Shown one piece after another: positions 1 through 64,000 of a stretch of DNA of 64,000 nt. The notes beneath the pieces are model-generated. The model had not been told where the DNA came from, searched no databases, and was given only the letters and a program-made list of their open reading frames with translations. This stretch comes from Symbiodinium natans. Taxonomy: Eukaryota; Sar; Dinophyceae; Suessiales; Symbiodiniaceae. Each line of letters begins with the position of its first letter. The stretch's first letter is position 1. The stretch is taken from contig CAJNDS010002525.1 in the NCBI GenBank assembly GCA_905221605.1, forward strand, positions 316,476-380,475, read 5' to 3'. The position numbers and the translations under genes are program-made.

Positions 1-410
1 TTTCACGCCCATTCTGATGATTTAGAACATGTTTTTCCCCCTATCCTATCATGTCCCTCCCCCCGTCGCCAAGACCAGAGTCAGCCAATTCTATCTCATT
101 GTGTCCTTTGGTCCCTTCTCCGCTTCTCTTTCCTGCCTATCCAGTCCGCCACTGCCCGAAAAGAAAAAGCAAAGGTAAGAGCTGACAAAGGAAGATGCTT
201 GGAAATGGACGGTGAGAGCTCTACATACTCTCCGCTCATTTCCCCTGTGGTTCTGTCCTTGTACTTTGTCAGGTTCGTCTTCTCTCTTTCAACGAGAAGA
301 AGAGCAAGAAAGGGCGCTCTCTGTCTCAACCCTAAACCCCAAACCCTAAACCCTAAACCGTCAAGGGTCGCAAGGACATAAGGACTCAGGCTTCGAGCCA
401 CCTCCCCACT

Positions 411-568
411 GGAGGTTCAGGGGTACTTAGTAACCAATTATAACCCACTTATAAGCCCCCTAAGTACCCTAAATAGGGTTGTAATTGGGCTATAAGGACA
501 GTTATAACCCACCTATAATTGGGATATAAGGACAGTTGTATTTGGGTTGCTAAGTACCATGAACCTCC
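411..568. mobile_element. MITE-A, best preserved copy
   Basis: Imperfect terminal inverted repeats of about 27 bp (GGAGGTTCA...ACTTAG and its complement ending TGAACCTCC) flank about 100 bp. The interior holds repeated CCAATTATAACCC-like words, themselves in inverted arrangement. No coding capacity. Related copies lie near 22196, 24095, 26260 and 28859, and the retrotransposon at 13248 sits in another. Small non-autonomous DNA transposon is the simplest reading; the mobilising enzyme is not identified. Confidence 0.6.
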
Positions 569-1173
569 AAGTACCGGCCTCACCAATGCCCGCAAAGGCT
601 GCCATGGAGAGCAGGACGTTCCTGGCACAAACCTCCGTGGCTCTTTGGGAGATTTGGGTTTAGGGTTTATAGGGTTTATAGGGTTTAGGGTTTAGGGTTT
701 GGGGTTTGGGGCTTGGGGTTTGGGGTCTCGGAACTAGGGCAAAATCTCCGCATATGACTGTGAGAGGACTTGCTTTGGAGTGACGTCCGTGTCGTGCATG
801 TGCCCGCTGCGGCACCTCTGTTCTGTGATCGGGACCCTCCCCAAAAGCGCCCTAAAGCCTAAACCCTAAGCTCTAAGCCCTAAACCCTTAACCCTAAACC
901 CTAAAGCCTGAACCCTCAACCCTAAACCCTAACCAAAAAGCCATCCTGACGATGCTCCCCTTAGGACCATATTGAACATTGAACCTTCCCGTGGGTTATA
1001 GCTCAACAAACCAACCCTAAACCCTAAACCCTAAACCCTGAAACTTCAAGGGGGTGGTAGGAGTTCATGGACCATATGCCACCCAGCGGCAGTGTTTGTT
1101 CCAGAACAGCTTCCACCAGCCCTGGCAGCCTCGCAGCATCGGGGACGCATCAAACTGCAACCTCCCGGTCCCC

Positions 1174-1219
1174 GGGTTTAGGGTTTAGGGTTTAGGGTTT
1201 AGGGTTTAGGGTTTAGGGT
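1174..1219 (+). repeat. TTTAGGG array
   Basis: Six near-perfect TTTAGGG units. This is the heptamer used as telomere repeat by dinoflagellates, plants and some algae; here it is interstitial, with unique sequence on both sides. Confidence 0.9.
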
Positions 1220-1317
1220 GACATTCCAGGCCTTCGCGCCCGAGAGGAAGAGTGTTCTGGCAAACCCCAACGACTCCTCGGCGCACCCGGCTCAAAGGAG
1301 GGCACAAAGCACAAAGC

Positions 1318-1382
1318 CCTAAACCCTAAACCCTAACCCCCAAACCCTAAACCCTAAACCCTAAACCCTAAACCCCAAACCC
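1318..1382 (-). repeat. CCCTAAA array
   Basis: About nine CCCTAAA units with two CCCCAAA variants, opposite in orientation to the array 100 bp to its left. Confidence 0.85.
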
Positions 1383-3558
1383 TCAATTGGGAGAGGGGTG
1401 GAGGGGTGGTGGGGGGGTGACTCCTCTAGCTCCAACTCCTCTACTTGATGGGGGGGTATAAGCCGAGACCCAAGAGTAATTCAGGAATAAAGGCGGTGCC
1501 CTTTTTCGCTAAACAGTGGCTTATAAGGGAACCTAAACCCTAAAGAAAGGAATACGGGCATGCTCTGGGTCCTGGTATGTGATGCCCTGGTGTTCAATTT
1601 CGCGCCAGGTCTCCACGGCGCATGTCGTCCTGGCGACGTCTCCAGGGGTGTTCCTGGGACAAAGCACCGGATTCAGCAAAACCTGACCCTTAAACCGAAT
1701 CCAAAACCCTAGTCCTCAACCCTAAACCCTAAACCCAAAAACCCTAAAACACTACAACCCTACAACCCAAAAACCCTACAACTCTACAACCCTGCAACCC
1801 TACAACCCTAGAACCCTAAAACCCTAAAACCCTAAAACCCGACCCCGGGGGCTGAACTCCAAAAGCCCGAGGCAAGAAGTGGCCCTTCAAGTGAGGCCTA
1901 CTTGGAGGTTCAGGCGCAAGTAGGGTTTCGGGTTTAGGGTTGAGGGTTGAGGGTTTAGGGTTATAGGGTTTAGGGTTTAGGGTTTAAGGGGGCATTAGTA
2001 CCCCGAATAAGGTTCTAACCCGATTTCTCCCCTGGTTACCCTGTAGACCTGTATTTTAAGGGTTTTATAGGGTTCGGGGTTTGGCGTTTAGGTCCAGCTT
2101 GGGAAAGGGGCTCGTTGAAGCGCGTGTGCGCTCTAAATCTTCTGACCTTTTAACCTAAAATCTCAAGTCCTACAAACCGTAAGCCCAGGTGCATCTACTA
2201 GTAACAACCCAGTATGCCCCATAGACCCCGTCAACAACCCCGAACCCTGTCAACCCCTAAACCCTACACCAACCCCAAACCCTATCAACCCCTAAACCCT
2301 ACACCCTAAACCTGTATAAACAAACAATATGGCAAAGCCCCTGGACACCATAGCTTCAAACCGCGCTCCCAAACGAAACCTCACCAAGCGAAGCTCCGAG
2401 ACTCCCGAGATCCCTTAAATCAGGAATCGGTTTGGGGTTTAGGGTTTATGGATTTAGGCTTTAGGGTTTAGGGCTTGCTTAGAAGCTCTTTTGACTTGCA
2501 AGTCTACCTAATATCCTCTATAAACCGGATGTCAGCCCCAAAACCCACCTTACTAACCCTACTTGCTAAGTCAAAAGGGCGTCCAGTTAAGGGCTGCTTT
2601 GTAATTCATCTTAGAATCCCCGTTAAACTTCCAGGAATCTGCCCTAAACCCCAATTCCTGAACCCTAAACCCTCAACCCCGCACGTTGAGGTCTTTGGGA
2701 GCTCTGCCCAAGGCACCGTTTCGTCTTCCATCTGTACGCCCACGGCTGCTGGATCGAGACGTTGAAGGCTTCCTGCAGCATTTAGGGTTTAGTCGGGTCT
2801 AGGGCGCAGGGTGCGCCAGAATGTTGCAAGTGTGGGCCACTACCCATGGACTCCGATATGCCTTATCATCATATCAGGGACGAGGGAGGGCTCCGAAAGA
2901 AGGGGGTATCCTCTTGGGGGAGTTCCTAGACCAGCTGCGAGCAAGAACGCCTGCGTGCAACTTTTTTCGGAGAAGCACTGATGAGCAATAGGAATATTTC
3001 TATGAACGCATCAATACAAGCCCATGTGATCCCGTCCTTCTTCTTCTTGGTCGTCAATGCCGCAGGGCAGTCATAGCCCGCGGCACTAGCCACATACAGG
3101 CCCGCGGTGGATCTGGGATGAGAATGATGCAGACCAACTGCTCATTGAATGGAATGCCACGAGAATCTTCCCAAAACCCTAAACCCTAAACCCTGTTAAG
3201 AGTTTATGGCTTTTGGGATTCAGAAAGTTTAGGGTTCATGAGTCCAACGTTCGCCAAGGAGCGCGTAGCCAGCGGACGCGGCAACTTCGCCGGCGCACCT
3301 ACCTGAGGAGCTTCGGTGGCTCTATATTCCCTCTAACGCCAGTCCCCTAAAGCCCAAACGGCCTAAACCCTAAACCCTAAACTGAACCCTAAATTAAACC
3401 CTGAAGCCAAAACCGTAAACCCTAAACCGCGAACCGTAAACCGTAAACCCTAAACTCTAAACCCACCTAAAGGCCTCTTAGAACTTAGAACCATCAAAAG
3501 ACAAGCGTTGTAACTATTCCCTTGGTGGCCTGGGGTTGGCTGTTATTACACTAAGCCG

Positions 3559-3661
3559 TAGGGTTTAGGGTTTAGGGTTTATAAGGTTTAGGGTTTAGGG
3601 TTTAGGGTTTAGGGTTTAGGGTTTAGGGTTTAGGGTTTAGGGTTTAGGGTTTAGGGTTTAG
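3559..3661 (+). repeat. Long TTTAGGG array
   Basis: About fourteen TTTAGGG units with one TTTATAAGG-type interruption. It abuts MITE-B directly at its right edge. Confidence 0.9.
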
Positions 3662-3760
3662 GGGATGTTCCCCCTTTTACTCACAGTCCTTGATCGGGGG
3701 TTCTAGTACCCCCAGTTCTAATCCCTACCAAGAACTGTCAGTATAAGGGGGAACATCCCA
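3662..3760. mobile_element. MITE-B
   Basis: Arms of about 28 bp beginning GGGATGTTCCCCCTT and ending AAGGGGGAACATCCC flank a short centre, giving a 98-bp foldback element. A second full copy lies at 23328-23423 and a half copy at 9145-9193, so it is a dispersed family. Confidence 0.65.
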
Positions 3761-3842
3761 GGCTAGAACCATAATAAGAAAACGTTTGAAGTAGCCCCTT
3801 GGGGGTTTATATAAGAGCTGGCAATCTGGAGTTATAGAGTTT

Positions 3843-3961
3843 TCAAGGGAGGGGGGTTCAAGCGGGGGATGTAACCTAAAGTTTCCCTAATACTCCCCAC
3901 CACTCCCTAAGGCTCCCCTAGGTTCCCCAGGTACACACCGCCCTTGAACCCCCCTCCCTTA
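3843..3961. mobile_element. MITE-C
   Basis: Arms AAGGGAGGGGGGTTCAAG and its near-complement at the right end (CTTGAACCCCCCTCCCTT) flank about 70 bp rich in CTCCCTAA words. A diverged relative with the same interior words is at 29218-29335. Confidence 0.6.
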
Positions 3962-4141
3962 AGAACCCTACAATGGAGAGTTGGCCTTACAGTTTAGGGT
4001 TTAGGGTTTAGGGTCTAGGGTTTAGGCCTTACAGCAAAGGTGCCCCAATTGATGCTCTTCTTTGTCGCGTTTTTTCTGCGGATGTGCTGGTAGTCGAGGT
4101 CCAGATTGTGGCAAGATTCAACCGTCAAGCCTGGGCAGGCA

Positions 4142-4176
4142 GGCCCCCCCCCCCCCCCGCAAAAAAAAAAAAAAAA
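4142..4176. repeat. Poly-C then poly-A tract
   Basis: A run of about 16 C broken once by G is followed by about 16 A. Simple-sequence tract of no evident function; exact length may be affected by sequencing. Confidence 0.8.
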
Positions 4177-4683
4177 ACTAATCATACATGCTGTGTGGCG
4201 AGCATTCAAAGGTGGCACTGGCACACTCCGCCCAGCATTTTCAGCAACTGCCGCATAAACGTGGACCCGAACCGGATCGTTTCCGTGTTTTGTTGGCAGT
4301 TCACACGGCTGAACTCTCAACAATTGGCCCTTTCTACACAATGCTAAGCCACTGTTTGCTTAAGAACCCCTTCCCCCAAAATATCATACATATATATATA
4401 TACACATATACACACGTATGTCGTTCCTTATTAAGGTAATGTAAAGATTATTTGTTGGGGAGGTTTTTAAGCAGACAGTAGCAAGCCCAATCGTTATCTA
4501 GTTCAGGGTTGCGTATTCGGAGGTTCCTGCTGGAAAGCACACGGTCACTTCCAAAAAAAGATCGTCTGGTTAGGGTGTCGGGTGTCTGGATTAATGCTGG
4601 GACCCGCCCCCCTTGAGGAGTAGTGTGACCAGGCGCTTCGGAATGGTACATGGCCCTTCTGCCCCACACTGACCCCTGTAAAC

Positions 4684-4801
4684 CCAAAACCCTAAACCCT
4701 AAACCCTATAAACCCTAAACCCTATAAACCCTAAACCCTAAACCCCAAACCCTAAACCCAAAACCCTATAAACCCTATAAACCCTAAACCCCAAACCCTA
4801 C
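4684..4801 (-). repeat. CCCTAAA / CCCTATAAA mixed array
   Basis: Around sixteen units alternate between CCCTAAA and a nine-base CCCTATAAA form, with a few CCCCAAA. A local example of length variants growing inside one array. Confidence 0.8.
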
Positions 4802-5394
4802 TGTTTAGGGTTGCATGTCAACAGGCGCAGGAAAAGTCGAAGCTTTGCTTTCGCAGACACCGCTACCCGCAGAGAATGAAGGACACCTACGTCGGACTAC
4901 GTGCAAGATGAGAAAGCTCCCTAAAACCTAAACCCTAAACCCTAAACCCTAAACCCTAAACCCTAACCCTAAACCCTAAACCCTTTTGAGAAGATTTGGG
5001 CTCTGCTGCCAGTTGAGTCGCCTAGCTCGGTACCCAGCACATCCAGCTCCCATGAGACGCCCTGCGGCGGGGGTGGAGATTCTCAAAGAGGGTTGGTTTC
5101 GGGTTTCGGGTTTAGGGTTTAGGGTTTAGGGTTTAGGGTTTAGGGTTTAGGGTTAGAACCACGACATCTCAGACGCCCTAAATGCACGTCTTAGTGGATC
5201 CCGAATCCTAAACCCTAAACCCTAAACCCTAAACCCTAATTATTCAACCACGGCTGCTTCAACGACTTCAGCTTCAACTTCAGCTTTCAGCCCGGCCATG
5301 CTCACAAGACTGGAACACCACCACACCCTGAGCTGGCCGTCTCTGCTTCCAACGAAGCCTTGGGGACCACATGACCCCCAAAAGGGTGTATGCT

Positions 5395-5500
5395 TCACAT
5401 ACCTTAGGTAGTATAGGGTATATGACGATAATTTTAGGGTTCACATATCTTTCATAGGACATCTAGTAGTACAGGGTATATATAACCCCAACTTTGGGGC
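5395..5500. repeat. Short dispersed repeat with two related halves
   Basis: The words CACATACCTTAGGTAGTATAGGG... and CATAGGACATCTAGTAGTACAGGG... repeat in direct orientation about 65 bp apart, each followed by TATATGA or TATATAA. Possibly a decayed small element; no inverted ends seen. Confidence 0.35.
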
Positions 5501-7200
5501 ACTTGGTCCCCTGAAGAGCCTCCATACGACCTGCACAGCGGGCGTAGCCGCGGAACCTGGGGGCAAGTCGCCATTTCTGCCAGCGTTGGCAGGGTGTTCA
5601 GCTCAGGCAATCCATGTGCCTAACCCCAAACCCTAAACCCTAAACCCAAAAAACCTAATGCTAAACCATAAACCCTAAACCCTAACCCTAGACCCTAAAC
5701 CCTAACCCCTGAACCCCCTTGTGTGGTTACTATTAGAAGGGTGGCCCGAATATTGAGGGTGCCCAAAAAGGGGCCCGAATTTGAGTTTGAGAACTACCCA
5801 TATGGAGCCACGCAACCTACTTGGGCCTCAGCGGCAAAGTCTGCACCACATAGGTACATGGATCCTTTGGGAGAAGAGAGCCCTGACACCCGATAAAGGC
5901 TTGATGGGCCAGAGGCCCACACAACCCAAAAGCCTAGAGCCCTAAACCTTAGAGAACCTAGACAGCCTTAAAAACCGAACACCATGCATGCACACAAGCC
6001 CTAATCACCCCAAACCCTAAACCCTAAACTCTCAACCCCAAACCCCTAAACTCTGTAAACCCTAAACCCCAAGCCCTAAACCCTAAACTCTCAACCCCAA
6101 ACCCCTAAACTCTGTAAACCCTAAACCCCAGACTCTGAGAGATTCTGCAGATGGGAGGCCATTTCTGGTCGCAGCCTCGTACAGGGAGCTCCTGGAGCGC
6201 GGCCCTCCAATTCTTAGATTAAAGGGGTTTAGGGTTTAGGGTTTAGGGTTTAGGGTTTAAGGTCTAGGGTTTGGGGTTTAGGGTTTGGAGTTTAGGGTTT
6301 CGGGTTTAGGGGGTTTAGGGGGTTTAGGGTTTAGGGGGTTTGGGGTTTACAGGGTTTAGGGTCTAGGGGGTCAGGGGGAAAATATGTAGAGTTGAGGGTT
6401 TCGGATTAAAAGGTTTGGGGCAGCTAAGCCGCCTAAACCCGCAAAAAGACGGCAGCTAAGTTTGGGCGCCTGGCCTTGCAAACTCGACACGAACTCGATC
6501 GGTTCCAAGATAGGTATCCGAACCTCGCCTTGTAAACCTTATAAACCCGACAACACCTGAACCCTACACTCGTAGCCCTCTCCAAACCCGACAGGGCAGC
6601 TTAGGGTTTCGGGTAAGTTTAGGATAGGGTTTAGGGTTTAGGGTTCAGGGTTCAGGGCTTAGGGCTTGGAGTTTGGGGGTCTAAGGGCGCTCCGCCATGT
6701 ACTTTGCCGCACTGCCCGCTGAGCGGACCGTGCGCGTGGCTGCGGTTGCACACTCCATGCCGACGAGCTTCTTGTCCTGTCGGGTCGGGCCTAAGCACCC
6801 CTACTTAAACTTGGTTTAGGGGTTAGGGGGTTCGGGGTTCGGGGGTTTAGGGTTTAGGGTTTAGGGTTTGAAGCCCTAAAGCCTAAACCCGGAACCCGAA
6901 CCCCTACCCAACAAAAAGGGGCGACTACACCTAGTTTCTGAGTACCCTGGCTCTAAAAACCGTCAACCTTTCAATTATGGTAGGATTCTATATGGCCCAA
7001 AAGGTTAAAGGTTCCCTTCTCAGCTACTAAGTACAAAGTAAGGGCGCAGGTAAACCCTACCCTTGTCACCCCAAACCCCAAACCCCAAACCCCAAACCCC
7101 AAACCCCAAACCCTAAACCCTCACGTCCGGGGCCGGGCCTGACAAACCTTGAGGTCGCTTTCAATGGAGGCAGCGATGGTGCCGGCGTCCTCCGCATGTT

Positions 7201-9000
7201 GAAGAAGTGAAAATTGCTTTGAATTGATATGGGGATTGCCTAAAATAGGGGTACCTCAATGGGGTCCTTATTATAAGCAGATCCAACTATTTGGGGGACT
7301 GTATTTGGGGGTCTCCTACTTTCGTGAACCCCCCAAGTTGCTTTGAAGGTATATCAACTTTTGGTGATATAACAAACTTTAACCGGTCAGATCACTACAT
7401 GATTAAACCTCTACAAAATGCTAAGATGCCAGCCTGTCATTTAGCATTCTTACTCGCAAAAGAAGCAATTGAGAATGGCTAAGAATTAGATTTAGCACAT
7501 TAACGCCGTTGGATTTTGGTTGGTGGCAGCGTTCTTTCTACAACCGCAAAAACAAGTCAGCTGCCTTACCGTCTCCTTTAATTTAATGTGCCATTTCTTT
7601 CACCAGAAAGTTTTCAAACGGTGGACGAAATATGGCGAATCCAGACGAGAAAACGAAGAGTCCATAGACAGACAACCAACAGATCCAACCGAATGTACTT
7701 TTGAGGATGATGGGTCAACAGTGAGTGGTGATGCTGCGTTAATTCTACGTGACAGCAAAAAGGGTGCAAGTTAGCCAGACTTTCAAATCCATAAACTTCC
7801 ACGAATTTCAGCTCGGTAATGTGTTGCATGTCCGGTGCAATTTAATCAAGTTTTGAACAGGTTTAGCCAACCATTGTATCACTAAGAGGGTCAGGATAAA
7901 CTCACTTCATATTCAGGTGGCAGTGGGGGGGGGGTCAAGTTCAACAAAGCATCCGGTTATTTCGGCTTTACTTCATCTCCTCATATATGTTTCATGTTGT
8001 CTGCTTTCTCACCAAACTTGAAATCAGTTCGTACACGTCGCGCCGCAAACTGTGCATTATTTTTAGAAATCAATCTCAAAAACTAGCATCCAGCTTAATT
8101 GTGGAATTGCAGTAGAATTAGTAAATCCAGGCTCAAAACATGCATTTTCGAAACGATCTTACCTGAAAGAAATAGCCAAACTCTTCTACAAGTTTGCCAA
8201 TGTTTTCAGTTATGTTGGTAATTATCATCTGGGTATTACAAGCATTATGCATTGTAATGGCGACCTCTGATATTAAGTGTAGAGACCAACAAATCAAAGT
8301 TGATATGCTGTGGTTTATTCAAGCTGCAATGTATCCAACCTTACTAAATGTGCTTTATTTGGCTGCAAATCCAACAACATGAGTATATTGATTATTGGTA
8401 TATTATCGTGAAGAATTATTCACTCATCTTCAACAGACATATATATATATATATGTGTGTGTGTGTTCACATATATATATAGGTTTAGAAGTTTAGGTAT
8501 AGTATTAAACGTGGAGACTTGCAGATCCACCATATGGGATCATTATTCATATCGCATTGAAACTGCTTGTGATTTCTGGGCCGATGCGTTAACGTATTGT
8601 AAGAGTGAATGTCCCTTCTCCTTTCATGTAAACATGCGGGCTGTTCTCTAATTGATGGTGCCTTTTGGGGGGTCCCCATTTTTACCACGGAGTCCCTGTC
8701 TCCAGGGTACGTAATTACCTGTACAGACTTTTGCCATGAGATGCCAAGCCGAAGCCACCTTCTATGCCAGGGTTTAGGTTCCAAAGGAGTCGGGGCTTTC
8801 TTGACTTGTTTTGAGGATTGGGGATTGAGGCTCACGTCCGTGATCTTGAACAATGGGGGGGCATCATGTGACAAGGACTTCGGGTTCCCAAACCATAAAC
8901 CTCAAATCCCTGTCCTTGATGATTGTCAAGATCGTCCGAGCGCAGAAGGCGGATCTCTTGCCAGCCTCCCCCCACTTCTGTGGGAGGCCACCCGGCAAGG
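7201..9000. other. AT-richer island without a recognisable gene
   Basis: Between about 7.2 and 8.9 kb telomere-like repeats are absent and base composition is more balanced to AT-rich. Short frames at 7291-7482, 7520-7774 and 8194-8382 (plus) have no recognisable domain. An AT/GT microsatellite lies at 8438-8480. The left edge (7240-7335) carries MITE-E words. It may be the inside of a larger decayed element, but I cannot define its ends. Confidence 0.5.
7240..7335. mobile_element. MITE-E related sequence
   Basis: Shares the ordered words AGGGGTACC, GGGGTCCTTATTATA and GGGGGTCT with the tandem copy at 12911-13072 and, less well, with 25755-25880 and 29705-29812. Non-coding dispersed family. 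Confidence 0.45.
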
Positions 9001-9020
9001 AACGGTCCTGAAAGTCCCCA

Positions 9021-9082
9021 AAACCCTAAACCCTAAACCCTAAACCCTAAACCCTAAACCCTAAACCCTAAACCCTAAACCC
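9021..9082 (-). repeat. CCCTAAA array
   Basis: About nine consecutive CCCTAAA units, nearly perfect. Confidence 0.9.
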
Positions 9083-9144
9083 GAGTCTCCTGAGGAAGGT
9101 ATAGGGCTTGAGGTTTTCAAGGCTTCCGGGGCTTGGTGTTGAGA

Positions 9145-9193
9145 GCTTATTCGAATCCCTATTAAGGACTGTTAGTATAAAGGGGAACGTCCC
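9145..9193. mobile_element. MITE-B half copy
   Basis: Only the right half (AAGGACTGTTAGTATAA through GGGGAACGTCCC) is present; a TTTAGGG array follows within about 5 bp. Confidence 0.5.
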
Positions 9194-9197
9194 AACT

Positions 9198-9284
9198 GGG
9201 TTTAGGGTTTAGGGTTTAGGGCTTAGGGTTTAGGGTTTAGGGTTTAGGGTTTAGGGTTTAGGGTTTAGGGTTTAGGGTTTAGGG
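9198..9284 (+). repeat. TTTAGGG array
   Basis: Twelve units, one with a GCTTAGGG variant. Confidence 0.9.
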
Positions 9285-9360
9285 TCCTGATCCGGGAAGA
9301 TGTGCAGCTGCAGCTCGCGCATGGCCGGATGCTTGAGCCTTGGCTGTAGCAGCTGGGATT

Positions 9361-9470
9361 GACTGGCTGGCTCGTAGCAGGGAATGAGGGAATTAGGGCC
9401 CTACATATACCCTTTAAGGGAGTCTACCCTACTATGAGGGGCTACTCTAGGTTTTTAGTAGGGTTTACCA
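9361..9470. mobile_element. MITE-D, diverged copy
   Basis: Starts CTGGCTGG and contains AGGGAATGAGGGAATTAGGG then CCCTACATATACC, matching the left half of the well-preserved copy at 21102-21198; the right arm is eroded. Confidence 0.45.
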
Positions 9471-12400
9471 GATCTTGTAAGGGTCTAGGGGTCTGTAGCC
9501 TTTTCATGAATCAAAGCAACCTGGGGGGGGGTATTAAAAGAATCTGCCCGTGGCGTGGGAAGCAAGACGATGCCCTACACCTCAATAAACCCTAATAAGC
9601 CCTTACAAACCCTGGAAAACCCATATAAACCCTTGCAAGCCCCCAGAAGCCCGTATATGCCCTTACAAACCCTAGTCAACCCATGAAAACTCTTAAGCCC
9701 CAATATGCCCTAGAAAAAAGCGCTTGCAGGCCCTAGCAAACCCTTATAAACTCCTATGCGCCCCCAATAATCAGCCCTTCCCAAAGCCCCGACCTTAACT
9801 CCTTGCAGCGACCACGTGCGATCCCCTTCCTTGAGTCTTAGCACCTGACCTCGCCCGATAGCCCTTAACTACTGAGGGTTTCATGGGGTAGGGTTAGATG
9901 TGGGGGAACTATGGCTATAACCGTAATTAAGGTATATACTTCTAACCCTCCTCATCCTTAAAGTGGGGAGTAGTCTTAATCTGTGAAAGACGAGTTTTGC
10001 GCAGCTATTCGGGTCGAGGACTGCTGGGAGGAGCCTAAAGTCTAAAGCCTACCCCGAATTTCCGGGATGAGCTTGTCGATTTTCTTGTTCGGGGGGTTTT
10101 GGAGCTATAGGGTTTAGGGTTTTAGGGTTTAGGTTTGGGGTTAGGGTTTAGGAGTTGGCGTTTGCGATTGGGTTGCCGGTGGGGGGGGGGGGGGGGGGGG
10201 TTAATAGAGGAGCTACCGACTTTGGAGAAGACCCTGGAAAAAGTAAATACATTTTAGGTATAAGTAGCTATACTAGGAACGCAGAGCCAATCAAAGTATG
10301 AAAGTACAGTATTCCAAAACCCTGGGGGTGGGGAGGGGGGGGGGGTGACCCGTTGAAAGATGGATCGCGAGTTGGGGAGACTTCCTTACTTGCATTACAA
10401 ACCCGAGAACGTTTAAGCCCCTAAACCCAAAACATAAACCCTGAACCCTAAACCCTTAAATCCTAAACCTCTAAACCCTGTTGTCGCGTGGCCGAGCCGA
10501 CGCTGCAGACAGGTGGCCAAAGGAAGGCCAAGGCTAGGTTCAGGCTTTATCAACCCTAACCCTAAACCCCAAAACCCCACAACCCCAAAACCCTAAACCC
10601 CCAAACCGCTAAACCCCAAACCCTAAACCCCCAAATCCCCAAATCCCCAAGCCCCTAGACCCTAATGAAGGACATCCCCTCGGAGTCTTTGGGTCTCTCT
10701 GGAGCTGGAGAGGGACTTTCGCGTAGGATGCCCGCGGTTGATGACGCCCTCCATGAGCCCATGTCCTGAACCACAAATGGAGCCCTAAACCCTAAACCCT
10801 AAACCTAAACCCAAAACCCAAAACCAAAACCCCAAAACCCAAAACCCAAAACCCTAGCCCTACACCCTACACCCTACACCCTAAACCCTAAACCCTAAAC
10901 CCTAAACCCTATAACGTAGACACCCTCAACTAAACCCTGCAGCATCCCTGATTTCGGGTTGCTGCTGCGATCCTTCTCTGAAAGAGGCTGGGGGGGGGGC
11001 ATCTGTGACAGCGGAAGCTGAAGGGAAGGCATGATCACATCATCGAAGCCCGAAGAAAGAGAACGTAACTTAGAGAACAGCCCATGCAGCTTAAACCCTA
11101 AACCCTAAACCCTAAAGCCTAAACCTACGTGTTCAGGGTGTTTGGGCTTGAGGTGCTGAGGTCCTGAGATGAGAAGAGGTCGCCAGCTCACCCGGTCCAG
11201 GTAGCCTCGGACAGGACAGACATGCTGAGCAAGGGTTCTCATCTTAAGGCAGCATACGTTCAGGCAGCATACCATCCCTAAACCCTCAACCCTCAACCCT
11301 AAACCCTCAACCCTAAACCCTAAACCCCTCACCCGCGCCTCCTTGCAGCAGGAAGCGCGTCTTCGGATGCAGATCCAAATGTCGCGCGGGGATGCGAGCA
11401 GACAGAGCGGACCTTGGGTTTAGGGTTTAGGGTTTAGGGTTCAGTGGTGCAGGGTTTAGGCTTAGGGTTTAGGGTTTAGGGTTTAGGGGTTTAGGGGTTT
11501 AGGGGTTTAGGGGCTTAGGGTATAGGGGTATAGGGTGTAGGGCTATCAAGAAGAAGAGCAGGTCAACTATAGGCTTGGGTCTGGTTATAACCTTCTTTTT
11601 TTTGAGGGGGGGGGGGGGGGGTGTATTTACAACCCTCCTTGTCATGGCCCCATGAATTTTCAGGTAGAGCTTCATGACTTGAGGGCTTTTGGGGTTCTTC
11701 GTGCCTTGGGTTAGGGCTTCGCTGTATATTACCTTGTGGCGTCGGGCTTGGTTTTTGCATGGCCTTGGAATCCTCTGGAAGACTGCTCCTCGTATCCCTT
11801 GACTTTGGGACCCTAAATTCGCACCTGCAGCTTTTACCCTTTACCCTTTACCCTTTACCCTAAACCCTAAATCCTAAACCCTCTAGATCGTGTCTGGAGT
11901 AGGGCAAAGTGCGGTCTGTACAATGCGGAGCCGGTCAGCCGCATGTTGGAGACCAAGGAAGAAAGGCCGGAGTCCGCTTCGTTGGTCGCTGCACCTGAGG
12001 CCCAACACGCCTATACACCCTAGATGACTTTATGAATACTAGGGTTTTGGGGGTTTAGGATTTAGGGTTTAGGGTTTAGGGTTTAGGGTTTTTTTTATAT
12101 ACCCCCCCCCCCAAAAAAAAAAAAAAAAGCCCATACTTGAGAACCCTTTGAGAAGGCAAGGGACCATATTAAGGGACCATAGAACTTGCCTTAGAGAGCC
12201 CAAGACGGCTAGACCCTGGGAATCCTGGAGTTTTGGGGCGAAGGGTTTAGGGTTTAAGGTTTAGGGTTTGCAGTGGCATTTTTCAACGCGAAACCCCGGA
12301 CCAAGATTTAGAGTATCCCCCGTGTTCTTCGGGCTTCCATGGGAGTTGAGCACCCCCTAAACCCTACAGACTAAAGAGCCTAAACCCTAAGCCCCTAACC

Positions 12401-12910
12401 CTAAACCCTAAACCCTAAACCCGAAACCCGAAACCCCCAAACACCTACCGAGGGGCGGCCAATCTTCACCGTGGTCTGCGGCTCTAGGTCGTCCAGTTCG
12501 TTTGGCCCCGACACGTCGCAGACTTTGGTGCCATTCCTGACGTTCACAAACAACTTGGGGATCAGGGGTTCAGGGTTTAGGGTTTAGGTTTAGGGTTGAG
12601 GGTTTAGGGTTGAGGGTTTAGGGTTTAGGGTGTAGGGTTAGTATTAGCACTGCCATTTGAAAGGTGAGCTGAAAGCCTCGACGGCATGGGCAGGCTCTGA
12701 GAGAGCCCTAAACCCTAAACCCTAAACCCTCAACCCTAAACCCTAAACCCTAAACCCTACACCCTAAACCAGGGCACCCGAGGCTCAGAAAGAAGTCCAG
12801 GAAGGACCCCCGACGCTGGCACGCGACGTGCACCCACTGCTTCAAGGGCACCTGAGCTTTGGGGGTTTAGGGTTCAGGGTTCAGGGTTTAAGGTTTAGGG
12901 TTTAGCGGTT
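9471..12910. repeat. Telomere-like repeat mosaic, no gene
   Basis: Alternating blocks of CCCTAAA/TTTAGGG and spacers. Notable pieces are an 18-base G run near 10183-10200, TTTAGGGG octamers at 11477-11520, CCCTTTA heptamers at 11830-11863, and a poly-T, poly-C, poly-A series at 12089-12128. No coding frame of protein character was found. Confidence 0.8.
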
Positions 12911-13072
12911 TCGGAAAATAAGGGGTACCATATTGGGGTCCTTGATATAAGGAAATCCTACTAGTTGGGGGTCTATATTTTCCGAAATTAGGGGGGTACC
13001 CTCTTGGGGTCCCTATTATAAAAGGGGATCCTACTATCTTGGGGGTCTTTTTTGGGGGTCCCCTGTTATCGT
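12911..13072. mobile_element. MITE-E, two head-to-tail copies
   Basis: Two direct copies of about 75 bp, each with AGGGGTACC or GGGGGTACC, GGGGTCC, ATCCTACTA and GGGGGTCT in the same order. This is the clearest member of the family. Confidence 0.55.
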
Positions 13073-13144
13073 AAACCCTGCCCCGCAGCCATAGGATGGG
13101 ACACCCCTGTGATCTCTACAGGTTCCACAGCTTTCGGAAACCCT

Positions 13145-13247
13145 AAACCCTGCTAGGATACTTTAGGCCCAATTACAGCTGCATTTATCACCCAATTAAG
13201 TCCCTATTAGTGTACTTAAGGGGCGCATAGGGGTGATAGCTGCACTC
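13145..13247. mobile_element. Left part of a MITE-A copy split by the retrotransposon
   Basis: Words such as CCCAATTACAGCTGCATTTATCACCC and a terminal GGTGATAGCTGCAC match MITE-A interiors elsewhere (for example 24165-24285). The matching right part, starting ATAATTGGGCTACACGTACCC, begins at 19843 immediately beyond the retrotransposon. I infer insertion into a MITE-A copy, with the trinucleotide CAC common to both junctions and to the A2/B1 junction. Confidence 0.5.
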
Positions 13248-13410
13248 CTCTACACCAAACCTACTCTCCGGAACCCCGTATGCACAACACAAGGGAGGGG
13301 CGCGCCAACCTTTTGCAGGAAATGCCGGGCAACAGTCAAGAGCCAACTGGCCCATCTAAGCCGCAGGAAATGCCGGGCAACAGTCAAGAGCCAACTGGCC
13401 CATCTAAGCC
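13248..13410 (-). repeat. Split direct repeat B2
   Basis: Starts CTCTACACCAAACC and is nearly identical to B1 at 13634-13756. It carries a perfect 48-bp tandem duplication (13315-13362 and 13363-13410) that B1 lacks, so the duplication arose after or during the last copying cycle. Confidence 0.85.
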
Positions 13411-13456
13411 CCGGCCCCACTACCCAGCTGCTCAGCAACCAGGGTGGGTGGGCGGG

Positions 13457-13633
13457 AAAACGCAAGGCAAACTCTGCAGACAAGACTGCAGTGTGACCAA
13501 ACCGACAGTGCACAGGCTCAGCTGTTCAACTCAACTCGAGCACGCACACATACAATGTACACTGTATGGAGGAGTAGGTGTGGAGAGAGGGCCGGTGTTC
13601 TGCCAAACCCAACCGAACCGGGAACACCAACAC
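13457..13633 (-). repeat. Split direct repeat A2
   Basis: 177 bp, nearly identical to A1 at 19666-19842, ending in CCAACAC and running straight into B1. The near-identity of the copies argues for a fairly recent insertion despite the broken genes. Confidence 0.88.
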
Positions 13634-13756
13634 CTCTACACCAAACCTACTCTCCGGAACCCCGTATGCACAACACAAGGGAGGGGCGCGCCAACCTTTT
13701 GCAGGAAATGCCGGGCAACAGTCAAGAGTCAAGAGCCAACTGGCCCATCTAAGCCC
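13634..13756 (-). repeat. Split direct repeat B1
   Basis: Same sequence as B2 without the 48-bp duplication, and with a small extra AGTCA. It lies immediately downstream of the RT-RNase H region in element orientation. Confidence 0.85.
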
Positions 13757-13864
13757 CAAAGAACTGCCGGTTGGCTCTGCCCAGGCGCGCCCTATACCCC
13801 CAACAATCTGCGCGACTGCACAGCGCTACGCAGTACACTCGAAACAACGTGCCGAATTGAGGCA

Positions 13865-16208
13865 TTACAGCGAACTTGATCGCCCCAGAAACTTCGCCCA
13901 AGGCTCAAGAAGTTCACCCAAATCCAGACGCACTCGGTTCCAGACGCCAAATTTGGACTGCAACTCCGGGGATGGCGCCGGACTTTCTGGATCATTCAGC
14001 CGGCTCAGGCTGTCCGCCTCCACGTTCCTCTCGCCCGCCATATGCGACATGTCCAACGTCACACCAAGATCCAAGCAAGCGCTTGCTAGTGTCATCAAAG
14101 CGAACGACAAAGTACCCGAAGTAGACAAGCCCTTGCTGCACGAGGCCACCACCGCCAAGTTGTCTCCAAACTGACGCAGGCGAACTGCGTGCGTGAACTT
14201 CCCACCAACTATCTTTGCACGCGCCAAGACGAGCGCCAGCTGCGCCAATGGCTCCAGCGCGCAAATCGCTTCCTGCAGCCTCTCTGGGCAGGCCCAGGCT
14301 GAAGGCAACTGACCACCCTTAATTTCCAAGTGGAACCACCGAAGCTGACCACCAGAGCAGAACCAGCCTCCCAATCCGGCCACGGACGCCCCGGCCCAGG
14401 CATCTGCTGCTCCGTTGTTAAGGACAACCTCGCCAGCCCAAGAAAAAGAGTTGTCGCGGAAAGCCCTCTGCAACACTGACATCGCCGCCAAACAGACCTG
14501 GTCCAAGTCCAGATTGGCCGTCCAGACAGAGAAGCGCACCCAGACTTTCCCGGTCAACACGCGAGGCTGCCTAAGCAGCCTCTTCGCCTCCACCACCGAG
14601 CCGACGGGCTGCTTGCCAATTTCGCAAAGCCTCCATCCCTTCTGGACATCGCTCGTCGACGCAGCACGTTGTACCACAAGCCCGTCCTCCAGCAAGAGAG
14701 ACAGCTCTTCGAGCTGACCCCATTCCAGGCACTGCAAGCGCGCTCCAGGCCTGTTCAGTCGCTTGAACAGCGGAGCAAGGAAGGCCCTCCACACAAGTCG
14801 GACCTGAGTGGCCCAAAGCAAGAAGCCTAGCAGCTGCGCCAGAACGCGGCGAGGGACGCGACGTGGATGTAGTCGCCACCAGGCCAACTCCCGCAACACT
14901 TTGCCCTGCTTGTTCTCCGGCAGCGCCGCCCAGAATCCCGAGATCAGAGTCAGGCGCCAGCCCAAATACGTGAGGTCGTTTCCGAGGGCAAGCTTCTTCC
15001 ACGACAGCGGCACCTCCAAAATCTGCAGGATAGCTAGCACAAGCACAACCAACATTGCGAACGCAGCCCGAGGCAGCAAAAGTAAGAAGTCGTCCACATA
15101 CACCGCACCGAGGTGCTTGTGGCGAACGAGCATGTGGATGAGCCGCATCAAAAGCGAAGAGAGACGGCTCCACCAGTAAGCCGACCAAGCGGCGCCAAAG
15201 TGATTTACCACGTACGCGTAAAATTCGCCCTCCAAAGAGAAGACAGAGAAACCCACGTCCTCTGCAGCAGTTCTTATGGACTTGTGCGCTCCCTTAACAT
15301 CCACGCAGAATAAAACCCAAGCGGAGCAGTCCACTTCCCCGCCGCACCAAGCTGCAAACCGGTTGAGCGCTGCCGTGAATTAGTACAGGGAGGGAACCTC
15401 CGCTCTCTCACAGAAACGAGCAGCAGGGCTGGCGCCACTGGCCTTGGAGTCGCCGATCAATCTGTCCTCCTTGCCCGGAGAGGTCACCACACCCAGCTTG
15501 CCGATCGCCAACTCGCCCGGCGGAAAACGCTGCTGCACTGCGGGCAGACCCCCTTCAATGTGAACCATGTAACCCTGATCCAGCTCCTTCTGAACCAACT
15601 CGCGCACTCTGGAACGTTCCCTCTCCGCTGAAGCGTGATTGGCGGTGCACAAGCACAAGTCGCAAACATCGCACACCTCCTTGCATTCTCGGTCGGAGAG
15701 AAGCGGCCACACCCCCGATGGGGGGGATCGGCCGACGCACACCAGTGGGCGCACCACGTCTCAGCACTTCGCACAAGGGCACATCCGGATCATCCATACG
15801 CTTGGCCAGCGACTCCAATAAGTTCAGCTTGTACGGCGTGAGCTCAAAACGCTGCGTTGCCCAATCCAAATCCACATGTAACGCAGAGCAGACGGAAGCC
15901 CGCATGGTGTGCACCTCCTCATCTGAGAAAAACGGCCGCTCCAACACTCTGCCCGGTAGAGCTGCCGCCCTACGGCACGCATCTGCCGGCATTGAGCCCC
16001 AAATCGCACATCTAACACAGGCCAGAGGATCACATAGAGCGAAAGGAGGTGGAACCTGCCAGTCCAGTGTACTCAAGATGCCTCCCCCATCCTTGAAGAA
16101 CACTCTATGATACGCAGCGCACGCCGCCGGGTCTGCAGGCTGGCAAGGTTCCTTGCTCACTAGCTCCAACACAGGCATGCTTCCCTCACTCCCCTCTACC
16201 AGGTCCAT
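13865..16208 (-). pseudogene. Reverse transcriptase-RNase H of the DIRS-like element
   Basis: The main intact part (15334-13865, 489 codons) shows RT motif A with the aspartate in FCVDVKGAHK (residues 9-18) and motif C as YVDD (79-82). RNase H follows, with D311, E361, D391 and the late HMAG...ADSLSRL block (H431, D441). The N-terminal half is read from 16208 in another frame. A one-base indel in a C7 tract (plus 15720-15726) shifts frame, after which the fingers read GKLGVVTSPGKEDRLIGDSK. An in-frame TAA at 15380-15382 then interrupts just before motif A. Domain order and motif spelling fit DIRS-group RT rather than LTR or LINE enzymes. No DNA methylase or integrase domain was seen. Confidence 0.85.
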
Positions 16209-16229
16209 GCTAGGAGTGAGGAGCTGTCC

Positions 16230-17376
16230 CTAGTCGTCTTTGGCCAATTGCAACAACTTCTCGCACGCCGATCTCCCATGCTCACCGCTGCCGCAATACT
16301 CACACTGATGGAGGAATTTGCAATCTGGGAGTGTGCACTTGCCAGCCTGAAAAGCAAAACACAAGCCTTTCTGGCGCGCTTTTCCATCACGACCCTTGCC
16401 CCCACGCCCCTTGCCGCCAGCGCCACGACCTTTCCCCTTTGACTCCGCACCGTAGGGGGAAAAGCGCTTCTTTTCCGACGGCAGCTTCGGGCGCGGCTGG
16501 AGCCACATGCGAAGGCTATCCCGCACCACCACGGCCTCGTGGATTGCCTTGTCCAAACTGTGACCCTGGCCCAGCAGATCATTAAGCTGGCGGCAAAGCT
16601 CCGCATCGGCACTCTCAGCTTCAGCCAGGGTCGGCGGCCGCAGACCCATCTCAGATAAGCCCACACGGTGATACAGCATCATGAACTTGTTCGCTAAAAT
16701 TTTTCCGGAAGACAGGTGGCACCAATCAACAAGCGCCCAGGCAACGCTCCGAAGACACAACACCTTCTGGACCGCAAACGGCGAAGCTGAAATCTCCACC
16801 TCGGCCGGATCGACTTGTCCAGTTCCATCCGCCAGCAGGCCCAGCAAGGATTTTTCCTTGGAGCCAGCGCAAGAAAGACGAGCCCGATCATACTGCACCA
16901 CCGACAAGATCTGCTTCCAAGGAATGAATTTCAGCTCGGCATTCTTCTTCTGCAACATGATTTGCTTCACGAGTTGCTTGCACGGCTGGCCATCCGATTC
17001 CAGCGCCTCCGCAGGATAGCTGGATTCAAACGCCTTCCAGAGCTGCTTCAGCTAGGGGGACCCCCAGCAAGTTGGAGGCCTCCGAGTTTACTGCAACTGT
17101 CCCGATCTCAGCGTTCGGCTCCGCGCACAGGCTTTTGCAAACAGCGAGCAAGCGTCTCAGTCTGCCGGCTTCCAAACATTGAAGCACGGATGGAGCAGCC
17201 CCTATGTCCACTCCGGCAGACTCCAGAACGGCCCTGAAGGTTTCCTCTGCACCACCCTGTAGTGTCCAGTACAGCTCAGCCGCCGTAGTGAACCCACGGC
17301 TTTGGAGGCGTTACTTCACCTGGTCGCACAAACCCACCTGCGCCACCAGTTCCCCGAACTTCTGCTTGCAATCCAT
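16230..17376 (-). pseudogene. Gag-like protein of the DIRS-like element
   Basis: The reading starts at ATG 17376-17374 (MDCKQKFGELVAQ) and meets an in-frame TAA at 17313-17311, then a frameshift near 17050 in a GGGGGACCCCC stretch. The rest, including the intact 246-codon portion 16970-16230, ends in two zinc-binding motifs. One is a CCCH finger (C-x7-C-x4-C-x3-H); the other is a CCHC knuckle (C-x2-C-x4-H-x4-C, CEYCGSGEHGRSAC). A basic Gly/Lys/Arg stretch precedes them. Nucleic-acid binding and packaging of the element RNA is the likely role by analogy with retroelement Gag. It ends about 20 bp before the RT-coding frame begins. Confidence 0.75.
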
Positions 17377-17464
17377 CGCAGATCAAGGAAAGCAGAGCAC
17401 AGGCAAACCAACAGAATCTCAAGACAGCAAGTAAGCTGGCTGGCCCCACTCGGGTTCAATCAAG

Positions 17465-17860
17465 CTGAACAGGCACGCGCACGCCCGAACTGCCGCAACG
17501 ACTCACACAGAGTTACCAGACCAACGTAAGCACACTCTCGCACGCAGGAGACCAAGTCTCACACTCACAAAAACCTCTCTACGAGGTCCCTGCAAACACA
17601 CGTTTGCCTCGATCTCCCCCTGAGATCAGATCTCACACGAGATCTCCCCGCTGCAGCTCTCTGAGCAGGCACGCGCCCGCCCGAACTGACGCAACAACTC
17701 ACACTACAGTAACTAGACAAATGCAAGCACGCGCTCGCACGCAGGAGACCATGTCTCGCACGCACAGAAAACCTCTCCTGAGGTCCCTGGCAAACACACG
17801 TTTGCCCCGATCTCCCCCTGAGATCAGATCTCACACGAGATTTCCTCGCTGCAGCTTTTG
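17465..17860 (-). repeat. Tandem duplication in the spacer between recombinase and gag
   Basis: Two copies of about 195 bp share CGCAGGAGACCA, AAACACACGTTTGCC and CCTGAGATCAGATCTCACAC. The spacer has no long frame. It could hold the promoter or leader for gag-RT, but no element was recognised. Confidence 0.6.
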
Positions 17861-17875
17861 ACTGCACCGGGCGCA

Positions 17876-18247
17876 CTACGCGCCGGACCCACCACACAAA
17901 ACCTGGGCGCACGCCAAGTGATTGCATGGCTCAAAGGGGGTCGCTTTCAGGGAGGGGTCCTCCTTCCAAACCTGCCAGTGCAAATCATCGATATCCTTGG
18001 AAGGTGCGCAAGCCCTTCTCACAACCCCGCAGTCCAAAATCACAGCAGCATGAAACCTAGCACTCAGGCAGTTCACCACGTACATATCTTGCAGGAGCTG
18101 ACCCCTTGAAATTTGATCATCTTCTTCGTCGCAGCAGGCATCCTCGGCCTCCATCTCCTCGGACACGCTAGAGCTGCAAGAAGAGATGGTCGATCCATCC
18201 GACTCATGACTCGGCATCCGTGTCGTCCTCTGACCTTTCCGTTGCAC
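17876..18247 (-). pseudogene. C-terminal tail of the recombinase ORF
   Basis: Continues the recombinase in another frame: an acidic Ser/Glu/Asp stretch (about 30 residues), then a Cys/His-containing module with YVVNCLSARFHAA, CGVVRRAC, a WKEDP-containing stretch and CNHLAC. A cysteine-rich tail like this could bind zinc. The junction with the upstream frame falls near 18204-18215, where GAGTC is repeated and a frame change occurs. Function unknown; assignment to the same protein is by position and continuity. Confidence 0.5.
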
Positions 18248-19653
18248 TCAAACCCATAGGGATGGTTTCCAACTTCGCCGTCTTGAAGGCCAAACGACAC
18301 TCTGGGACGGGTCTCCGCGCACCCCGCACTTGTGGCGTTAACGGCACCCAACCTCCCCGGATAGCCTGGACCACTGCCAGCTGGCCCCGCAGCGCAGGAA
18401 GCACATCTTCACGCCCATATTTCTGCGCCATAGCTTCCCCAGAATCGCGAGATCGGTGATGGCCCCACAGACGCTGCCACACACTGTTAATATCAACTTG
18501 AACACCCCAGGACAAGCCCGTCACCTTCAAGCTATGCAATGTGTAGACACCCGCAGCCTCCACTGGTAGCTTTCCAACGCTCACCAACAGACGCCTCAGC
18601 TGGGACAGCGCAAAGGTGAAGGAAGCTCTATCCCCACTTGGACCCGGGATCATGAAGTCTGCGTCTCCCAGTCGCTGTCGCAGCAGCGCCACTGCCGGCG
18701 TCCAGTCACCGCAGACCCCAACTGTCAAGCAACCCCAAGGCATAGGGCATAGGCGTGCGTGAAGACTTCGTACGCCAGCAACAGCATCTCAAAATTCCCT
18801 CTACAATGTCCATCTCATTCACGGAGACCCGCTGCGCATCACTAAACCTCAACGCTGCCCAAATCATGATCAGGAAGGCCACGGTCAGCAACCCATCTCC
18901 ATCCAGGCCCTCTTCCTGGCCCATGCTCTCCAGCACCCTCCGCTCGAAGTTGGCGACGGCGCTTAGAGGTAGTGGCAGCGCTTCCTTGCGAGCTTCCTTT
19001 TGGCCATAAGAGCCAGTCCGGGATGTCACTGGTGCATTGCTCGCGCTCCGCCGCTGCTGAATACAAGCCAAGAAGCTGACCAACACGCTAACTGACGCAT
19101 CTGCCGTAACAATCTCCCTGCCATAGATGAAATCCATCCAAAGCTTAAATCCTGACAAGTGCCGCCTCAAAGTTCCCGCAGCTTTCCCCCGCAAGACTTT
19201 CCACAAACTATCCAGAGCAAGCTCGCCAAGGTCCTTGAAGAAAGGCGACGAAGCGAGAAAGGGCATTAGAAGCCCGACCCAAGAATCCGCCAACAAGCGC
19301 CACTGCTCATCCTCCCAGTCTTTTGCACGAGAACCTGGCTGCACTTGGAAAGCCAACCCAACACCAAGCCTCGCACACACAGACGGAGGCTCCAGCGGCA
19401 GTGTGAGCTCCAAACTCGGCTGAGGCGAGGAGAAAGACGGACGCGCAAGACCTCCTCTGCGGCACGGTTTGTACGCAGGCACGCCAGCCTCGCTTAAGAT
19501 ATCTGGACGTGGACAACCAACTCCACAAGGCACACGTGGCGCTGCCACTACGTGGCTCGGCGCGGCTCGAGGCGTGCCCCCATGGTTTAGGCAGTAAGGG
19601 CCCACCGCCTCCAACCTTGGACGCGGCAGCCCAGGCCCTTTCTTCTGCAACAT
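18204..19653 (-). pseudogene. Tyrosine recombinase of the DIRS-like element
   Basis: I start at the ATG at 19653 just inside A1 (MLQKKGPG...); the open frame upstream is only the repeat. The first part has a SAM-like DNA-binding region (TLRRHLSGFKLWMDF) and the box-I arginine in WAALRFSDAQRV. The second part has the box-II motif as LHSLK (K in place of the usual R of HxxR), then LWGHHRS and the nucleophile tyrosine in AQKYGRED. The two parts are in different frames because of a perfect 7-bp tandem duplication (GCATAGG twice, 18740-18753). The protein performs strand exchange to integrate the circular cDNA. A further frameshift near 18210 cuts off the C-terminal tail. Confidence 0.85.
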
Positions 19654-19665
19654 GAAGACAAAAGA

Positions 19666-19842
19666 AAAACGCAAGGCAAACTCTGCAGACAAGACTGCAG
19701 TGTGACCAAACCGACAGTGCACAGGCTCAGCTGTTCAACTCAACTCGAGCACGCACACATACAATGTACACTGTATGGAGGAGTAGGTGTGGAGAGAGGG
19801 CCGGTGTTCTGCCACCCCCAACCGAACCGGGAACACCAACAC
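19666..19842 (-). repeat. Split direct repeat A1 (element 5' end)
   Basis: Nearly identical to A2 (13457-13633). It is the upstream terminus in element orientation and likely contains the promoter, by analogy with other split-repeat elements. Confidence 0.88.
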
Positions 19843-20090
19843 ATAATTGGGCTACACGTACCCAAAACCCAAAACCCAAAACCCTAAACCCCAAACCCCA
19901 AACCCTAAACCCTAAACCCTAAGGCCAAGAATCAGACATCCCACATGAGCGCGCCACCGGCGCACCTGCGAACAGCCCTCCCACTGCACAGCCGGGCCGA
20001 AACTCTGCCCGAGGGTTTAGGGTTTAGGGTTCCAGTCAACCCTGAACCCTGGGCATGAGTTCAATGACCCCACTGAAGGGGTTCAGTGTC

Positions 20091-20137
20091 TAGGGTTTAG
20101 GGTTTAGGGTTTAGGGTTTAGGGTTTAGGGTTTAGGG
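20091..20137 (+). repeat. TTTAGGG array
   Basis: About six units; the array runs directly into the left arm of MITE-F. Confidence 0.85.
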
Positions 20138-20229
20138 GGACCCTTGGGGATACAGACCCTCTGAAGAAGGTCCCTGTTTAAGAGAGCCAGAAGAGGGTCA
20201 AGAAGGGGTTCCCTTTAAGGGTCCCCCTT
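20134..20229. mobile_element. MITE-F
   Basis: Arms AGGGGGACCCTTGGGG and its partial complement (CCCTTTAAGGGTCCCCCTT) flank about 60 bp; 95 bp overall. Only one clear copy was seen in the window, so its status as a mobile element is inferred from shape and from resemblance to the other foldbacks. Confidence 0.4.
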
Positions 20230-21101
20230 CTCCTACCTAGGAGGGTTTACGGACCACAAGAAGCAACAGGAGCCAAAAGCCAAGGGAGTTGATCAGGGTC
20301 AGGTGCTTTTGAGACATCAAGCGTCTTGCGTCACTTGCACCTCCTGGGGCGACTGACATTTTGTAATTGCCTAAGGCTCCATGTACCTACATAGTAACCT
20401 GGGCTCTTTATAAAGGGGTTCTCATGTAGCAGCGCTAGGGCCCAAATGTATACTACATAGCCCTTGCAGGGCTTCGTAATTTGAAGCCGTTCGAAGGGGG
20501 ACCATGCAACGCCCAACTTCCCGAATCAACACTCGAAATTCTCCTAAGGCCTAAGGCACTAACCCTAAACCCAAACTAAGGCCTAAGGCCCTAAACCCTA
20601 AACCCTCAACCCGAAGGCCCTAAACCCTAAACCCGAGGGCCTAAGGCCCTAAATCTTAAACCCTAAGACCCGAAACCCCAAACTCCTTCTCCACCAAACA
20701 TCGTTCCATCCCAGGCCCCCCTTACTTGGTTTAGGGCTTAAGGTTTTAGGGTTAGGGTTTAGGATTTAGGGCTTAGGGTTTAGGGCTTCGGGTTTCGGGC
20801 TCAGGGTATTGGGCAGAGCAATAAACCCAGGGGCGCAAAGGCGCAAGCGAGCAGAGCTAGGATCTTTGCCGATTCGTTTTGGGTGCACGGCTCAGAAGGG
20901 TACAGGGTTTAGGCTTCGGGGTTCAGGGTTTAGGGTGTAAACCCTAAACCCTATACCCTATACCCTATAAACCCTAAACCCGAAACCCTTTCAAACTTTC
21001 AGGCCGCATCATGAAATCCGAAAAAAGCACAACCCTAAACCCTAAATTGCCAAAAAAACAAACAGATTCCCAAACTACCAAGTCCCTGAACCCTGAACTG
21101 G

Positions 21102-21198
21102 CTGGTTCTTTGTAGGGAATGAGGGAATGAGAGCCCTACATAATCCCTTAAATGGTATACATAGGCCCCTCATTCCCTCATTCCCTACTAAGAACCAG
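21102..21198. mobile_element. MITE-D, well-preserved foldback
   Basis: Thirty-base arms (CTGGTTCTTTGTAGGGAATG... and its complement ending AAGAACCAG) match at 29 of 30 positions around a 37-bp centre that is itself partly palindromic. 97 bp in total. A diverged copy lies at 9361-9470. Confidence 0.7.
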
Positions 21199-22140
21199 GG
21201 GGTGAAAGCTTCGCGGGAGCACGCCTTGCTTTGGCGCAACCATCAGGGCCACAGATCCGTTTTTGGAGAGGACAACCTCAGTTGGGTTAAGGGTTTAGGG
21301 TTTAGGGTTTAGGGTTTCGGGTTTAGGGTTGTGCTTTGGGATGCTAGGATTCAGGGCTTTATCGGCTCTAGTGCCCCAGGATGTCCCGGGGTTAGGGCTC
21401 CTGGAATGAAGGACTTAATTAGAGTGCATTTGGGGGTAGCGAATTTTGCGCAAAATTTTGGCAGTAGGTTGTAGGTTTCAGTTTCGGGTGTCAGGTGGGG
21501 TCTTCCGGAAACAGGGTGAAGCACAGAAATGCTCAAGCCGGCGGCAGGGGGTCAGCATGGACACCCCATGAAGCTTTAGATTCTGAGCCATTATGGCCAT
21601 TATGGCTCTCAAGTCACAGAGTGCTTGCCTGTCTGGGGAACGATGATTGCTCGCTAGCGAGGAATCGGAACCTAGATGACTAGGGCGAAAGGGTTGAGCG
21701 ATGATTCCGGGCTGGCTGATGTAGCCAAAAAATTGATCACAGTGGCAACTCCCCAATGCCCTTCAAGAATTTTGCCGAGGAAACAGCTAGTCCGGAAGTG
21801 GTGTAGTTTCCGAGCCATCTCCGGGTATCCTTGGCTTGTACCAGGGCAAGGCACGTGAGGGGGGGGGGGGGGGGGGGCCTCAAGCAAGATACAGCATGAT
21901 GAAGCTTCCCGACTGTTTCGTCCAGGTCGTCTCGCTCCCTCTCTCTCAGGCGGCAACGAGCTCGGCAAGTGAGCTGTTTAGGGTTTAGGGTTTGGGGCTT
22001 AGGGCTTAGGGTGACATAACTCGACCATTTGAGACTCTGCCAAGTCGCCCAGATCACTCCCCCGTGAGCTAGGAAGTAGTGCCACCCCTCAAAGGTCCAC
22101 TCAGCACCTGAGGTCCGGCATGGCGTGAGCACACCGCAAC

Positions 22141-22192
22141 AGGGTTTAAGGGTTTAAGGGTTTAAGGGTTTAAGGGTTTAGGGGTTTAGGGT
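22141..22192 (+). repeat. TTTAAGGG octamer array
   Basis: Four to five eight-base units of the form TTTAAGGG, then TTTAGGGG and TTTAGGG. A telomere-like length variant that has expanded locally. Confidence 0.8.
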
Positions 22193-22195
22193 GTT

Positions 22196-22330
22196 CATTG
22201 TACTTAGTGACCCAATCATAACTGTACTGATAGCCCAAGTATAACCCTATTGGGGGGTACTTAGGGTCTTCTAAGTGGGTTATGCCTACACTTAAAAATT
22301 GGTTTTAAAAGTACCCTGAACCTCCAAGTA
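22196..22330. mobile_element. MITE-A copy
   Basis: Begins TTCATTGTACTTAGTGACCC and ends AAGTACCCTGAACCTCCAAGTA, with the usual CCAATCATAAC-type interior. The left arm has lost its outermost bases next to the octamer array. Confidence 0.55.
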
Positions 22331-23327
22331 ACACATCAGCCACGAACCACCTGAGACCAAGCTGCCCAAGTCGAAGCTCATTTTGTCCAGGGAGAGGTCC
22401 CACTCTGTCACGTTGTATGCCGTTTCACCCGTTTTCCTGAGCGGCAAGCAACCTCAATTCATCTCAGCTCTCCCTCCCCCTCACGTTATAAAAGCATATA
22501 AGTATTCAAGCCGCCCCCGCCCCTTCCCACCCCCACCCCAAGCAAAGACTAACAACCGATTCCATGCAGTGCCCTAAACCCTAAACCCTAAGCCCTAAAC
22601 CCTGCATCATGGCCAACTAAGGCGCTTGAACTCGTTGAACTCGTCCCCGTAGTTCATCTCCCACACCTTGTGGTTCTAGGATTTACCTTAAGAACCGAAA
22701 CCTATTTTTTTGTAGGTTCTGACCACAAAACTCCTTATAGGATTCCTAGGTAACCTGCGATAAAATTGGTTTGGGTTCTTGAGAAAGGGTGTGGGCTTTG
22801 GCTAATGCGACTTGACGCGGCAAGATGCGACGGCCAACGGCAAAGGTGCCAAAAAATCTTAGAACTTCCCACCGCGTAAACCGAAACACCCTACACCCAA
22901 ACCCAAAAGCCGAAACTCGATGCACCCCGTAAACCCTAAATTCAGCCCTAAACCCTAAACCTTAAACCCTAAACCCCAAACTACGTGCTCGAAGCAGCCC
23001 AGCCTTCGACATGTTCCTGAAGGTAGACTGCCTCTGCTTCAGTCCTGCATAACAGGACCCTGATGGGAACCCCAAACCCTAAACCCTAAACCCTAAACTC
23101 TAACTTCTGTCCCCCTCTATGGCCATTTCTCAAAATCATGCTCCCTGGTACCCGAACTATTTGGGGCTGCCTGATAAGAGTAACCCCAACAGGGACCCTA
23201 GCTTGGAGCAGTGAACATGTAGCAACCCGGCCTCTGATCCCCGGCATGGAAGCCCCTGAAGTACCCTAATGGGGTTAGGATTGTGTGAGAAGTGCAGTCC
23301 TGATTGGGTTCATAAGTACCATGAACT

Positions 23328-23423
23328 GGGATTTTCCTTCTCTACTAACAGTCCTTAATGGGGATTCTAGTAGCCCCTATTACAATCCCTCTTATGGACT
23401 GTTAGTACACGGGGGAACGCCCC
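23328..23423. mobile_element. MITE-B copy
   Basis: Arms around ACTAACAGTCCTTAATGGGG and GGACTGTTAGTACAC...GGGGGAACG enclose ATTCTAGTAGCCCC. It lies directly beside MITE-A-like sequence (CATAAGTACCATGAAC). Confidence 0.55.
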
Positions 23424-23932
23424 GAACCATGAACCTCCAAGTCCATCCATCCTAAAAAAGTGTAAGAATCTAGATACTATTTGGGCTAATTGTAATTGAT
23501 TTGGTTTAACAATATGCTTAATATAGGTCCATGAAGGCAGGTTCGGTCCTGGCGTGGTGGGCAGCTTTGCCAGCGGCTTCCTCAGCGACTCCTTCGCAAA
23601 GCCGGGCTCAGTTGACAAGCATCGTTTGCTTGGAAGCCCTTCTGACTTGGTAAGTAGGGGTTCGTAAAGTAGGCTATGGGGATTCTACTCGGGTTTCTAG
23701 GGGATGCTCAATGGAATTACTATTCAACTACGCCAAAAGAGCTTCTTAGCAGGGTTTAGGGGTTTAGGGGCTTAGGGGTTCAGGGGTTTAGGGGCTTAGG
23801 GGCTTAGGGGTTTCGGTGGCCATAGGTCTCGCAAGCTTGAGGGACTAAGGGCTTGCAGGGCCAGGAAGTCCTGGGTTCGGGATAAGCAGCCAATTTCTAT
23901 GGACCCCAAGCCCTAAACCCTGAACCCTAAAC

Positions 23933-24030
23933 CCTAGCCCCAAACCCTAAACCCTAAACCCTAAACCCTAAACCCTAAACCCTAAACCCTAAACCCTGAA
24001 CCCTGAACCCTGAACCCTGAACCCTGAGCC
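23933..24030 (-). repeat. CCCTAAA array passing into CCCTGAA
   Basis: About nine CCCTAAA units are followed by five CCCTGAA units, so one point variant has been propagated as a block. Confidence 0.85.
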
Positions 24031-24094
24031 AAGCAGCCTCGATCCGCAGCAGGGGATGCCTCCTGTCCGGATGCCTCTTGTCCTCGCAGACACG

Positions 24095-24283
24095 CTTGGA
24101 GGTCCATGGTACTTCGTAACCCAACTACAAGCGGTTTTGGGGTTTGGGGTTTGGGGTTTAGGGTTTAACCCAAATATAGCTGCACTTATCACCCAGGTAT
24201 AACCCTATCTTATCAGGGGACTCAAGGGGCTTAGAAGTGGGCTATGACTACACTTAGACATGGGTGATAAGTACCCTGAAACT
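24095..24283. mobile_element. MITE-A copy containing a telomere-like insert
   Basis: The left end is CTTGGAGGTCCATGGTACTT and the right end GTACCCTGAAAC. At 24136-24167 the element is interrupted by four TTTGGGG/TTTAGGG units. Confidence 0.5.
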
Positions 24284-24581
24284 CTTAAGCGCTTCCCCCT
24301 AATACTAAACCCCACCGTAATTCTAAAGATTTTTTCCCGGGCCCTCAGTTGAGCCATTACGGTTTTCAATCAGGTTCTAGGGCTCAAGGCTCAGAGGGTT
24401 TTCAGGGTTTAGGGCTCAAGGCTCAGAGGGTTTAATTCGGTTTAGGGATCAAGGCTCAGAGGGTTTAATTCGGTTTAGGGATTAAGGCGAAACTCTAACT
24501 GAAGCCAGAACCCCCAAACTCCAAACCCTATACTCCCTTCCTCTCCTCCCAGGCTTCAGATTTCCGGTTTTAGGGTTCAGG

Positions 24582-24652
24582 CCCCCCCCCCCCCCCCTAA
24601 TTAAAAAAAATTCTGGCCGAGGCGAATTTTAGAATTGGGGGGGGGGGGGGGT
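24582..24652. repeat. C-run / G-run foldback
   Basis: Sixteen C then TAATTAAAAAAAATTC is mirrored about 20 bp later by GAATTTTAGAATT then about 15 G. The whole could form one long hairpin with a pure C:G base. Length of the homopolymers may be unreliable. Confidence 0.6.
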
Positions 24653-24666
24653 TTGGGGCGGATTTA

Positions 24667-24735
24667 GTGTTAGGGTTTAGGGTTTAGGGTTTAGGGTTTA
24701 GGGTTTTAGGGTTTAGGGTTTAGGGTTTTAGGGTT
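24667..24735 (+). repeat. TTTAGGG array
   Basis: About nine units with two TTTTAGGG forms, 15 bp from the G run of the foldback. Confidence 0.85.
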
Positions 24736-25532
24736 GGGTATTCGTATTTCGTACATGATTAGACCCGAACATGCGCACTTGCCACCATGCCCCGGTCCTT
24801 GAGCCGACGCGCATTCGTGATGGCAGGCTCACCTCCATCCCTAAACCCTAAACCCTAAACCCTAAACCCTAAACCCTAAGCCCTAGACCCGAAACCCCAG
24901 ATCTCGGGCAAGGCTGTAGTTATCGTCTGGCCCAACCTGTGTCGACTTGCTCAATCTTGCCGGTGATCGGATTCTTCGTGAAGGCGTACGCTGGACTGCA
25001 CAAAAAACGCGAACTCTATACCCTGGACCCTCAGTGCACCTTTGATCATCACTACGTCATGCAGAGTTCACCGAAGGCTGCTGCAAGATGTGCTAGCCCG
25101 AAACCCTGTCTTCTCCCGTCCGCCCAGCGCCTGTAAAACCAAGCGTTGCATTCTCTCATGGCGGCGCCTACCTCGCGGCTTTCTATGATGGAAACGCTTG
25201 AGGGTTTAGGGTTTAGTCTAATGTTCTTGGAAAGCTGGTATTACATAGAAGCTGCGCTTTAAGCGGCTTCTTACAAGCAAAACCAGCCGCCTTAATGTTT
25301 TGAAGAACTCCTTATTTTCTGAAGGGTTCTGCTGCAACTCTTCGCTGAGGTGAGTCATACCCTATGCTAAGGGTCCTACACCCTAAACCCTAAACCCTAA
25401 ACCCTAAACCCTAAACCCTAAACCCTAGACCCTACACTCCAAAATCCGAAGCTTTGGGAGTACACCCGCAAATCTGAGATCAACCTTAAACCCTCACTCA
25501 ACCTCTCCAGAGACTAGTGCATCCCTTTGATG

Positions 25533-25629
25533 AGGGTTTAGGGTTTAGGGTTTAGGGTTTAGGGTTTAGGGTTTAGGGTTTAGGGTTTAGGGTTTAGGGT
25601 TTAGGGTTTAGGGTTTAGGGTTTAGGGTT
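25533..25629 (+). repeat. TTTAGGG array, one of the longest
   Basis: About fourteen consecutive perfect TTTAGGG units. Confidence 0.92.
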
Positions 25630-25754
25630 CAGAGTTTAGGGTTTAGCCTAAGGGGCACCTGGGCGTAAAGCTTTAGGTGGTTGAGGTTTGGGGTTTGGGG
25701 ATTGGGGTTTGGGGATTGGGGTTTGGGGTTTTCGGTTTAGGGTTTTGCGTTTAG

Positions 25755-25880
25755 GGAAAACGCGTGGGATCCTCATATGGCTTAGGGGGTCCCGTTCTGC
25801 ACCACCCCAAATGCTAATTACAACCCGTCTTCCAGGAACCCCCCCCAAAATCACGGGTACCCCCTTTTTGGGAAAGCCCA
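25755..25880. mobile_element. Possible MITE-E relative
   Basis: GGGATCCTCATATGG and GGGGTCCC at the left and GGGTACCCCC at the right recall MITE-E words. Ends are not sharp. Confidence 0.3.
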
Positions 25881-26259
25881 TATCATTTAAGGCATGTTCC
25901 CCAAACCCTTAACCCAAGCCCAAAGCGCTAAACCCAATAAAGGGTCTCTGGGTCTCCCACTTTGTGTCCGCTCTCACAACCCTAGACCCTGACCCCCCAA
26001 CCCTAAACCCCAAACCCCAAACCCAAAACCCTAGAAACCCTAGAAACCCTAGAAGCCCTAGAAACCCTAAACTCACGGGCCTTGATGCTCAGGCCGGCCA
26101 AAGTGAGGGCCGCTTGAAGCGACTGCCCCACGCAAAGGGCCGGATGGAACTCTTCCGTCAGCTCCTGGCTTTCGGGCTTGTAGGGTTTAGGGATTGGGGT
26201 TTAGGGTTTAGGGTTTAGGGTTTAGGGTTTAGGGTCTATGGTTTAGGGTTTAGGAGCTT

Positions 26260-26332
26260 TGGAGGTTCAGGGTACCTAGTCACCCAATTATAACTCTACC
26301 TGTAACCGAAATACAAGCCTATTGGGGCTTAT
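26260..26332. mobile_element. MITE-A, left half only
   Basis: GGAGGTTCAGGGTACCTAGTCACCCAATTATAAC is followed by TATTGGGG and then telomere-like repeat, so the right half is missing. Confidence 0.5.
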
Positions 26333-26473
26333 AGGGTTTTGGGTTTGGGGGTTTTGTGTTTGGGGGTTTTAGGGTTTTAGGGTTTGGGGGGTTGGGGGTT
26401 AGCGTTTAGGATGTGGGATTTGGGTGGTTTTAGGGTTTAGGCTTTGGTGGATTAGGGTTTAGGGTTTATGGGG

Positions 26474-26536
26474 GGTTTGGGGAGTTTGGGGGGTTTGGGG
26501 GGTTTGGGGGGTTTGGGGGGTTTGGGGGGTTTGGGG
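26474..26536 (+). repeat. TTTGGGGGG nonamer array
   Basis: Seven nine-base units of the TTTGGGGGG type. G-rich enough to form G-quadruplexes. Confidence 0.85.
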
Positions 26537-26621
26537 CTTCGGGGTTTACGGTTGGTGGTTAAGGGCCGCCGACCCTGGCGGCGTGTTGGATGGGGGTTGG
26601 TGAAACCTCCCTTTTTCCCTC

Positions 26622-26725
26622 CTTCCACCACCACCACCACCACCGCCGCAGCCGCCCCCACCACCACCACCACCGCCACCACCACCACCACCACCACCAC
26701 CACCACCCCCACCACCCCCCATCTG
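26622..26725 (+). repeat. (CCA)n microsatellite
   Basis: Long ACC/CCA trinucleotide tract with CGC and CCC interruptions. It gives poly-Gly, poly-Thr or poly-Val frames on the two strands, none of them a credible protein. Confidence 0.9.
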
Positions 26726-27093
26726 TCCATCTGTAGTCATTCTCGTCCCCCTTGTGGTGGGATTCGATGTGCATTGAGCAAGCGAACCAGTTCTTTGACA
26801 GAGCCCTCAAGGTCAGCATTGCTTCGTCCCCTACCCTCTTGGAACCTTCGCTGTTCCTTGAGCCAGTTAGGTTCCCATTCCCCCGGTGGGGTTTAGGGTT
26901 TGGGGTTTGGGGGGTTTGGGGTTTAGGGTTTAGGATTTGGGGTTTGTGGATTAGGGTTTGGGGGGTTAGGGTTTAGGTTTAGGCTTAGGTTTAGGTTTAG
27001 ATTTAGGTTTAGGTTTGGGGTTTAGAGGGTTAACTTTCGGGCTTACAGGGCCAGAGGGTTTCTCTAATGATTGGGTTTAGGGAATCTAGTTTC

Positions 27094-27161
27094 GGGTTTA
27101 GAGGGTTTAGAGGGTTTAGAGGGTTTAGAGGGTTTAGAGGGTTTAGAGGGTTTAGAGGGTT
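27094..27161 (+). repeat. TTTAGAGGG nonamer array
   Basis: Seven nine-base units; a variant of the telomere-like heptamer with GA inserted. Confidence 0.88.
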
Positions 27162-28151
27162 TTGTGTTGGGTTTAGGGTTTCGACGGTTTAGGGTTTAGA
27201 GCTTTGGGTTTTTGAATGAAGTCTAAGGGTTCAAGGTATTCTGTTTCTGCGACGGTGGTGATGATAGACCTAGTCTCGGATCGTGCCGAGCCAGCCACGT
27301 TACATGGCTTTCATGGAATTAGGGCTAATGCAGAGCAGACGCTCCCTGAACCCGCAGTCCCCCCCAAACCCTAAACCAACCCAAAACAAAACCTTCTAAG
27401 CCCTGTAAACCTTATGAACACAATGAACCCCAAACCCTAACCATCTAAACCCTATAACCCCGAAACTAAACCCTCTAAACCCCAAACAGCAATCCCCCAA
27501 GCCCTAAGCCCCAAACCCTAAACCCCAAACCCTAAACCCTCTAAACCCCAAACCCAACAGAAACCCATAAAGTGACCCAATGCCTCGTCCACGGTGGGAA
27601 GGTGCAGCTCGTTGAAGCTCAGGTCGCGCTTCGCAGCAGCCTCCAGTCTCTGAGGTTTGGGGGGTTCAGGAGTTTAGGGGCTAGGGTTTTGCGGTTTTCG
27701 GGGTTTCGGGTTTCGGGGCTTGGAGGTTTAGGGGCCTAGGGCTTTGGTTTCAGGGTTCAGGGTTCAGGCTATTTTAGGGCTTAGGGGTTTAGGGGTTTGG
27801 GCTTAGACAGACTCCTACATTTCAGGGCCCACAACCAAACTCCTTACTTGCTCCAATTCAACAGGTCTTCTGGTCTGCTCTATAAATTCCAAATCCTAAA
27901 CCCTAACCCCCCCCAAAAAAAAAAACAAAAACGTAATAACAATAATAATAGTAATCATAATGATCGAATAATATTCATAATCATAATAATAAGCAGCCTT
28001 AATTTGCTTCCGATTCAACGTGTTTTCGGGCCTGCTCTTGCTTGCCCGGTAGGGTCGTGAACTCCTTGGCGTCTGTGAGGGCAGAGAAGCCGACCTGGTC
28101 CCTGGTGGAGGCGACTTGCTTGTTCTTCGATGCCTCTGGCATTTGAGGTTG

Positions 28152-28240
28152 TTTAGGGTTTAGGGTTTAGGGTTTAGGGTTTAGGGTTTAGGGTTTAGGG
28201 TTTAGGGTTTAGGGTTTAGGGTTTAGGGTTTAGGGTTTAG
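28152..28240 (+). repeat. TTTAGGG array
   Basis: About thirteen perfect units. Confidence 0.92.
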
Positions 28241-28387
28241 AGTTCTCAGCGTGTTCAGAGTTCTTTGGAGGCGCTAGTGCTCTTGGGCTTACTTAGGGTG
28301 TCAAAACTTTGAGATCTGCATGCAGCTCCATGCACCCTGTTCCGCAACAAGAACTGAGGCTCCGGCTATGCGGTTCAACCTTGGAAA

Positions 28388-28491
28388 GGGTTTAGGGTTT
28401 AGGGTTTAGGGTTTAGGGTTTAGGGTTTAGGGTTTAGGGTTTAGGGTTTAGGGTTTAGGGTTTAGGGTTTAGGGTTTAGGGTTTAGGGTTC
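28388..28491 (+). repeat. TTTAGGG array, longest in window
   Basis: About fifteen perfect units over 104 bp. Confidence 0.92.
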
Positions 28492-28661
28492 AGGGGTTGG
28501 GGAGGTTTCCCAGAAGGTCCAAATACCCTCTGGTTATGGTTATTTAGGTCCCCAAACCAGAATCCCAAGACCTTTTTGGGACCCGAAGCCCTAAAAATCC
28601 CAAACCCCCAAGGCGCTAACTTACCGCGAGCCCTAACTTGCACAAGCCCTACCCTACCCTA

Positions 28662-28725
28662 CACCTAAACCACCTAAACCACCTAAACCACCTAAACCAC
28701 CTAAACCACCTAAACCACCTAAACC
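28662..28725 (-). repeat. CCTAAACCA nonamer array
   Basis: Seven nine-base units (TTTAGGTGG on the other strand), passing into ordinary CCCTAAA at the right. Confidence 0.88.
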
Positions 28726-28858
28726 CTAAACCCTCAACCCTGTAAACCCTAAGCTGAGACTGCGGCAAGACAGCGGTGAGGAAGACAAGGGCCAGCGCCG
28801 CCGCCGCGCAAGCACCTCAAGGCACCGAAACTGCAAGGCTTGGAAGCCATGGCTACCT

Positions 28859-29070
28859 GAAGGTTCAGGGTACTTAGGGTTTAGGGTTTAGGGTTTAGGG
28901 TTTAGGGTTTAGGGTTTAGGGTTTAGGGTTTAGGGTTTAGGGTTGAGGGTTCAATTGTAGGTGTAGTTATAACCCACGTGCAAGCCCCTTAAGTACAAAA
29001 ATAGGGTTCCAATTGGGTTACGAGTACAAGTATAAAGTCGTTTCTAAGTGCCATGAGCCTCCAAGTAGCG
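28859..29070. mobile_element. MITE-A copy split by a TTTAGGG array
   Basis: GAAGGTTCAGGGTACTTA, then about ten TTTAGGG units (28874-28943), then the MITE-A interior (CAATTGTAGGTG..., GGGTTCCAATTGGG) and the right end GCCATGAGCCTCCAAGTA. The array lies inside the transposable element, so it was added or expanded after the element inserted. Confidence 0.6.
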
Positions 29071-29217
29071 TGTTCAAGGATCGGTTTAGGGTATAGGGTC
29101 TAGGGTTGAGGGTGCAGGGGGTTTAGGCGACTGAGGTTTTCAGGAGGGGGCTTTAGGGTTTTTAGGGTTTGGGGCTTAGGGTTCAGGGCTTAGCGGCTTC
29201 GAACCGTCTTCAGGGTT

Positions 29218-29335
29218 CCACCCCCCTAGCAGCTCTTACCTTCTTCAGGGGGGCTCAAGGGGCGATAGCCTAGTACTCCATTACTCCCTAAGCCTCCCTG
29301 AACTTTCCTAAGGTTCCCCAAGTACCTCCCTAAAC
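29218..29335. mobile_element. MITE-C relative
   Basis: Shares ACTCCCTAAG, CTCCCTGAAC, TAAGGTTCCCCAAGTAC and CACCCCCCTAGC words with the copy at 3843. The arms are less complementary than in that copy. Confidence 0.4.
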
Positions 29336-29704
29336 CCTAAACCCTAAACCCCAAACCCCAAACCCTAAACCCTAAACCCTAAACCCCAAAAACCTTAAGG
29401 ACCCTAGAATCTTATCAGGCGCATCGCCGTGATTCGAAAGGGACTTGGGGACGTAGGCTCTGTACCATAGATCCCCCTTGAAGGGGTACATCAGGGAGGG
29501 TGTAGGGTTTAGGGTTTAGGGTTTAGGGTTTAGGGGCTTAGGAACCCTATAGGCCCTAAACCCAAGACTAATTTAAAGAACTGGTCAGGTGAGGGGTTTA
29601 CAGTCTGGGGGGCTCAACACCGGGAACACCAACAGTTGCACCCACACCCAAGTACCATCCCAAGAATACCCTAACTCTAAACTAACTAACGCCCACACTT
29701 GCGA

Positions 29705-29812
29705 CGGGTACTTGCAAAAATAGGGGTACCCCCTTGTATACCCCAAATAGAATAAAATCCTCTTAAAGGGAGCCCCAAAAAGGGGTATCCCTTTTTTCAG
29801 AAACCCGCACAT
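29705..29812. mobile_element. MITE-E relative with inverted ends
   Basis: AAAAATAGGGGTACCCCC at the left is answered by GGGGTATCCCTTTTTT at the right, about 90 bp apart. Confidence 0.4.
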
Positions 29813-30640
29813 GTCCCTGGGTTTGGGGCAGAAACCGGCGTGAGGTTTAGGGTTTAGGGTTTAGGGTTTAAAGTTTAGGGTTTAGGGTTTCTACCCCGGA
29901 TGATTCGTGAACTCGTATTTCCGGGAGTTAATGCAAACTAGTTCCTACAGTAGAGGGGCCATAACCGTACAAAATGTGCGGAGAGCGGGGTTGCAGGCAC
30001 ACTTTCGGGTTTAGACCTTTAGGGCAAGGGTTTGGGGTTTGGGGTTTCGGGTTTTGGGTTTCGGGTTTAGGCCCCTCTCTTCTGAGGCTTGGCACGGCGT
30101 GCTCCTCGCCATCTCAAGGACGACACCTGCCAGCTCAAATGGCGACTGACAGGGTTGAATGGGGTTTAGAGTTTAGGGTGTGGGGTTCAGGGTTTAAGGG
30201 ATTATAGGGTTAAGCCCTAAACCCTAAAACCTAAATCCCAAACCCTAAGGGTTTAGGGTTTAGGGTTTAGGGTTTGGGGTTTGGGGTTTGGGGTTTGGGG
30301 TTTGGGGTTTGGGTTTGCACGACCTGACGCTTTATGAGGCCGGCCTCTGCCTCGCCATCCCCCAACCGACCTGTCGGATCAAATTCACCGGGGGGAAGGG
30401 GGAGGGGGTTTGGGGTTTGGAGTTTGGGGTTTAGGGTTTAGGGGCTATAGGGGGTGTAGAGGGTTTAGAGGGATTAGAAGGTTGAGCGGGTTTAGAAGGC
30501 TTAGAGGAAAAGCCAATTAGAACCCTCAACCTCCACTCGCCTGGCGCGCGCCAAAACCCCTAAGAGCCTCAGCCATTCAAAAGGCCCTACGAACATCATC
30601 CCCATACAATGCCTAACAAAAGTCCCCTAGATTGCGCTCC

Positions 30641-30711
30641 AACCCTAAACCCTAAACCCTAAACCCTAAACCCTAAACCCTAAACCCTAAACCCTAAACC
30701 CTAAACCCTAA
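30641..30711 (-). repeat. CCCTAAA array
   Basis: About ten perfect units. Confidence 0.9.
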
Positions 30712-31116
30712 CCCCCTAAACCCTAAACCCTCAACCCGGTGCAAGTCTCCCACACCTGCCTCGAGCGAGGATCGGTGCAAACTGTGGCCAGGGGAGCACG
30801 TTAGGGGTCTCGGTCTCTAGGGGTTTGAGGTTTTGGGTTTAGGGTTTGGGGGGTTTAGGGTTTAGGAGTCAGGGTTTCGGGGTTTAGGCCTTTGGGGGTT
30901 TAGGGTTTAGGGGTTGGGGGTTTAGGGTTTGGGGGTTTAGGGTTTAGGGTTGAGGGGGCTTGGGCTTGGGGTTTAGGACTGGGGGGTTCAGGGGTGTGGG
31001 TTTCGGGGACTAAGGGTCTTTTGAAGGCAAAGATGTTGCGTCTTCGGCAGGCTTCCGTCGGGCTTCGTGTCGAGCATTCGCGGAATCGGGTTGTCGACAA
31101 CACACCGAGAGACCGA

Positions 31117-31155
31117 CGCGCGCGCGCGCGCGCGCGCGCGCGCGCGCGCGCGCGC
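31117..31155. repeat. (CG)n tract
   Basis: About 39 bp of uninterrupted CG dinucleotide, a strong candidate for left-handed Z-DNA and for cytosine methylation. Confidence 0.9.
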
Positions 31156-33282
31156 AACGATGACCACATCAGCCGGCTAGTTCCGATGCATAGTTGTTAG
31201 CAACATGGATCACCCACGACTGCTCAAAAGTGAGTACTCTTCTGGGTTGGCCTTTGCACACACCCTGAAAAAATATTCATATATAGGGCCCCTTATTAAC
31301 CCAAATAAGGAAAATAGAACATGTCCCAAAAGCCAACCTAGTCTTGGCGGTCATCAAATCCTGCAACACAAGCCCTACACCATGACCCTCAAACCTCAGA
31401 ACCCTGCGGAGAGGAAGGACTCTCACAGAAAGATCGCGGCAAGGTGCTGTGATCAAGATCAGGGCAGACATGAGTTGGTTCCATGACAAGGAAACCCTGA
31501 ACCCTAAACCCTAAACCCTGAACCAAAAACCCTCAACCCTGAACCCTAAACCCCAAACCCTAAACCCGAAACCCTAAACTCTGAACCCTAAACCCTAAAC
31601 CCCAAACCCTAAACCCTCAACCTAGGTGCCCCAATCCCAGGACCTCGGAAGCGTCTGGAAGAGTGCCTTGGCAGGTCTCCCTCCCCAGAATTTCGGATCT
31701 CAGGGAGAAGGGCTTAGGGTCTAGGGTGACGCGCTTAGGGTTAGGTAATCCTCCCAGATGTAAGGAAATCGTACAACCAATCAGCACCGTTGCACTAGGA
31801 ACTGCTACGAATTCCAGATCTGCACTTCTCACTGATCCGTCTCCATTCATCAACAGTGCAGGAATGGGTAGATCTCTTAAAGGCGTAAGGCCATGAAAAG
31901 AACGGTAGGTGAACAGAATCGCAGGTGACCCCTCAAAACCCTAAAGCCGAAACCCTGCGCAAACCCAAGCCTGAAGTCCGAAGCCCTAAGCCCTACACCC
32001 GAAACCCTACAGACCTCGAAGTATCAGGGCGCTCATCACCCAGTGATAAGCCGAGTTCTTGGGTACTTAAGGTGCTTAGACGTGTGTTCCAACTACACTT
32101 TACACTTGGGCCCTAAACCCTAAACCCTAAACCCTAAACCCGAAACCCGAAAACCCTCAACCCTGAACCTTCAGGCAGGGGCCCCGGCCCGCGCAGGTCT
32201 GGGGCTCCATTCGGAGCCGATGAGCTTGAGCCAATGAATGCCACAGTGGGCTTTGGGTTTATACATATATATATACACACACATATCTTATGTAATATAA
32301 GCAAAGACATAAAGAAATAAATACATGAATAATTGAATAAATAAAGAAGTAAATAGATAGATAAATAAACAAATAAATAAAAAATCAAAACACATAAACA
32401 TAAATAAACAAGTACACATACATATATATATATATATATATTTATTTATATTAATACCTGAATGAACATAGATGTTATATATGTATATATATATATATAG
32501 ACATATATGTAGGCTTCATAGGGTTTATAGGGTTCATGGCATCTACAGGGGTTCTGGGGCTTCAAGGGCTTATCGGGTGCAACCCACGCTGTTGGCCCGC
32601 AAGGGTCTGGACCGACCGCCCGCATGCCTTCGATGGATAGATGGAGTCCTAAACCCTAAACCCTAAACCCTAAACCCTAAACCCTAAAACCTAAACACCG
32701 GGTTTAAGATTTAGCTTTTGGATGCTCACTGCAAGACTTTCATCATGTCTTTGTCACTTTACTCACATTCGCGGCATGAGCGCGGATATGCGCTGGCAAG
32801 AAACTTCAGCAGAGGGACACAGAAGCTGTCTCGGGTTCGGGTTTCCAACAGCTGGTGTTGCAGTGGACTTGTCAACAATACCTGGAGCAGTGCCTAGCAT
32901 TCTTTCTTGGAGCCTCGTCACCTGAACATTAGAACTTGAAAGGTCAGGGGTTTCAAAAGTCTAGTCTGGGGTGGGGCAGTCAAACTTAACCCCTAAACTT
33001 GATGGTTCATTCTCAACCGTCTTAACGCCATGCGAAACAAGAACCAGTATGTAAACTCCTCGCCATCCGAAATGACGCTTGCGCCTTGTCTGCCGGCAGT
33101 GTGCAGGGTGCCTGTCTGCGTGGACAGAAAGAGCGACATCTGGGCGGTCGGGGTATAGGCCGATGTGGTCTCAGAACATTCAAGCACAGAGCTCCTAAGG
33201 TGGTTACGCATGGTCCCTTATAAACGGGGGCCCGATATTTGCCCCGCATATACCCTGTGAAACCCAGGGGCCCATCCTTTGC

Positions 33283-33350
33283 TAAGGGTTTAGGGTTTAG
33301 GGTTTAGGGTTTAGGGTTTACGGTTTAGGGTTTAGGGTTTAGGGTTCGGA
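33283..33350 (+). repeat. TTTAGGG array
   Basis: About nine units with one TTTACGG variant. Confidence 0.88.
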
Positions 33351-34280
33351 AGAATGAAAAGCAAGGTCGACTATCATGACTCCCTGCCCACTGCGCAGGC
33401 CGACTGTAGCAACCGTAGACCCTAAACCCTAAACCCTAAAAGCCTATAAACCCTATAAACCCTATGCACCCTATGCCCTAAACCCTAAACCCTAAGCCCT
33501 AACCCTAAACCCTAAACCCTAAACGTCAACCACTTCCTCTGACGAAACTGCTCAGGGCCCCCACGGACCAAACGAGCCTCTCCTGCAGCGCGCTGGGGTT
33601 TGGGGTTTGGGGCTTAGGGTTTAGGGTTTAGGGTTTAGGGCTTAGGGTTTAGGGTTTAGGTTTCAAGGCTTAGGACTCAGGGTGCAGGGTTTGGGGCGTA
33701 AGGTTTATAGGGTTTACAGGGCGTATAGGGCTTGTAAGGTTTAGAGGGTTTGCAGGGTTTCTAGGGTTTGCAGGGTTTGTAGGCTTGATAGGTTTTATAG
33801 GGTTTATCGGGTTCAAGAGATTCATAGGGTTTGTAGGGTTGAGAGGCGTTTAGGGATTGCAGCAGACCCTGTGCAGCAGGCAGTCTGGCAAAGTCCTGCG
33901 GCGGTGTCGCGTGCTTGCTGGGATCAGCTACGGAGATGTTGAGGACACCGCCTGCAATCAACAAACGCAAGCGCTCGTGGCCGCAGCCGGGTCTAAGTTG
34001 AAGCCCTAAACCCTAAACCGACCCTAAGCCCCAAGGCCTAAACCCTAAACCCTAAACCCGACTTCCCGGCTTTTGAGCCACCTGCCTAAACCAGAACCTA
34101 CTTGGCGGTTCATGGGGTGGCTAAAGTTGAGGTTAGGAAAGTAGGGTATTTATAGCTAGTTAAGCCGGTTCTGCGTATACATATAACTGCATAAAGCAAT
34201 AATAGTGTGTATTCATTTATGTGTGTAACCGTATTAGGGCATCTAAATGATGATAGCATCACGCACAATAGGCGCCTAAA

Positions 34281-34985
34281 TACTTAGAATAAGGTATAAA
34301 GGAGCCACAAGGGAATACTGTTAGCAAACATTACAGGAACCATCAGAAAACACTGGTAGTAATTCTTGAAGAAGCCATAAGCGAATACTGTGAGTAATTC
34401 GCCTCGGCTTCCTGCCGTCTGGAACAAGCAGACCCGGATCGGGCCACGCATTTTTTTTTTTTGGACGCCACCCCCCCCCCAACCCTCCCCCCTCCCCCCC
34501 CCCCCCCCTCCCCCCCCCCACCCCTCCCCCCCCCCCCCCTCCCCCCTCACCCCCCTCTCCCCCCCCCCCAACCCCCCCCTGCCCCCCCCGCCCTTTAACC
34601 CCGCTGCCCTTCCTCGGCTGCCGAGGCGGTGCGCGCAAGCGTTTACAATTATTCAAGAAACCATAAGCGAATACAATTAGTAACTTATTAAAGGAACCAT
34701 AAGGGAATGGTAATAGTAACTTATTAAAGGAACCATAATTAAGGGAAAATAAGAGTAACTTATGAAAGGAACCATAAGGGAATAGTATGAGTAACTTGTT
34801 AAAGGAACCATAAGGGAATACTCTTAGTAACTTATTAAAGGAACCATAAGGGAATGGTAATAGTAACTCAGTAAAGGAACCATAAGGGAATACTACTAGT
34901 AACTTATTCAAGGAACCATAAGGGAACACTATTATTTAGTAATTCTCAAAGGAACCATGAGGGAATACTCTTAGTACTTCTTCCG
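34281..34985 (-). repeat. 36-bp minisatellite
   Basis: Units of TAACTTATTAAAGGAACCATAAGGGAAT plus a variable 8-base tail repeat about eight times at 34677-34975, with two scattered units at 34321-34390 on the far side of the C-rich tract. Because 36 is a multiple of three, the minus strand stays open as a 12-residue repeat (FPYGSFNKLL plus two). The frame also runs through the C-rich tract, which argues that it is fortuitous. Confidence 0.8.
34451..34600. repeat. C-rich tract
   Basis: About 140 bp of almost pure C with scattered T and A, preceded by a T12 run. Prone to i-motif or G-quadruplex folding and to assembly error. Confidence 0.85.
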
Positions 34986-35071
34986 ACCCCTCTACTACGC
35001 CTGGGCTTGCCCCCAGGCGCTCCATGGCTGCTCGCTTGGCTTCATGCCTGGCGCGAGACATCAGGAGGACG

Positions 35072-35485
35072 AGGCTTTAGGGTTTAGATCTTAGGGTTCA
35101 AAGCTTTAGAGTTTTAGGGTGTAGATCTTGGGGTTTAGAGCTTAGGGTTTGGAGTTAGGGGTTTAGATCTTAGGGTTTAGAGCTTATAGGGTTTTGAGAT
35201 TAGGGTTACATCTTAGGGCTTGGGTTTAGAGCTTACAGGGTTTCGAGTTTAGGGTTTACATCTTAGTGTTTGGGTTTAGAGCTTAGAGGGTTTAGAGTTT
35301 AGGGTCTAGATCTTGGGGTTTAGAGCTTAGGGTTTGGAGTTAAGGGTTTAGATCTTAGGGTTTAGAGCTTACAGGGTGCAGAGTTTTGGGTTTAGATCTT
35401 GGGGTTTAGAGTTTAGGGCTTAGATCTTATTTTTGAGCTTAGAGCTTAGGGTTTAAATCGTAGGGTTTAGATCTTAGGGCTTAGG
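35072..35485 (+). repeat. TTTAGATCTTAGGG-type array
   Basis: Alternating TTTAGATCTTAGGG and TTTAGAGCTTAGGG units, about 14 bp each, apparently derived from the TTTAGGG heptamer with an inserted GATCT or GAGCT. Confidence 0.75.
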
Positions 35486-35949
35486 TGTATAGGGTGTTTC
35501 GGGTGTCGTCCCCCACCCCCCTCCCCCGTCTCCCTCCCTCCCCCATCTCACCCCCCCACCCCCCCCCCCGCCCCTTCCGCCCTGCCAGACACCTTACGAA
35601 ATTGGGTCTGTTCTAGGTCTAGGTACCCTAATTCAAACCTTAAAAATCAAAGAGCATCCATGTTGTTTTTCTGCTTGCTGCACTTCCGAAACAAGGACCA
35701 GGCAATCTCAGAGGCCGAAGCATGTGAACCCTGAGCCCTAAACCCTAAACCCTAAACCTGAACCCTCAACCCTGAGCCCTAAACCCTAAACCCTTATCAG
35801 GGCTTAAACCTCAAAGTAGCAGCGGGAATGCGAGGCAAGCCAAGCCGGAACCCAAACATGGAAGCAACCATACGGTGTACGGGTAGACATGAGTATATAT
35901 ATATATGTATATATATATGAGAGAGCAACCTTTCGGGTCTATTTAGCTC

Positions 35950-38880
35950 CTTCCTTTGTTTTAATAAGTGAAATTAAATTAAATTATTTAAATTATTTAA
36001 ATTATTTAATTGACTCCCATTAAATAATTGAGAAAAAATAAATAATTTAAATAAGCAAAATTATTTAATTTATTTAATTGCCTCCCATTAAATAATTTAA
36101 ATAATTTAAATAATTTAAATAAGCAAAATTATTTAAATTATTTAATTTATTTAATTGACCCCTATTAAATAATTTAAACAATTTAAATAATTTAAATAAT
36201 TTAAATAAATTTAATTCCGGGAACTTTCCAGGCCAACCAGCAAAACAATTAAATAATTTAAATCCGACAGCTCAATTAAATGATTTAATTAAACTGCGGG
36301 ATCTAAACTATTTTATTGATTTTTTTTCTGGCTGGTCTGGAAAGTTTCCTGAATTAAATTTATTTAAATTATTTAATTTATTTAAATTATTTAAATTATT
36401 TAATTGACCCCTATTAAATAATTTAAATAATTAAAATAATTTAAATAAGCAAAAATTATTTAAATTATTTAAATTATTTAATTGGCTCCCATTAATTAAT
36501 TTAAATAATTAACATAATTTAAATAAGCAAAATTATTTAAATTATTTAATTTATTTAATTGCCTCCCATTAAATAATTTAAATAATTTAAATAATTTAAA
36601 TAAGCAAAATTATTTAAATTATTTAATTTATTTAATTCACCCCTATTAAATAATTTAAATAATTTAAATAATTTAAATAATTTAAATAAATTTAATTCCG
36701 GTAACTTTCCAGGCCAACCAGCAAAACAATTAAATAATTTAAATTCGACAGCTCAATTAAATAATTTAATTAAACTGCGGGATTTAAATTATTTAATTGA
36801 TTTTTTTCTGGCTGGTCTGGAAAGTTTCCTGAATTAAATTTATTTAATTTATTTAATTTATTTAAATTATTTAAATTATTTAATTGACCCCTATTAAATA
36901 ATTTAAATAATTAAAATAATTTAAATAAGCAAAAATTATTTAAATTATTTAAATTATTTAATTGCCTCCCATTAAATAATTTAAATAATTTAAATAATTT
37001 AAATAATTTAAATAAGCAAGATTATTTAAATTATTTATTTTATTTAATTGACCCTATTAAATAATTTAAATAATTTAAATAATTTAAATAATTTGAATAA
37101 ATTTAATTCCGGGAACTTTCCAGACCAACCAGCAAAACAATTAAATAATTTAAATCCGACAGCTCAATTAAATGATTCAATTAAACTGCGGTATTTAAAT
37201 TATTTAATTGATTTTTTTCTGGCTGGTCTGGAAAGTTTCCTGAATTAAATTTATTTAAATTATTTAATTTATTTAAATTATTTAAATTATTCAATTGACC
37301 CCTATTAAATAATTTAAATAATTAAAATAATTTAAATAAGCAAAAATTATTTAAATTATTTAAATTATTTAATTGACTCCCATTAAATAAAATAATTTAA
37401 ATAAGCAAAATTATTTAAATTATTTAATTTATTTAATTGCCTCCCATTAAATAATTTAAATAATTTTAAATAATTTAAATAAGCAAAATTATTTAAATTA
37501 TTTAATTTATTTAATTCACCCCTATTAAATAATTTAAATAATTTAAATAATTTAAATAATTTAAATAATTTAAATAAATTTAATTCCGGTAACTTTCCAG
37601 GCCAACCAGCAAAACAATTAAATAATTTAAATCCGACAGCTCAATTAAATAATTTAATTAAACTGCGGGATTTAAATTATTTAATTGTTTTTTTTCTGGC
37701 TGGTCTGGAAAGTTTCCTGAATTAAATTTATTTATATTATTTAATTTATTTAATTTATTTAAATTATTTAATTGACCCCTATTAAATAATTTAAATAATT
37801 AAAATAATTTAAATAAGCAAAAATTATTTAAATTATTTAAATTTTTTACTTGACTCCCATTAAATAATTTAAATCATTAAAATAATTTAAATAAGCAAAA
37901 TTATTTAAATTATTTAATTTATTTAATTGCCTCCCATTAAATAATTTAAATAATTTAAATAATTTAAATAAGCAAAATTATTTAAATTATTTAATTTATT
38001 TAATTCACCCCTATTAAATAATTTAAATAATTTAAATAATTTAAATAATTTAAATAAATTTAATTCCGGTAACTTTCCAGGCCAACCAGCAAAACAATTA
38101 AATAATTTAAATTCGACAGCTCAATTAAATATTTTAATTAAACTGCGGGATTTAAATTATTTAATTGATTTTTTTCTGGCTGGTCTGGAAAGTTTCCTGA
38201 ATTAAATTTATTTAAAATATTTAATTTATTTAAATTATTTAAATTATTTAATTGATCCCTATTAAATAATTTAAATAATAAAATAAATTAAATAAGCAAA
38301 AATTATTTAAATTATTTAAATTATTTAATTGACCCCCATTAAATAATTTAAATAATTAAAATAATTTAAATAAGCAAAATTATTTAAATTATTTAATTTA
38401 TTTAATTGACCCCTATTAAATAATTTAAATAATTTAAATAATTTAAATAATTTAAATAAATTTAATTCCGGGAACTTTCCAGGCCAACCAGCAAAGCAAT
38501 TAAATAATTTAAATCCGACAGCTCAATTAAATGATTTAATTAAACTGCGGGATTTAAATTATTTAATTGATTTTTTTTCTGGCTGGTCTGGAAAGTTTCC
38601 TGAATTAAATTTATTTAAATTATTTAATTTATTTAAATTATTTAAATTATTTAATTGACCCCTATTAAATAATTTAAATAATTAAAATATTTTAAATAAG
38701 CAAAAATTATTTAAATTATTTAAATTATTTAATTGCCTCCCATTAAATAATTTAAATAATTTAAATAATTTAAATAAGCAAGATTATTTAAATTATTTAT
38801 TTTATTTAATTGACCCTATTAAATAATTTAAATAATTTAAATAATTTAAATAATTTAAATAACTTAAATAAATTTAATTC
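35950..38880. repeat. AT-rich satellite with higher-order palindromes
   Basis: Nearly 3 kb of the nine-base word ATTTAAATA and close variants, about 85% A+T by eye. Embedded in it are six full copies of a roughly 140-bp imperfect palindrome and one truncated copy, starting near 36215, 36696, 37108, 37584, 38064, 38466 and 38878. Each is bounded by TTCCGGGAACTTTCCAGGCC and CTGGCTGGTCTGGAAAG. Spacing alternates between about 480 and 410 bp, so there is a higher-order unit. No gene. Confidence 0.9.
36215..36353. repeat. Cruciform-forming palindrome, reference copy
   Basis: The arms CCGGGAACTTTCCAGGCCAA and (other end) CTGGTCTGGAAAGTTTCC are reverse complements with few mismatches. Between them lie inner palindromes, AATTTAAAT and AATTAAATGATTTAATT. 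The GC-rich arms conserved among copies contrast with the drifting AT spacers. Confidence 0.8.
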
Positions 38881-38899
38881 TGGGGCCTTTCCAGACCAG

Positions 38900-39360
38900 T
38901 CACCAGACCCCTCTCCCCCTCCCCGCAGCTACCCCCCCCCCCCCCGAACTGGGGCTGGGCCAGGGCCGGAGGGGGTGAGGGCTGGAGCTGGGCGGTGGCG
39001 CTGGAGAGTGGTGGGGGGGTCGGGGGGTGGGGGGGTGGGGGGGGTGGAGAGCCAGCTTGGCGCGCGTGGAGGGGGGGGTGTTGGGCTTCTGGGGTGGGCT
39101 GGAGGGGCCCCCACCCCCCCCGCCCTTCCCCTGCCATCCCTTTCCCACTCTTTCAAGGGCTGAGCTGAAGAGCTGGAGCTGGGGTGGGCTGGTCTGGGGC
39201 CGGTGGCGCTGGAGAGCGGAGAGGGGTTGAAGGAGCTGGGCTGGCCGAAGGGTGGAGGGGCTGGAGAGCCAGCTCGGGGTGGAGGGTGGGCCAGGGAGGG
39301 TCAAGGGGGCCAAGGCCCTGGCACAGGGCTGGGCACCCCCCCCAACCACCACCCCTCTTT
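38900..39360. repeat. G-rich / C-rich patch
   Basis: Abrupt change from AT satellite to long G runs (39010-39080) and C runs (38935-38946, 39112-39122), with repeated GAGCTGGGCTGG words. Overlapping frames exist on both strands but all are low complexity. Confidence 0.75.
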
Positions 39361-39519
39361 CTCTCACCATCCAAAAAGAGTTTAAACAAAAAAAACGTTT
39401 TTCTCTTCACCAACCCTCCCCCATCCCTCTCCACCATCAAACGCCCTCACCATGCCTACTCCCCCAGCTCACTTTTCACTCCCTCACGTTCTCAACCGCT
39501 TCCACACATTAATCAGCTG

Positions 39520-39875
39520 CTTTACCCTATCATCTTCTTATCATCTTTTATCATATTTTATCATCTCTCATATTATCTCTTTTTATTATCTTCCATCATG
39601 TTTAATCATCTTCATATGCTTTTCTTATCATCTTCATATCATCTTTTTATCATCCTTTATCATCTTTTTTGTCATCTTTTATCATCTTTTAATCGGGTCA
39701 AAATTCGGGATCTCATTTGGAAAGCATCCTTATCTGAATCATCTTCTATCGTTATCATCCTTTATCATTTTTTATCATCTTTTTATCACCTTTTATCACC
39801 TTTTATCATCTTTTATCATCTTTTATCATCTTTATCATCTTTTATCATCTTTTGCCATCTTCATATAATAGTCTT
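39520..39875 (+). repeat. (TCATCTTTTA)n microsatellite
   Basis: Ten-base units TATCATCTTT with occasional insertions; the strand is nearly free of G. No gene. Confidence 0.85.
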
Positions 39876-39948
39876 ATAATCGTTTTGTAGTCTTTTTTTT
39901 CGTAATCTTTAAGATCCTGTGGTCTCTAGGTAATTAATTTTTTTGGAG

Positions 39949-41151
39949 TGGTTCTAAGTCTTGCTTATCGGGGGGTAAGTGTTCGTAAGTTTCGAGAAGC
40001 AAATATATATATATATATGTGTAACACTGAATTTCAAACCCCCTTAAACCCTTAAAGGCTGCGTATGTGGGGTGGTTCTAAGTCTTGCTTATCGGGGGGT
40101 AAGTGTTCGTAAGTTTCAAGAAGCAAATATATATGTAACACTGAATTACAAACCCCCTTGAACCCTTAAAGGCTGCGTATGTGGGGTGGTTCTAAGTCTT
40201 GCTTATCGGGGGGTAAGTGTTCGTAAGTTTCAAGAAGCAAATATTTTTGCAACACTGAATTTTAAACCCCCTTAAACCCTTAAAGGCTGCGTATGTGGGG
40301 TGGTTCTAAGTCTTGCTTATCGGGAGGTAAGTGTTCGTAAGTTTCAAGAAGCAAATATATATGTAACACTGAATTTCAAACCCCCTTGAACCCTTAAAGG
40401 CTGCGTATGTGGGGTGGTTCTAAGTCTTGCTTATCGGGGGGTAAGTGTTCGTAAGTTTCAAGAAGCAAATATATATGCAACACTGAATTTTAAACCCCCT
40501 TAAACCCTTAAAGGCTGCGTATGTGGGGTGGTTCTAAGTCTTGCTTATCGGGGGGTAAGTGTTCGTAAGTTTTAAGAAGCAAATATATATGTAACACTGA
40601 ATTTCAAACCCCCTTGAACCCTTAAAGGCTGCGTATGTGGGGTGGTTCTAAGTCTTGCTTATCGGGGGGTAAGTGTTCGTAAGTTTCAAGAAGCAAATAT
40701 ATATGCAACACTGAATTTTAAACCCCCTTAAACCCTTAAAGGCTGCGTATGTGGGGTGGTTCTAAGTCTTGCTTATCGGGGGGTAAGTGTTCGTAAGTTT
40801 CAAGAAGCAAATACAAATGAAACCCTGAATTTTAACCCCCCTTAAACCCTTAAAGGCTGCGTATGTGGGGTGGTTCTAAGTCTTGCTTATCGGGGGGTAA
40901 GTGTTCGTAAGTTTCAAGAAGCAAATATATATGTAACCCTGAATTTTAAACCCCCTTAAGCCCTTAAAGGCTGCGTATGTGGGGTGGTTCTAAGTCTTGC
41001 TTATCGGGGGGTAAGTGTTCGTAAGTTTCAAGAATCAAATATATATGTAACCCTGAATTTTAACCCCCCTTAAACCCTTAAAGGCTGCGTATGTGGGGTG
41101 GTTCTAAGTCTTGCTTATCGGGGGGTAAGTGTTCGTAAATTTCAAGAAGCT
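39949..41151 (+). repeat. 114-bp tandem array
   Basis: About 10.5 copies with GTGGTTCTAAGTC starting at 39949, 40072 and then every 114 bp to 41098; the first unit is longer by a TA expansion. Each unit contains TTATCGGGGGGTAAGTG, a TATATATG stretch and CCCCCTTAAACCC. Copies differ by few bases, so homogenisation is recent. The array marks the boundary between the repeat-rich left and the gene-bearing right. Confidence 0.93.
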
Positions 41152-41833
41152 GTGAGGGTTCCAGGTCTTGCTTGTCGCGGCCAACCCCACTCGGTCCTCA
41201 ACAGGGAGACTCTCCAGGCTTTCGGCAAGACACCCGCGAAGCCTGAAACCCGAAATTCCCAAAAATCTGTGCTCATGCCTCCCGGCGCGCGACATACCCC
41301 GTTACAAGTGCGTTACATACCCGCGACAGACCAAACACAGTCCATTGCGACATCTGCGTAAGCAACGTGCGCCCCAAATAGACGCATTATCGTCCTACCC
41401 CAATGCGCCCTGAGACCCTTTTTAGTGCATGAATATAATATAATATAATATAGTATAATATATATTATAATAGAGCATGATACGAACGTGCGCGCGACAG
41501 CGGGCTGTAACTAGCCGGGCGTTACAGAGGTCTGTCACAGGTGGGCGCGGGCCGCGACAACCGGGGGTTTAGGCACACAGCCAAATAATGAATATTTATA
41601 CGCAGGTGCGTGCGTGGAGTTCGCAGTCACTTATAAGAAGACATTCTGATGAGGTCGCACTGGCTGGCTTGTGTCCACTTCTGCATTAGCCGCTCTTGTC
41701 AGCCGCTGCGCATGGTGTCAGTGTGCACGCGTGCCATGAACAATAGGACTGTCCCTGCGGATAGCATTGCGTACGAAACCTGCAGCCATTTTCAACAGCC
41801 CTCCCGGCCTCACGCTTCATAAGTTGCTCTACC
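41152..41833. other. Spacer upstream of the lysine-rich gene
   Basis: Ordinary-looking sequence with a short TATAATA-rich tract at 41428-41475. No telomere-like repeats and no credible frame. It may contain the promoter and leader of the gene at 41834, but no element was recognised. Confidence 0.5.
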
Positions 41834-42460
41834 ATGCCTGCTCGTAGTGCAGAAGCCAATCGCCTTTTGCTTCGTGAGATTCGCGCAAAATTCCGCCGTC
41901 AGTGTGGTAATCTTCGCGAGACCATCAAGAAGCAAAGCAAGAAGGCTCACAAAACAAAGAATGCGCTACGCGTGGTGGAGAGCAAGCTGAAGGAAGCAGA
42001 TGAAACTCTGTCAGAAGATGTATCATCTTGCGACTCCCTAATTGGGACGAGTAGTGATGAAACTTCTTCCGACAGCAGTTCAGAAGCCGAAGTGGTTGCA
42101 CCCGCAGCAGCCGCTGCCAAGGCGAAGATGGCTAAGGAGCCAGCCGAGGCAAAGGCAAACAAGCAGGAGGTGGCGGGGAAGAAGAAGTCGCCAGCTAAGC
42201 CAAAGAAAGAAGACGAGGCCGGCGAAAAGAAGGAGAAGGCAAAGACCAAGTATCCTATCATACCTCCCGGAGAACACGCCCCCAACCACCGTGGTGCACC
42301 CAACGCGGAGGGCCTTTACTATCCTGGCTATCCTCAAGGACATGACCAGCGATGCGAAGGCTGCGAGCAGTTGCGACGCGGATTCCCGCGAGTATCCAAG
42401 AAACATGAAACCCTTAAGGGGTTGGAATGTCCTTGGCGTGTTCGCGCGGCAAAGAAGTGA
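41834..42460 (+). CDS. Lysine-rich hypothetical protein, 208 aa
   Basis: The frame starts at an ATG in a favourable ACCATGCC context and is free of repeats. Residues 1-55 are basic with coiled-coil character (RRQCGNLRETIKKQSKK). Residues 56-85 are acidic and serine-rich (SSDETSSDSSSEAE). Residues 86-140 are Ala/Lys/Glu-rich like a histone-tail or linker segment. The C-terminus has a Pro/Gly/Tyr stretch and a CEGC motif followed by basic residues. A nuclear or chromatin-associated role would fit the composition but no family is recognised. It may continue through an intron. Confidence 0.5.
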   Translation: MPARSAEANRLLLREIRAKFRRQCGNLRETIKKQSKKAHKTKNALRVVESKLKEADETLSEDVSSCDSLIGTSSDETSSDSSSEAEVVAPAAAAAKAKMAKEPAEAKANKQEVAGKKKSPAKPKKEDEAGEKKEKAKTKYPIIPPGEHAPNHRGAPNAEGLYYPGYPQGHDQRCEGCEQLRRGFPRVSKKHETLKGLECPWRVRAAKK

Positions 42461-43280
42461 TTGCTCCACCAGCGCAGAAAAACACTGCAGATACTCTGAC
42501 GACAGTAAGCAGTCATCCACGTAGAGTATCTGGTGTGTGAAGTGGTATGATGACAACGTGACATGCCAGGTAGACAATACACCCGCTGGTATCTCGGCCG
42601 CAAGGTTCAAGTCTATGTTATTCAACGCATGAAGAGTATTCATATATTAAAAAATATTATAATACATAACATATATATATATATGTAGACGTATCTCTGC
42701 AGTGTACCGTGAAGAAGATATGTTTCACATATCTAATCAATCCTTACGCCGAATTTTATAAACCCTTCCCGTCACAACACTCCCCTCGCCCCCTCTACAT
42801 GCCACTTTCCTCATCTGCTTCCCTGGTCTTCCTTAAGCCCAGAAACCAACCCAGGGCCATGCCGCGATGAGCATGTGGAACCATTGAGGAGGGGGGAGGG
42901 GTATAGGGCTCGCCGCGCCTGCATAGCATACATTTGTCAATATGATATATATATATATGTGTATGTATATATGTATATATTATATATGACATAACATAAT
43001 GTCAACTTAATTATATCGCAGGCGACTACCGCCTGCTAAGATTGCGACGTTTATATTTTTATGGATGCGATAAAAACGCGCGTAGCTGAGTGTCGTTCGT
43101 TATGTTTTTCAGATTGTCAACATGTTGTTTTAATTTAGTGTATGACTACAATTAAATTAAATAAACTCAGATAAAAATCAAATGTCTAAGATCGAATGCT
43201 GATTTCACGACCTAAAGGACATCCTCAAATAGGCCCTGACATAAAGTGACATGAAGCGCTACAAGCGAAATCATTGCATG
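42461..43280. other. Intergenic, AT microsatellites
   Basis: Contains TA-rich tracts at 42650-42685 and 42940-42990. No convincing gene on either strand. Confidence 0.6.
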
Positions 43281-43299
43281 TATGACTATATATCTAACG

Positions 43300-44900
43300 A
43301 TGAACACACCTGCAGTACGAACTTACCTGTGGCGTACTGACTTCCATTTAGCTCAACTTTGAACACGTGCTCCCGGAAGTCTTGACCACTATGACGCCTG
43401 CAAAACTCTGTTAAGCAGTCTCGCGCTTAGCGCAACAACTATTACATTTTCGATCTCTTTAGTCTTGTAGAACTCAGCCTTCATCGCTTGCTACAGATTC
43501 TCACGAATGTTTCCTTACTTGGGCCTACGATTCACAGCATGTCGTCACGACTGCAGGAACTAGCGTTGCAGGTCTCTGTGTAGAGTTTCGGACTTTGAGC
43601 AAATAACGGTCGACCTTACATTATCTACCTCACATATTTCAGACTATCTTTGCCCCAGGATGTCGACAAACACATATGTGTTCTCGTCCAGCCTTCAAGA
43701 TGTTGAGGTCTTGATCATGTGCTGGTGAAGAATGTTATCGTTCGACGAAGATGGGCGCAAGCCCAAGCTTTTATAAGTTCATCAGTGATAGATTCGCGCA
43801 GGACGATCACACTTACAATACCAAGACTTTAAGTTCATCAGTGATAGATTTCGCGCAGGACGATCACACTTACAATACCAAGACTGTATAAACTGATCTA
43901 ATACTGACACTTGGCTAAGAGCCTTAAGGCCGATTTCATTGCCGATATCACATATTCGAAGAATTCCCTAGCATAAAGCACTGCGATCATGATCAGTGCA
44001 TGCATAACTAGCGAGCCAGGCCGTTTTGCAGCGCGGATTCCTCATGGCGGACTGACTTGCGTGGAACTCAGCACGTTTGCGTAGATAGACGTGTTTCTGA
44101 AGCACATGCTTCAGGACGTTTCCACAAGTATGACGTCTGCAAAGCGTGAAAACGTCAAAGCGAGCTCGTCTGCAGTCGTTAAGTAGTCTCACGCTTCGCC
44201 TAACAACTTTTAACTTTTCGAACTCTAGGGTAGCATGGTGCTCAGACCTCAGCATTTGTGCATATTGTTAAAGTGTTGTTACTTGAGCCTATGTTTGACA
44301 GCATGTCGTCACGACTGCAGGACATAGCTTTGCAAGCAGTTAACTCAATTCTATGTGCAGAGTTTCGGCTTTTGAGCAAACAGCAATTCGGATTACCTTC
44401 GCCACCTCGCATATTTCAGGCCGCTTTTGCCTCAGCATAAGAAGAGCTGTCTCGTGGTCGAAAAAAACAGAGATGTATTCTCGTCCAGCCTTGAAGAGTC
44501 TCAGGTCCTGATCATGCGCTGGTCGCACATGCAGTGGTTCAACGAAGACGAGCACAAGCCCGAGCTTTCAAGTGATAGTTTCGCACCGGACGATCACACT
44601 TACAATAGTAAGACTGTATAAACTCATCTAAGGGCCAAGGCCGATCTCACGGCCGAAGTCACATCTTCGAAGAGTTCCCTGGCAAAAGCCGCTACGATCA
44701 GCATCAGGGTACGCATAACTGACAAGAAGGCCGTCCTGCAGTGCGGATTCCTCGATGGCGGACCGACTTGCATGGAACTCAGCACGTTTGCTTAGAAATG
44801 TTACTCCTTAAGAAACATGTGCTGTCAGGAGGTCTTCCACCGTCATGACGCCTGCAGAGTTTTTGAAGAAGTCTGACGCTTAACTAAGCAACGACATCAT
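43300..44900. repeat. Two to three diverged ~750-bp direct repeats
   Basis: Shared landmarks recur in order: GAACTCAGCACGTTTGC-type words (43345, 44061, 44772), TGACG[CT]CTGCA (43390, 44129, 44844), CAGCATGTCGTCACGACTGC (43535, 44299) and CTCGTCCAGCCTT (43683, 44480). The third copy is truncated. One copy reads partly open (for example RDVFSSSLEESQVLIMRW at 44470-44530) where its sister has stops. These are decaying duplicates of a once-coding or structured module. Confidence 0.65.
43775..43886 (+). repeat. 56-bp tandem duplication
   Basis: AAGTTCATCAGTGATAGATT...ACAATACCAAGACT occurs twice head to tail with a single-base difference. A related single copy is at 44570-44620. Confidence 0.85.
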
Positions 44901-46540
44901 TGGATTCACGTAACAACATCACACATCTTACTATTGAGGCTTCAGGCAGCTGAGTCGTCTCAGTGCCTAGAGCGCCAGACCCAGGTTCTTGTTGCGCGTG
45001 AATCGCTCATAAATTAACATGCGAGAATTGCTTAGGCCTACAACGAATGTTCCGCCAGCTTCACGCAAGAAGAACCTCTCGAAGTGCCTGCGTCTCAGTT
45101 TTTTAAGTACAGCAGCATCTGTGTGCGATCTTTTCTCATGTAGGGCATCTGGACTCTGACGGTCGCTGGAGAAGGACTTAAACAACCTCTTATCGTCTAG
45201 ACGTGTTGTTGCACACGCATCTTGCCAGGACCCAGCACATGACCAACACGCCTGCGTCGCTTGATGAGAATATGATTAAGTGCGCAGAATTTTAAATAAT
45301 CACTTAGAACGTAATCGTCCGTTGTCAGAACCAGGCAACCCAGCGAGTCCCTGATGGTACCGAAGAATGAGCGTGGAACTCATTATTTATGTTTAGCAAC
45401 TAATTATTTGGCATGCGCTTATCGTTCCGGCGTGTTGTGGCATACGCATCCTGGCAGGACCCAGCACGTGACCAGCGCGCTTGCGTCGCTTGATGAGAAT
45501 GTGATTAAGTGAGCAGGGTTCTGATGAATTGCTTGAAAAGTAATAAACGGGGACCAGAACGAGGCAAGCCATCGACTCCCCGACGGTTGCGAAGAATGAG
45601 TGTGGAACTCAATATGTATTTATATCATCGATATGTTTAGCATGCATTTCTTCCCAAAGAACTACGCCTCATAAACCAGGAAGATGCCCATTGAAGCCTT
45701 GTCGGACGCTTTGGCAACATCTACGCATATTGACAAGCTCCTCCAAGTTGAGCGCCGCGCTGAGTTGTGCTGCAATTAGAAAAGCAAATTCACATTGCTA
45801 CAATGCTGCCTGCATGACTGAGCAGGTTGACAGCGTCGCTCGCGTGCGCCATACTTTTAGATTGAAAGAGCACGCACGTGAACGTGCAAAGTGTTGCGTC
45901 GCTCGTGAGTTTGCCGAACAGGTTCAGCGACATGCCATTCATCCAGGCCGACATGTCGCTCCTGAAGTCGACCGAGCCCACCTGTCTCTGGACTTAATGA
46001 ATCAACTCCAGAATATGTTGCGTATTCTGCATGTGTTTCACAAGGGATCGCCACTGGCTTCTGCGTGAAGAAGTGCATTGACAACGTCGGCGATGTGATC
46101 GCGAAGAACATATTTCATCGACTTTGCAGTACACATCGCCGCGCGACTACGCAGGACGTAACTGAGTGACGACTGCCTTATGTTCGAGCGAATTGTTGTT
46201 ACAGAAGGATTCAATTTCCTGGAAGTCGATCACCAGACCTGCTTGGTACAGAGGCTTTGGTCGGAGAGGCGCACGTGTACTTATAAGATCTTATAAGTTT
46301 TAGCGCAGTTAAGTCCGAATAGTTTGCGTTCATGTTTCTCTGAGGTCGAAACTTTCGATCAATTTGCCGCGAGCGAAGCACACACAAGCCCTCGAGCTCC
46401 ACCAGCATCTTGGATATATTCAATGCTCAAAGAAATAATATAGCAGCCCAAAGTACGAGTGCGTGTTCTTCTGTCGAGACTGTAGCAAGACAACATGTCA
46501 CTGAAAGCGCACACGTGTGTCTAGATCAATATATTATATC
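44901..46540. repeat. Duplicated spacer with a ~229-bp tandem repeat
   Basis: At 45190-45640 two copies share CGTGTTGTTGCACACGCATC, GCGTCGCTTGATGAGAA and GAATGAGCGTGGAACTCA, offset by 229 bp. The rest holds short frames only (for example 45691-46068, plus), with no recognised domain. Confidence 0.6.
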
Positions 46541-46690
46541 ATGAGGTCATCGTGACTTGCTCGACATTGTGCAATGCACCGGCTTCAAGGTGACGTACAG
46601 TCGCGACGGCCCATTCTGGAGTGCAACCGACAACGACACGTCTCTGATTTCGTTCTGCACACACTTCTGGGCAAAACAACCAGGTCACTG
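46541..46690 (+). pseudogene. Decayed copy of the module at 46972
   Basis: Reads FKVTYSRDGPFWSATDN, matching the VKVPYSCDGPFWALRNG part of the exon-like frame 430 bp downstream, then drifts and stops. It looks like an older tandem duplicate. Confidence 0.5.
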
Positions 46691-46971
46691 CGAGCAGTAA
46701 ATAAAACAATTCAGAGTTTTAACACTGTGATGCATAAAGCATATAACAATGCAGAGTAAGTAAAGCGCAATAATTCGGAAAACACATAGCGCCTTAACGG
46801 TGTGCATCTGGATCGGCGCAACCTTGGAAGTTGAGTTGGCACTTCTGCGTGCCCACAGCCCGAACCGCCAACCGAAAGAGTCACGTAGGTTAAGGGTTTT
46901 GGACTCGTAACTTTTGAATAGTGACAAATGCCTATAGTCAGTTCATCAAGCAAGCAGTGCGTCATGCGCAG

Positions 46972-47372
46972 GTCAGAAGAAGTTCGCTGAAGTTTGCCTG
47001 ATCGACGCCATCCGATCACACGGCGTAAAGGTCCCTTACAGCTGCGACGGACCTTTCTGGGCACTCAGAAACGGCAACGAAATGCTGCTTCCATTCGAGA
47101 CACTCAGCAGAACTTGTATTGCAATGTATTCAATCCCTATAACTGCACGAGCCAGCAAACTAAGGAAGCGCCTGACACCGGTGCCTACCAAAAGCCTATC
47201 ATCTTTCGGCGAATACATCGTTTTGGCTGACAATCACTTCGTAGCTGTTCGCGTTGACGAGAATGGCTGCGAAATTAATTTCACCAAGCAGCGACATTTA
47301 TGGGAACGAGCGTGTCTCTCGAACACGGAGGCACTTTGCGAATTATCTCTAATCGATAAAATTGCATGCTGA
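46972..47372 (+). CDS. Exon-like fragment with a peptidase-like His motif
   Basis: A frame of about 130 codons opens right after a GCGCAG|G acceptor-like site. It reads KKFAEVCLIDAIRSHG, then VPYSCDGPFWALRNG, then EYIVLADNHFVAVRVDENG, and ends at TGA 47370-47372. The NHFVAVRV block resembles the histidine strand of papain-fold peptidases and the PHCVAVQF block of the large protein at 52797. No cysteine motif of the GNC type is seen in this piece. It is probably one exon or a remnant of a longer gene; start and partner exons are unknown. Confidence 0.4.
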
Positions 47373-47621
47373 GATTACGTCAGGCTACCTGGTGGAGATG
47401 TCCATTTACGAGAGTCGTCTACTTGAATCCCAAGCAAGCGTACAAAATCTACCGCTTGCAGGCGCTGTTCAGTCGTGTAGCTCGTATTTTTAAAGCGCTC
47501 TGCTACGTCAGGCGGGATCTTCTGTGGACATCCTAGACATCTCTGAGGATTCTCAGGGCTCTGGCCTCGAGTCAGAACCTAAGAAACCAATACATATTGG
47601 CGCACGTACCCATAAACTCAT

Positions 47622-47942
47622 GTGGCGTTTGCTCACGACAATCTTCGTAGGCCTTGGATGAAAAGAGCTTTGCGCAGAGACTTGGTGGTACACGGCGGAG
47701 ACGTGCCAAGTCCAAGAACAAAGACACTGCAAGATGTGATCTTGGACATTCCGGGCATGCTGGAGGCGACATTTAGCAAGCGCAGTATCTTCAAGTCATT
47801 GTTATGTCACATGCAAAACAAATATGTCAGGCTTTCTGCAGTGCAAGACAAGACAGTCAGGCCTTGCGCGTTGCATGTCTTCGTCAGTAGATCATCAGTT
47901 TCGTCACATGCGAAATTATTGACAGACCCCGACCTTGTCTAG
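47622..47942 (+). CDS. Hypothetical exon-like frame, about 100 aa
   Basis: Reads RRDLVVHGGDVPSPRTKTL, then DVILDIPGMLEATFSKRS, with ordinary protein composition and no repeat character. No domain recognised. No stop for 320 bp in a stretch where other frames are closed. Could be an exon of the same degenerate gene as its neighbours. Confidence 0.3.
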   Translation: MAFAHDNLRRPWMKRALRRDLVVHGGDVPSPRTKTLQDVILDIPGMLEATFSKRSIFKSLLCHMQNKYVRLSAVQDKTVRPCALHVFVSRSSVSSHAKLLTDPDLV

Positions 47943-47974
47943 CAGCTCGACGATGAAGGCCTATGATTCTGCTT

Positions 47975-48340
47975 TTGTGTTGAGTACAGCGCAGCGCTTC
48001 GCGTGTGACAAGTTCACGGATGCGAGGCATGCGTGCTTCTGTTTTAAATAAGTCAACAGGCAAACTCAACTGTATCAACGTCGAGATCGTCAAGAACATC
48101 CAGTGCAAATGCTGCATGCTTAAGCGTGTTGCAAGTGCTTTCATGCAGCAAAAGAACATCAATTGATTATATTTTCTCAAAACTCAGCTTGCTCGTGTAA
48201 AAAGCGTGCCTGTTCCTATTTTTATAAGTCAAAAAGGCAGACTCGGCTGCGTCTTCAACGTCTCGTTCGTCAAGAACATCCCGTGCAAAGGCTGCGTGCA
48301 TGAGCATATTGCAAATGCTTGCATACGGGCAAAGTTACTT
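47975..48340. repeat. Two ~180-bp coding-like tandem modules
   Basis: AAGTCAA[AC]AGGCA, CGTCAAGAACATCC and GCAAATGCT-type words recur at an offset of 180 bp. Translated, the copies are NKSTGKLNCINVEIVKNI and ISQKGRLGCVFNVSFVKNI, so protein-level similarity survives although the first copy has stops around it. Confidence 0.55.
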
Positions 48341-48381
48341 CAAGTGTCTGTAATTTGCATGAATATGCTTGCGTGTGTGCA

Positions 48382-49077
48382 GGCAACTTCGGCTTCTAGC
48401 CAAACATCTACAGCATCCATAGATTTGGAGCCCAAGGCAGGAAATAGTATCCTACGAGTGTCTGCAGCTATCGGAATGAGCAGCCCATCTGCACTTGTAA
48501 ATCTGCTTGGAACCACGCTTCAGGCGCAGCCTTCTTCGTACAAAATTCCAAGCAACTTCGAGCCTTTCCACCCTGGTTCACATTTGGAGTGGAGATTAAA
48601 AGATGAATGGGCTGTTTTTCGTAGAAGCCAATGCACGCCTCGACCAACGCTGAACTCAATCAGCGATTGCAACGTTGGGGATTTTCGTGATCGATATGAA
48701 GCGTGGCAGCTACATCCTCAACATCCCCTCATCAGACAATTGGGGTTTCCACGCGGCTTTCCCGGCGCAATGCTGTACTGCCCTTCACTGAAAACAGCGT
48801 TTTGGTCGGATACGATCAAAGATTCACGGGCGATGCTGCGGGAGTTCGACGATATTTTGACTACGATGTCGTCCAGAAGGCGCACTTTGCGGTAGTAAAA
48901 CCCAACACGCACTTGACATTGCGCACAGTGGTTCAATTCATTCATCAAACAATCAATGTCTTAAATTTTGTGAGGTGGTCTCGACGCAAGGCAACACCGC
49001 TCACATCTTTGCAGGCTTCGCCGCGGACTGCCTGCAATTTTGCGCAGCTGAGAAATTCAGTAGCAAAACTTTATTAA
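48382..49077 (+). CDS. Hypothetical exon-like region in two overlapping frames
   Basis: After an acceptor-like TGTGCAG|G, one frame reads about 170 residues (ATSASSQTSTASIDLEPKAG to FRDRYEAWQLHPQ...). From about 48790 a second frame looks better (GVRRYFDYDVVQKAHFAVV, KPNTHLTLRTVVQFIH). A frameshift or a short intron between the two is needed for one protein. No domain recognised. It lies upstream of the F-box-type gene in the same orientation and may be part of it. Confidence 0.35.
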
Positions 49078-49607
49078 CAACACCAGCATTGCGAATATGC
49101 ATTTCAGAATCTGCGCTTGCGAGGACGTCCAGCAGCTATGTAGCAACGTCGTCAACATCTTCTGATGCAAGGTCACGCGGGACAATTACTACACAAAGAT
49201 GCTTGTTTGTGTATTGCGCGGCATCATCTGAGAAAGCAAGCGCATGTCGAATCCTGCAGGTGCGAGAGAAGTGATGCCGCGGCCGACTTCCAGCCTATAA
49301 CCAAAGCACCGAATCTCAGCAGAAATATCAAACTCAATGCCTCACACGTTTGCAACTAATGACATCATAAACAGAATAGTACAACATTGGTGAACAAGTG
49401 GCACGCAGCTGCCAATACGTATGCACCTTCTTCGTCGTTTGCAGGCGATGGAATCGGCGTCAGGAGCAAGATGGCAAAGGAGGCGCTTCAGAGTTTTCGC
49501 AGGATTGCGTGCCGGCGATACACGAGACCTCCTCCACAAATCGACGATGCAGAATTTTTTTCTTCGGACAACGACGAAGTACACTTATTGGGATTTCGCC
49601 TGGCGAG

Positions 49608-52307
49608 GTTCCCTTTGACGTAGTCGCGCGGGCATACAACATCAACAGACCTGGCTGTCGAGCTTTGCCTGCAATCCTATTCGACAAAGAAGTGCGTACC
49701 CTCATGTTCATGGCAGTGCCTTTCTACCCACTGGGAACTACACGCATCTCATTCTGTTTATTTGAGTTAGGCGACGCCGGAATCGAGCAAGCAGTAATCA
49801 TTCCTTTCTTACCTTATCCCAGTTGGGACGGCATTTGGTCGTATCTCGACATTGCTTTCGGATTTCTGAAAACGCGCGGAAACAGATACCGCCTTGAAGT
49901 TGGTGAATGTTGCCTTCAAGAAAGCGATGATATATCCTGGCTGCCAGTTGGCTGTCATGTACGACTGACAAGTGAACGCCGCTCAACGCAAATAGCACTT
50001 CCGCCATTGGCAGGATCTGCGTTCGCCTGGCCAGAAACGGAAGACATGTTCGTCCGCTGGTTTCAGAGCGAGCATACAATTCTGAAAGCTGCCATGTGCA
50101 GACGGCGACAACTTTGTTATGCTTGCGGCCGCAGAGTTTCGGATTTTGATTACAAGAAGTACATCGGCTGCGCGAGACAAGGAACGCTGGGGCAGCATTG
50201 TGCCGATACATGCAGTGATGTGTCGCATCTAATCCGACCACGCGGGCCTGCAAAAACACAGTATGAAATTCAGATTCCAATGTGCATCCATCCTGCACTT
50301 ATCAGTCTGTACCTGGGCACGCTACATGCTTTCGGTAATGACTTCGTGAATTTCGAACTACTGCCAGGCTCTACTGTCGGGAAGCCCATCTGGCAGGAAG
50401 CAGCAATTGTGTCCGGCTTCAGCAGAAAACAAAGCATGTCAGGTGACCCATGTGCAGATGATGAGGATGCTATGGGTGGCAGCACAGAGTGCGTCGCAAC
50501 AGAGTACTCTGTGAAGCATCATGAGAAAGACAGCGTCTTCGCTGCAGAACCCGCGCTCCGCAAATTTCTCGCGACGTCAGAGGCTGCCAACGCAGGGCTG
50601 TGCACGCAACTGGCATTCGAACGTGTTCATTGCCGTGACGAATGCTATCAGTGCATCGAAAACGGCTCTGACGATAGCTGCCTTGCCGCGGATCTCATGA
50701 GAGTGGCGTGCTGCCTGCAAGCCCAACAAAAGCAAGTTCATGAGCAAGATGATGCGAGTACAGCTGCTGTGCTGGCAGCAAATGCGCAGGGTAACAAGCG
50801 CTGGGACGCAGACGACTTCGACGGCATCGGAGGCAGTCTTCCTCTGGATGTTGTCAGAGATCTAACCCTGTTTCATTTTTCGCCAGCTCATCTCAGGACA
50901 CTGGCTTCCACCTGCCGAGCACTGAAGGAGGCCGTGCGAGACTCTAGTCGTTGGCAGAACAGAGTCTTGTACTTAGAGGGGGACGAGTTCCATGATCGCT
51001 CTGTAATCAACTCGATCCTACCTATTTGCAACATCGCAAGCGCGGCAAGTGTGAGATGCAGGCAACTTTGTTTATTCCCAACTATGCCGCAAAACATCTA
51101 TGTTAGTATGCCAGTGCAGCGTATGCGCTTGCCTGGCAACGTCGGAACGGACATTCTCGGTTTCCACTCCATAGGTCCGATGATGGGAAGAGCAACGTTC
51201 GACCTCATCCTCCCTGCATCTACTTGTGGCCTTTACATGGGCGTTAAGGAATGGCGGGGAATCAAGAGATCATATTGTCGTATAGACAATCTATTCAGAA
51301 GCAACGCAACTTGGTCCTATGGCTTGAACGGCGAAATGCCTCGTCCTCATTACGGCAGAGAACGGCATCAGATTCGAGCAGACACCGTCCACAACTTCGC
51401 GCTCGAGTGGAGCAGCCATTGCTTTGAAGTCTCACTCGATAACGTCGGGGTGACTAGAATTACCACAAACGCCAACGGCATGGAGATGGCGCCTCCCTTA
51501 GCAGAAGTGTTCGTGTGGCTGTACAGGCGAACACACGCAGACGATTTCCAGCCAAGCTTCAGGTCTAAGCCATCTCCTTTATCTCACACTGCGACAGTGA
51601 AGTGCAGCATCTGCGCGCAGACGAGATGCATCACTGCAACACGTTGGAGAGTCTGCCCGACGTGTTCGACATGGATGTGCCACAGGCATGTGCTACATCA
51701 CCCAGACCGCTTATGCCCTTTCTGTCCTGCTCAACTTCAGGATGCTCTCGGGGGCAGTAGCGACTACTTGTCAGTTACAGTTTCTGCTGCGGCGAAGCTT
51801 GAGGCTGACAAGTTTCCCTACGTGCACGCAGCCACATACTATAAAAGAATGCAATGGCATCTCCAATCTGATTGCAAGTTCCATGGCGTCATAAACAAGA
51901 TCCTGCGCAAGCACGCGGATGTTTGGAACAACATGCCTGAGGCACTGTACTTGCTGCCTGATCCGGATGAGAAAACCAGTATGGCCAAGCGACAGTGGGA
52001 ACAAGTTCTCCACAGAGCGAGAATCATATTGGACTTGCTGCACCAAGGCCAAGACGTCGTGTTATACCATTTCATTTACGATCAGGCTCGCCGCTTGAGG
52101 CCAGATCTCGGCGATACTCTCTTGCATTGTCCTCACCCGACTTCATTTTCTTCCTTAGAAGAGTGGAGACGTGTGGCCCTGCGTTATGCTCTGGAGATCC
52201 ACGTATCGCTGGCAGAAGCTCGCTGTGAACACGCAGCCAGAGTACTCCAGAAAGTTGCAACGTCTCAATCAATCGCGTCTTGGCACTGCAGAATGTATAA
52301 GTTCTAA
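49608..52307 (+). CDS. F-box / SPRY-like / RING-like protein, about 900 aa
   Basis: The frame is open from 49398 with no good ATG until codon 103, but protein-like sequence starts after GGCGAG|GTT at 49605-49608. I take 49608 as the first base of an internal exon. Numbering from 49398, a CYACG...C-x3-C cysteine cluster lies at 235-275. Residues 378-465 (VFAAEPALRKFLATSE...) match the helicase C-terminal module of the next gene. An F-box-like segment (LPLDVVRDLTLFHFSP...LASTCRALKEAV) lies at 480-515. A SPRY-like stretch (GLYMGVKEWRG, WSYGLNGE, FALEWSSHCFEVSL) lies at 610-700, and a Cys-rich RING-like finger (CSICAQTRC, CPTCSTWMC, LCPFC) at 735-780. F-box plus SPRY suggests a ubiquitin-ligase adaptor; this is inference. 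It ends at TAA 52305-52307. Confidence 0.6.
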   Translation, partial: VPFDVVARAYNINRPGCRALPAILFDKEVRTLMFMAVPFYPLGTTRISFCLFELGDAGIEQAVIIPFLPYPSWDGIWSYLDIAFGFLKTRGNRYRLEVGECCLQESDDISWLPVGCHVRLTSERRSTQIALPPLAGSAFAWPETEDMFVRWFQSEHTILKAAMCRRRQLCYACGRRVSDFDYKKYIGCARQGTLGQHCADTCSDVSHLIRPRGPAKTQYEIQIPMCIHPALISLYLGTLHAFGNDFVNFELLPGSTVGKPIWQEAAIVSGFSRKQSMSGDPCADDEDAMGGSTECVATEYSVKHHEKDSVFAAEPALRKFLATSEAANAGLCTQLAFERVHCRDECYQCIENGSDDSCLAADLMRVACCLQAQQKQVHEQDDASTAAVLAANAQGNKRWDADDFDGIGGSLPLDVVRDLTLFHFSPAHLRTLASTCRALKEAVRDSSRWQNRVLYLEGDEFHDRSVINSILPICNIASAASVRCRQLCLFPTMPQNIYVSMPVQRMRLPGNVGTDILGFHSIGPMMGRATFDLILPASTCGLYMGVKEWRGIKRSYCRIDNLFRSNATWSYGLNGEMPRPHYGRERHQIRADTVHNFALEWSSHCFEVSLDNVGVTRITTNANGMEMAPPLAEVFVWLYRRTHADDFQPSFRSKPSPLSHTATVKCSICAQTRCITATRWRVCPTCSTWMCHRHVLHHPDRLCPFCPAQLQDALGGSSDYLSVTVSAAAKLEADKFPYVHAATYYKRMQWHLQSDCKFHGVINKILRKHADVWNNMPEALYLLPDPDEKTSMAKRQWEQVLHRARIILDLLHQGQDVVLYHFIYDQARRLRPDLGDTLLHCPHPTSFSSLEEWRRVALRYALEIHVSLAEARCEHAARVLQKVATSQSIASWHCRMYKF

Positions 52308-52414
52308 TGCACTTTTACTACTTGAGCGCAGCTGTATAGATTGCATTCGTTTTTGTGTGTTCATCGTTTCCCCAGCGATCAAAGTGATTGCATCCGCGCG
52401 ACCGTGTCGAGGAT

Positions 52415-52480
52415 CAAACCAACAAATTTGCAGACGATGATCTCGACGGTCTGGGTGGATCAGTGCCTGGTTGCAAATTA
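52415..52480 (+). pseudogene. Short duplicate of the F-box entry sequence
   Basis: Reads DDLDGLGGSVPG before a stop, echoing DDFDGIGGSLPLD just ahead of the F-box of the upstream gene. Probably a tiny duplicated remnant. Confidence 0.4.
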
Positions 52481-52589
52481 AACTAGGTCCTGTTACCTTC
52501 ATAGACACATAATGTCGTTTACCTTCGTTAAAATGCGACTACGCAATTATTAGAATGCGCGCCTGAATCAAACCTGATCATTTGCTCAG

Positions 52590-52650
52590 GACGGTCAAGA
52601 ATCAGATCATGAAAGCGAAGAAGCCATGGACGTTACTGACGTTTCTGCGG
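52590..52650 (+). other. Possible upstream exon of the large gene
   Basis: Follows a TTGCTCAG|G acceptor-like site and reads DGQESDHESEEAMDVTDVSA, an acidic stretch, in the same frame as the first recognised exon. An in-frame TAG near 52693 means an intron would be required. The donor is not obvious. Confidence 0.3.
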
Positions 52651-52796
52651 CAGGACTGCGAGTTGTCTTTGTATTTTTCTCAGAGAGTGTGACATAGAAA
52701 ACATAGGCAGTCCTGCACGAAGGAGGCTGGACTCACCCCCTCGATTCAATTGTGGGTGAAGTTCTTCGTCGCGACCCCATACCTCGGATTTTTCAA

Positions 52797-55700
52797 ATGC
52801 CCTCTCAGCCTGAGACCGCAGCGACAGCGTCCTTGAGCGCATGTACGGATCTGGCCAGAATCAATCACTTTCCCACCGATGAGTTCTTGCGCTTCGAGTC
52901 AGAGGGACACAAGTACTTCTACAACGACACAGTCGTCGGATGCAGCGCTACCTGGCTGGCTTGCATCTTGCCACGTGCGTAGTGAAATATATACATAGTA
53001 AGAGTTGGCAAAAAGCAACCTCTTAGCGTTTCTAAGTTATTTCGTCGAGGTTACCGCCCTGATACACGAGTTTTCCGAAGAGTTCGATGCTACACTTGCT
53101 TTACAAAAAATGAAGTCTGGTCGAAATTGGCCTCGAAAGGAATATATTGCGCCCGACGCAGACTTCAAACTTATTGGCGCCATGTTAATCGGCACGGACT
53201 TCTTCTACCAGGCAGATCTCGTTGAAGAGCTCAAGAAGACTCCGCCAGACCTCAGCAAGATTTGCGAATTGTTCGTTGCAAGCCGTGCGGAGCTGAACAC
53301 GTGGGACGAGATCATGGCGCATCTCGTGCTTCACGATAACGAGATTGCTGATACGTGGAATCTCAAAAGGGAAAGGGCAGCGAACTGCGGCACTTGGATG
53401 CATGCAATGCTTGAACATTTACTGAATGGCTATCAGATTTGTCCTGGCTGCATGGAGGGTGAGCTTAATGCTGCTATCCGCGCACTTGAAAAGATGGGCA
53501 ATGTCGAAGTATTTCGAACCGAATGGTGTGTTCATGCTCCGGAGGAGGACCTAGCTGGATCCATCGACGTGGTACTAAAAATCAAAGGTTCCAGTGAATT
53601 CATTGTGCTGGACTGGAAACGCAGCGAGAAGTTGAAGGATAAGTTCAATAGTTACGGCAAAAACATGAAAGTGCCGCTGCAAGAGGTGCCGGACTGTCAA
53701 GGACACCATTATCGTCTTCAATTGAACACCTACCGCTGGATCTTGGAGAGGTACTACGACATAAAAATTGTCAAGATGATAGTTGTCTGCGTGCACCCCA
53801 ACTATCTTCCAGACGGATTCATTGACGAAGTTCCGGATATGCAAGAATCTGTTTCGCAGCTTATGGATGTCAGAAGACAGCAGTTGCTTGCCAAAGCAGC
53901 AGAAACACGCGCGGACGTTGCAATTCCAGCTACAGAACCCTTTGAAGTTCGCTTGTCAGGAACTGCGGCACATGACGGCGATCATTTTGCCGATGAATTT
54001 AAAGCGGCTCTGAGTATTCTTTTGGATAATGACACTGACGAGGTGCCGCAGGCTGCAAAGAAACGGAGACGCATGCCAGGAGCTGACAAAACATCGGATC
54101 AGTTCCAATCTATGTTTGAGAAGTCAAAACACTGCATATCATCCGAGTTGAACCTCGTGACGCCTGACGTGAAGAACAGCAGCAGTGAGATTGTCAAGAG
54201 TACGAATGCATCTTTGGGTCAGCTCAGGCAGGTTTTTCCTACAGCGTCCGAAGAGCTCTTGCGACTTATTATGGTGGCCGCTTACATTTCTGAAAAAAAC
54301 ATTGCGGACAAGATTATGCTGTCAGATGCTGCCGCAGTTTTTTGGCTTGTGGAGGGCGGAAGACACGTTCGAGTTCATAAGGGCTTCTTACACATTTACA
54401 ACGACGACGGCTCTTTCGTGACGTTCGGAGGAATTCCTCCTGAGGCTGCGCTTCATCGGATATCGAATTTCTTCACTGAGTTGGAAGGAATCTACAGACG
54501 AATGAAAGATGATGTGCAGAGGAACAGTCAAGCCATCGCGACAGCGATCGTAAGCGATTCTCAAAACTTTCCAAGTGAAGCTGTATTTCTGGAGAATTGT
54601 CGGCGTGCTGCCAGAAGCAAAAAGAAAGTTCAAGCTGACGCGCGTCTCGACGCAGATCCGGATGAGCAACGTGCCTGTGAGGAAAATGAAACAAGCAATG
54701 ACTCATGGACCGATGACTTGGCTGAGAAGACTTGGAAAGTCTGCTGCGTTTTGAAGTTTGAGCTCATGCAGACGCGCATGATCTCGCTTATCGTGGAATG
54801 GTGCGAAACCGAAGACCAACGAGAGGCAGCGGTGTGCTACAATGATTCCTGCTTTGTGTACGATCGGCCAGGGTCAGAGCAACACATCGAGGCAGTCAGA
54901 AAAGGTCCGGCGAACAACTGCTACGTGCACATTCCACATAATTTGCTGGACCCTGTTCTCGATGCCAATATGAAGCGCTTGGAGCGATTTTACGAACAGA
55001 CATTCTGGTGTAACTTCAAGGTGTTTCAATGCTTTCAAGCAGCGCTCGCCTTGGCAAAGCGAGGATTGAACATCGACAGATGTTTCATAGGCATCTCTCC
55101 AGGCGGCGTTGGCCAGAGTCTGTATTCGTTACATCTTTCTGAGATGTACAAACAGCATCACATGTTCTTCGACCCAAATGTCTGGCACATGGAAGAAGAA
55201 CTACGGAAACAGGCTGAGTCGCTCGCTAAGTGCTTTATTTTGACTGGTCAGGAAGCGCCAGAAAGTAGCAAGAAGCTACACATAGATCTTTTCAAGAAGA
55301 CTATGTCTGGAGACGGCATTATGGGCCGCAAGCCGTATGGCTACACTACGCGAATGTGGCAGATCGTCGGCTGGAAGCGACTTGAAATGAACCGAATGAT
55401 GAACTTCGCTGGCGTCTCCGTTTCCAATTTTAATTCCATGTTCAGACGTGGATTTGTATGGAAAGCCAAAGCTCGCTTCATACATCAGAAGTTTCTCTGC
55501 AACTACCTCGATCATGAGAAAGACGGCATCTTTGCAGCAGACCCCAGCCTCAATAAGTTCCTTGCAACATCACAAGCCTCAGTGGCAGGTCTTCGAATAC
55601 AATGGGCGTTCGAGCGTATGCATGGTCGCGATGCATGCTACCAATTCATCGAAGATTACTGCAACGGCGAGGATAATTACATCACGGAGGATGTTATGAG

Positions 55701-58700
55701 GCAAGCCTGCGGTCTACCAGTGCGACACAGACAAGTACAAGAAGAAAAAGATGTCGGCCTGGCCGCCGTCCTCGAAGCAGATGCTGAAAGTCAAAAGGCA
55801 CGGGACGCAAAAGACGATGAGTGGGACAATTTTCGACAGTTCTTGTTCGACACAATGCTTTCTTCTGGCATGGAGTTGCTATCGTACACCGAGTTCAAGA
55901 AGCTGACGTTGAGGAACTCCGGAATACCAAACATGACTAAAGAAGCATTGTGGGATGCAGTGGAAGCGCAGCGCGTGCTTCGACCTGGAATTGTGAAGCA
56001 CAAAACCAGCAAGGTGAAGCCAGGATCGTTTCTGCCTTTCATGACTTTCGCGCATGACTTCAAGGACATTTTGCCTCCGGTGAGTGAAGATGATGTTAGA
56101 ATGCATTTTGAAGAGCAACACGACATTCAGAAATTGCGGAGCTATGCGTTTTCGCATGGCAGTCGACGGCGCAGCGCGGAAGTGTTAGAGGCACATCACA
56201 AGAGCGCCTGTCAACGTCTCACTGGATCCGACGCAAAGAAAGGCAGGAGGCAGGCAGACATACAGGACGCTATGCGAGAACACAAGAGTGCACTGCTGAA
56301 GCTGAAGGCTCACGAGGACAGCATCAAGATTGTGCTTCGCGGCGACATTGACACGTCCACCGGCGTCAAGGCTTCTCAGCGAAAACGTTACACGCCAAAA
56401 GAGTTGCAGTCGGAAGAGCTTCCCTCATCGCAAGACTCTGCTTTCCGGACTTTAGTGTCCAAGCAAATCAAGTATCACTATCCTGCTGAGCCGGCCTACT
56501 CAGTGAAGCCCCGTCGCTACAGTGGTGCTGGCAGCGCACAGGCCATGTCCCGAAGACTGCAGGTACATGTTCTGGATGCGCATTGTGTAGATTTAGACAT
56601 TCAGAACTGCTGCTTGACCCTTGTTTATCAAATCCTGGAAAAGATCAAGCCCACTCCAGCTTTGCCGCAGAAATTAAGTGAGCTGCTGTATGAACTCGCT
56701 TACAAGCGCGAGGATTTCTTTCGCAAAATCAATGCACATCATAGTGAAGGAAAGCAGCTGGTGAATACGGTGGTGAATGGCGGTCGCATACCAGACAACT
56801 TCAAGAACGACGAGAATGTACAGTCGCTTCAGAAGCTGTCTTTATATCTCCGCTGGACAGCTTGCAACCTTCTTCACGATGACTACCTGAATCTCAAGGA
56901 TGTCAAAAGCAAACCATTCCCTGAAGCGACTGTGTTTTCGCTTATGTGGCATGCAGTTGAAGATCGGATTCTTCAGTGCTGGTCCGAACATGTTTTGCGA
57001 CAAGACCAGAAGCCGCTCCACGTTTCTCTGCACTTCGACGGGATGCGAGTGTCGCGCAATGCAATTGTCGATATTCCGCAGTTTTGCAAATCTTGCGAGA
57101 AAGAAATCGAAGAGAAGGTGTTGTTCAAGGTTAAGATCGTTCAGAAGATCGGGCGAGACTTTCTTTCTGCAGCTCGAGAAAACGCAACTGCAGTTCCGCC
57201 TCGACAGTCACTTCCTGATATCTGCACTCGGGCCGGAAACTGCATACCGTGCGCTTTGTGGCATATCGCTCCTATTCTCCGCGAAACCATCGTGTCGTCG
57301 CTTAAAGATGCGAACTCCGATGCCAACAAGGAGGCTGCGGAGGTTGGCTACAGATCCTATCGCAGCGCAAATGTTCTTTACAAAGCTGATTTAGAATCCA
57401 GTTTGGGTCTTCCACATGACAAAGTTCAATCCTTTATGCTTCATGCAGAAGGCAAAGGTCGTCCTCACTGCGTCGCAGTTCAATTTTCAAGTAAAAGAGA
57501 CACTGTCATGATTTTTGACGCGAAGGAAGGTTTCCGAGTGAGCGCTGAACAGTTTCAAGAAGCTTTTGCGAGTGCAGTGGATCGCAGCACTATCGCATCC
57601 TACTGGCTGAGACAGTCGCGAGAAGCAGATACTGCGCACGTCAACGAGCTTTTGGATATGGTCGCAGGCTGCAGTTCCGAAGAGTCTGACGACGATGGCA
57701 ACAATCTGCCATCTTTGTCTGCGTCGAGAATTGATTTCGACTCGGAAGGCCGCCCTTTTATTTCTGACAACATCATGCAGCGTTTGGAGCGTGAGGTTGC
57801 AGACATGCTGGAGAACTTGGATTCCAATTGCAAGGCTGTGAACGGCAAGCGCAAATGCCCGTTTTGTCCGTTTCGTTCTTTCACTCGGCTAAAATACCTG
57901 CGCACTCATGTGACGAAATATCACAGTCTGCAAACACAGTTTGTCGCCAGTGGCACGAAGCAGACGAAAGTCATTCTGGCGCTGTACGACAACGACGCTT
58001 CTTTGCAGGTTCAGACGACGGCTCTGCTGCGACGCAGCGCAGAGGTGCTTGGAAAAACTATTCGGCCGCCTCTCGAGACCACGATCAATCTTGTTGACAA
58101 GCATATTTGTCTTGTCTTCGACGACAGTGGGCCTGTCTACTTGAACGCAAGTGCTCTTGGCAAGTCAGTCCACGTGCGCAGAGTCGGCAATATCTACTAC
58201 ACGCACAAGTTTGCGGACATGCTTCTCCGTGAAATGGTCATGAGTCACGCTCAGGTGTGCTGCACGCACACGGTCGTAGTTCTTGTCTTTTGCATTTGAC
58301 GTAGTAAAATACTTAAATTCTACTTTCTGACATGTCGGGTTAGTCTGATATTTCTTTTGAAAGGTGAGAACCATCTGGCCTCGTTGCCATTTGGCAGCTA
58401 TGCAGTCCGGCAACGAACTTGCCACACTGCTTCCTTCGCTCGGGCAGCACTGGCTTCCTATGCTGGAGGACATCACTGCGTCACCGGCGTACCAAGCCAG
58501 GCTGACGTCCATGGTAAAACATCTGGAAGCAGACAAGGAATGGCTGTATCTGAGCATGGACGCAACTCTGAAGGTATGCCTCAAGCTTAAAGGTCAAGAG
58601 TCCTATCGGGCCGCAGCTGAGAAAAGAAACAACGCTCCATTCGGAGATGATCTAGCATGGAGACGTTTGTTGACGGTGAGAGGCAGATCCAGCGCGGTGC

Positions 58701-59782
58701 TGCTTCTTCACCCTTTGCAATCAGAAAAATCTGAACATGTGGTGTCGGTGATGGAGGAATGTTTTACCGAAGAGCAGTTGAAATCAGTAGAGTTTGTCGC
58801 CACTGACAGTCCTTCTGCAAAATTTTACAAAGATCTGCGACAAATTTGTCCCAATCTGAAGGGAATGATGCTGGATCCAGTGCATCTCGCCATCGTCTAT
58901 GAGTACGGGCACTGGAACAAGCGCACGCCTGGATCCAAGACGCTACGCAGTCTTCTGAGAAAAACTGTTGCAGTGGACACATCGGAGAAGTCTCGCGACG
59001 TGTCCTTCTACGACGGCGACATGTCCAGACCTCTGGAGGAAGCCGAGGAGCAATGCAGAGACATGATTTTTTCAATGTCTATGCCTATAAGCCAGGCCAA
59101 CGACATACTTGCTGCAATGGAGTGCGACAAGCCGCTACGCAGCAGGATTGAATTCATCACATCGGTTGCAGCCATTTGTGCCAAATTCGCGCACGAAGTC
59201 AAGCGGAAGGCTGCAGGACCGAACAAGGAAATTTTTAAGATCTTGTGGTCCGCCTGCGCCCCGGATAGACTGGAATGGCTTATGAATAATGTGCGTGTGC
59301 GGCAGTCCGTCCCCAGCCATCATCTCCACTTCTTGCCGAGCGGTACTGCAAGCAATGAGGCGTTGCACGCCGAGATAAATTCATGGTCGCGCAGCACGAA
59401 CACTATGCACCGATCCACACTTGCCTTAAAACTACGTTATTATCGCTACATTAAGTTGCTGGCGCATCATCTGGCTAATTACTTTCCGCTGACACACATT
59501 GTCTCTGAGACTGCTCTGCTTAGCAGAGCCATGAGCAAATCAATTTGGACAAGTGAAGAGTGGACGGGGTGGTGTGCGGATCAAGAAACTTGCGGCAGAC
59601 AAAAGAAAGCGCAGCTGCCTCTTGTCGCAGCTCGTGAGAACGAAAAGCGGCTTTCCAAAAACTGGCTCGCCAAGCGACCAGCCGCTGCAACACGCAAGCG
59701 TCTAAAGTTGAAGAGAACTCCTCTTCAAGCTCTGAGACACCACACACTGCGAAGCTCAGGTGTGAAGAGCAAGTCGAAGTGA
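52797..59782 (+). CDS. Giant nuclease-helicase-peptidase-transposase fusion, about 2257 aa
   Basis: Join 52797-52946, 53050-58254, 58364-59782; the start ATG is the first in exon 1 and may not be the true start. In order: RecB/Cas4-like PD-(D/E)XK nuclease (H near 166, GSID 218-222, LDWKRS 237-242, QLNTYRWIL 274-282); a basic KKRRR stretch; D5-like SF3 helicase (Walker A-like GISPGGVGQS at 731 with Q for K, FILTGQE at 779, SGDGIMGR at 803, GWKRLEMN at 825, RR at 850); a helicase C-terminal module (877-945); a polymerase-palm-like part (LDIQNCC 1231, KQLVNTVVNGG 1286, LHFDGMRV 1378); a cysteine peptidase-like part (GNC, C1448; PHCVAV, H1523; D1540); a C2H2 finger (C1653, C1656, H1670, H1675); and a DDE transposase (D1851, D1933, DPVH 1956-1959, E2117 in SNEALHAE). 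It would cut, unwind and move the element in the nucleus. Nuclease, helicase and transposase are well supported, palm and peptidase less so. Confidence 0.75.
52947..53049 (+). other. Inferred GC-AG intron, 103 bp
   Basis: Removing it joins TGC AGC to GTT ACC, giving GCS|VTALIHEF, the continuous N-terminal motif expected of this nuclease family (SVT followed by FSEEFDA). The donor is GC and the acceptor is CGAG followed by G. Length 103 is exactly what is needed to change from the exon-1 frame to the exon-2 frame. The retained frame would stop at 52980. Confidence 0.75.
58255..58363 (+). other. Inferred GT-AG intron, 109 bp
   Basis: CAG|GTGTGC donor, a TTTCTTTTGAAAG|G acceptor with a pyrimidine run, phase 0 on both sides. 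Removing 109 bp moves the zinc-finger frame exactly into the transposase frame (SHAQ|VRTIWP). Without splicing the protein stops at 58299. Confidence 0.75.
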
Positions 59783-60496
59783 CGTGCTTCTAGTATCTTT
59801 TAGTCATCAACTGAAGTGCGTTGTTTTGTGTACTGTGACTTGCTGATGTATAGAAGAACGATGAAGAATATCTTCGCGCTTGACGCAAGAAAAGGCAGCA
59901 GTCAGCTGTGCTGCAAGTCACATGCTTTTGGCGGTAGTCGTAGTCGTAGTAGTCGCACCCCTAAAATTTCGGAATAAAATCATTTTACAGAAAATAATAC
60001 GACAGGCCAACTCTGCCTTTTAATATTGATTAAGAATTTGCTGGTTTGTTCTACGGTGTACGCTTTTCTTGTTCTCTCTGCGCCGGCCCGATCTGTTAAT
60101 CATCCTGCAATGTTTCTTTTGTTTTGCGCTTAGGTTATGTTGCGACTTCTTTAGTTTTTCTCACACTTTTCTTTTTCTGCTCTAAGTTGTTTTCTTATGC
60201 TCACCCTCTCTTGTGCCCCATCTCTACTCTTCCCCTAGCACATCTGCCTGGCGCTTTCAGATCACCGCATTTTATTAAGTAGAAACCTGTTTTTTTTTAT
60301 ATTGCGCTTAAATACAATATTGTAAGTTTTCCAGCGCGCTTGCTGTTGTTCTTCAAATAGATTTAAAGAACATATTGCATGTTTAAAATTAAATACATTA
60401 AATCGCAATAATAAATCGCGATAGTTTCAGATTCGGAATGTACTTATATATATATGTTGTCGAGTAGCGCTAATTTTCTCGCTGAGGCCACATCTA

Positions 60497-60535
60497 AAGA
60501 TCTCAAAGCGTACACCTAGACAGCTTTGAGATCTT
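60497..60535. repeat. Perfect 13-bp inverted repeat
   Basis: AAGATCTCAAAGC, a 13-base loop, then GCTTTGAGATCTT. It lies 715 bp past the transposase stop and could act as a transcript-end hairpin or belong to an element terminus; neither is shown. Confidence 0.7.
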
Positions 60536-61645
60536 AAAATTTCTAGCAGCGTTTAACCTCTGATAAGTGCGAGTTCTTTTTGCCACATCGGTGTTCAAAG
60601 CCTTAAGAGACGCAAAGCAATTCGAATGCCTAAACTCTCGAGAACCTTTCTAGCCTTCAAGAGGTTCGAGTGTTTGAAAACAGCTCATATAAGCGTAAAA
60701 CTTCTATGAGTTGAAAAGATCCAAGAAACTTACCGAGTCTACACGCAGTACTTGTTACGAATTCTTAAGTCTAATTAGTGTCCGGATAGAGCATTAGATT
60801 CTGTTACTTATGATCGGCTAGATTTTTCAGGGGTCTAAGAGCTCTAAGTTTTGGATGCTCGGTGCGAAGAGGCTCGACAGACCTACAACTCAAATTCATA
60901 TAACCCCCCGACATCTCTGTCTGTTACCACGTCTCGAGCGGAAGGCTAGGATGGTTGGAACATGTATTCTGAAACTAAATCTTTGTCTGCTTATTCTAAA
61001 TGCCTGTCGGAGATAAAAAAAAATAATCTTCTAAGTTATCGTGTTAACAACAAACTGCAAGCTCCGAAATGTGAGAATACTGTGAGCAAGCATCGATAAA
61101 TTCTAGCTCAACACAAGAATACTGTGAGCACATATCCATTACTTAGTACGCAATTAAGAGTCCCGTAGTGTCATGTCTGTATGCTTGATTTAACTTAATA
61201 AAAAAAGAAAATTGAGCGCTTGCGCGCGTCACCTTGTTATCCAGAAGCACAGAACAGTTTAAAAACCTACTTCAAGTCACAAATAAACGCAACTTTTTCC
61301 CTAAATGCTTGAAGTTTATAAGTAACAGGAAAAGTTGACCGAGTGAAATAATGTCGGTAGAGATATCCGGCGGGAGTCTCCAAGGATAGTCTTCGGAGAC
61401 GTTGGGTTGAGAGGGTCCGGATATGTGGAGGAAAGTATATCTTGGTCTGCTTGTTCTAGATGCCTTTCGGCTGGATGCCAGCGCGGATTTTGTTTTATCG
61501 TAAACTACATTCAATCACCGTAGCCGAAACTAAAGACAGAGCTAACGGGCGGGGGGGGAAGCGGTGTGGCCGGCTTCCTGCACGTACCCCTCTGCCTGTC
61601 CGGGCGGTGATTGAATTGCCATACCCTGAGTAAACTTGAAAATGT

Positions 61646-61750
61646 AGTGGCTGTCGCTACTTGTAACTTGTGTAAAGAGATGTGCTATATTGATGCACTG
61701 CAAATATATGTGTATACATTTTCAACAAGCTACAAGTAGCTACAGCCACT
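61646..61750. repeat. 26-bp inverted repeat around a 53-bp loop
   Basis: AGTGGCTGTCGCTACTTGTA... is answered by ...TACAAGTAGCTACAGCCACT with three mismatches. The short words GAAAATGTA and TACATTTTC are also mirrored just outside and inside the arms. It may be a small foldback element. Confidence 0.65.
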
Positions 61751-62439
61751 GCTCTAAAGTTAACAATCATAAAACAATATAATTACATGATACTCACAAT
61801 GTGAATGCTGATAGTACCATTCTCCATTAAGCATATTTGTTATCAATTATTTTGTAGACCCTAAAGGATGCTCTCTCACTTATTTTATTTATATATATAT
61901 TATATACTATATATGTGAGTTAAGTTTACAGATGAAGTTTGGGGAGTCTCGCAAACTCACTCTTCAGGGATCGTTCTTTCAGGCCTCGGGCTCTTTCCTT
62001 TCAGGTTCCAGGCCTCTCCTTCAATCCGGAGTCATTCCTTTGAGCTCCGGGCAGAGCTTCTCTTAGAGGAGCAAGCGCAGAACGTTAGCTCAGCTGTCGC
62101 TCAGCTCAGTCAGAAGTATGAGCAAGGACTTGATGATATGCAAATACCTTCGTCGTTCATTGATGAAGGATGATGATCCATGTGATTTAGGCTAATTAAG
62201 GGTATATCCAGCATGCCTGCGGGAGCTGCGCGTGAAGGAGCTCAGATCTCGCTCAGATCACTGAGAAGTATAAGCAAGGACGTGGTTACCTGAAATTGTA
62301 CGACGATGATTCATGCGGTTTAGGTTCATGTCAGCTTGCCATGAAAGCAAGCCTGTCATGCGACATCTTGGGTTTAGGGTTTAGGAATGATGCGAATTCT
62401 ATGTTCTCAACGCTTAGAGTTGTGCTCACGTCAGCAACG

Positions 62440-64000
62440 ACATTAACCTGGTGCGGTGCTCCAGCCCCTGCAGTCTCTGACTTAATGCTACATCCCCTAC
62501 AGTCTATTGTGGCTGAAGGCTGCTGTCCCTGCAGTCTCTGGCTACAGGCTACTGTCACTGCAGTCTCTGGCTTAAGGCAGTTTCTGGCTTAAGGTTGATG
62601 CCTCTGCAATCTCTGGCTGAAAGCTACTGTCTCAGCAGTCTCTGGCTTAGGGCTGCTGTCTCTGCTGCTCTGCAGTTTGTGCCTACAGGCTACTGTCTCT
62701 GCAGTCTCTAGCTTCAGGCTGCTTTCCCTGTAGTTTCTGCCTCAGTTTATGGCTACAGGCTACTTCAGTCTCTGGCTTACGGCTTCTGTCCCTGCAGTCT
62801 CTGACGACTACAGGCTACTGTCTCTGCAGTGTCTGGCTTCAGGCCGCTATCCCTGCAGTCTCTGGCTAAAGGCTACTGCTCCGGCAGTCTCTGGCTTGAG
62901 GCTGCTGTTTTTGCTGCCCCTGCTGGCTACAGACTAATGTCTCTGCAGTCTCTGGCTTAAGGCCGCTGTCCCTGAAATCTGGCTGTTGTCTCGCGGCCCC
63001 TGCAGTTTCTGGCTACAGGCTTCTGTCTCTGCAGTCTCTGGCTTAAAGTGGTGTCACTGCAGTCTCTGGCTCAAGGCTGCTGCTTAGTCTCTGGCTTAGG
63101 GCTGCTGTCTCTGCTGCTCTCCAGTTTCTGCCTACAGGCTATTGTCTCTGCAGTCTCTAGCTTAAGGCTGCTTGCCCTCTAGTTTCTGCCTCAGTTTATG
63201 GCTACAGGCCACTTTAGTCTCTGGCTTAAGGCTGCTGTCCCTGCAGTCTCTGACGACTACAGGCTACTGTCTCTGCAGACTCTGGCTTAAGGCCGCTGTC
63301 CCTGAAATCTGGCTGTTGTTTCGCTGTTTCGCGGCCCCTGCAGTTTCTGGCTACAGGCTACTGTCTCTGCAGTCTCTGGCTTAAAGTGGTGTCACTGCAG
63401 TCTCTGGCTCAAGGCTGCTGCTTAGTCTCTGGCTTAGGGCTGCTGTCTCTGCTGCTCTCAGTTTCTGCCTACAGGCTATTGTCTCTGCAGTCTCTAGCTT
63501 AAGGCTGCTTGCCCTGTAGTTTCTGCCTCAGTTTATGGCTACAGGCTACTTCAGTCTCTGGCTTAAGGCTGCTGTCCCTGCAGTCTCTGACGACTACAGG
63601 CTACTGTCTCTGCAGTCTCTGGCTTCAGGCCGCTGTCCCTGCAGTCTCTGGCTAAAGGCTACTGCTCCTGCAGTCTCTGGCTTGGGGCTGCTGTTTTTGC
63701 CTACAGACTAATGTCTCTGCAGTCTCTGGCTTAAGGCCGCTGTCCCTGAAATCTGGCTGTTTCTGGCTACAGGCTACTGTCTCTGCAGTCTCTGGCTTAA
63801 GGCTGCTGTCCCTGCAGTCTCTGGCTAAAGGCTACTGCCCAGTCTCTGGCTTAGGGCTGCTGTCTCTGCTGCCCTGCGTACCGGCTACTGTCTCTGCAGT
63901 CTCTCGCTTAAGGCCGTTGTCCCTGCAGTCTCTGGCTAAAGGCTACTGCCCCTGCAATCTCTGGCTTAAAGCTACTGTCCCTGCAGTCTCTGGCAGAAGG
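62440..64000 (+). repeat. 29-bp CTGCAG minisatellite, continues past window end
   Basis: Degenerate units of CTGCAGTCTCTGGCTTAAGG plus CTGCTGTCC or CTACTGTCT, more than forty copies. Higher-order repeats are visible: CTGCCTCAGTTTATGGC recurs at 62738, 63186 and 63523. Short frames inside are low complexity and not credible genes. Confidence 0.88.

Follow-up and report, generated by a model that had tools for sequence, protein, structure and literature searches.

The gene at 52797-59782 of the window, the 64,000-nucleotide stretch of Symbiodinium natans DNA analysed here, is probably the polyprotein gene of a giant dinoflagellate DNA transposon with terminal inverted repeats (TIRs), about 22-33 kb long in this genome and inserting into (AT)n tracts; we put the probability of this reading at roughly 0.8. 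The one-protein fusion and its catalytic residues are conserved, the ends of the element are defined, and insertion has occurred repeatedly at unrelated sites. A sequence-only reading had proposed a large DNA transposon with replication enzymes and a DDE transposase in one protein, belonging to no named superfamily. Fused relatives, defined ends and unrelated (AT)n sites bear out the first proposal, and the arrangement fits no described transposon that we found. No description of the element appeared among the papers listed by searches of an open-access library. All features below are on the forward strand except tandem arrays, which are given without strand.

Removal of two introns from 52797-59782 by predicted splicing leaves a single 2257-aa frame with 0 stops, as had been claimed. 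Exon 1 (52797..52946) encodes the start of the nuclease domain and is shared with C2080 and C1850 at 91% protein identity. It is followed by a predicted GC-AG intron (52947..53049) and by the main exon (53050..58254), which encodes the nuclease, SF3 helicase, polymerase-like and peptidase-like regions and a C2H2 finger. A GT-AG intron (58255..58363) then precedes the exon for the DDE transposase, which includes the stop codon (58364..59782). Evidence for this second intron comes from aligning window-family with C2080-family DNA, where similarity ends at 58250-58256, returns at 58376 and ends again at 59795, just past the stop; in addition, homolog P0028 carries 24 additional residues exactly at the intron point.

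Database searches recovered 69 protein homologs, of which five show 98-100% coverage at 35-51% identity; when a diverged member served as query, six proteins came back, three of them new. The domain order is the same in 68 of the 69 homologs, P0041 being the exception. Helicase and transposase occur in one protein in 23 of the 69, five of which cross the junction free of insertions, so the nuclease-helicase and transposase parts are joined at the genome level, and chance adjacency of the exons was ruled out by these fused homologs. Within the genome, at least 93 transposase matches were found with 90 of 228 candidates scored; many are partial, 88 of the 93 match rows have no internal stop, and several groups of identical copies lie on different contigs.

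A profile match identified a RecB/Cas4-type PD-(D/E)XK nuclease (D223, D238-x-K240, Q274) at 53050..53934, scoring 22.1 bits against Pfam PF12705 (cut-off 22) and matching the phrog_298 exonuclease at E 1.8e-19. The D, D-x-K and QxxxY residues, which we take to be the motifs of this nuclease type, are present as a conserved set: D223 is kept in 48/49 homologs, D238 and K240 each in 50/50, and Q274 in 49/49 (counts here and below are of homologs having a residue in the alignment column concerned). Pfam sequence searches gave no match for the helicase, polymerase or peptidase regions. The helicase (54550..55800) was instead assigned by fold, with Foldseek matches in the PDB to AsfvPrimPol (E 1.9e-9) and to poxvirus D5 (E 1.4e-7, TMt 0.64). 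Its Walker A motif (GxxxxGK[ST]) lacks the lysine, which is replaced by Q739 in the window and by Q in 62/63 homologs, with E in the remaining one, and ATPase activity may therefore have been changed or lost. The end of Walker B and the sensor asparagine are retained, with Q784 and E785 in 61/61 homologs and N831 in 60/62. Q784 occupies the position before the glutamate where D or E is usual. The earlier assignment to a D5-like SF3 helicase thus holds for the fold and fails for an intact Walker A lysine; judged by its residues, the domain is best termed SF3-like with an altered P-loop.

The region described earlier only as palm-like (56497..57219; D1231, D1233, K1285, D1380) could be specified further from its fold as a superfamily-A or TV-Pol-like polymerase palm. 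Foldseek analysis of residues 1450-2566 of homolog P0014 gave Klenow as the best PDB match (E 0.027, prob 1.00), no PDB match to this polymerase-to-transposase model reaching E 0.001, and the polymerase model matched the replication proteins of the Zamilon and Qinghai Lake virophages at E 1.1e-7 and 1.6e-5, respectively. The active-site aspartates D1231 and D1380 are kept in 57/58 and 56/57 homologs, and an RR pair upstream of motif A is invariant in 7/7 aligned members. The invariant R and K that would correspond to the TV-Pol finger motif RxxxK are 15 residues apart (measured in the first of the seven aligned members), and because the RxxxK spacing is absent we label the polymerase TV-Pol-like and not a member of the TV-Pols. 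EF-hand-type PDB matches in this region, at E 0.03 or worse, were judged to be chance.

Downstream lie a cysteine-peptidase-like domain (57205..57579; C1448, H1523, D1540), a C2H2 zinc finger (57856..57924) and the transposase. The first was assigned from its motif, gave weak USP/ubiquitin-hydrolase fold matches and had no match in Pfam or PHROG; its C, H and D are kept in 49/56, 48/56 and 43/56 homologs and altered in 7/56, 8/56 and 13/56. The finger has a Pfam match under the cut-off, and its four ligands are kept in 54/54, 54/54, 55/55 and 56/56 homologs. Both domains had been named in the sequence-only reading; they are the weakest of the domain assignments. Between them, at 57655..57672, is a conserved D-x-x-A-G-[ASGC] motif (A in 58/58, G in 56/57 and D in 48/57), a candidate cleavage site. 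The proposed transposase residues D1851, D1933 and E2117 were found at exactly those positions, and their retention among homologs is 114/117, 126/127 and 131/133, respectively. No Pfam family was matched above cut-off and the Pfam RVE family not at all, and fold matches to foamy-virus integrase are weak (E 0.35-0.65); the label DDE transposase comes from the motif and a weak fold match. In Pfam, three families were each matched weakly by a single transposase member (best E 0.029), which was judged to be chance, and PDB sequence searches with single ORFs, a whole-family profile and a transposase profile gave no significant match.

The start of the gene at 52797 did not hold, in contrast to the frame from nuclease to transposase. 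The polyprotein is predicted to extend upstream of this position, as matching parts sit in front in fused relatives such as P0029 and P0051. A 975-aa upstream ORF (49380..52304) aligns with N-terminal regions of P0007, P0008, P0009, P0014, P0029 and P0051. It contains a weak F-box-like module (Pfam E 0.027, under cut-off), and SPRY-like and RING-like modules recognised by eye; the helicase C-terminal segment also recurs there in part (residues 381-479, 53/99 identical to the window helicase). Further upstream, tblastn placed matches to P0051, P0055, P0056, P0047, P0029, P0035 and others within 46947-47327, where the frame is open, at 28-62% identity. A C...H...N pattern there (46974..47327) suggests an N-terminal cysteine-peptidase-like domain, a label taken from the motif, which may serve instead of the core peptidase in homologs where the latter is altered.

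The upstream ORF also contains D-x-x-G-G-[S/A] motifs, at 49470..49487 (near the ORF start, where coding is uncertain) and, as candidate cleavage sites, at 50466..50483, 50820..50837 and 51741..51758. Of the 90 occurrences counted across the family, 84 fall outside the mapped core segments, compared with a mean of 1.6 and a maximum of 5 in 200 shuffles. Aspartate stands three residues before GG in 72/99 GG[S/A] clusters and in 15/115 clusters with another residue after GG; the S or A after GG was part of the motif query. The motif recurs between modules, though some junctions are without one, and its placement suggests a self-cleaved polyprotein. It is possible, if somewhat unlikely, that these motifs act as flexible linkers or as signals and that the protein works uncut: cleavage is itself inferred, some copies have a degenerate peptidase, and the nuclease-helicase junction of the window family has no GG site. 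So strict a pattern, with its recurrent aspartate and its position outside the core, is not normal for linkers.

Purifying selection acts on the coding exons, which show no stops and low dN/dS: 0.18 for exon 2 against C2080 (1733 codons, 0 stops) and 0.05 for the transposase, also against C2080, with synonymous sites saturated. These values bear on an unlikely alternative, in which the element is a conventional cut-and-paste DDE transposon and the nuclease, helicase and polymerase serve repair, regulation or host interaction and not its own replication. The simple architecture of TIRs plus a DDE enzyme would suit such an element, as would the replacement of the Walker A lysine. Against this, almost no variation is seen in the active sites of polymerase and nuclease, and their exon is under purifying selection; the replication enzymes are therefore needed for spread in some way. 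That the element copies its own DNA and processes its own ends is inferred from enzyme content and purifying selection.

It is considerably less probable that the element is a Polinton/Maverick or polinton-like virus, that is, an integrated, capsid-encoding virus in which the fusion of replication genes was accidental. Polintons are similar in size range and in having TIRs. Polinton-like viruses are known in dinoflagellates (excerpts of PMC12721341 and PMC10120064), and the Sputnik virophage has a fusion of a D5-like helicase with TV-Pol (excerpt of PMC2579912). The polymerase found here is family-A-like by Foldseek, and not a protein-primed PolB; the three other ORFs of at least 200 aa in the window part of the element match no Pfam family above cut-off, one of them matching twice, weakly (E 0.021 and 0.049). 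The element parts that were read, which leave out 9001-17599 of the C2117 copy, showed no capsid or packaging gene. Pattern searches also revealed no relatives among 2.9 million viral contigs or in prokaryote genome collections.

A 5' TIR preceded by (AT)n target DNA lies at 35919..35947, and 23/29 of its bases equal the inverted 3' terminus of C491 and C2212. The contig ends at 64000, about 4.8 kb short of the inferred 3' terminus, which was located in those two copies; the window copy, of about 33 kb, thus runs off the contig, and another copy measures 21.6 kb end to end. The TIRs are imperfect (21/29 in C2117), and the end-to-end score of C2117 is 26, compared with a best of 22 in 500 shuffles. 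The window 5' terminus is shared by C491 and C269, and C2117 has a close one, with unrelated left flanks. Among assessable copies, the 3' terminus is the same in 12 of 15, from three families, and the 5' terminus in 4 of 6. No matching 5' terminus was found in C1850 or C2080, and no matching 3' terminus in C779, C1303 or C1723 within the 10,000, 501 and 1,601 bases read. In one family, the end falls on the same base in seven copies, whose 3' flanks are no more than 45% identical at positions 19-40; together with three 5' flanks of the window family, these show insertion at unrelated sites. An (AT)n tract of at least 10 bp was present in 4/4 of the 5' flanks and 11/12 of the 3' flanks read; across the fetched loci, 0.06% of positions are the start of ATATATAT. 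Flank alignment, proposed as a way to find terminal repeats and target duplications, yielded the former, and no duplication is resolvable inside AT repeats, the (AT)n target making its length unreadable.

Just inside the 5' TIR is an AT-rich, partly palindromic tandem satellite (35990..38877), recognised as TRF arrays and by self-match on both strands, and also present beside the 5' TIR in C491, C269 and the diverged C2117 family. The element also contains a 114-bp tandem array of 10 copies (40013..41150) and a 29-bp GCAGTCTCTGGCT-type satellite (62510..63994). TIR searches inside 44-64 kb, together with a family-by-family inverted search, gave nothing convincing because the 5' end is at 35.9 kb and the contig stops before the 3' end is reached. 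Several copies have 100-N scaffold gaps inside or beside them, and the breakpoints at 44621, 38932 and 55218 and the C1850 junction were rejected as element limits, all being such gaps. Dispersal of a host gene family by segmental duplication initially looked likely, because copies of the window family had up to 23.6 kb in common and C1850 seemed to be in tandem. This is now very improbable: the four other copies of the family match the window over 8.8 to 23.6 kb at >99%, frames are mostly open, and the F-box-like, ankyrin and RING-like modules resemble host ones, but with true ends found and breakpoints explained as scaffold gaps, the shared DNA stops at one terminus in copies with unrelated flanks, a terminus common to families that otherwise align in their downstream non-coding DNA only over short stretches.

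In the proposed mechanism, the DDE transposase with its C2H2 finger would recognise the element ends, cut and join them, and the RecB/Cas4-type nuclease, SF3 helicase and TV-Pol-like polymerase would copy or repair the element, as in a self-synthesizing transposon. Copying possibly begins at the AT-palindromic repeats inside the 5' end. The single polyprotein would be cut after the Gly-Gly of D-x-x-G-G-[S/A] and the Ala-Gly of D-x-x-A-G-[A/S] by its own cysteine peptidase or peptidases, releasing replicase and transposase. A broader proposal, to which we give even odds, is that the element represents a new superfamily of eukaryotic self-synthesizing DNA transposons with retrovirus-like expression. 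It would comprise one giant nuclease/helicase/primase-polymerase/peptidase/DDE polyprotein cut at D-x-x-G-G-[S/A], host-like modules (ankyrin, ubiquitin-like, F-box, RING-like) swapped between sites, replication from AT-palindromic iterons, and insertion into AT microsatellites. If true, this would be a DNA element, apparently capsid-free, whose single protein chain combines a DDE transposase with a nuclease, a helicase and a primase-polymerase-like enzyme of its own. It would connect giant dinoflagellate genomes with transposons and virophage-type replication modules, and the Gly-Gly cleavage code that it implies for the polyprotein of a DNA transposon could be tested.

Asfarvirus, adenovirus and ubiquitin-type Gly-Gly proteases share the type of precursor cleavage predicted here, behind Gly-Gly or Ala-Gly; the catalytic order of the adenovirus and asfarvirus proteases is H-D-C, whereas that of the element peptidase is C-H-D. 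The poxvirus D5 and African swine fever virus PrimPol-helicases share the SF3 helicase fold and combine priming or polymerising with helicase functions, while the element has a different polymerase family, the Walker A K-to-Q replacement and no virus genes recognised around it. Polintons/Mavericks are likewise large self-synthesizing TIR elements with their own polymerase, peptidase and DDE-type enzyme (in part from excerpts of PMC6431247). Their polymerase is a protein-primed family B enzyme, in contrast to the A-family/TV-Pol-like enzyme here, and the element differs further in its (AT)n target, in a transposase without a Pfam family above cut-off, and in joining a RecB/Cas4-type nuclease and SF3 helicase to the transposase in one polyprotein. 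TV-Pol mobile elements and Sputnik-type virophage replication proteins share a minimal family-A-like polymerase joined to a D5-like helicase. According to the excerpt of PMC2579912, a transposase gene sometimes adjoins bacterial TV-Pol elements, fusion or neighbourhood linkage of TV-Pols to nuclease domains was never seen, and the fused helicase is C-terminal; here, nuclease and helicase are N-terminal of the polymerase and the DDE transposase follows. OmPLV of Oxyrrhis marina is also a dinoflagellate element with a fused helicase-polymerase; unlike the window element, it has, in the excerpt of PMC12721341, an SF1 helicase with pPolB, a capsid gene and a tyrosine recombinase, in separate genes.

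Removal of two introns from 52797–59782 leaves a single frame of 2257 residues, as the sequence-only reading had proposed, encoded by exons at 52797–52946, 53050–58254 (exon 2) and 58364–59782 (the transposase exon), with open stretches of 1765 codons in the main exon and 473 in the last. The long ORFs of the window gave almost no matches to Pfam, and domains were therefore sought in relatives, excised segments and folds. With the joined protein as query, 69 database proteins were recovered (7980 candidates scored), the species-named homologs coming from Symbiodinium, Polarella, Effrenium and Prorocentrum. Segment-by-segment comparison found helicase, polymerase, peptidase and transposase together in 22 of the 69, and helicase, polymerase and transposase in one more; 33 carry helicase, polymerase and peptidase without transposase, three helicase and polymerase, eight helicase alone, and two lack the helicase segment. 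Segment order is the same in 68/69, the exception being P0041. In 20 of the 33 transposase-less homologs, similarity ends at residues 1785–1795 of the window protein and the homolog stops at most 30 residues later. Intron 2 (58255–58363) lies at 1785/1786, so that divergence at this point is as expected from unspliced gene calls. Five homologs (P0030, P0032, P0033, P0034 and P0050) align gap-free across residues 1711–1898 and therefore appear to cross the junction without splicing, the calling methods of their sources being unstated. At the genome level, the fusion of the modules in one protein, including the proposed joining of the nuclease–helicase part to the transposase, is real.

DNA comparison agreed with this structure. 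Between the window family, which includes the copies C491 and C269, and a second family (C1850 and C2080), similarity is lost at intron 2, regained after it and ends 13 bases past the stop codon; in another stretch, C2103, it likewise ends at window 59795. The coding regions are under selection, with dN/dS against C2080 of 0.18 in exon 2 (1733 codons), 0.05 in the transposase exon, where synonymous sites are saturated, and 0.32–0.34 in the upstream ORF (49380–52304), which is split between two frames in C2080. Divergence from C2080 across window 49500–59900 (loci L021 and L006, 400-base windows) is mosaic, with identities of 91–98% at 49.5–52.3 kb, 77–90% at 53.9–57.9 kb and 64–72% at 57.9–59.9 kb; this pattern suggests inter-family recombination exchanging the finger–transposase end.

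The RecB/Cas4-like nuclease was identified by matches to PF12705, at its cut-off, and to the phage exonuclease family phrog_298 (E 1.8e-19), and its catalytic residues are kept in homologs (D 48/49, D 50/50, K 50/50). An AlphaFold2 model of the window helicase residues (pLDDT 78.4) had fold matches to the PrimPol of African swine fever virus (E 1.9e-9) and to the D5 protein of poxviruses (E 1.4e-7), in line with a D5-like SF3 helicase, though its P-loop reads PGGVGQS, with Q replacing K in 62 of 63 homologs; this alteration is the main feature that the element model leaves without explanation. For the region first read as palm-like, a model of homolog P0014 residues 1450–2566 (pLDDT 84.1) matched DNA polymerase I best among PDB entries, at a probability of 1.00 and E 0.027; no entry fell below E 0.001. 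It also matched replication proteins of viruses, for example the Zamilon one (E 1.1e-7). The model points to a polymerase of the TV-Pol type, as characterised in PMC2579912; the RxxxK finger motif of TV-Pols was not found in the aligned members.

The suggested cysteine peptidase-like region is a putative assignment from its motif residues (C1448 in 49, H1523 in 48 and D1540 in 43 of 56 homologs); its fold matches, to ubiquitin hydrolases, are weak (E >0.3). The D, D and E of the transposase are almost invariant in homologs. Its fold matches, to Mos1 and foamy-virus integrase, are weak (E 0.22 or worse), and no Pfam family exceeded its cut-off in the eight members scanned. The domain has 146 database relatives; among the 120 listed, P0172 and P0179 are annotated 'Pol' in Symbiodinium, perhaps through retroelement fusion or mislabelling.

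In relatives, counterparts of the upstream ORF precede the nuclease, as do those of a peptidase-like N-terminal domain found at window 46974–47327; by these alignments, the predicted polyprotein extends upstream beyond 52797. The motif D-x-x-G-G-[S/A] recurs between modules. Across the window ORF and its 69 database homologs it occurs 90 times, 84 of them outside the mapped core segments (a class that takes in unmapped modules such as ankyrin blocks), against a mean of 1.6 and a maximum of 5 in 200 shuffles of the same residues. After clustering of similar sites, D stands third before GG at 72 of 99 GG[S/A] sites (background 5.9%), against 15 of 115 when other residues follow GG. Between peptidase and finger, nearly all relatives have D-x-x-A-G-[A/S/G/C] (A 58/58, G 56/57, D 48/57). 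Such a pattern is the trace expected of a Gly-Gly-cutting protease, and the sites are candidates for cleavage. The upstream ORF also repeats part of the C-terminal segment of the helicase (residues 381–479, 53/99 identical to the window helicase), flanked by two D-x-x-G-G-S sites (GG at 366 and 484), as if modules had been shuffled between candidate cleavage sites. Of the full-length relatives, P0025 adds ankyrin repeats and a sub-threshold finger, and P0029 and P0051 showed no significant family. Ankyrin repeats lie ahead of, or between, nuclease and helicase in P0025, P0036, P0037 and others; these insertions, and by eye ubiquitin-like stretches, are set apart by D-x-x-G-G-[SA] motifs.

A search of the genome (759 Mb, 2543 contigs) gave at least 93 matches to the transposase exon, pieces counted and 90 of 228 candidates scored. 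They fall into groups of nearly identical copies; five, the window among them, match at 100%. The mutual similarity of C491 and another copy, C2212, ends at ...GCTAAATAAACCCTAAAGGTTCCGGGCTC, beyond which the DNA is AT-rich. This 29-base terminus, with four differences, is also that of the C1850/C2080 family, whose other non-coding DNA nearby aligns to C491/C2212 in short stretches only. The inverse of this 3' terminus is present at window 35919, again adjoining AT repeats; C491 and C269 have it too, but their left flanks differ. A third family has this 3' terminus 1.3 kb past its stop codon, seven of its copies ending at the identical base with unrelated flanks. The 3' terminus is present in 12 of 15 assessable copies, and was not found in the 10,000, 501 and 1,601 bases covered of C779, C1303 and C1723; the 5' terminus is present in four of six, and was not found in C1850 and C2080. 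Flanking (AT)n of at least 10 bp accompanies all four 5' and 11 of 12 3' cases, the exception being C2212. One copy, C2117:3801–25436, measures 21.6 kb end to end (3801–9000, 17600–22684 and 24104–25436 covered); its exon 2 is open in the part covered, at 58% identity, and its transposase exon gave a search match without a stop. The window copy would be about 32.9 kb long, of which 28.1 kb lie before the end of the contig and about 4.8 kb are estimated from C491. Its 5' end carries an AT-rich, partly palindromic satellite, similar to sequence inside the C2117 5' end. Just outside it, window 30028–35794 holds many telomere-like TTTAGGG/CCCTAAA-type arrays. Scaffold gaps of exactly 100 N adjoin the AT satellite in C491 and C269 and lie in or near other copies (C2212, C1850), so that assemblies may break at these elements and counts of them may be too low.

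The element is a TIR transposon. The sequence-only reading had proposed a large DNA transposon that copies itself and processes its own ends; its termini and unrelated sites are established here, and the remainder is a proposed mechanism. The transposase and finger would act at the ends and insert the element into (AT)n. Since nuclease, SF3 helicase and TV-Pol-like polymerase have been retained by selection, the element is likely to do its own copying or repair instead of leaving this wholly to the host, and its peptidase or peptidases probably cleave the chain that contains them.

Self-synthesizing transposons are a known concept, and under a stricter reading the element could be a new superfamily within it. 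We nevertheless regard it as new, because no description of such an element was found among the open-access papers listed by the searches (Repbase lay outside them), because membership among Polintons fails on polymerase type, and because TV-Pols are described in PMC2579912 as never linked to nucleases.
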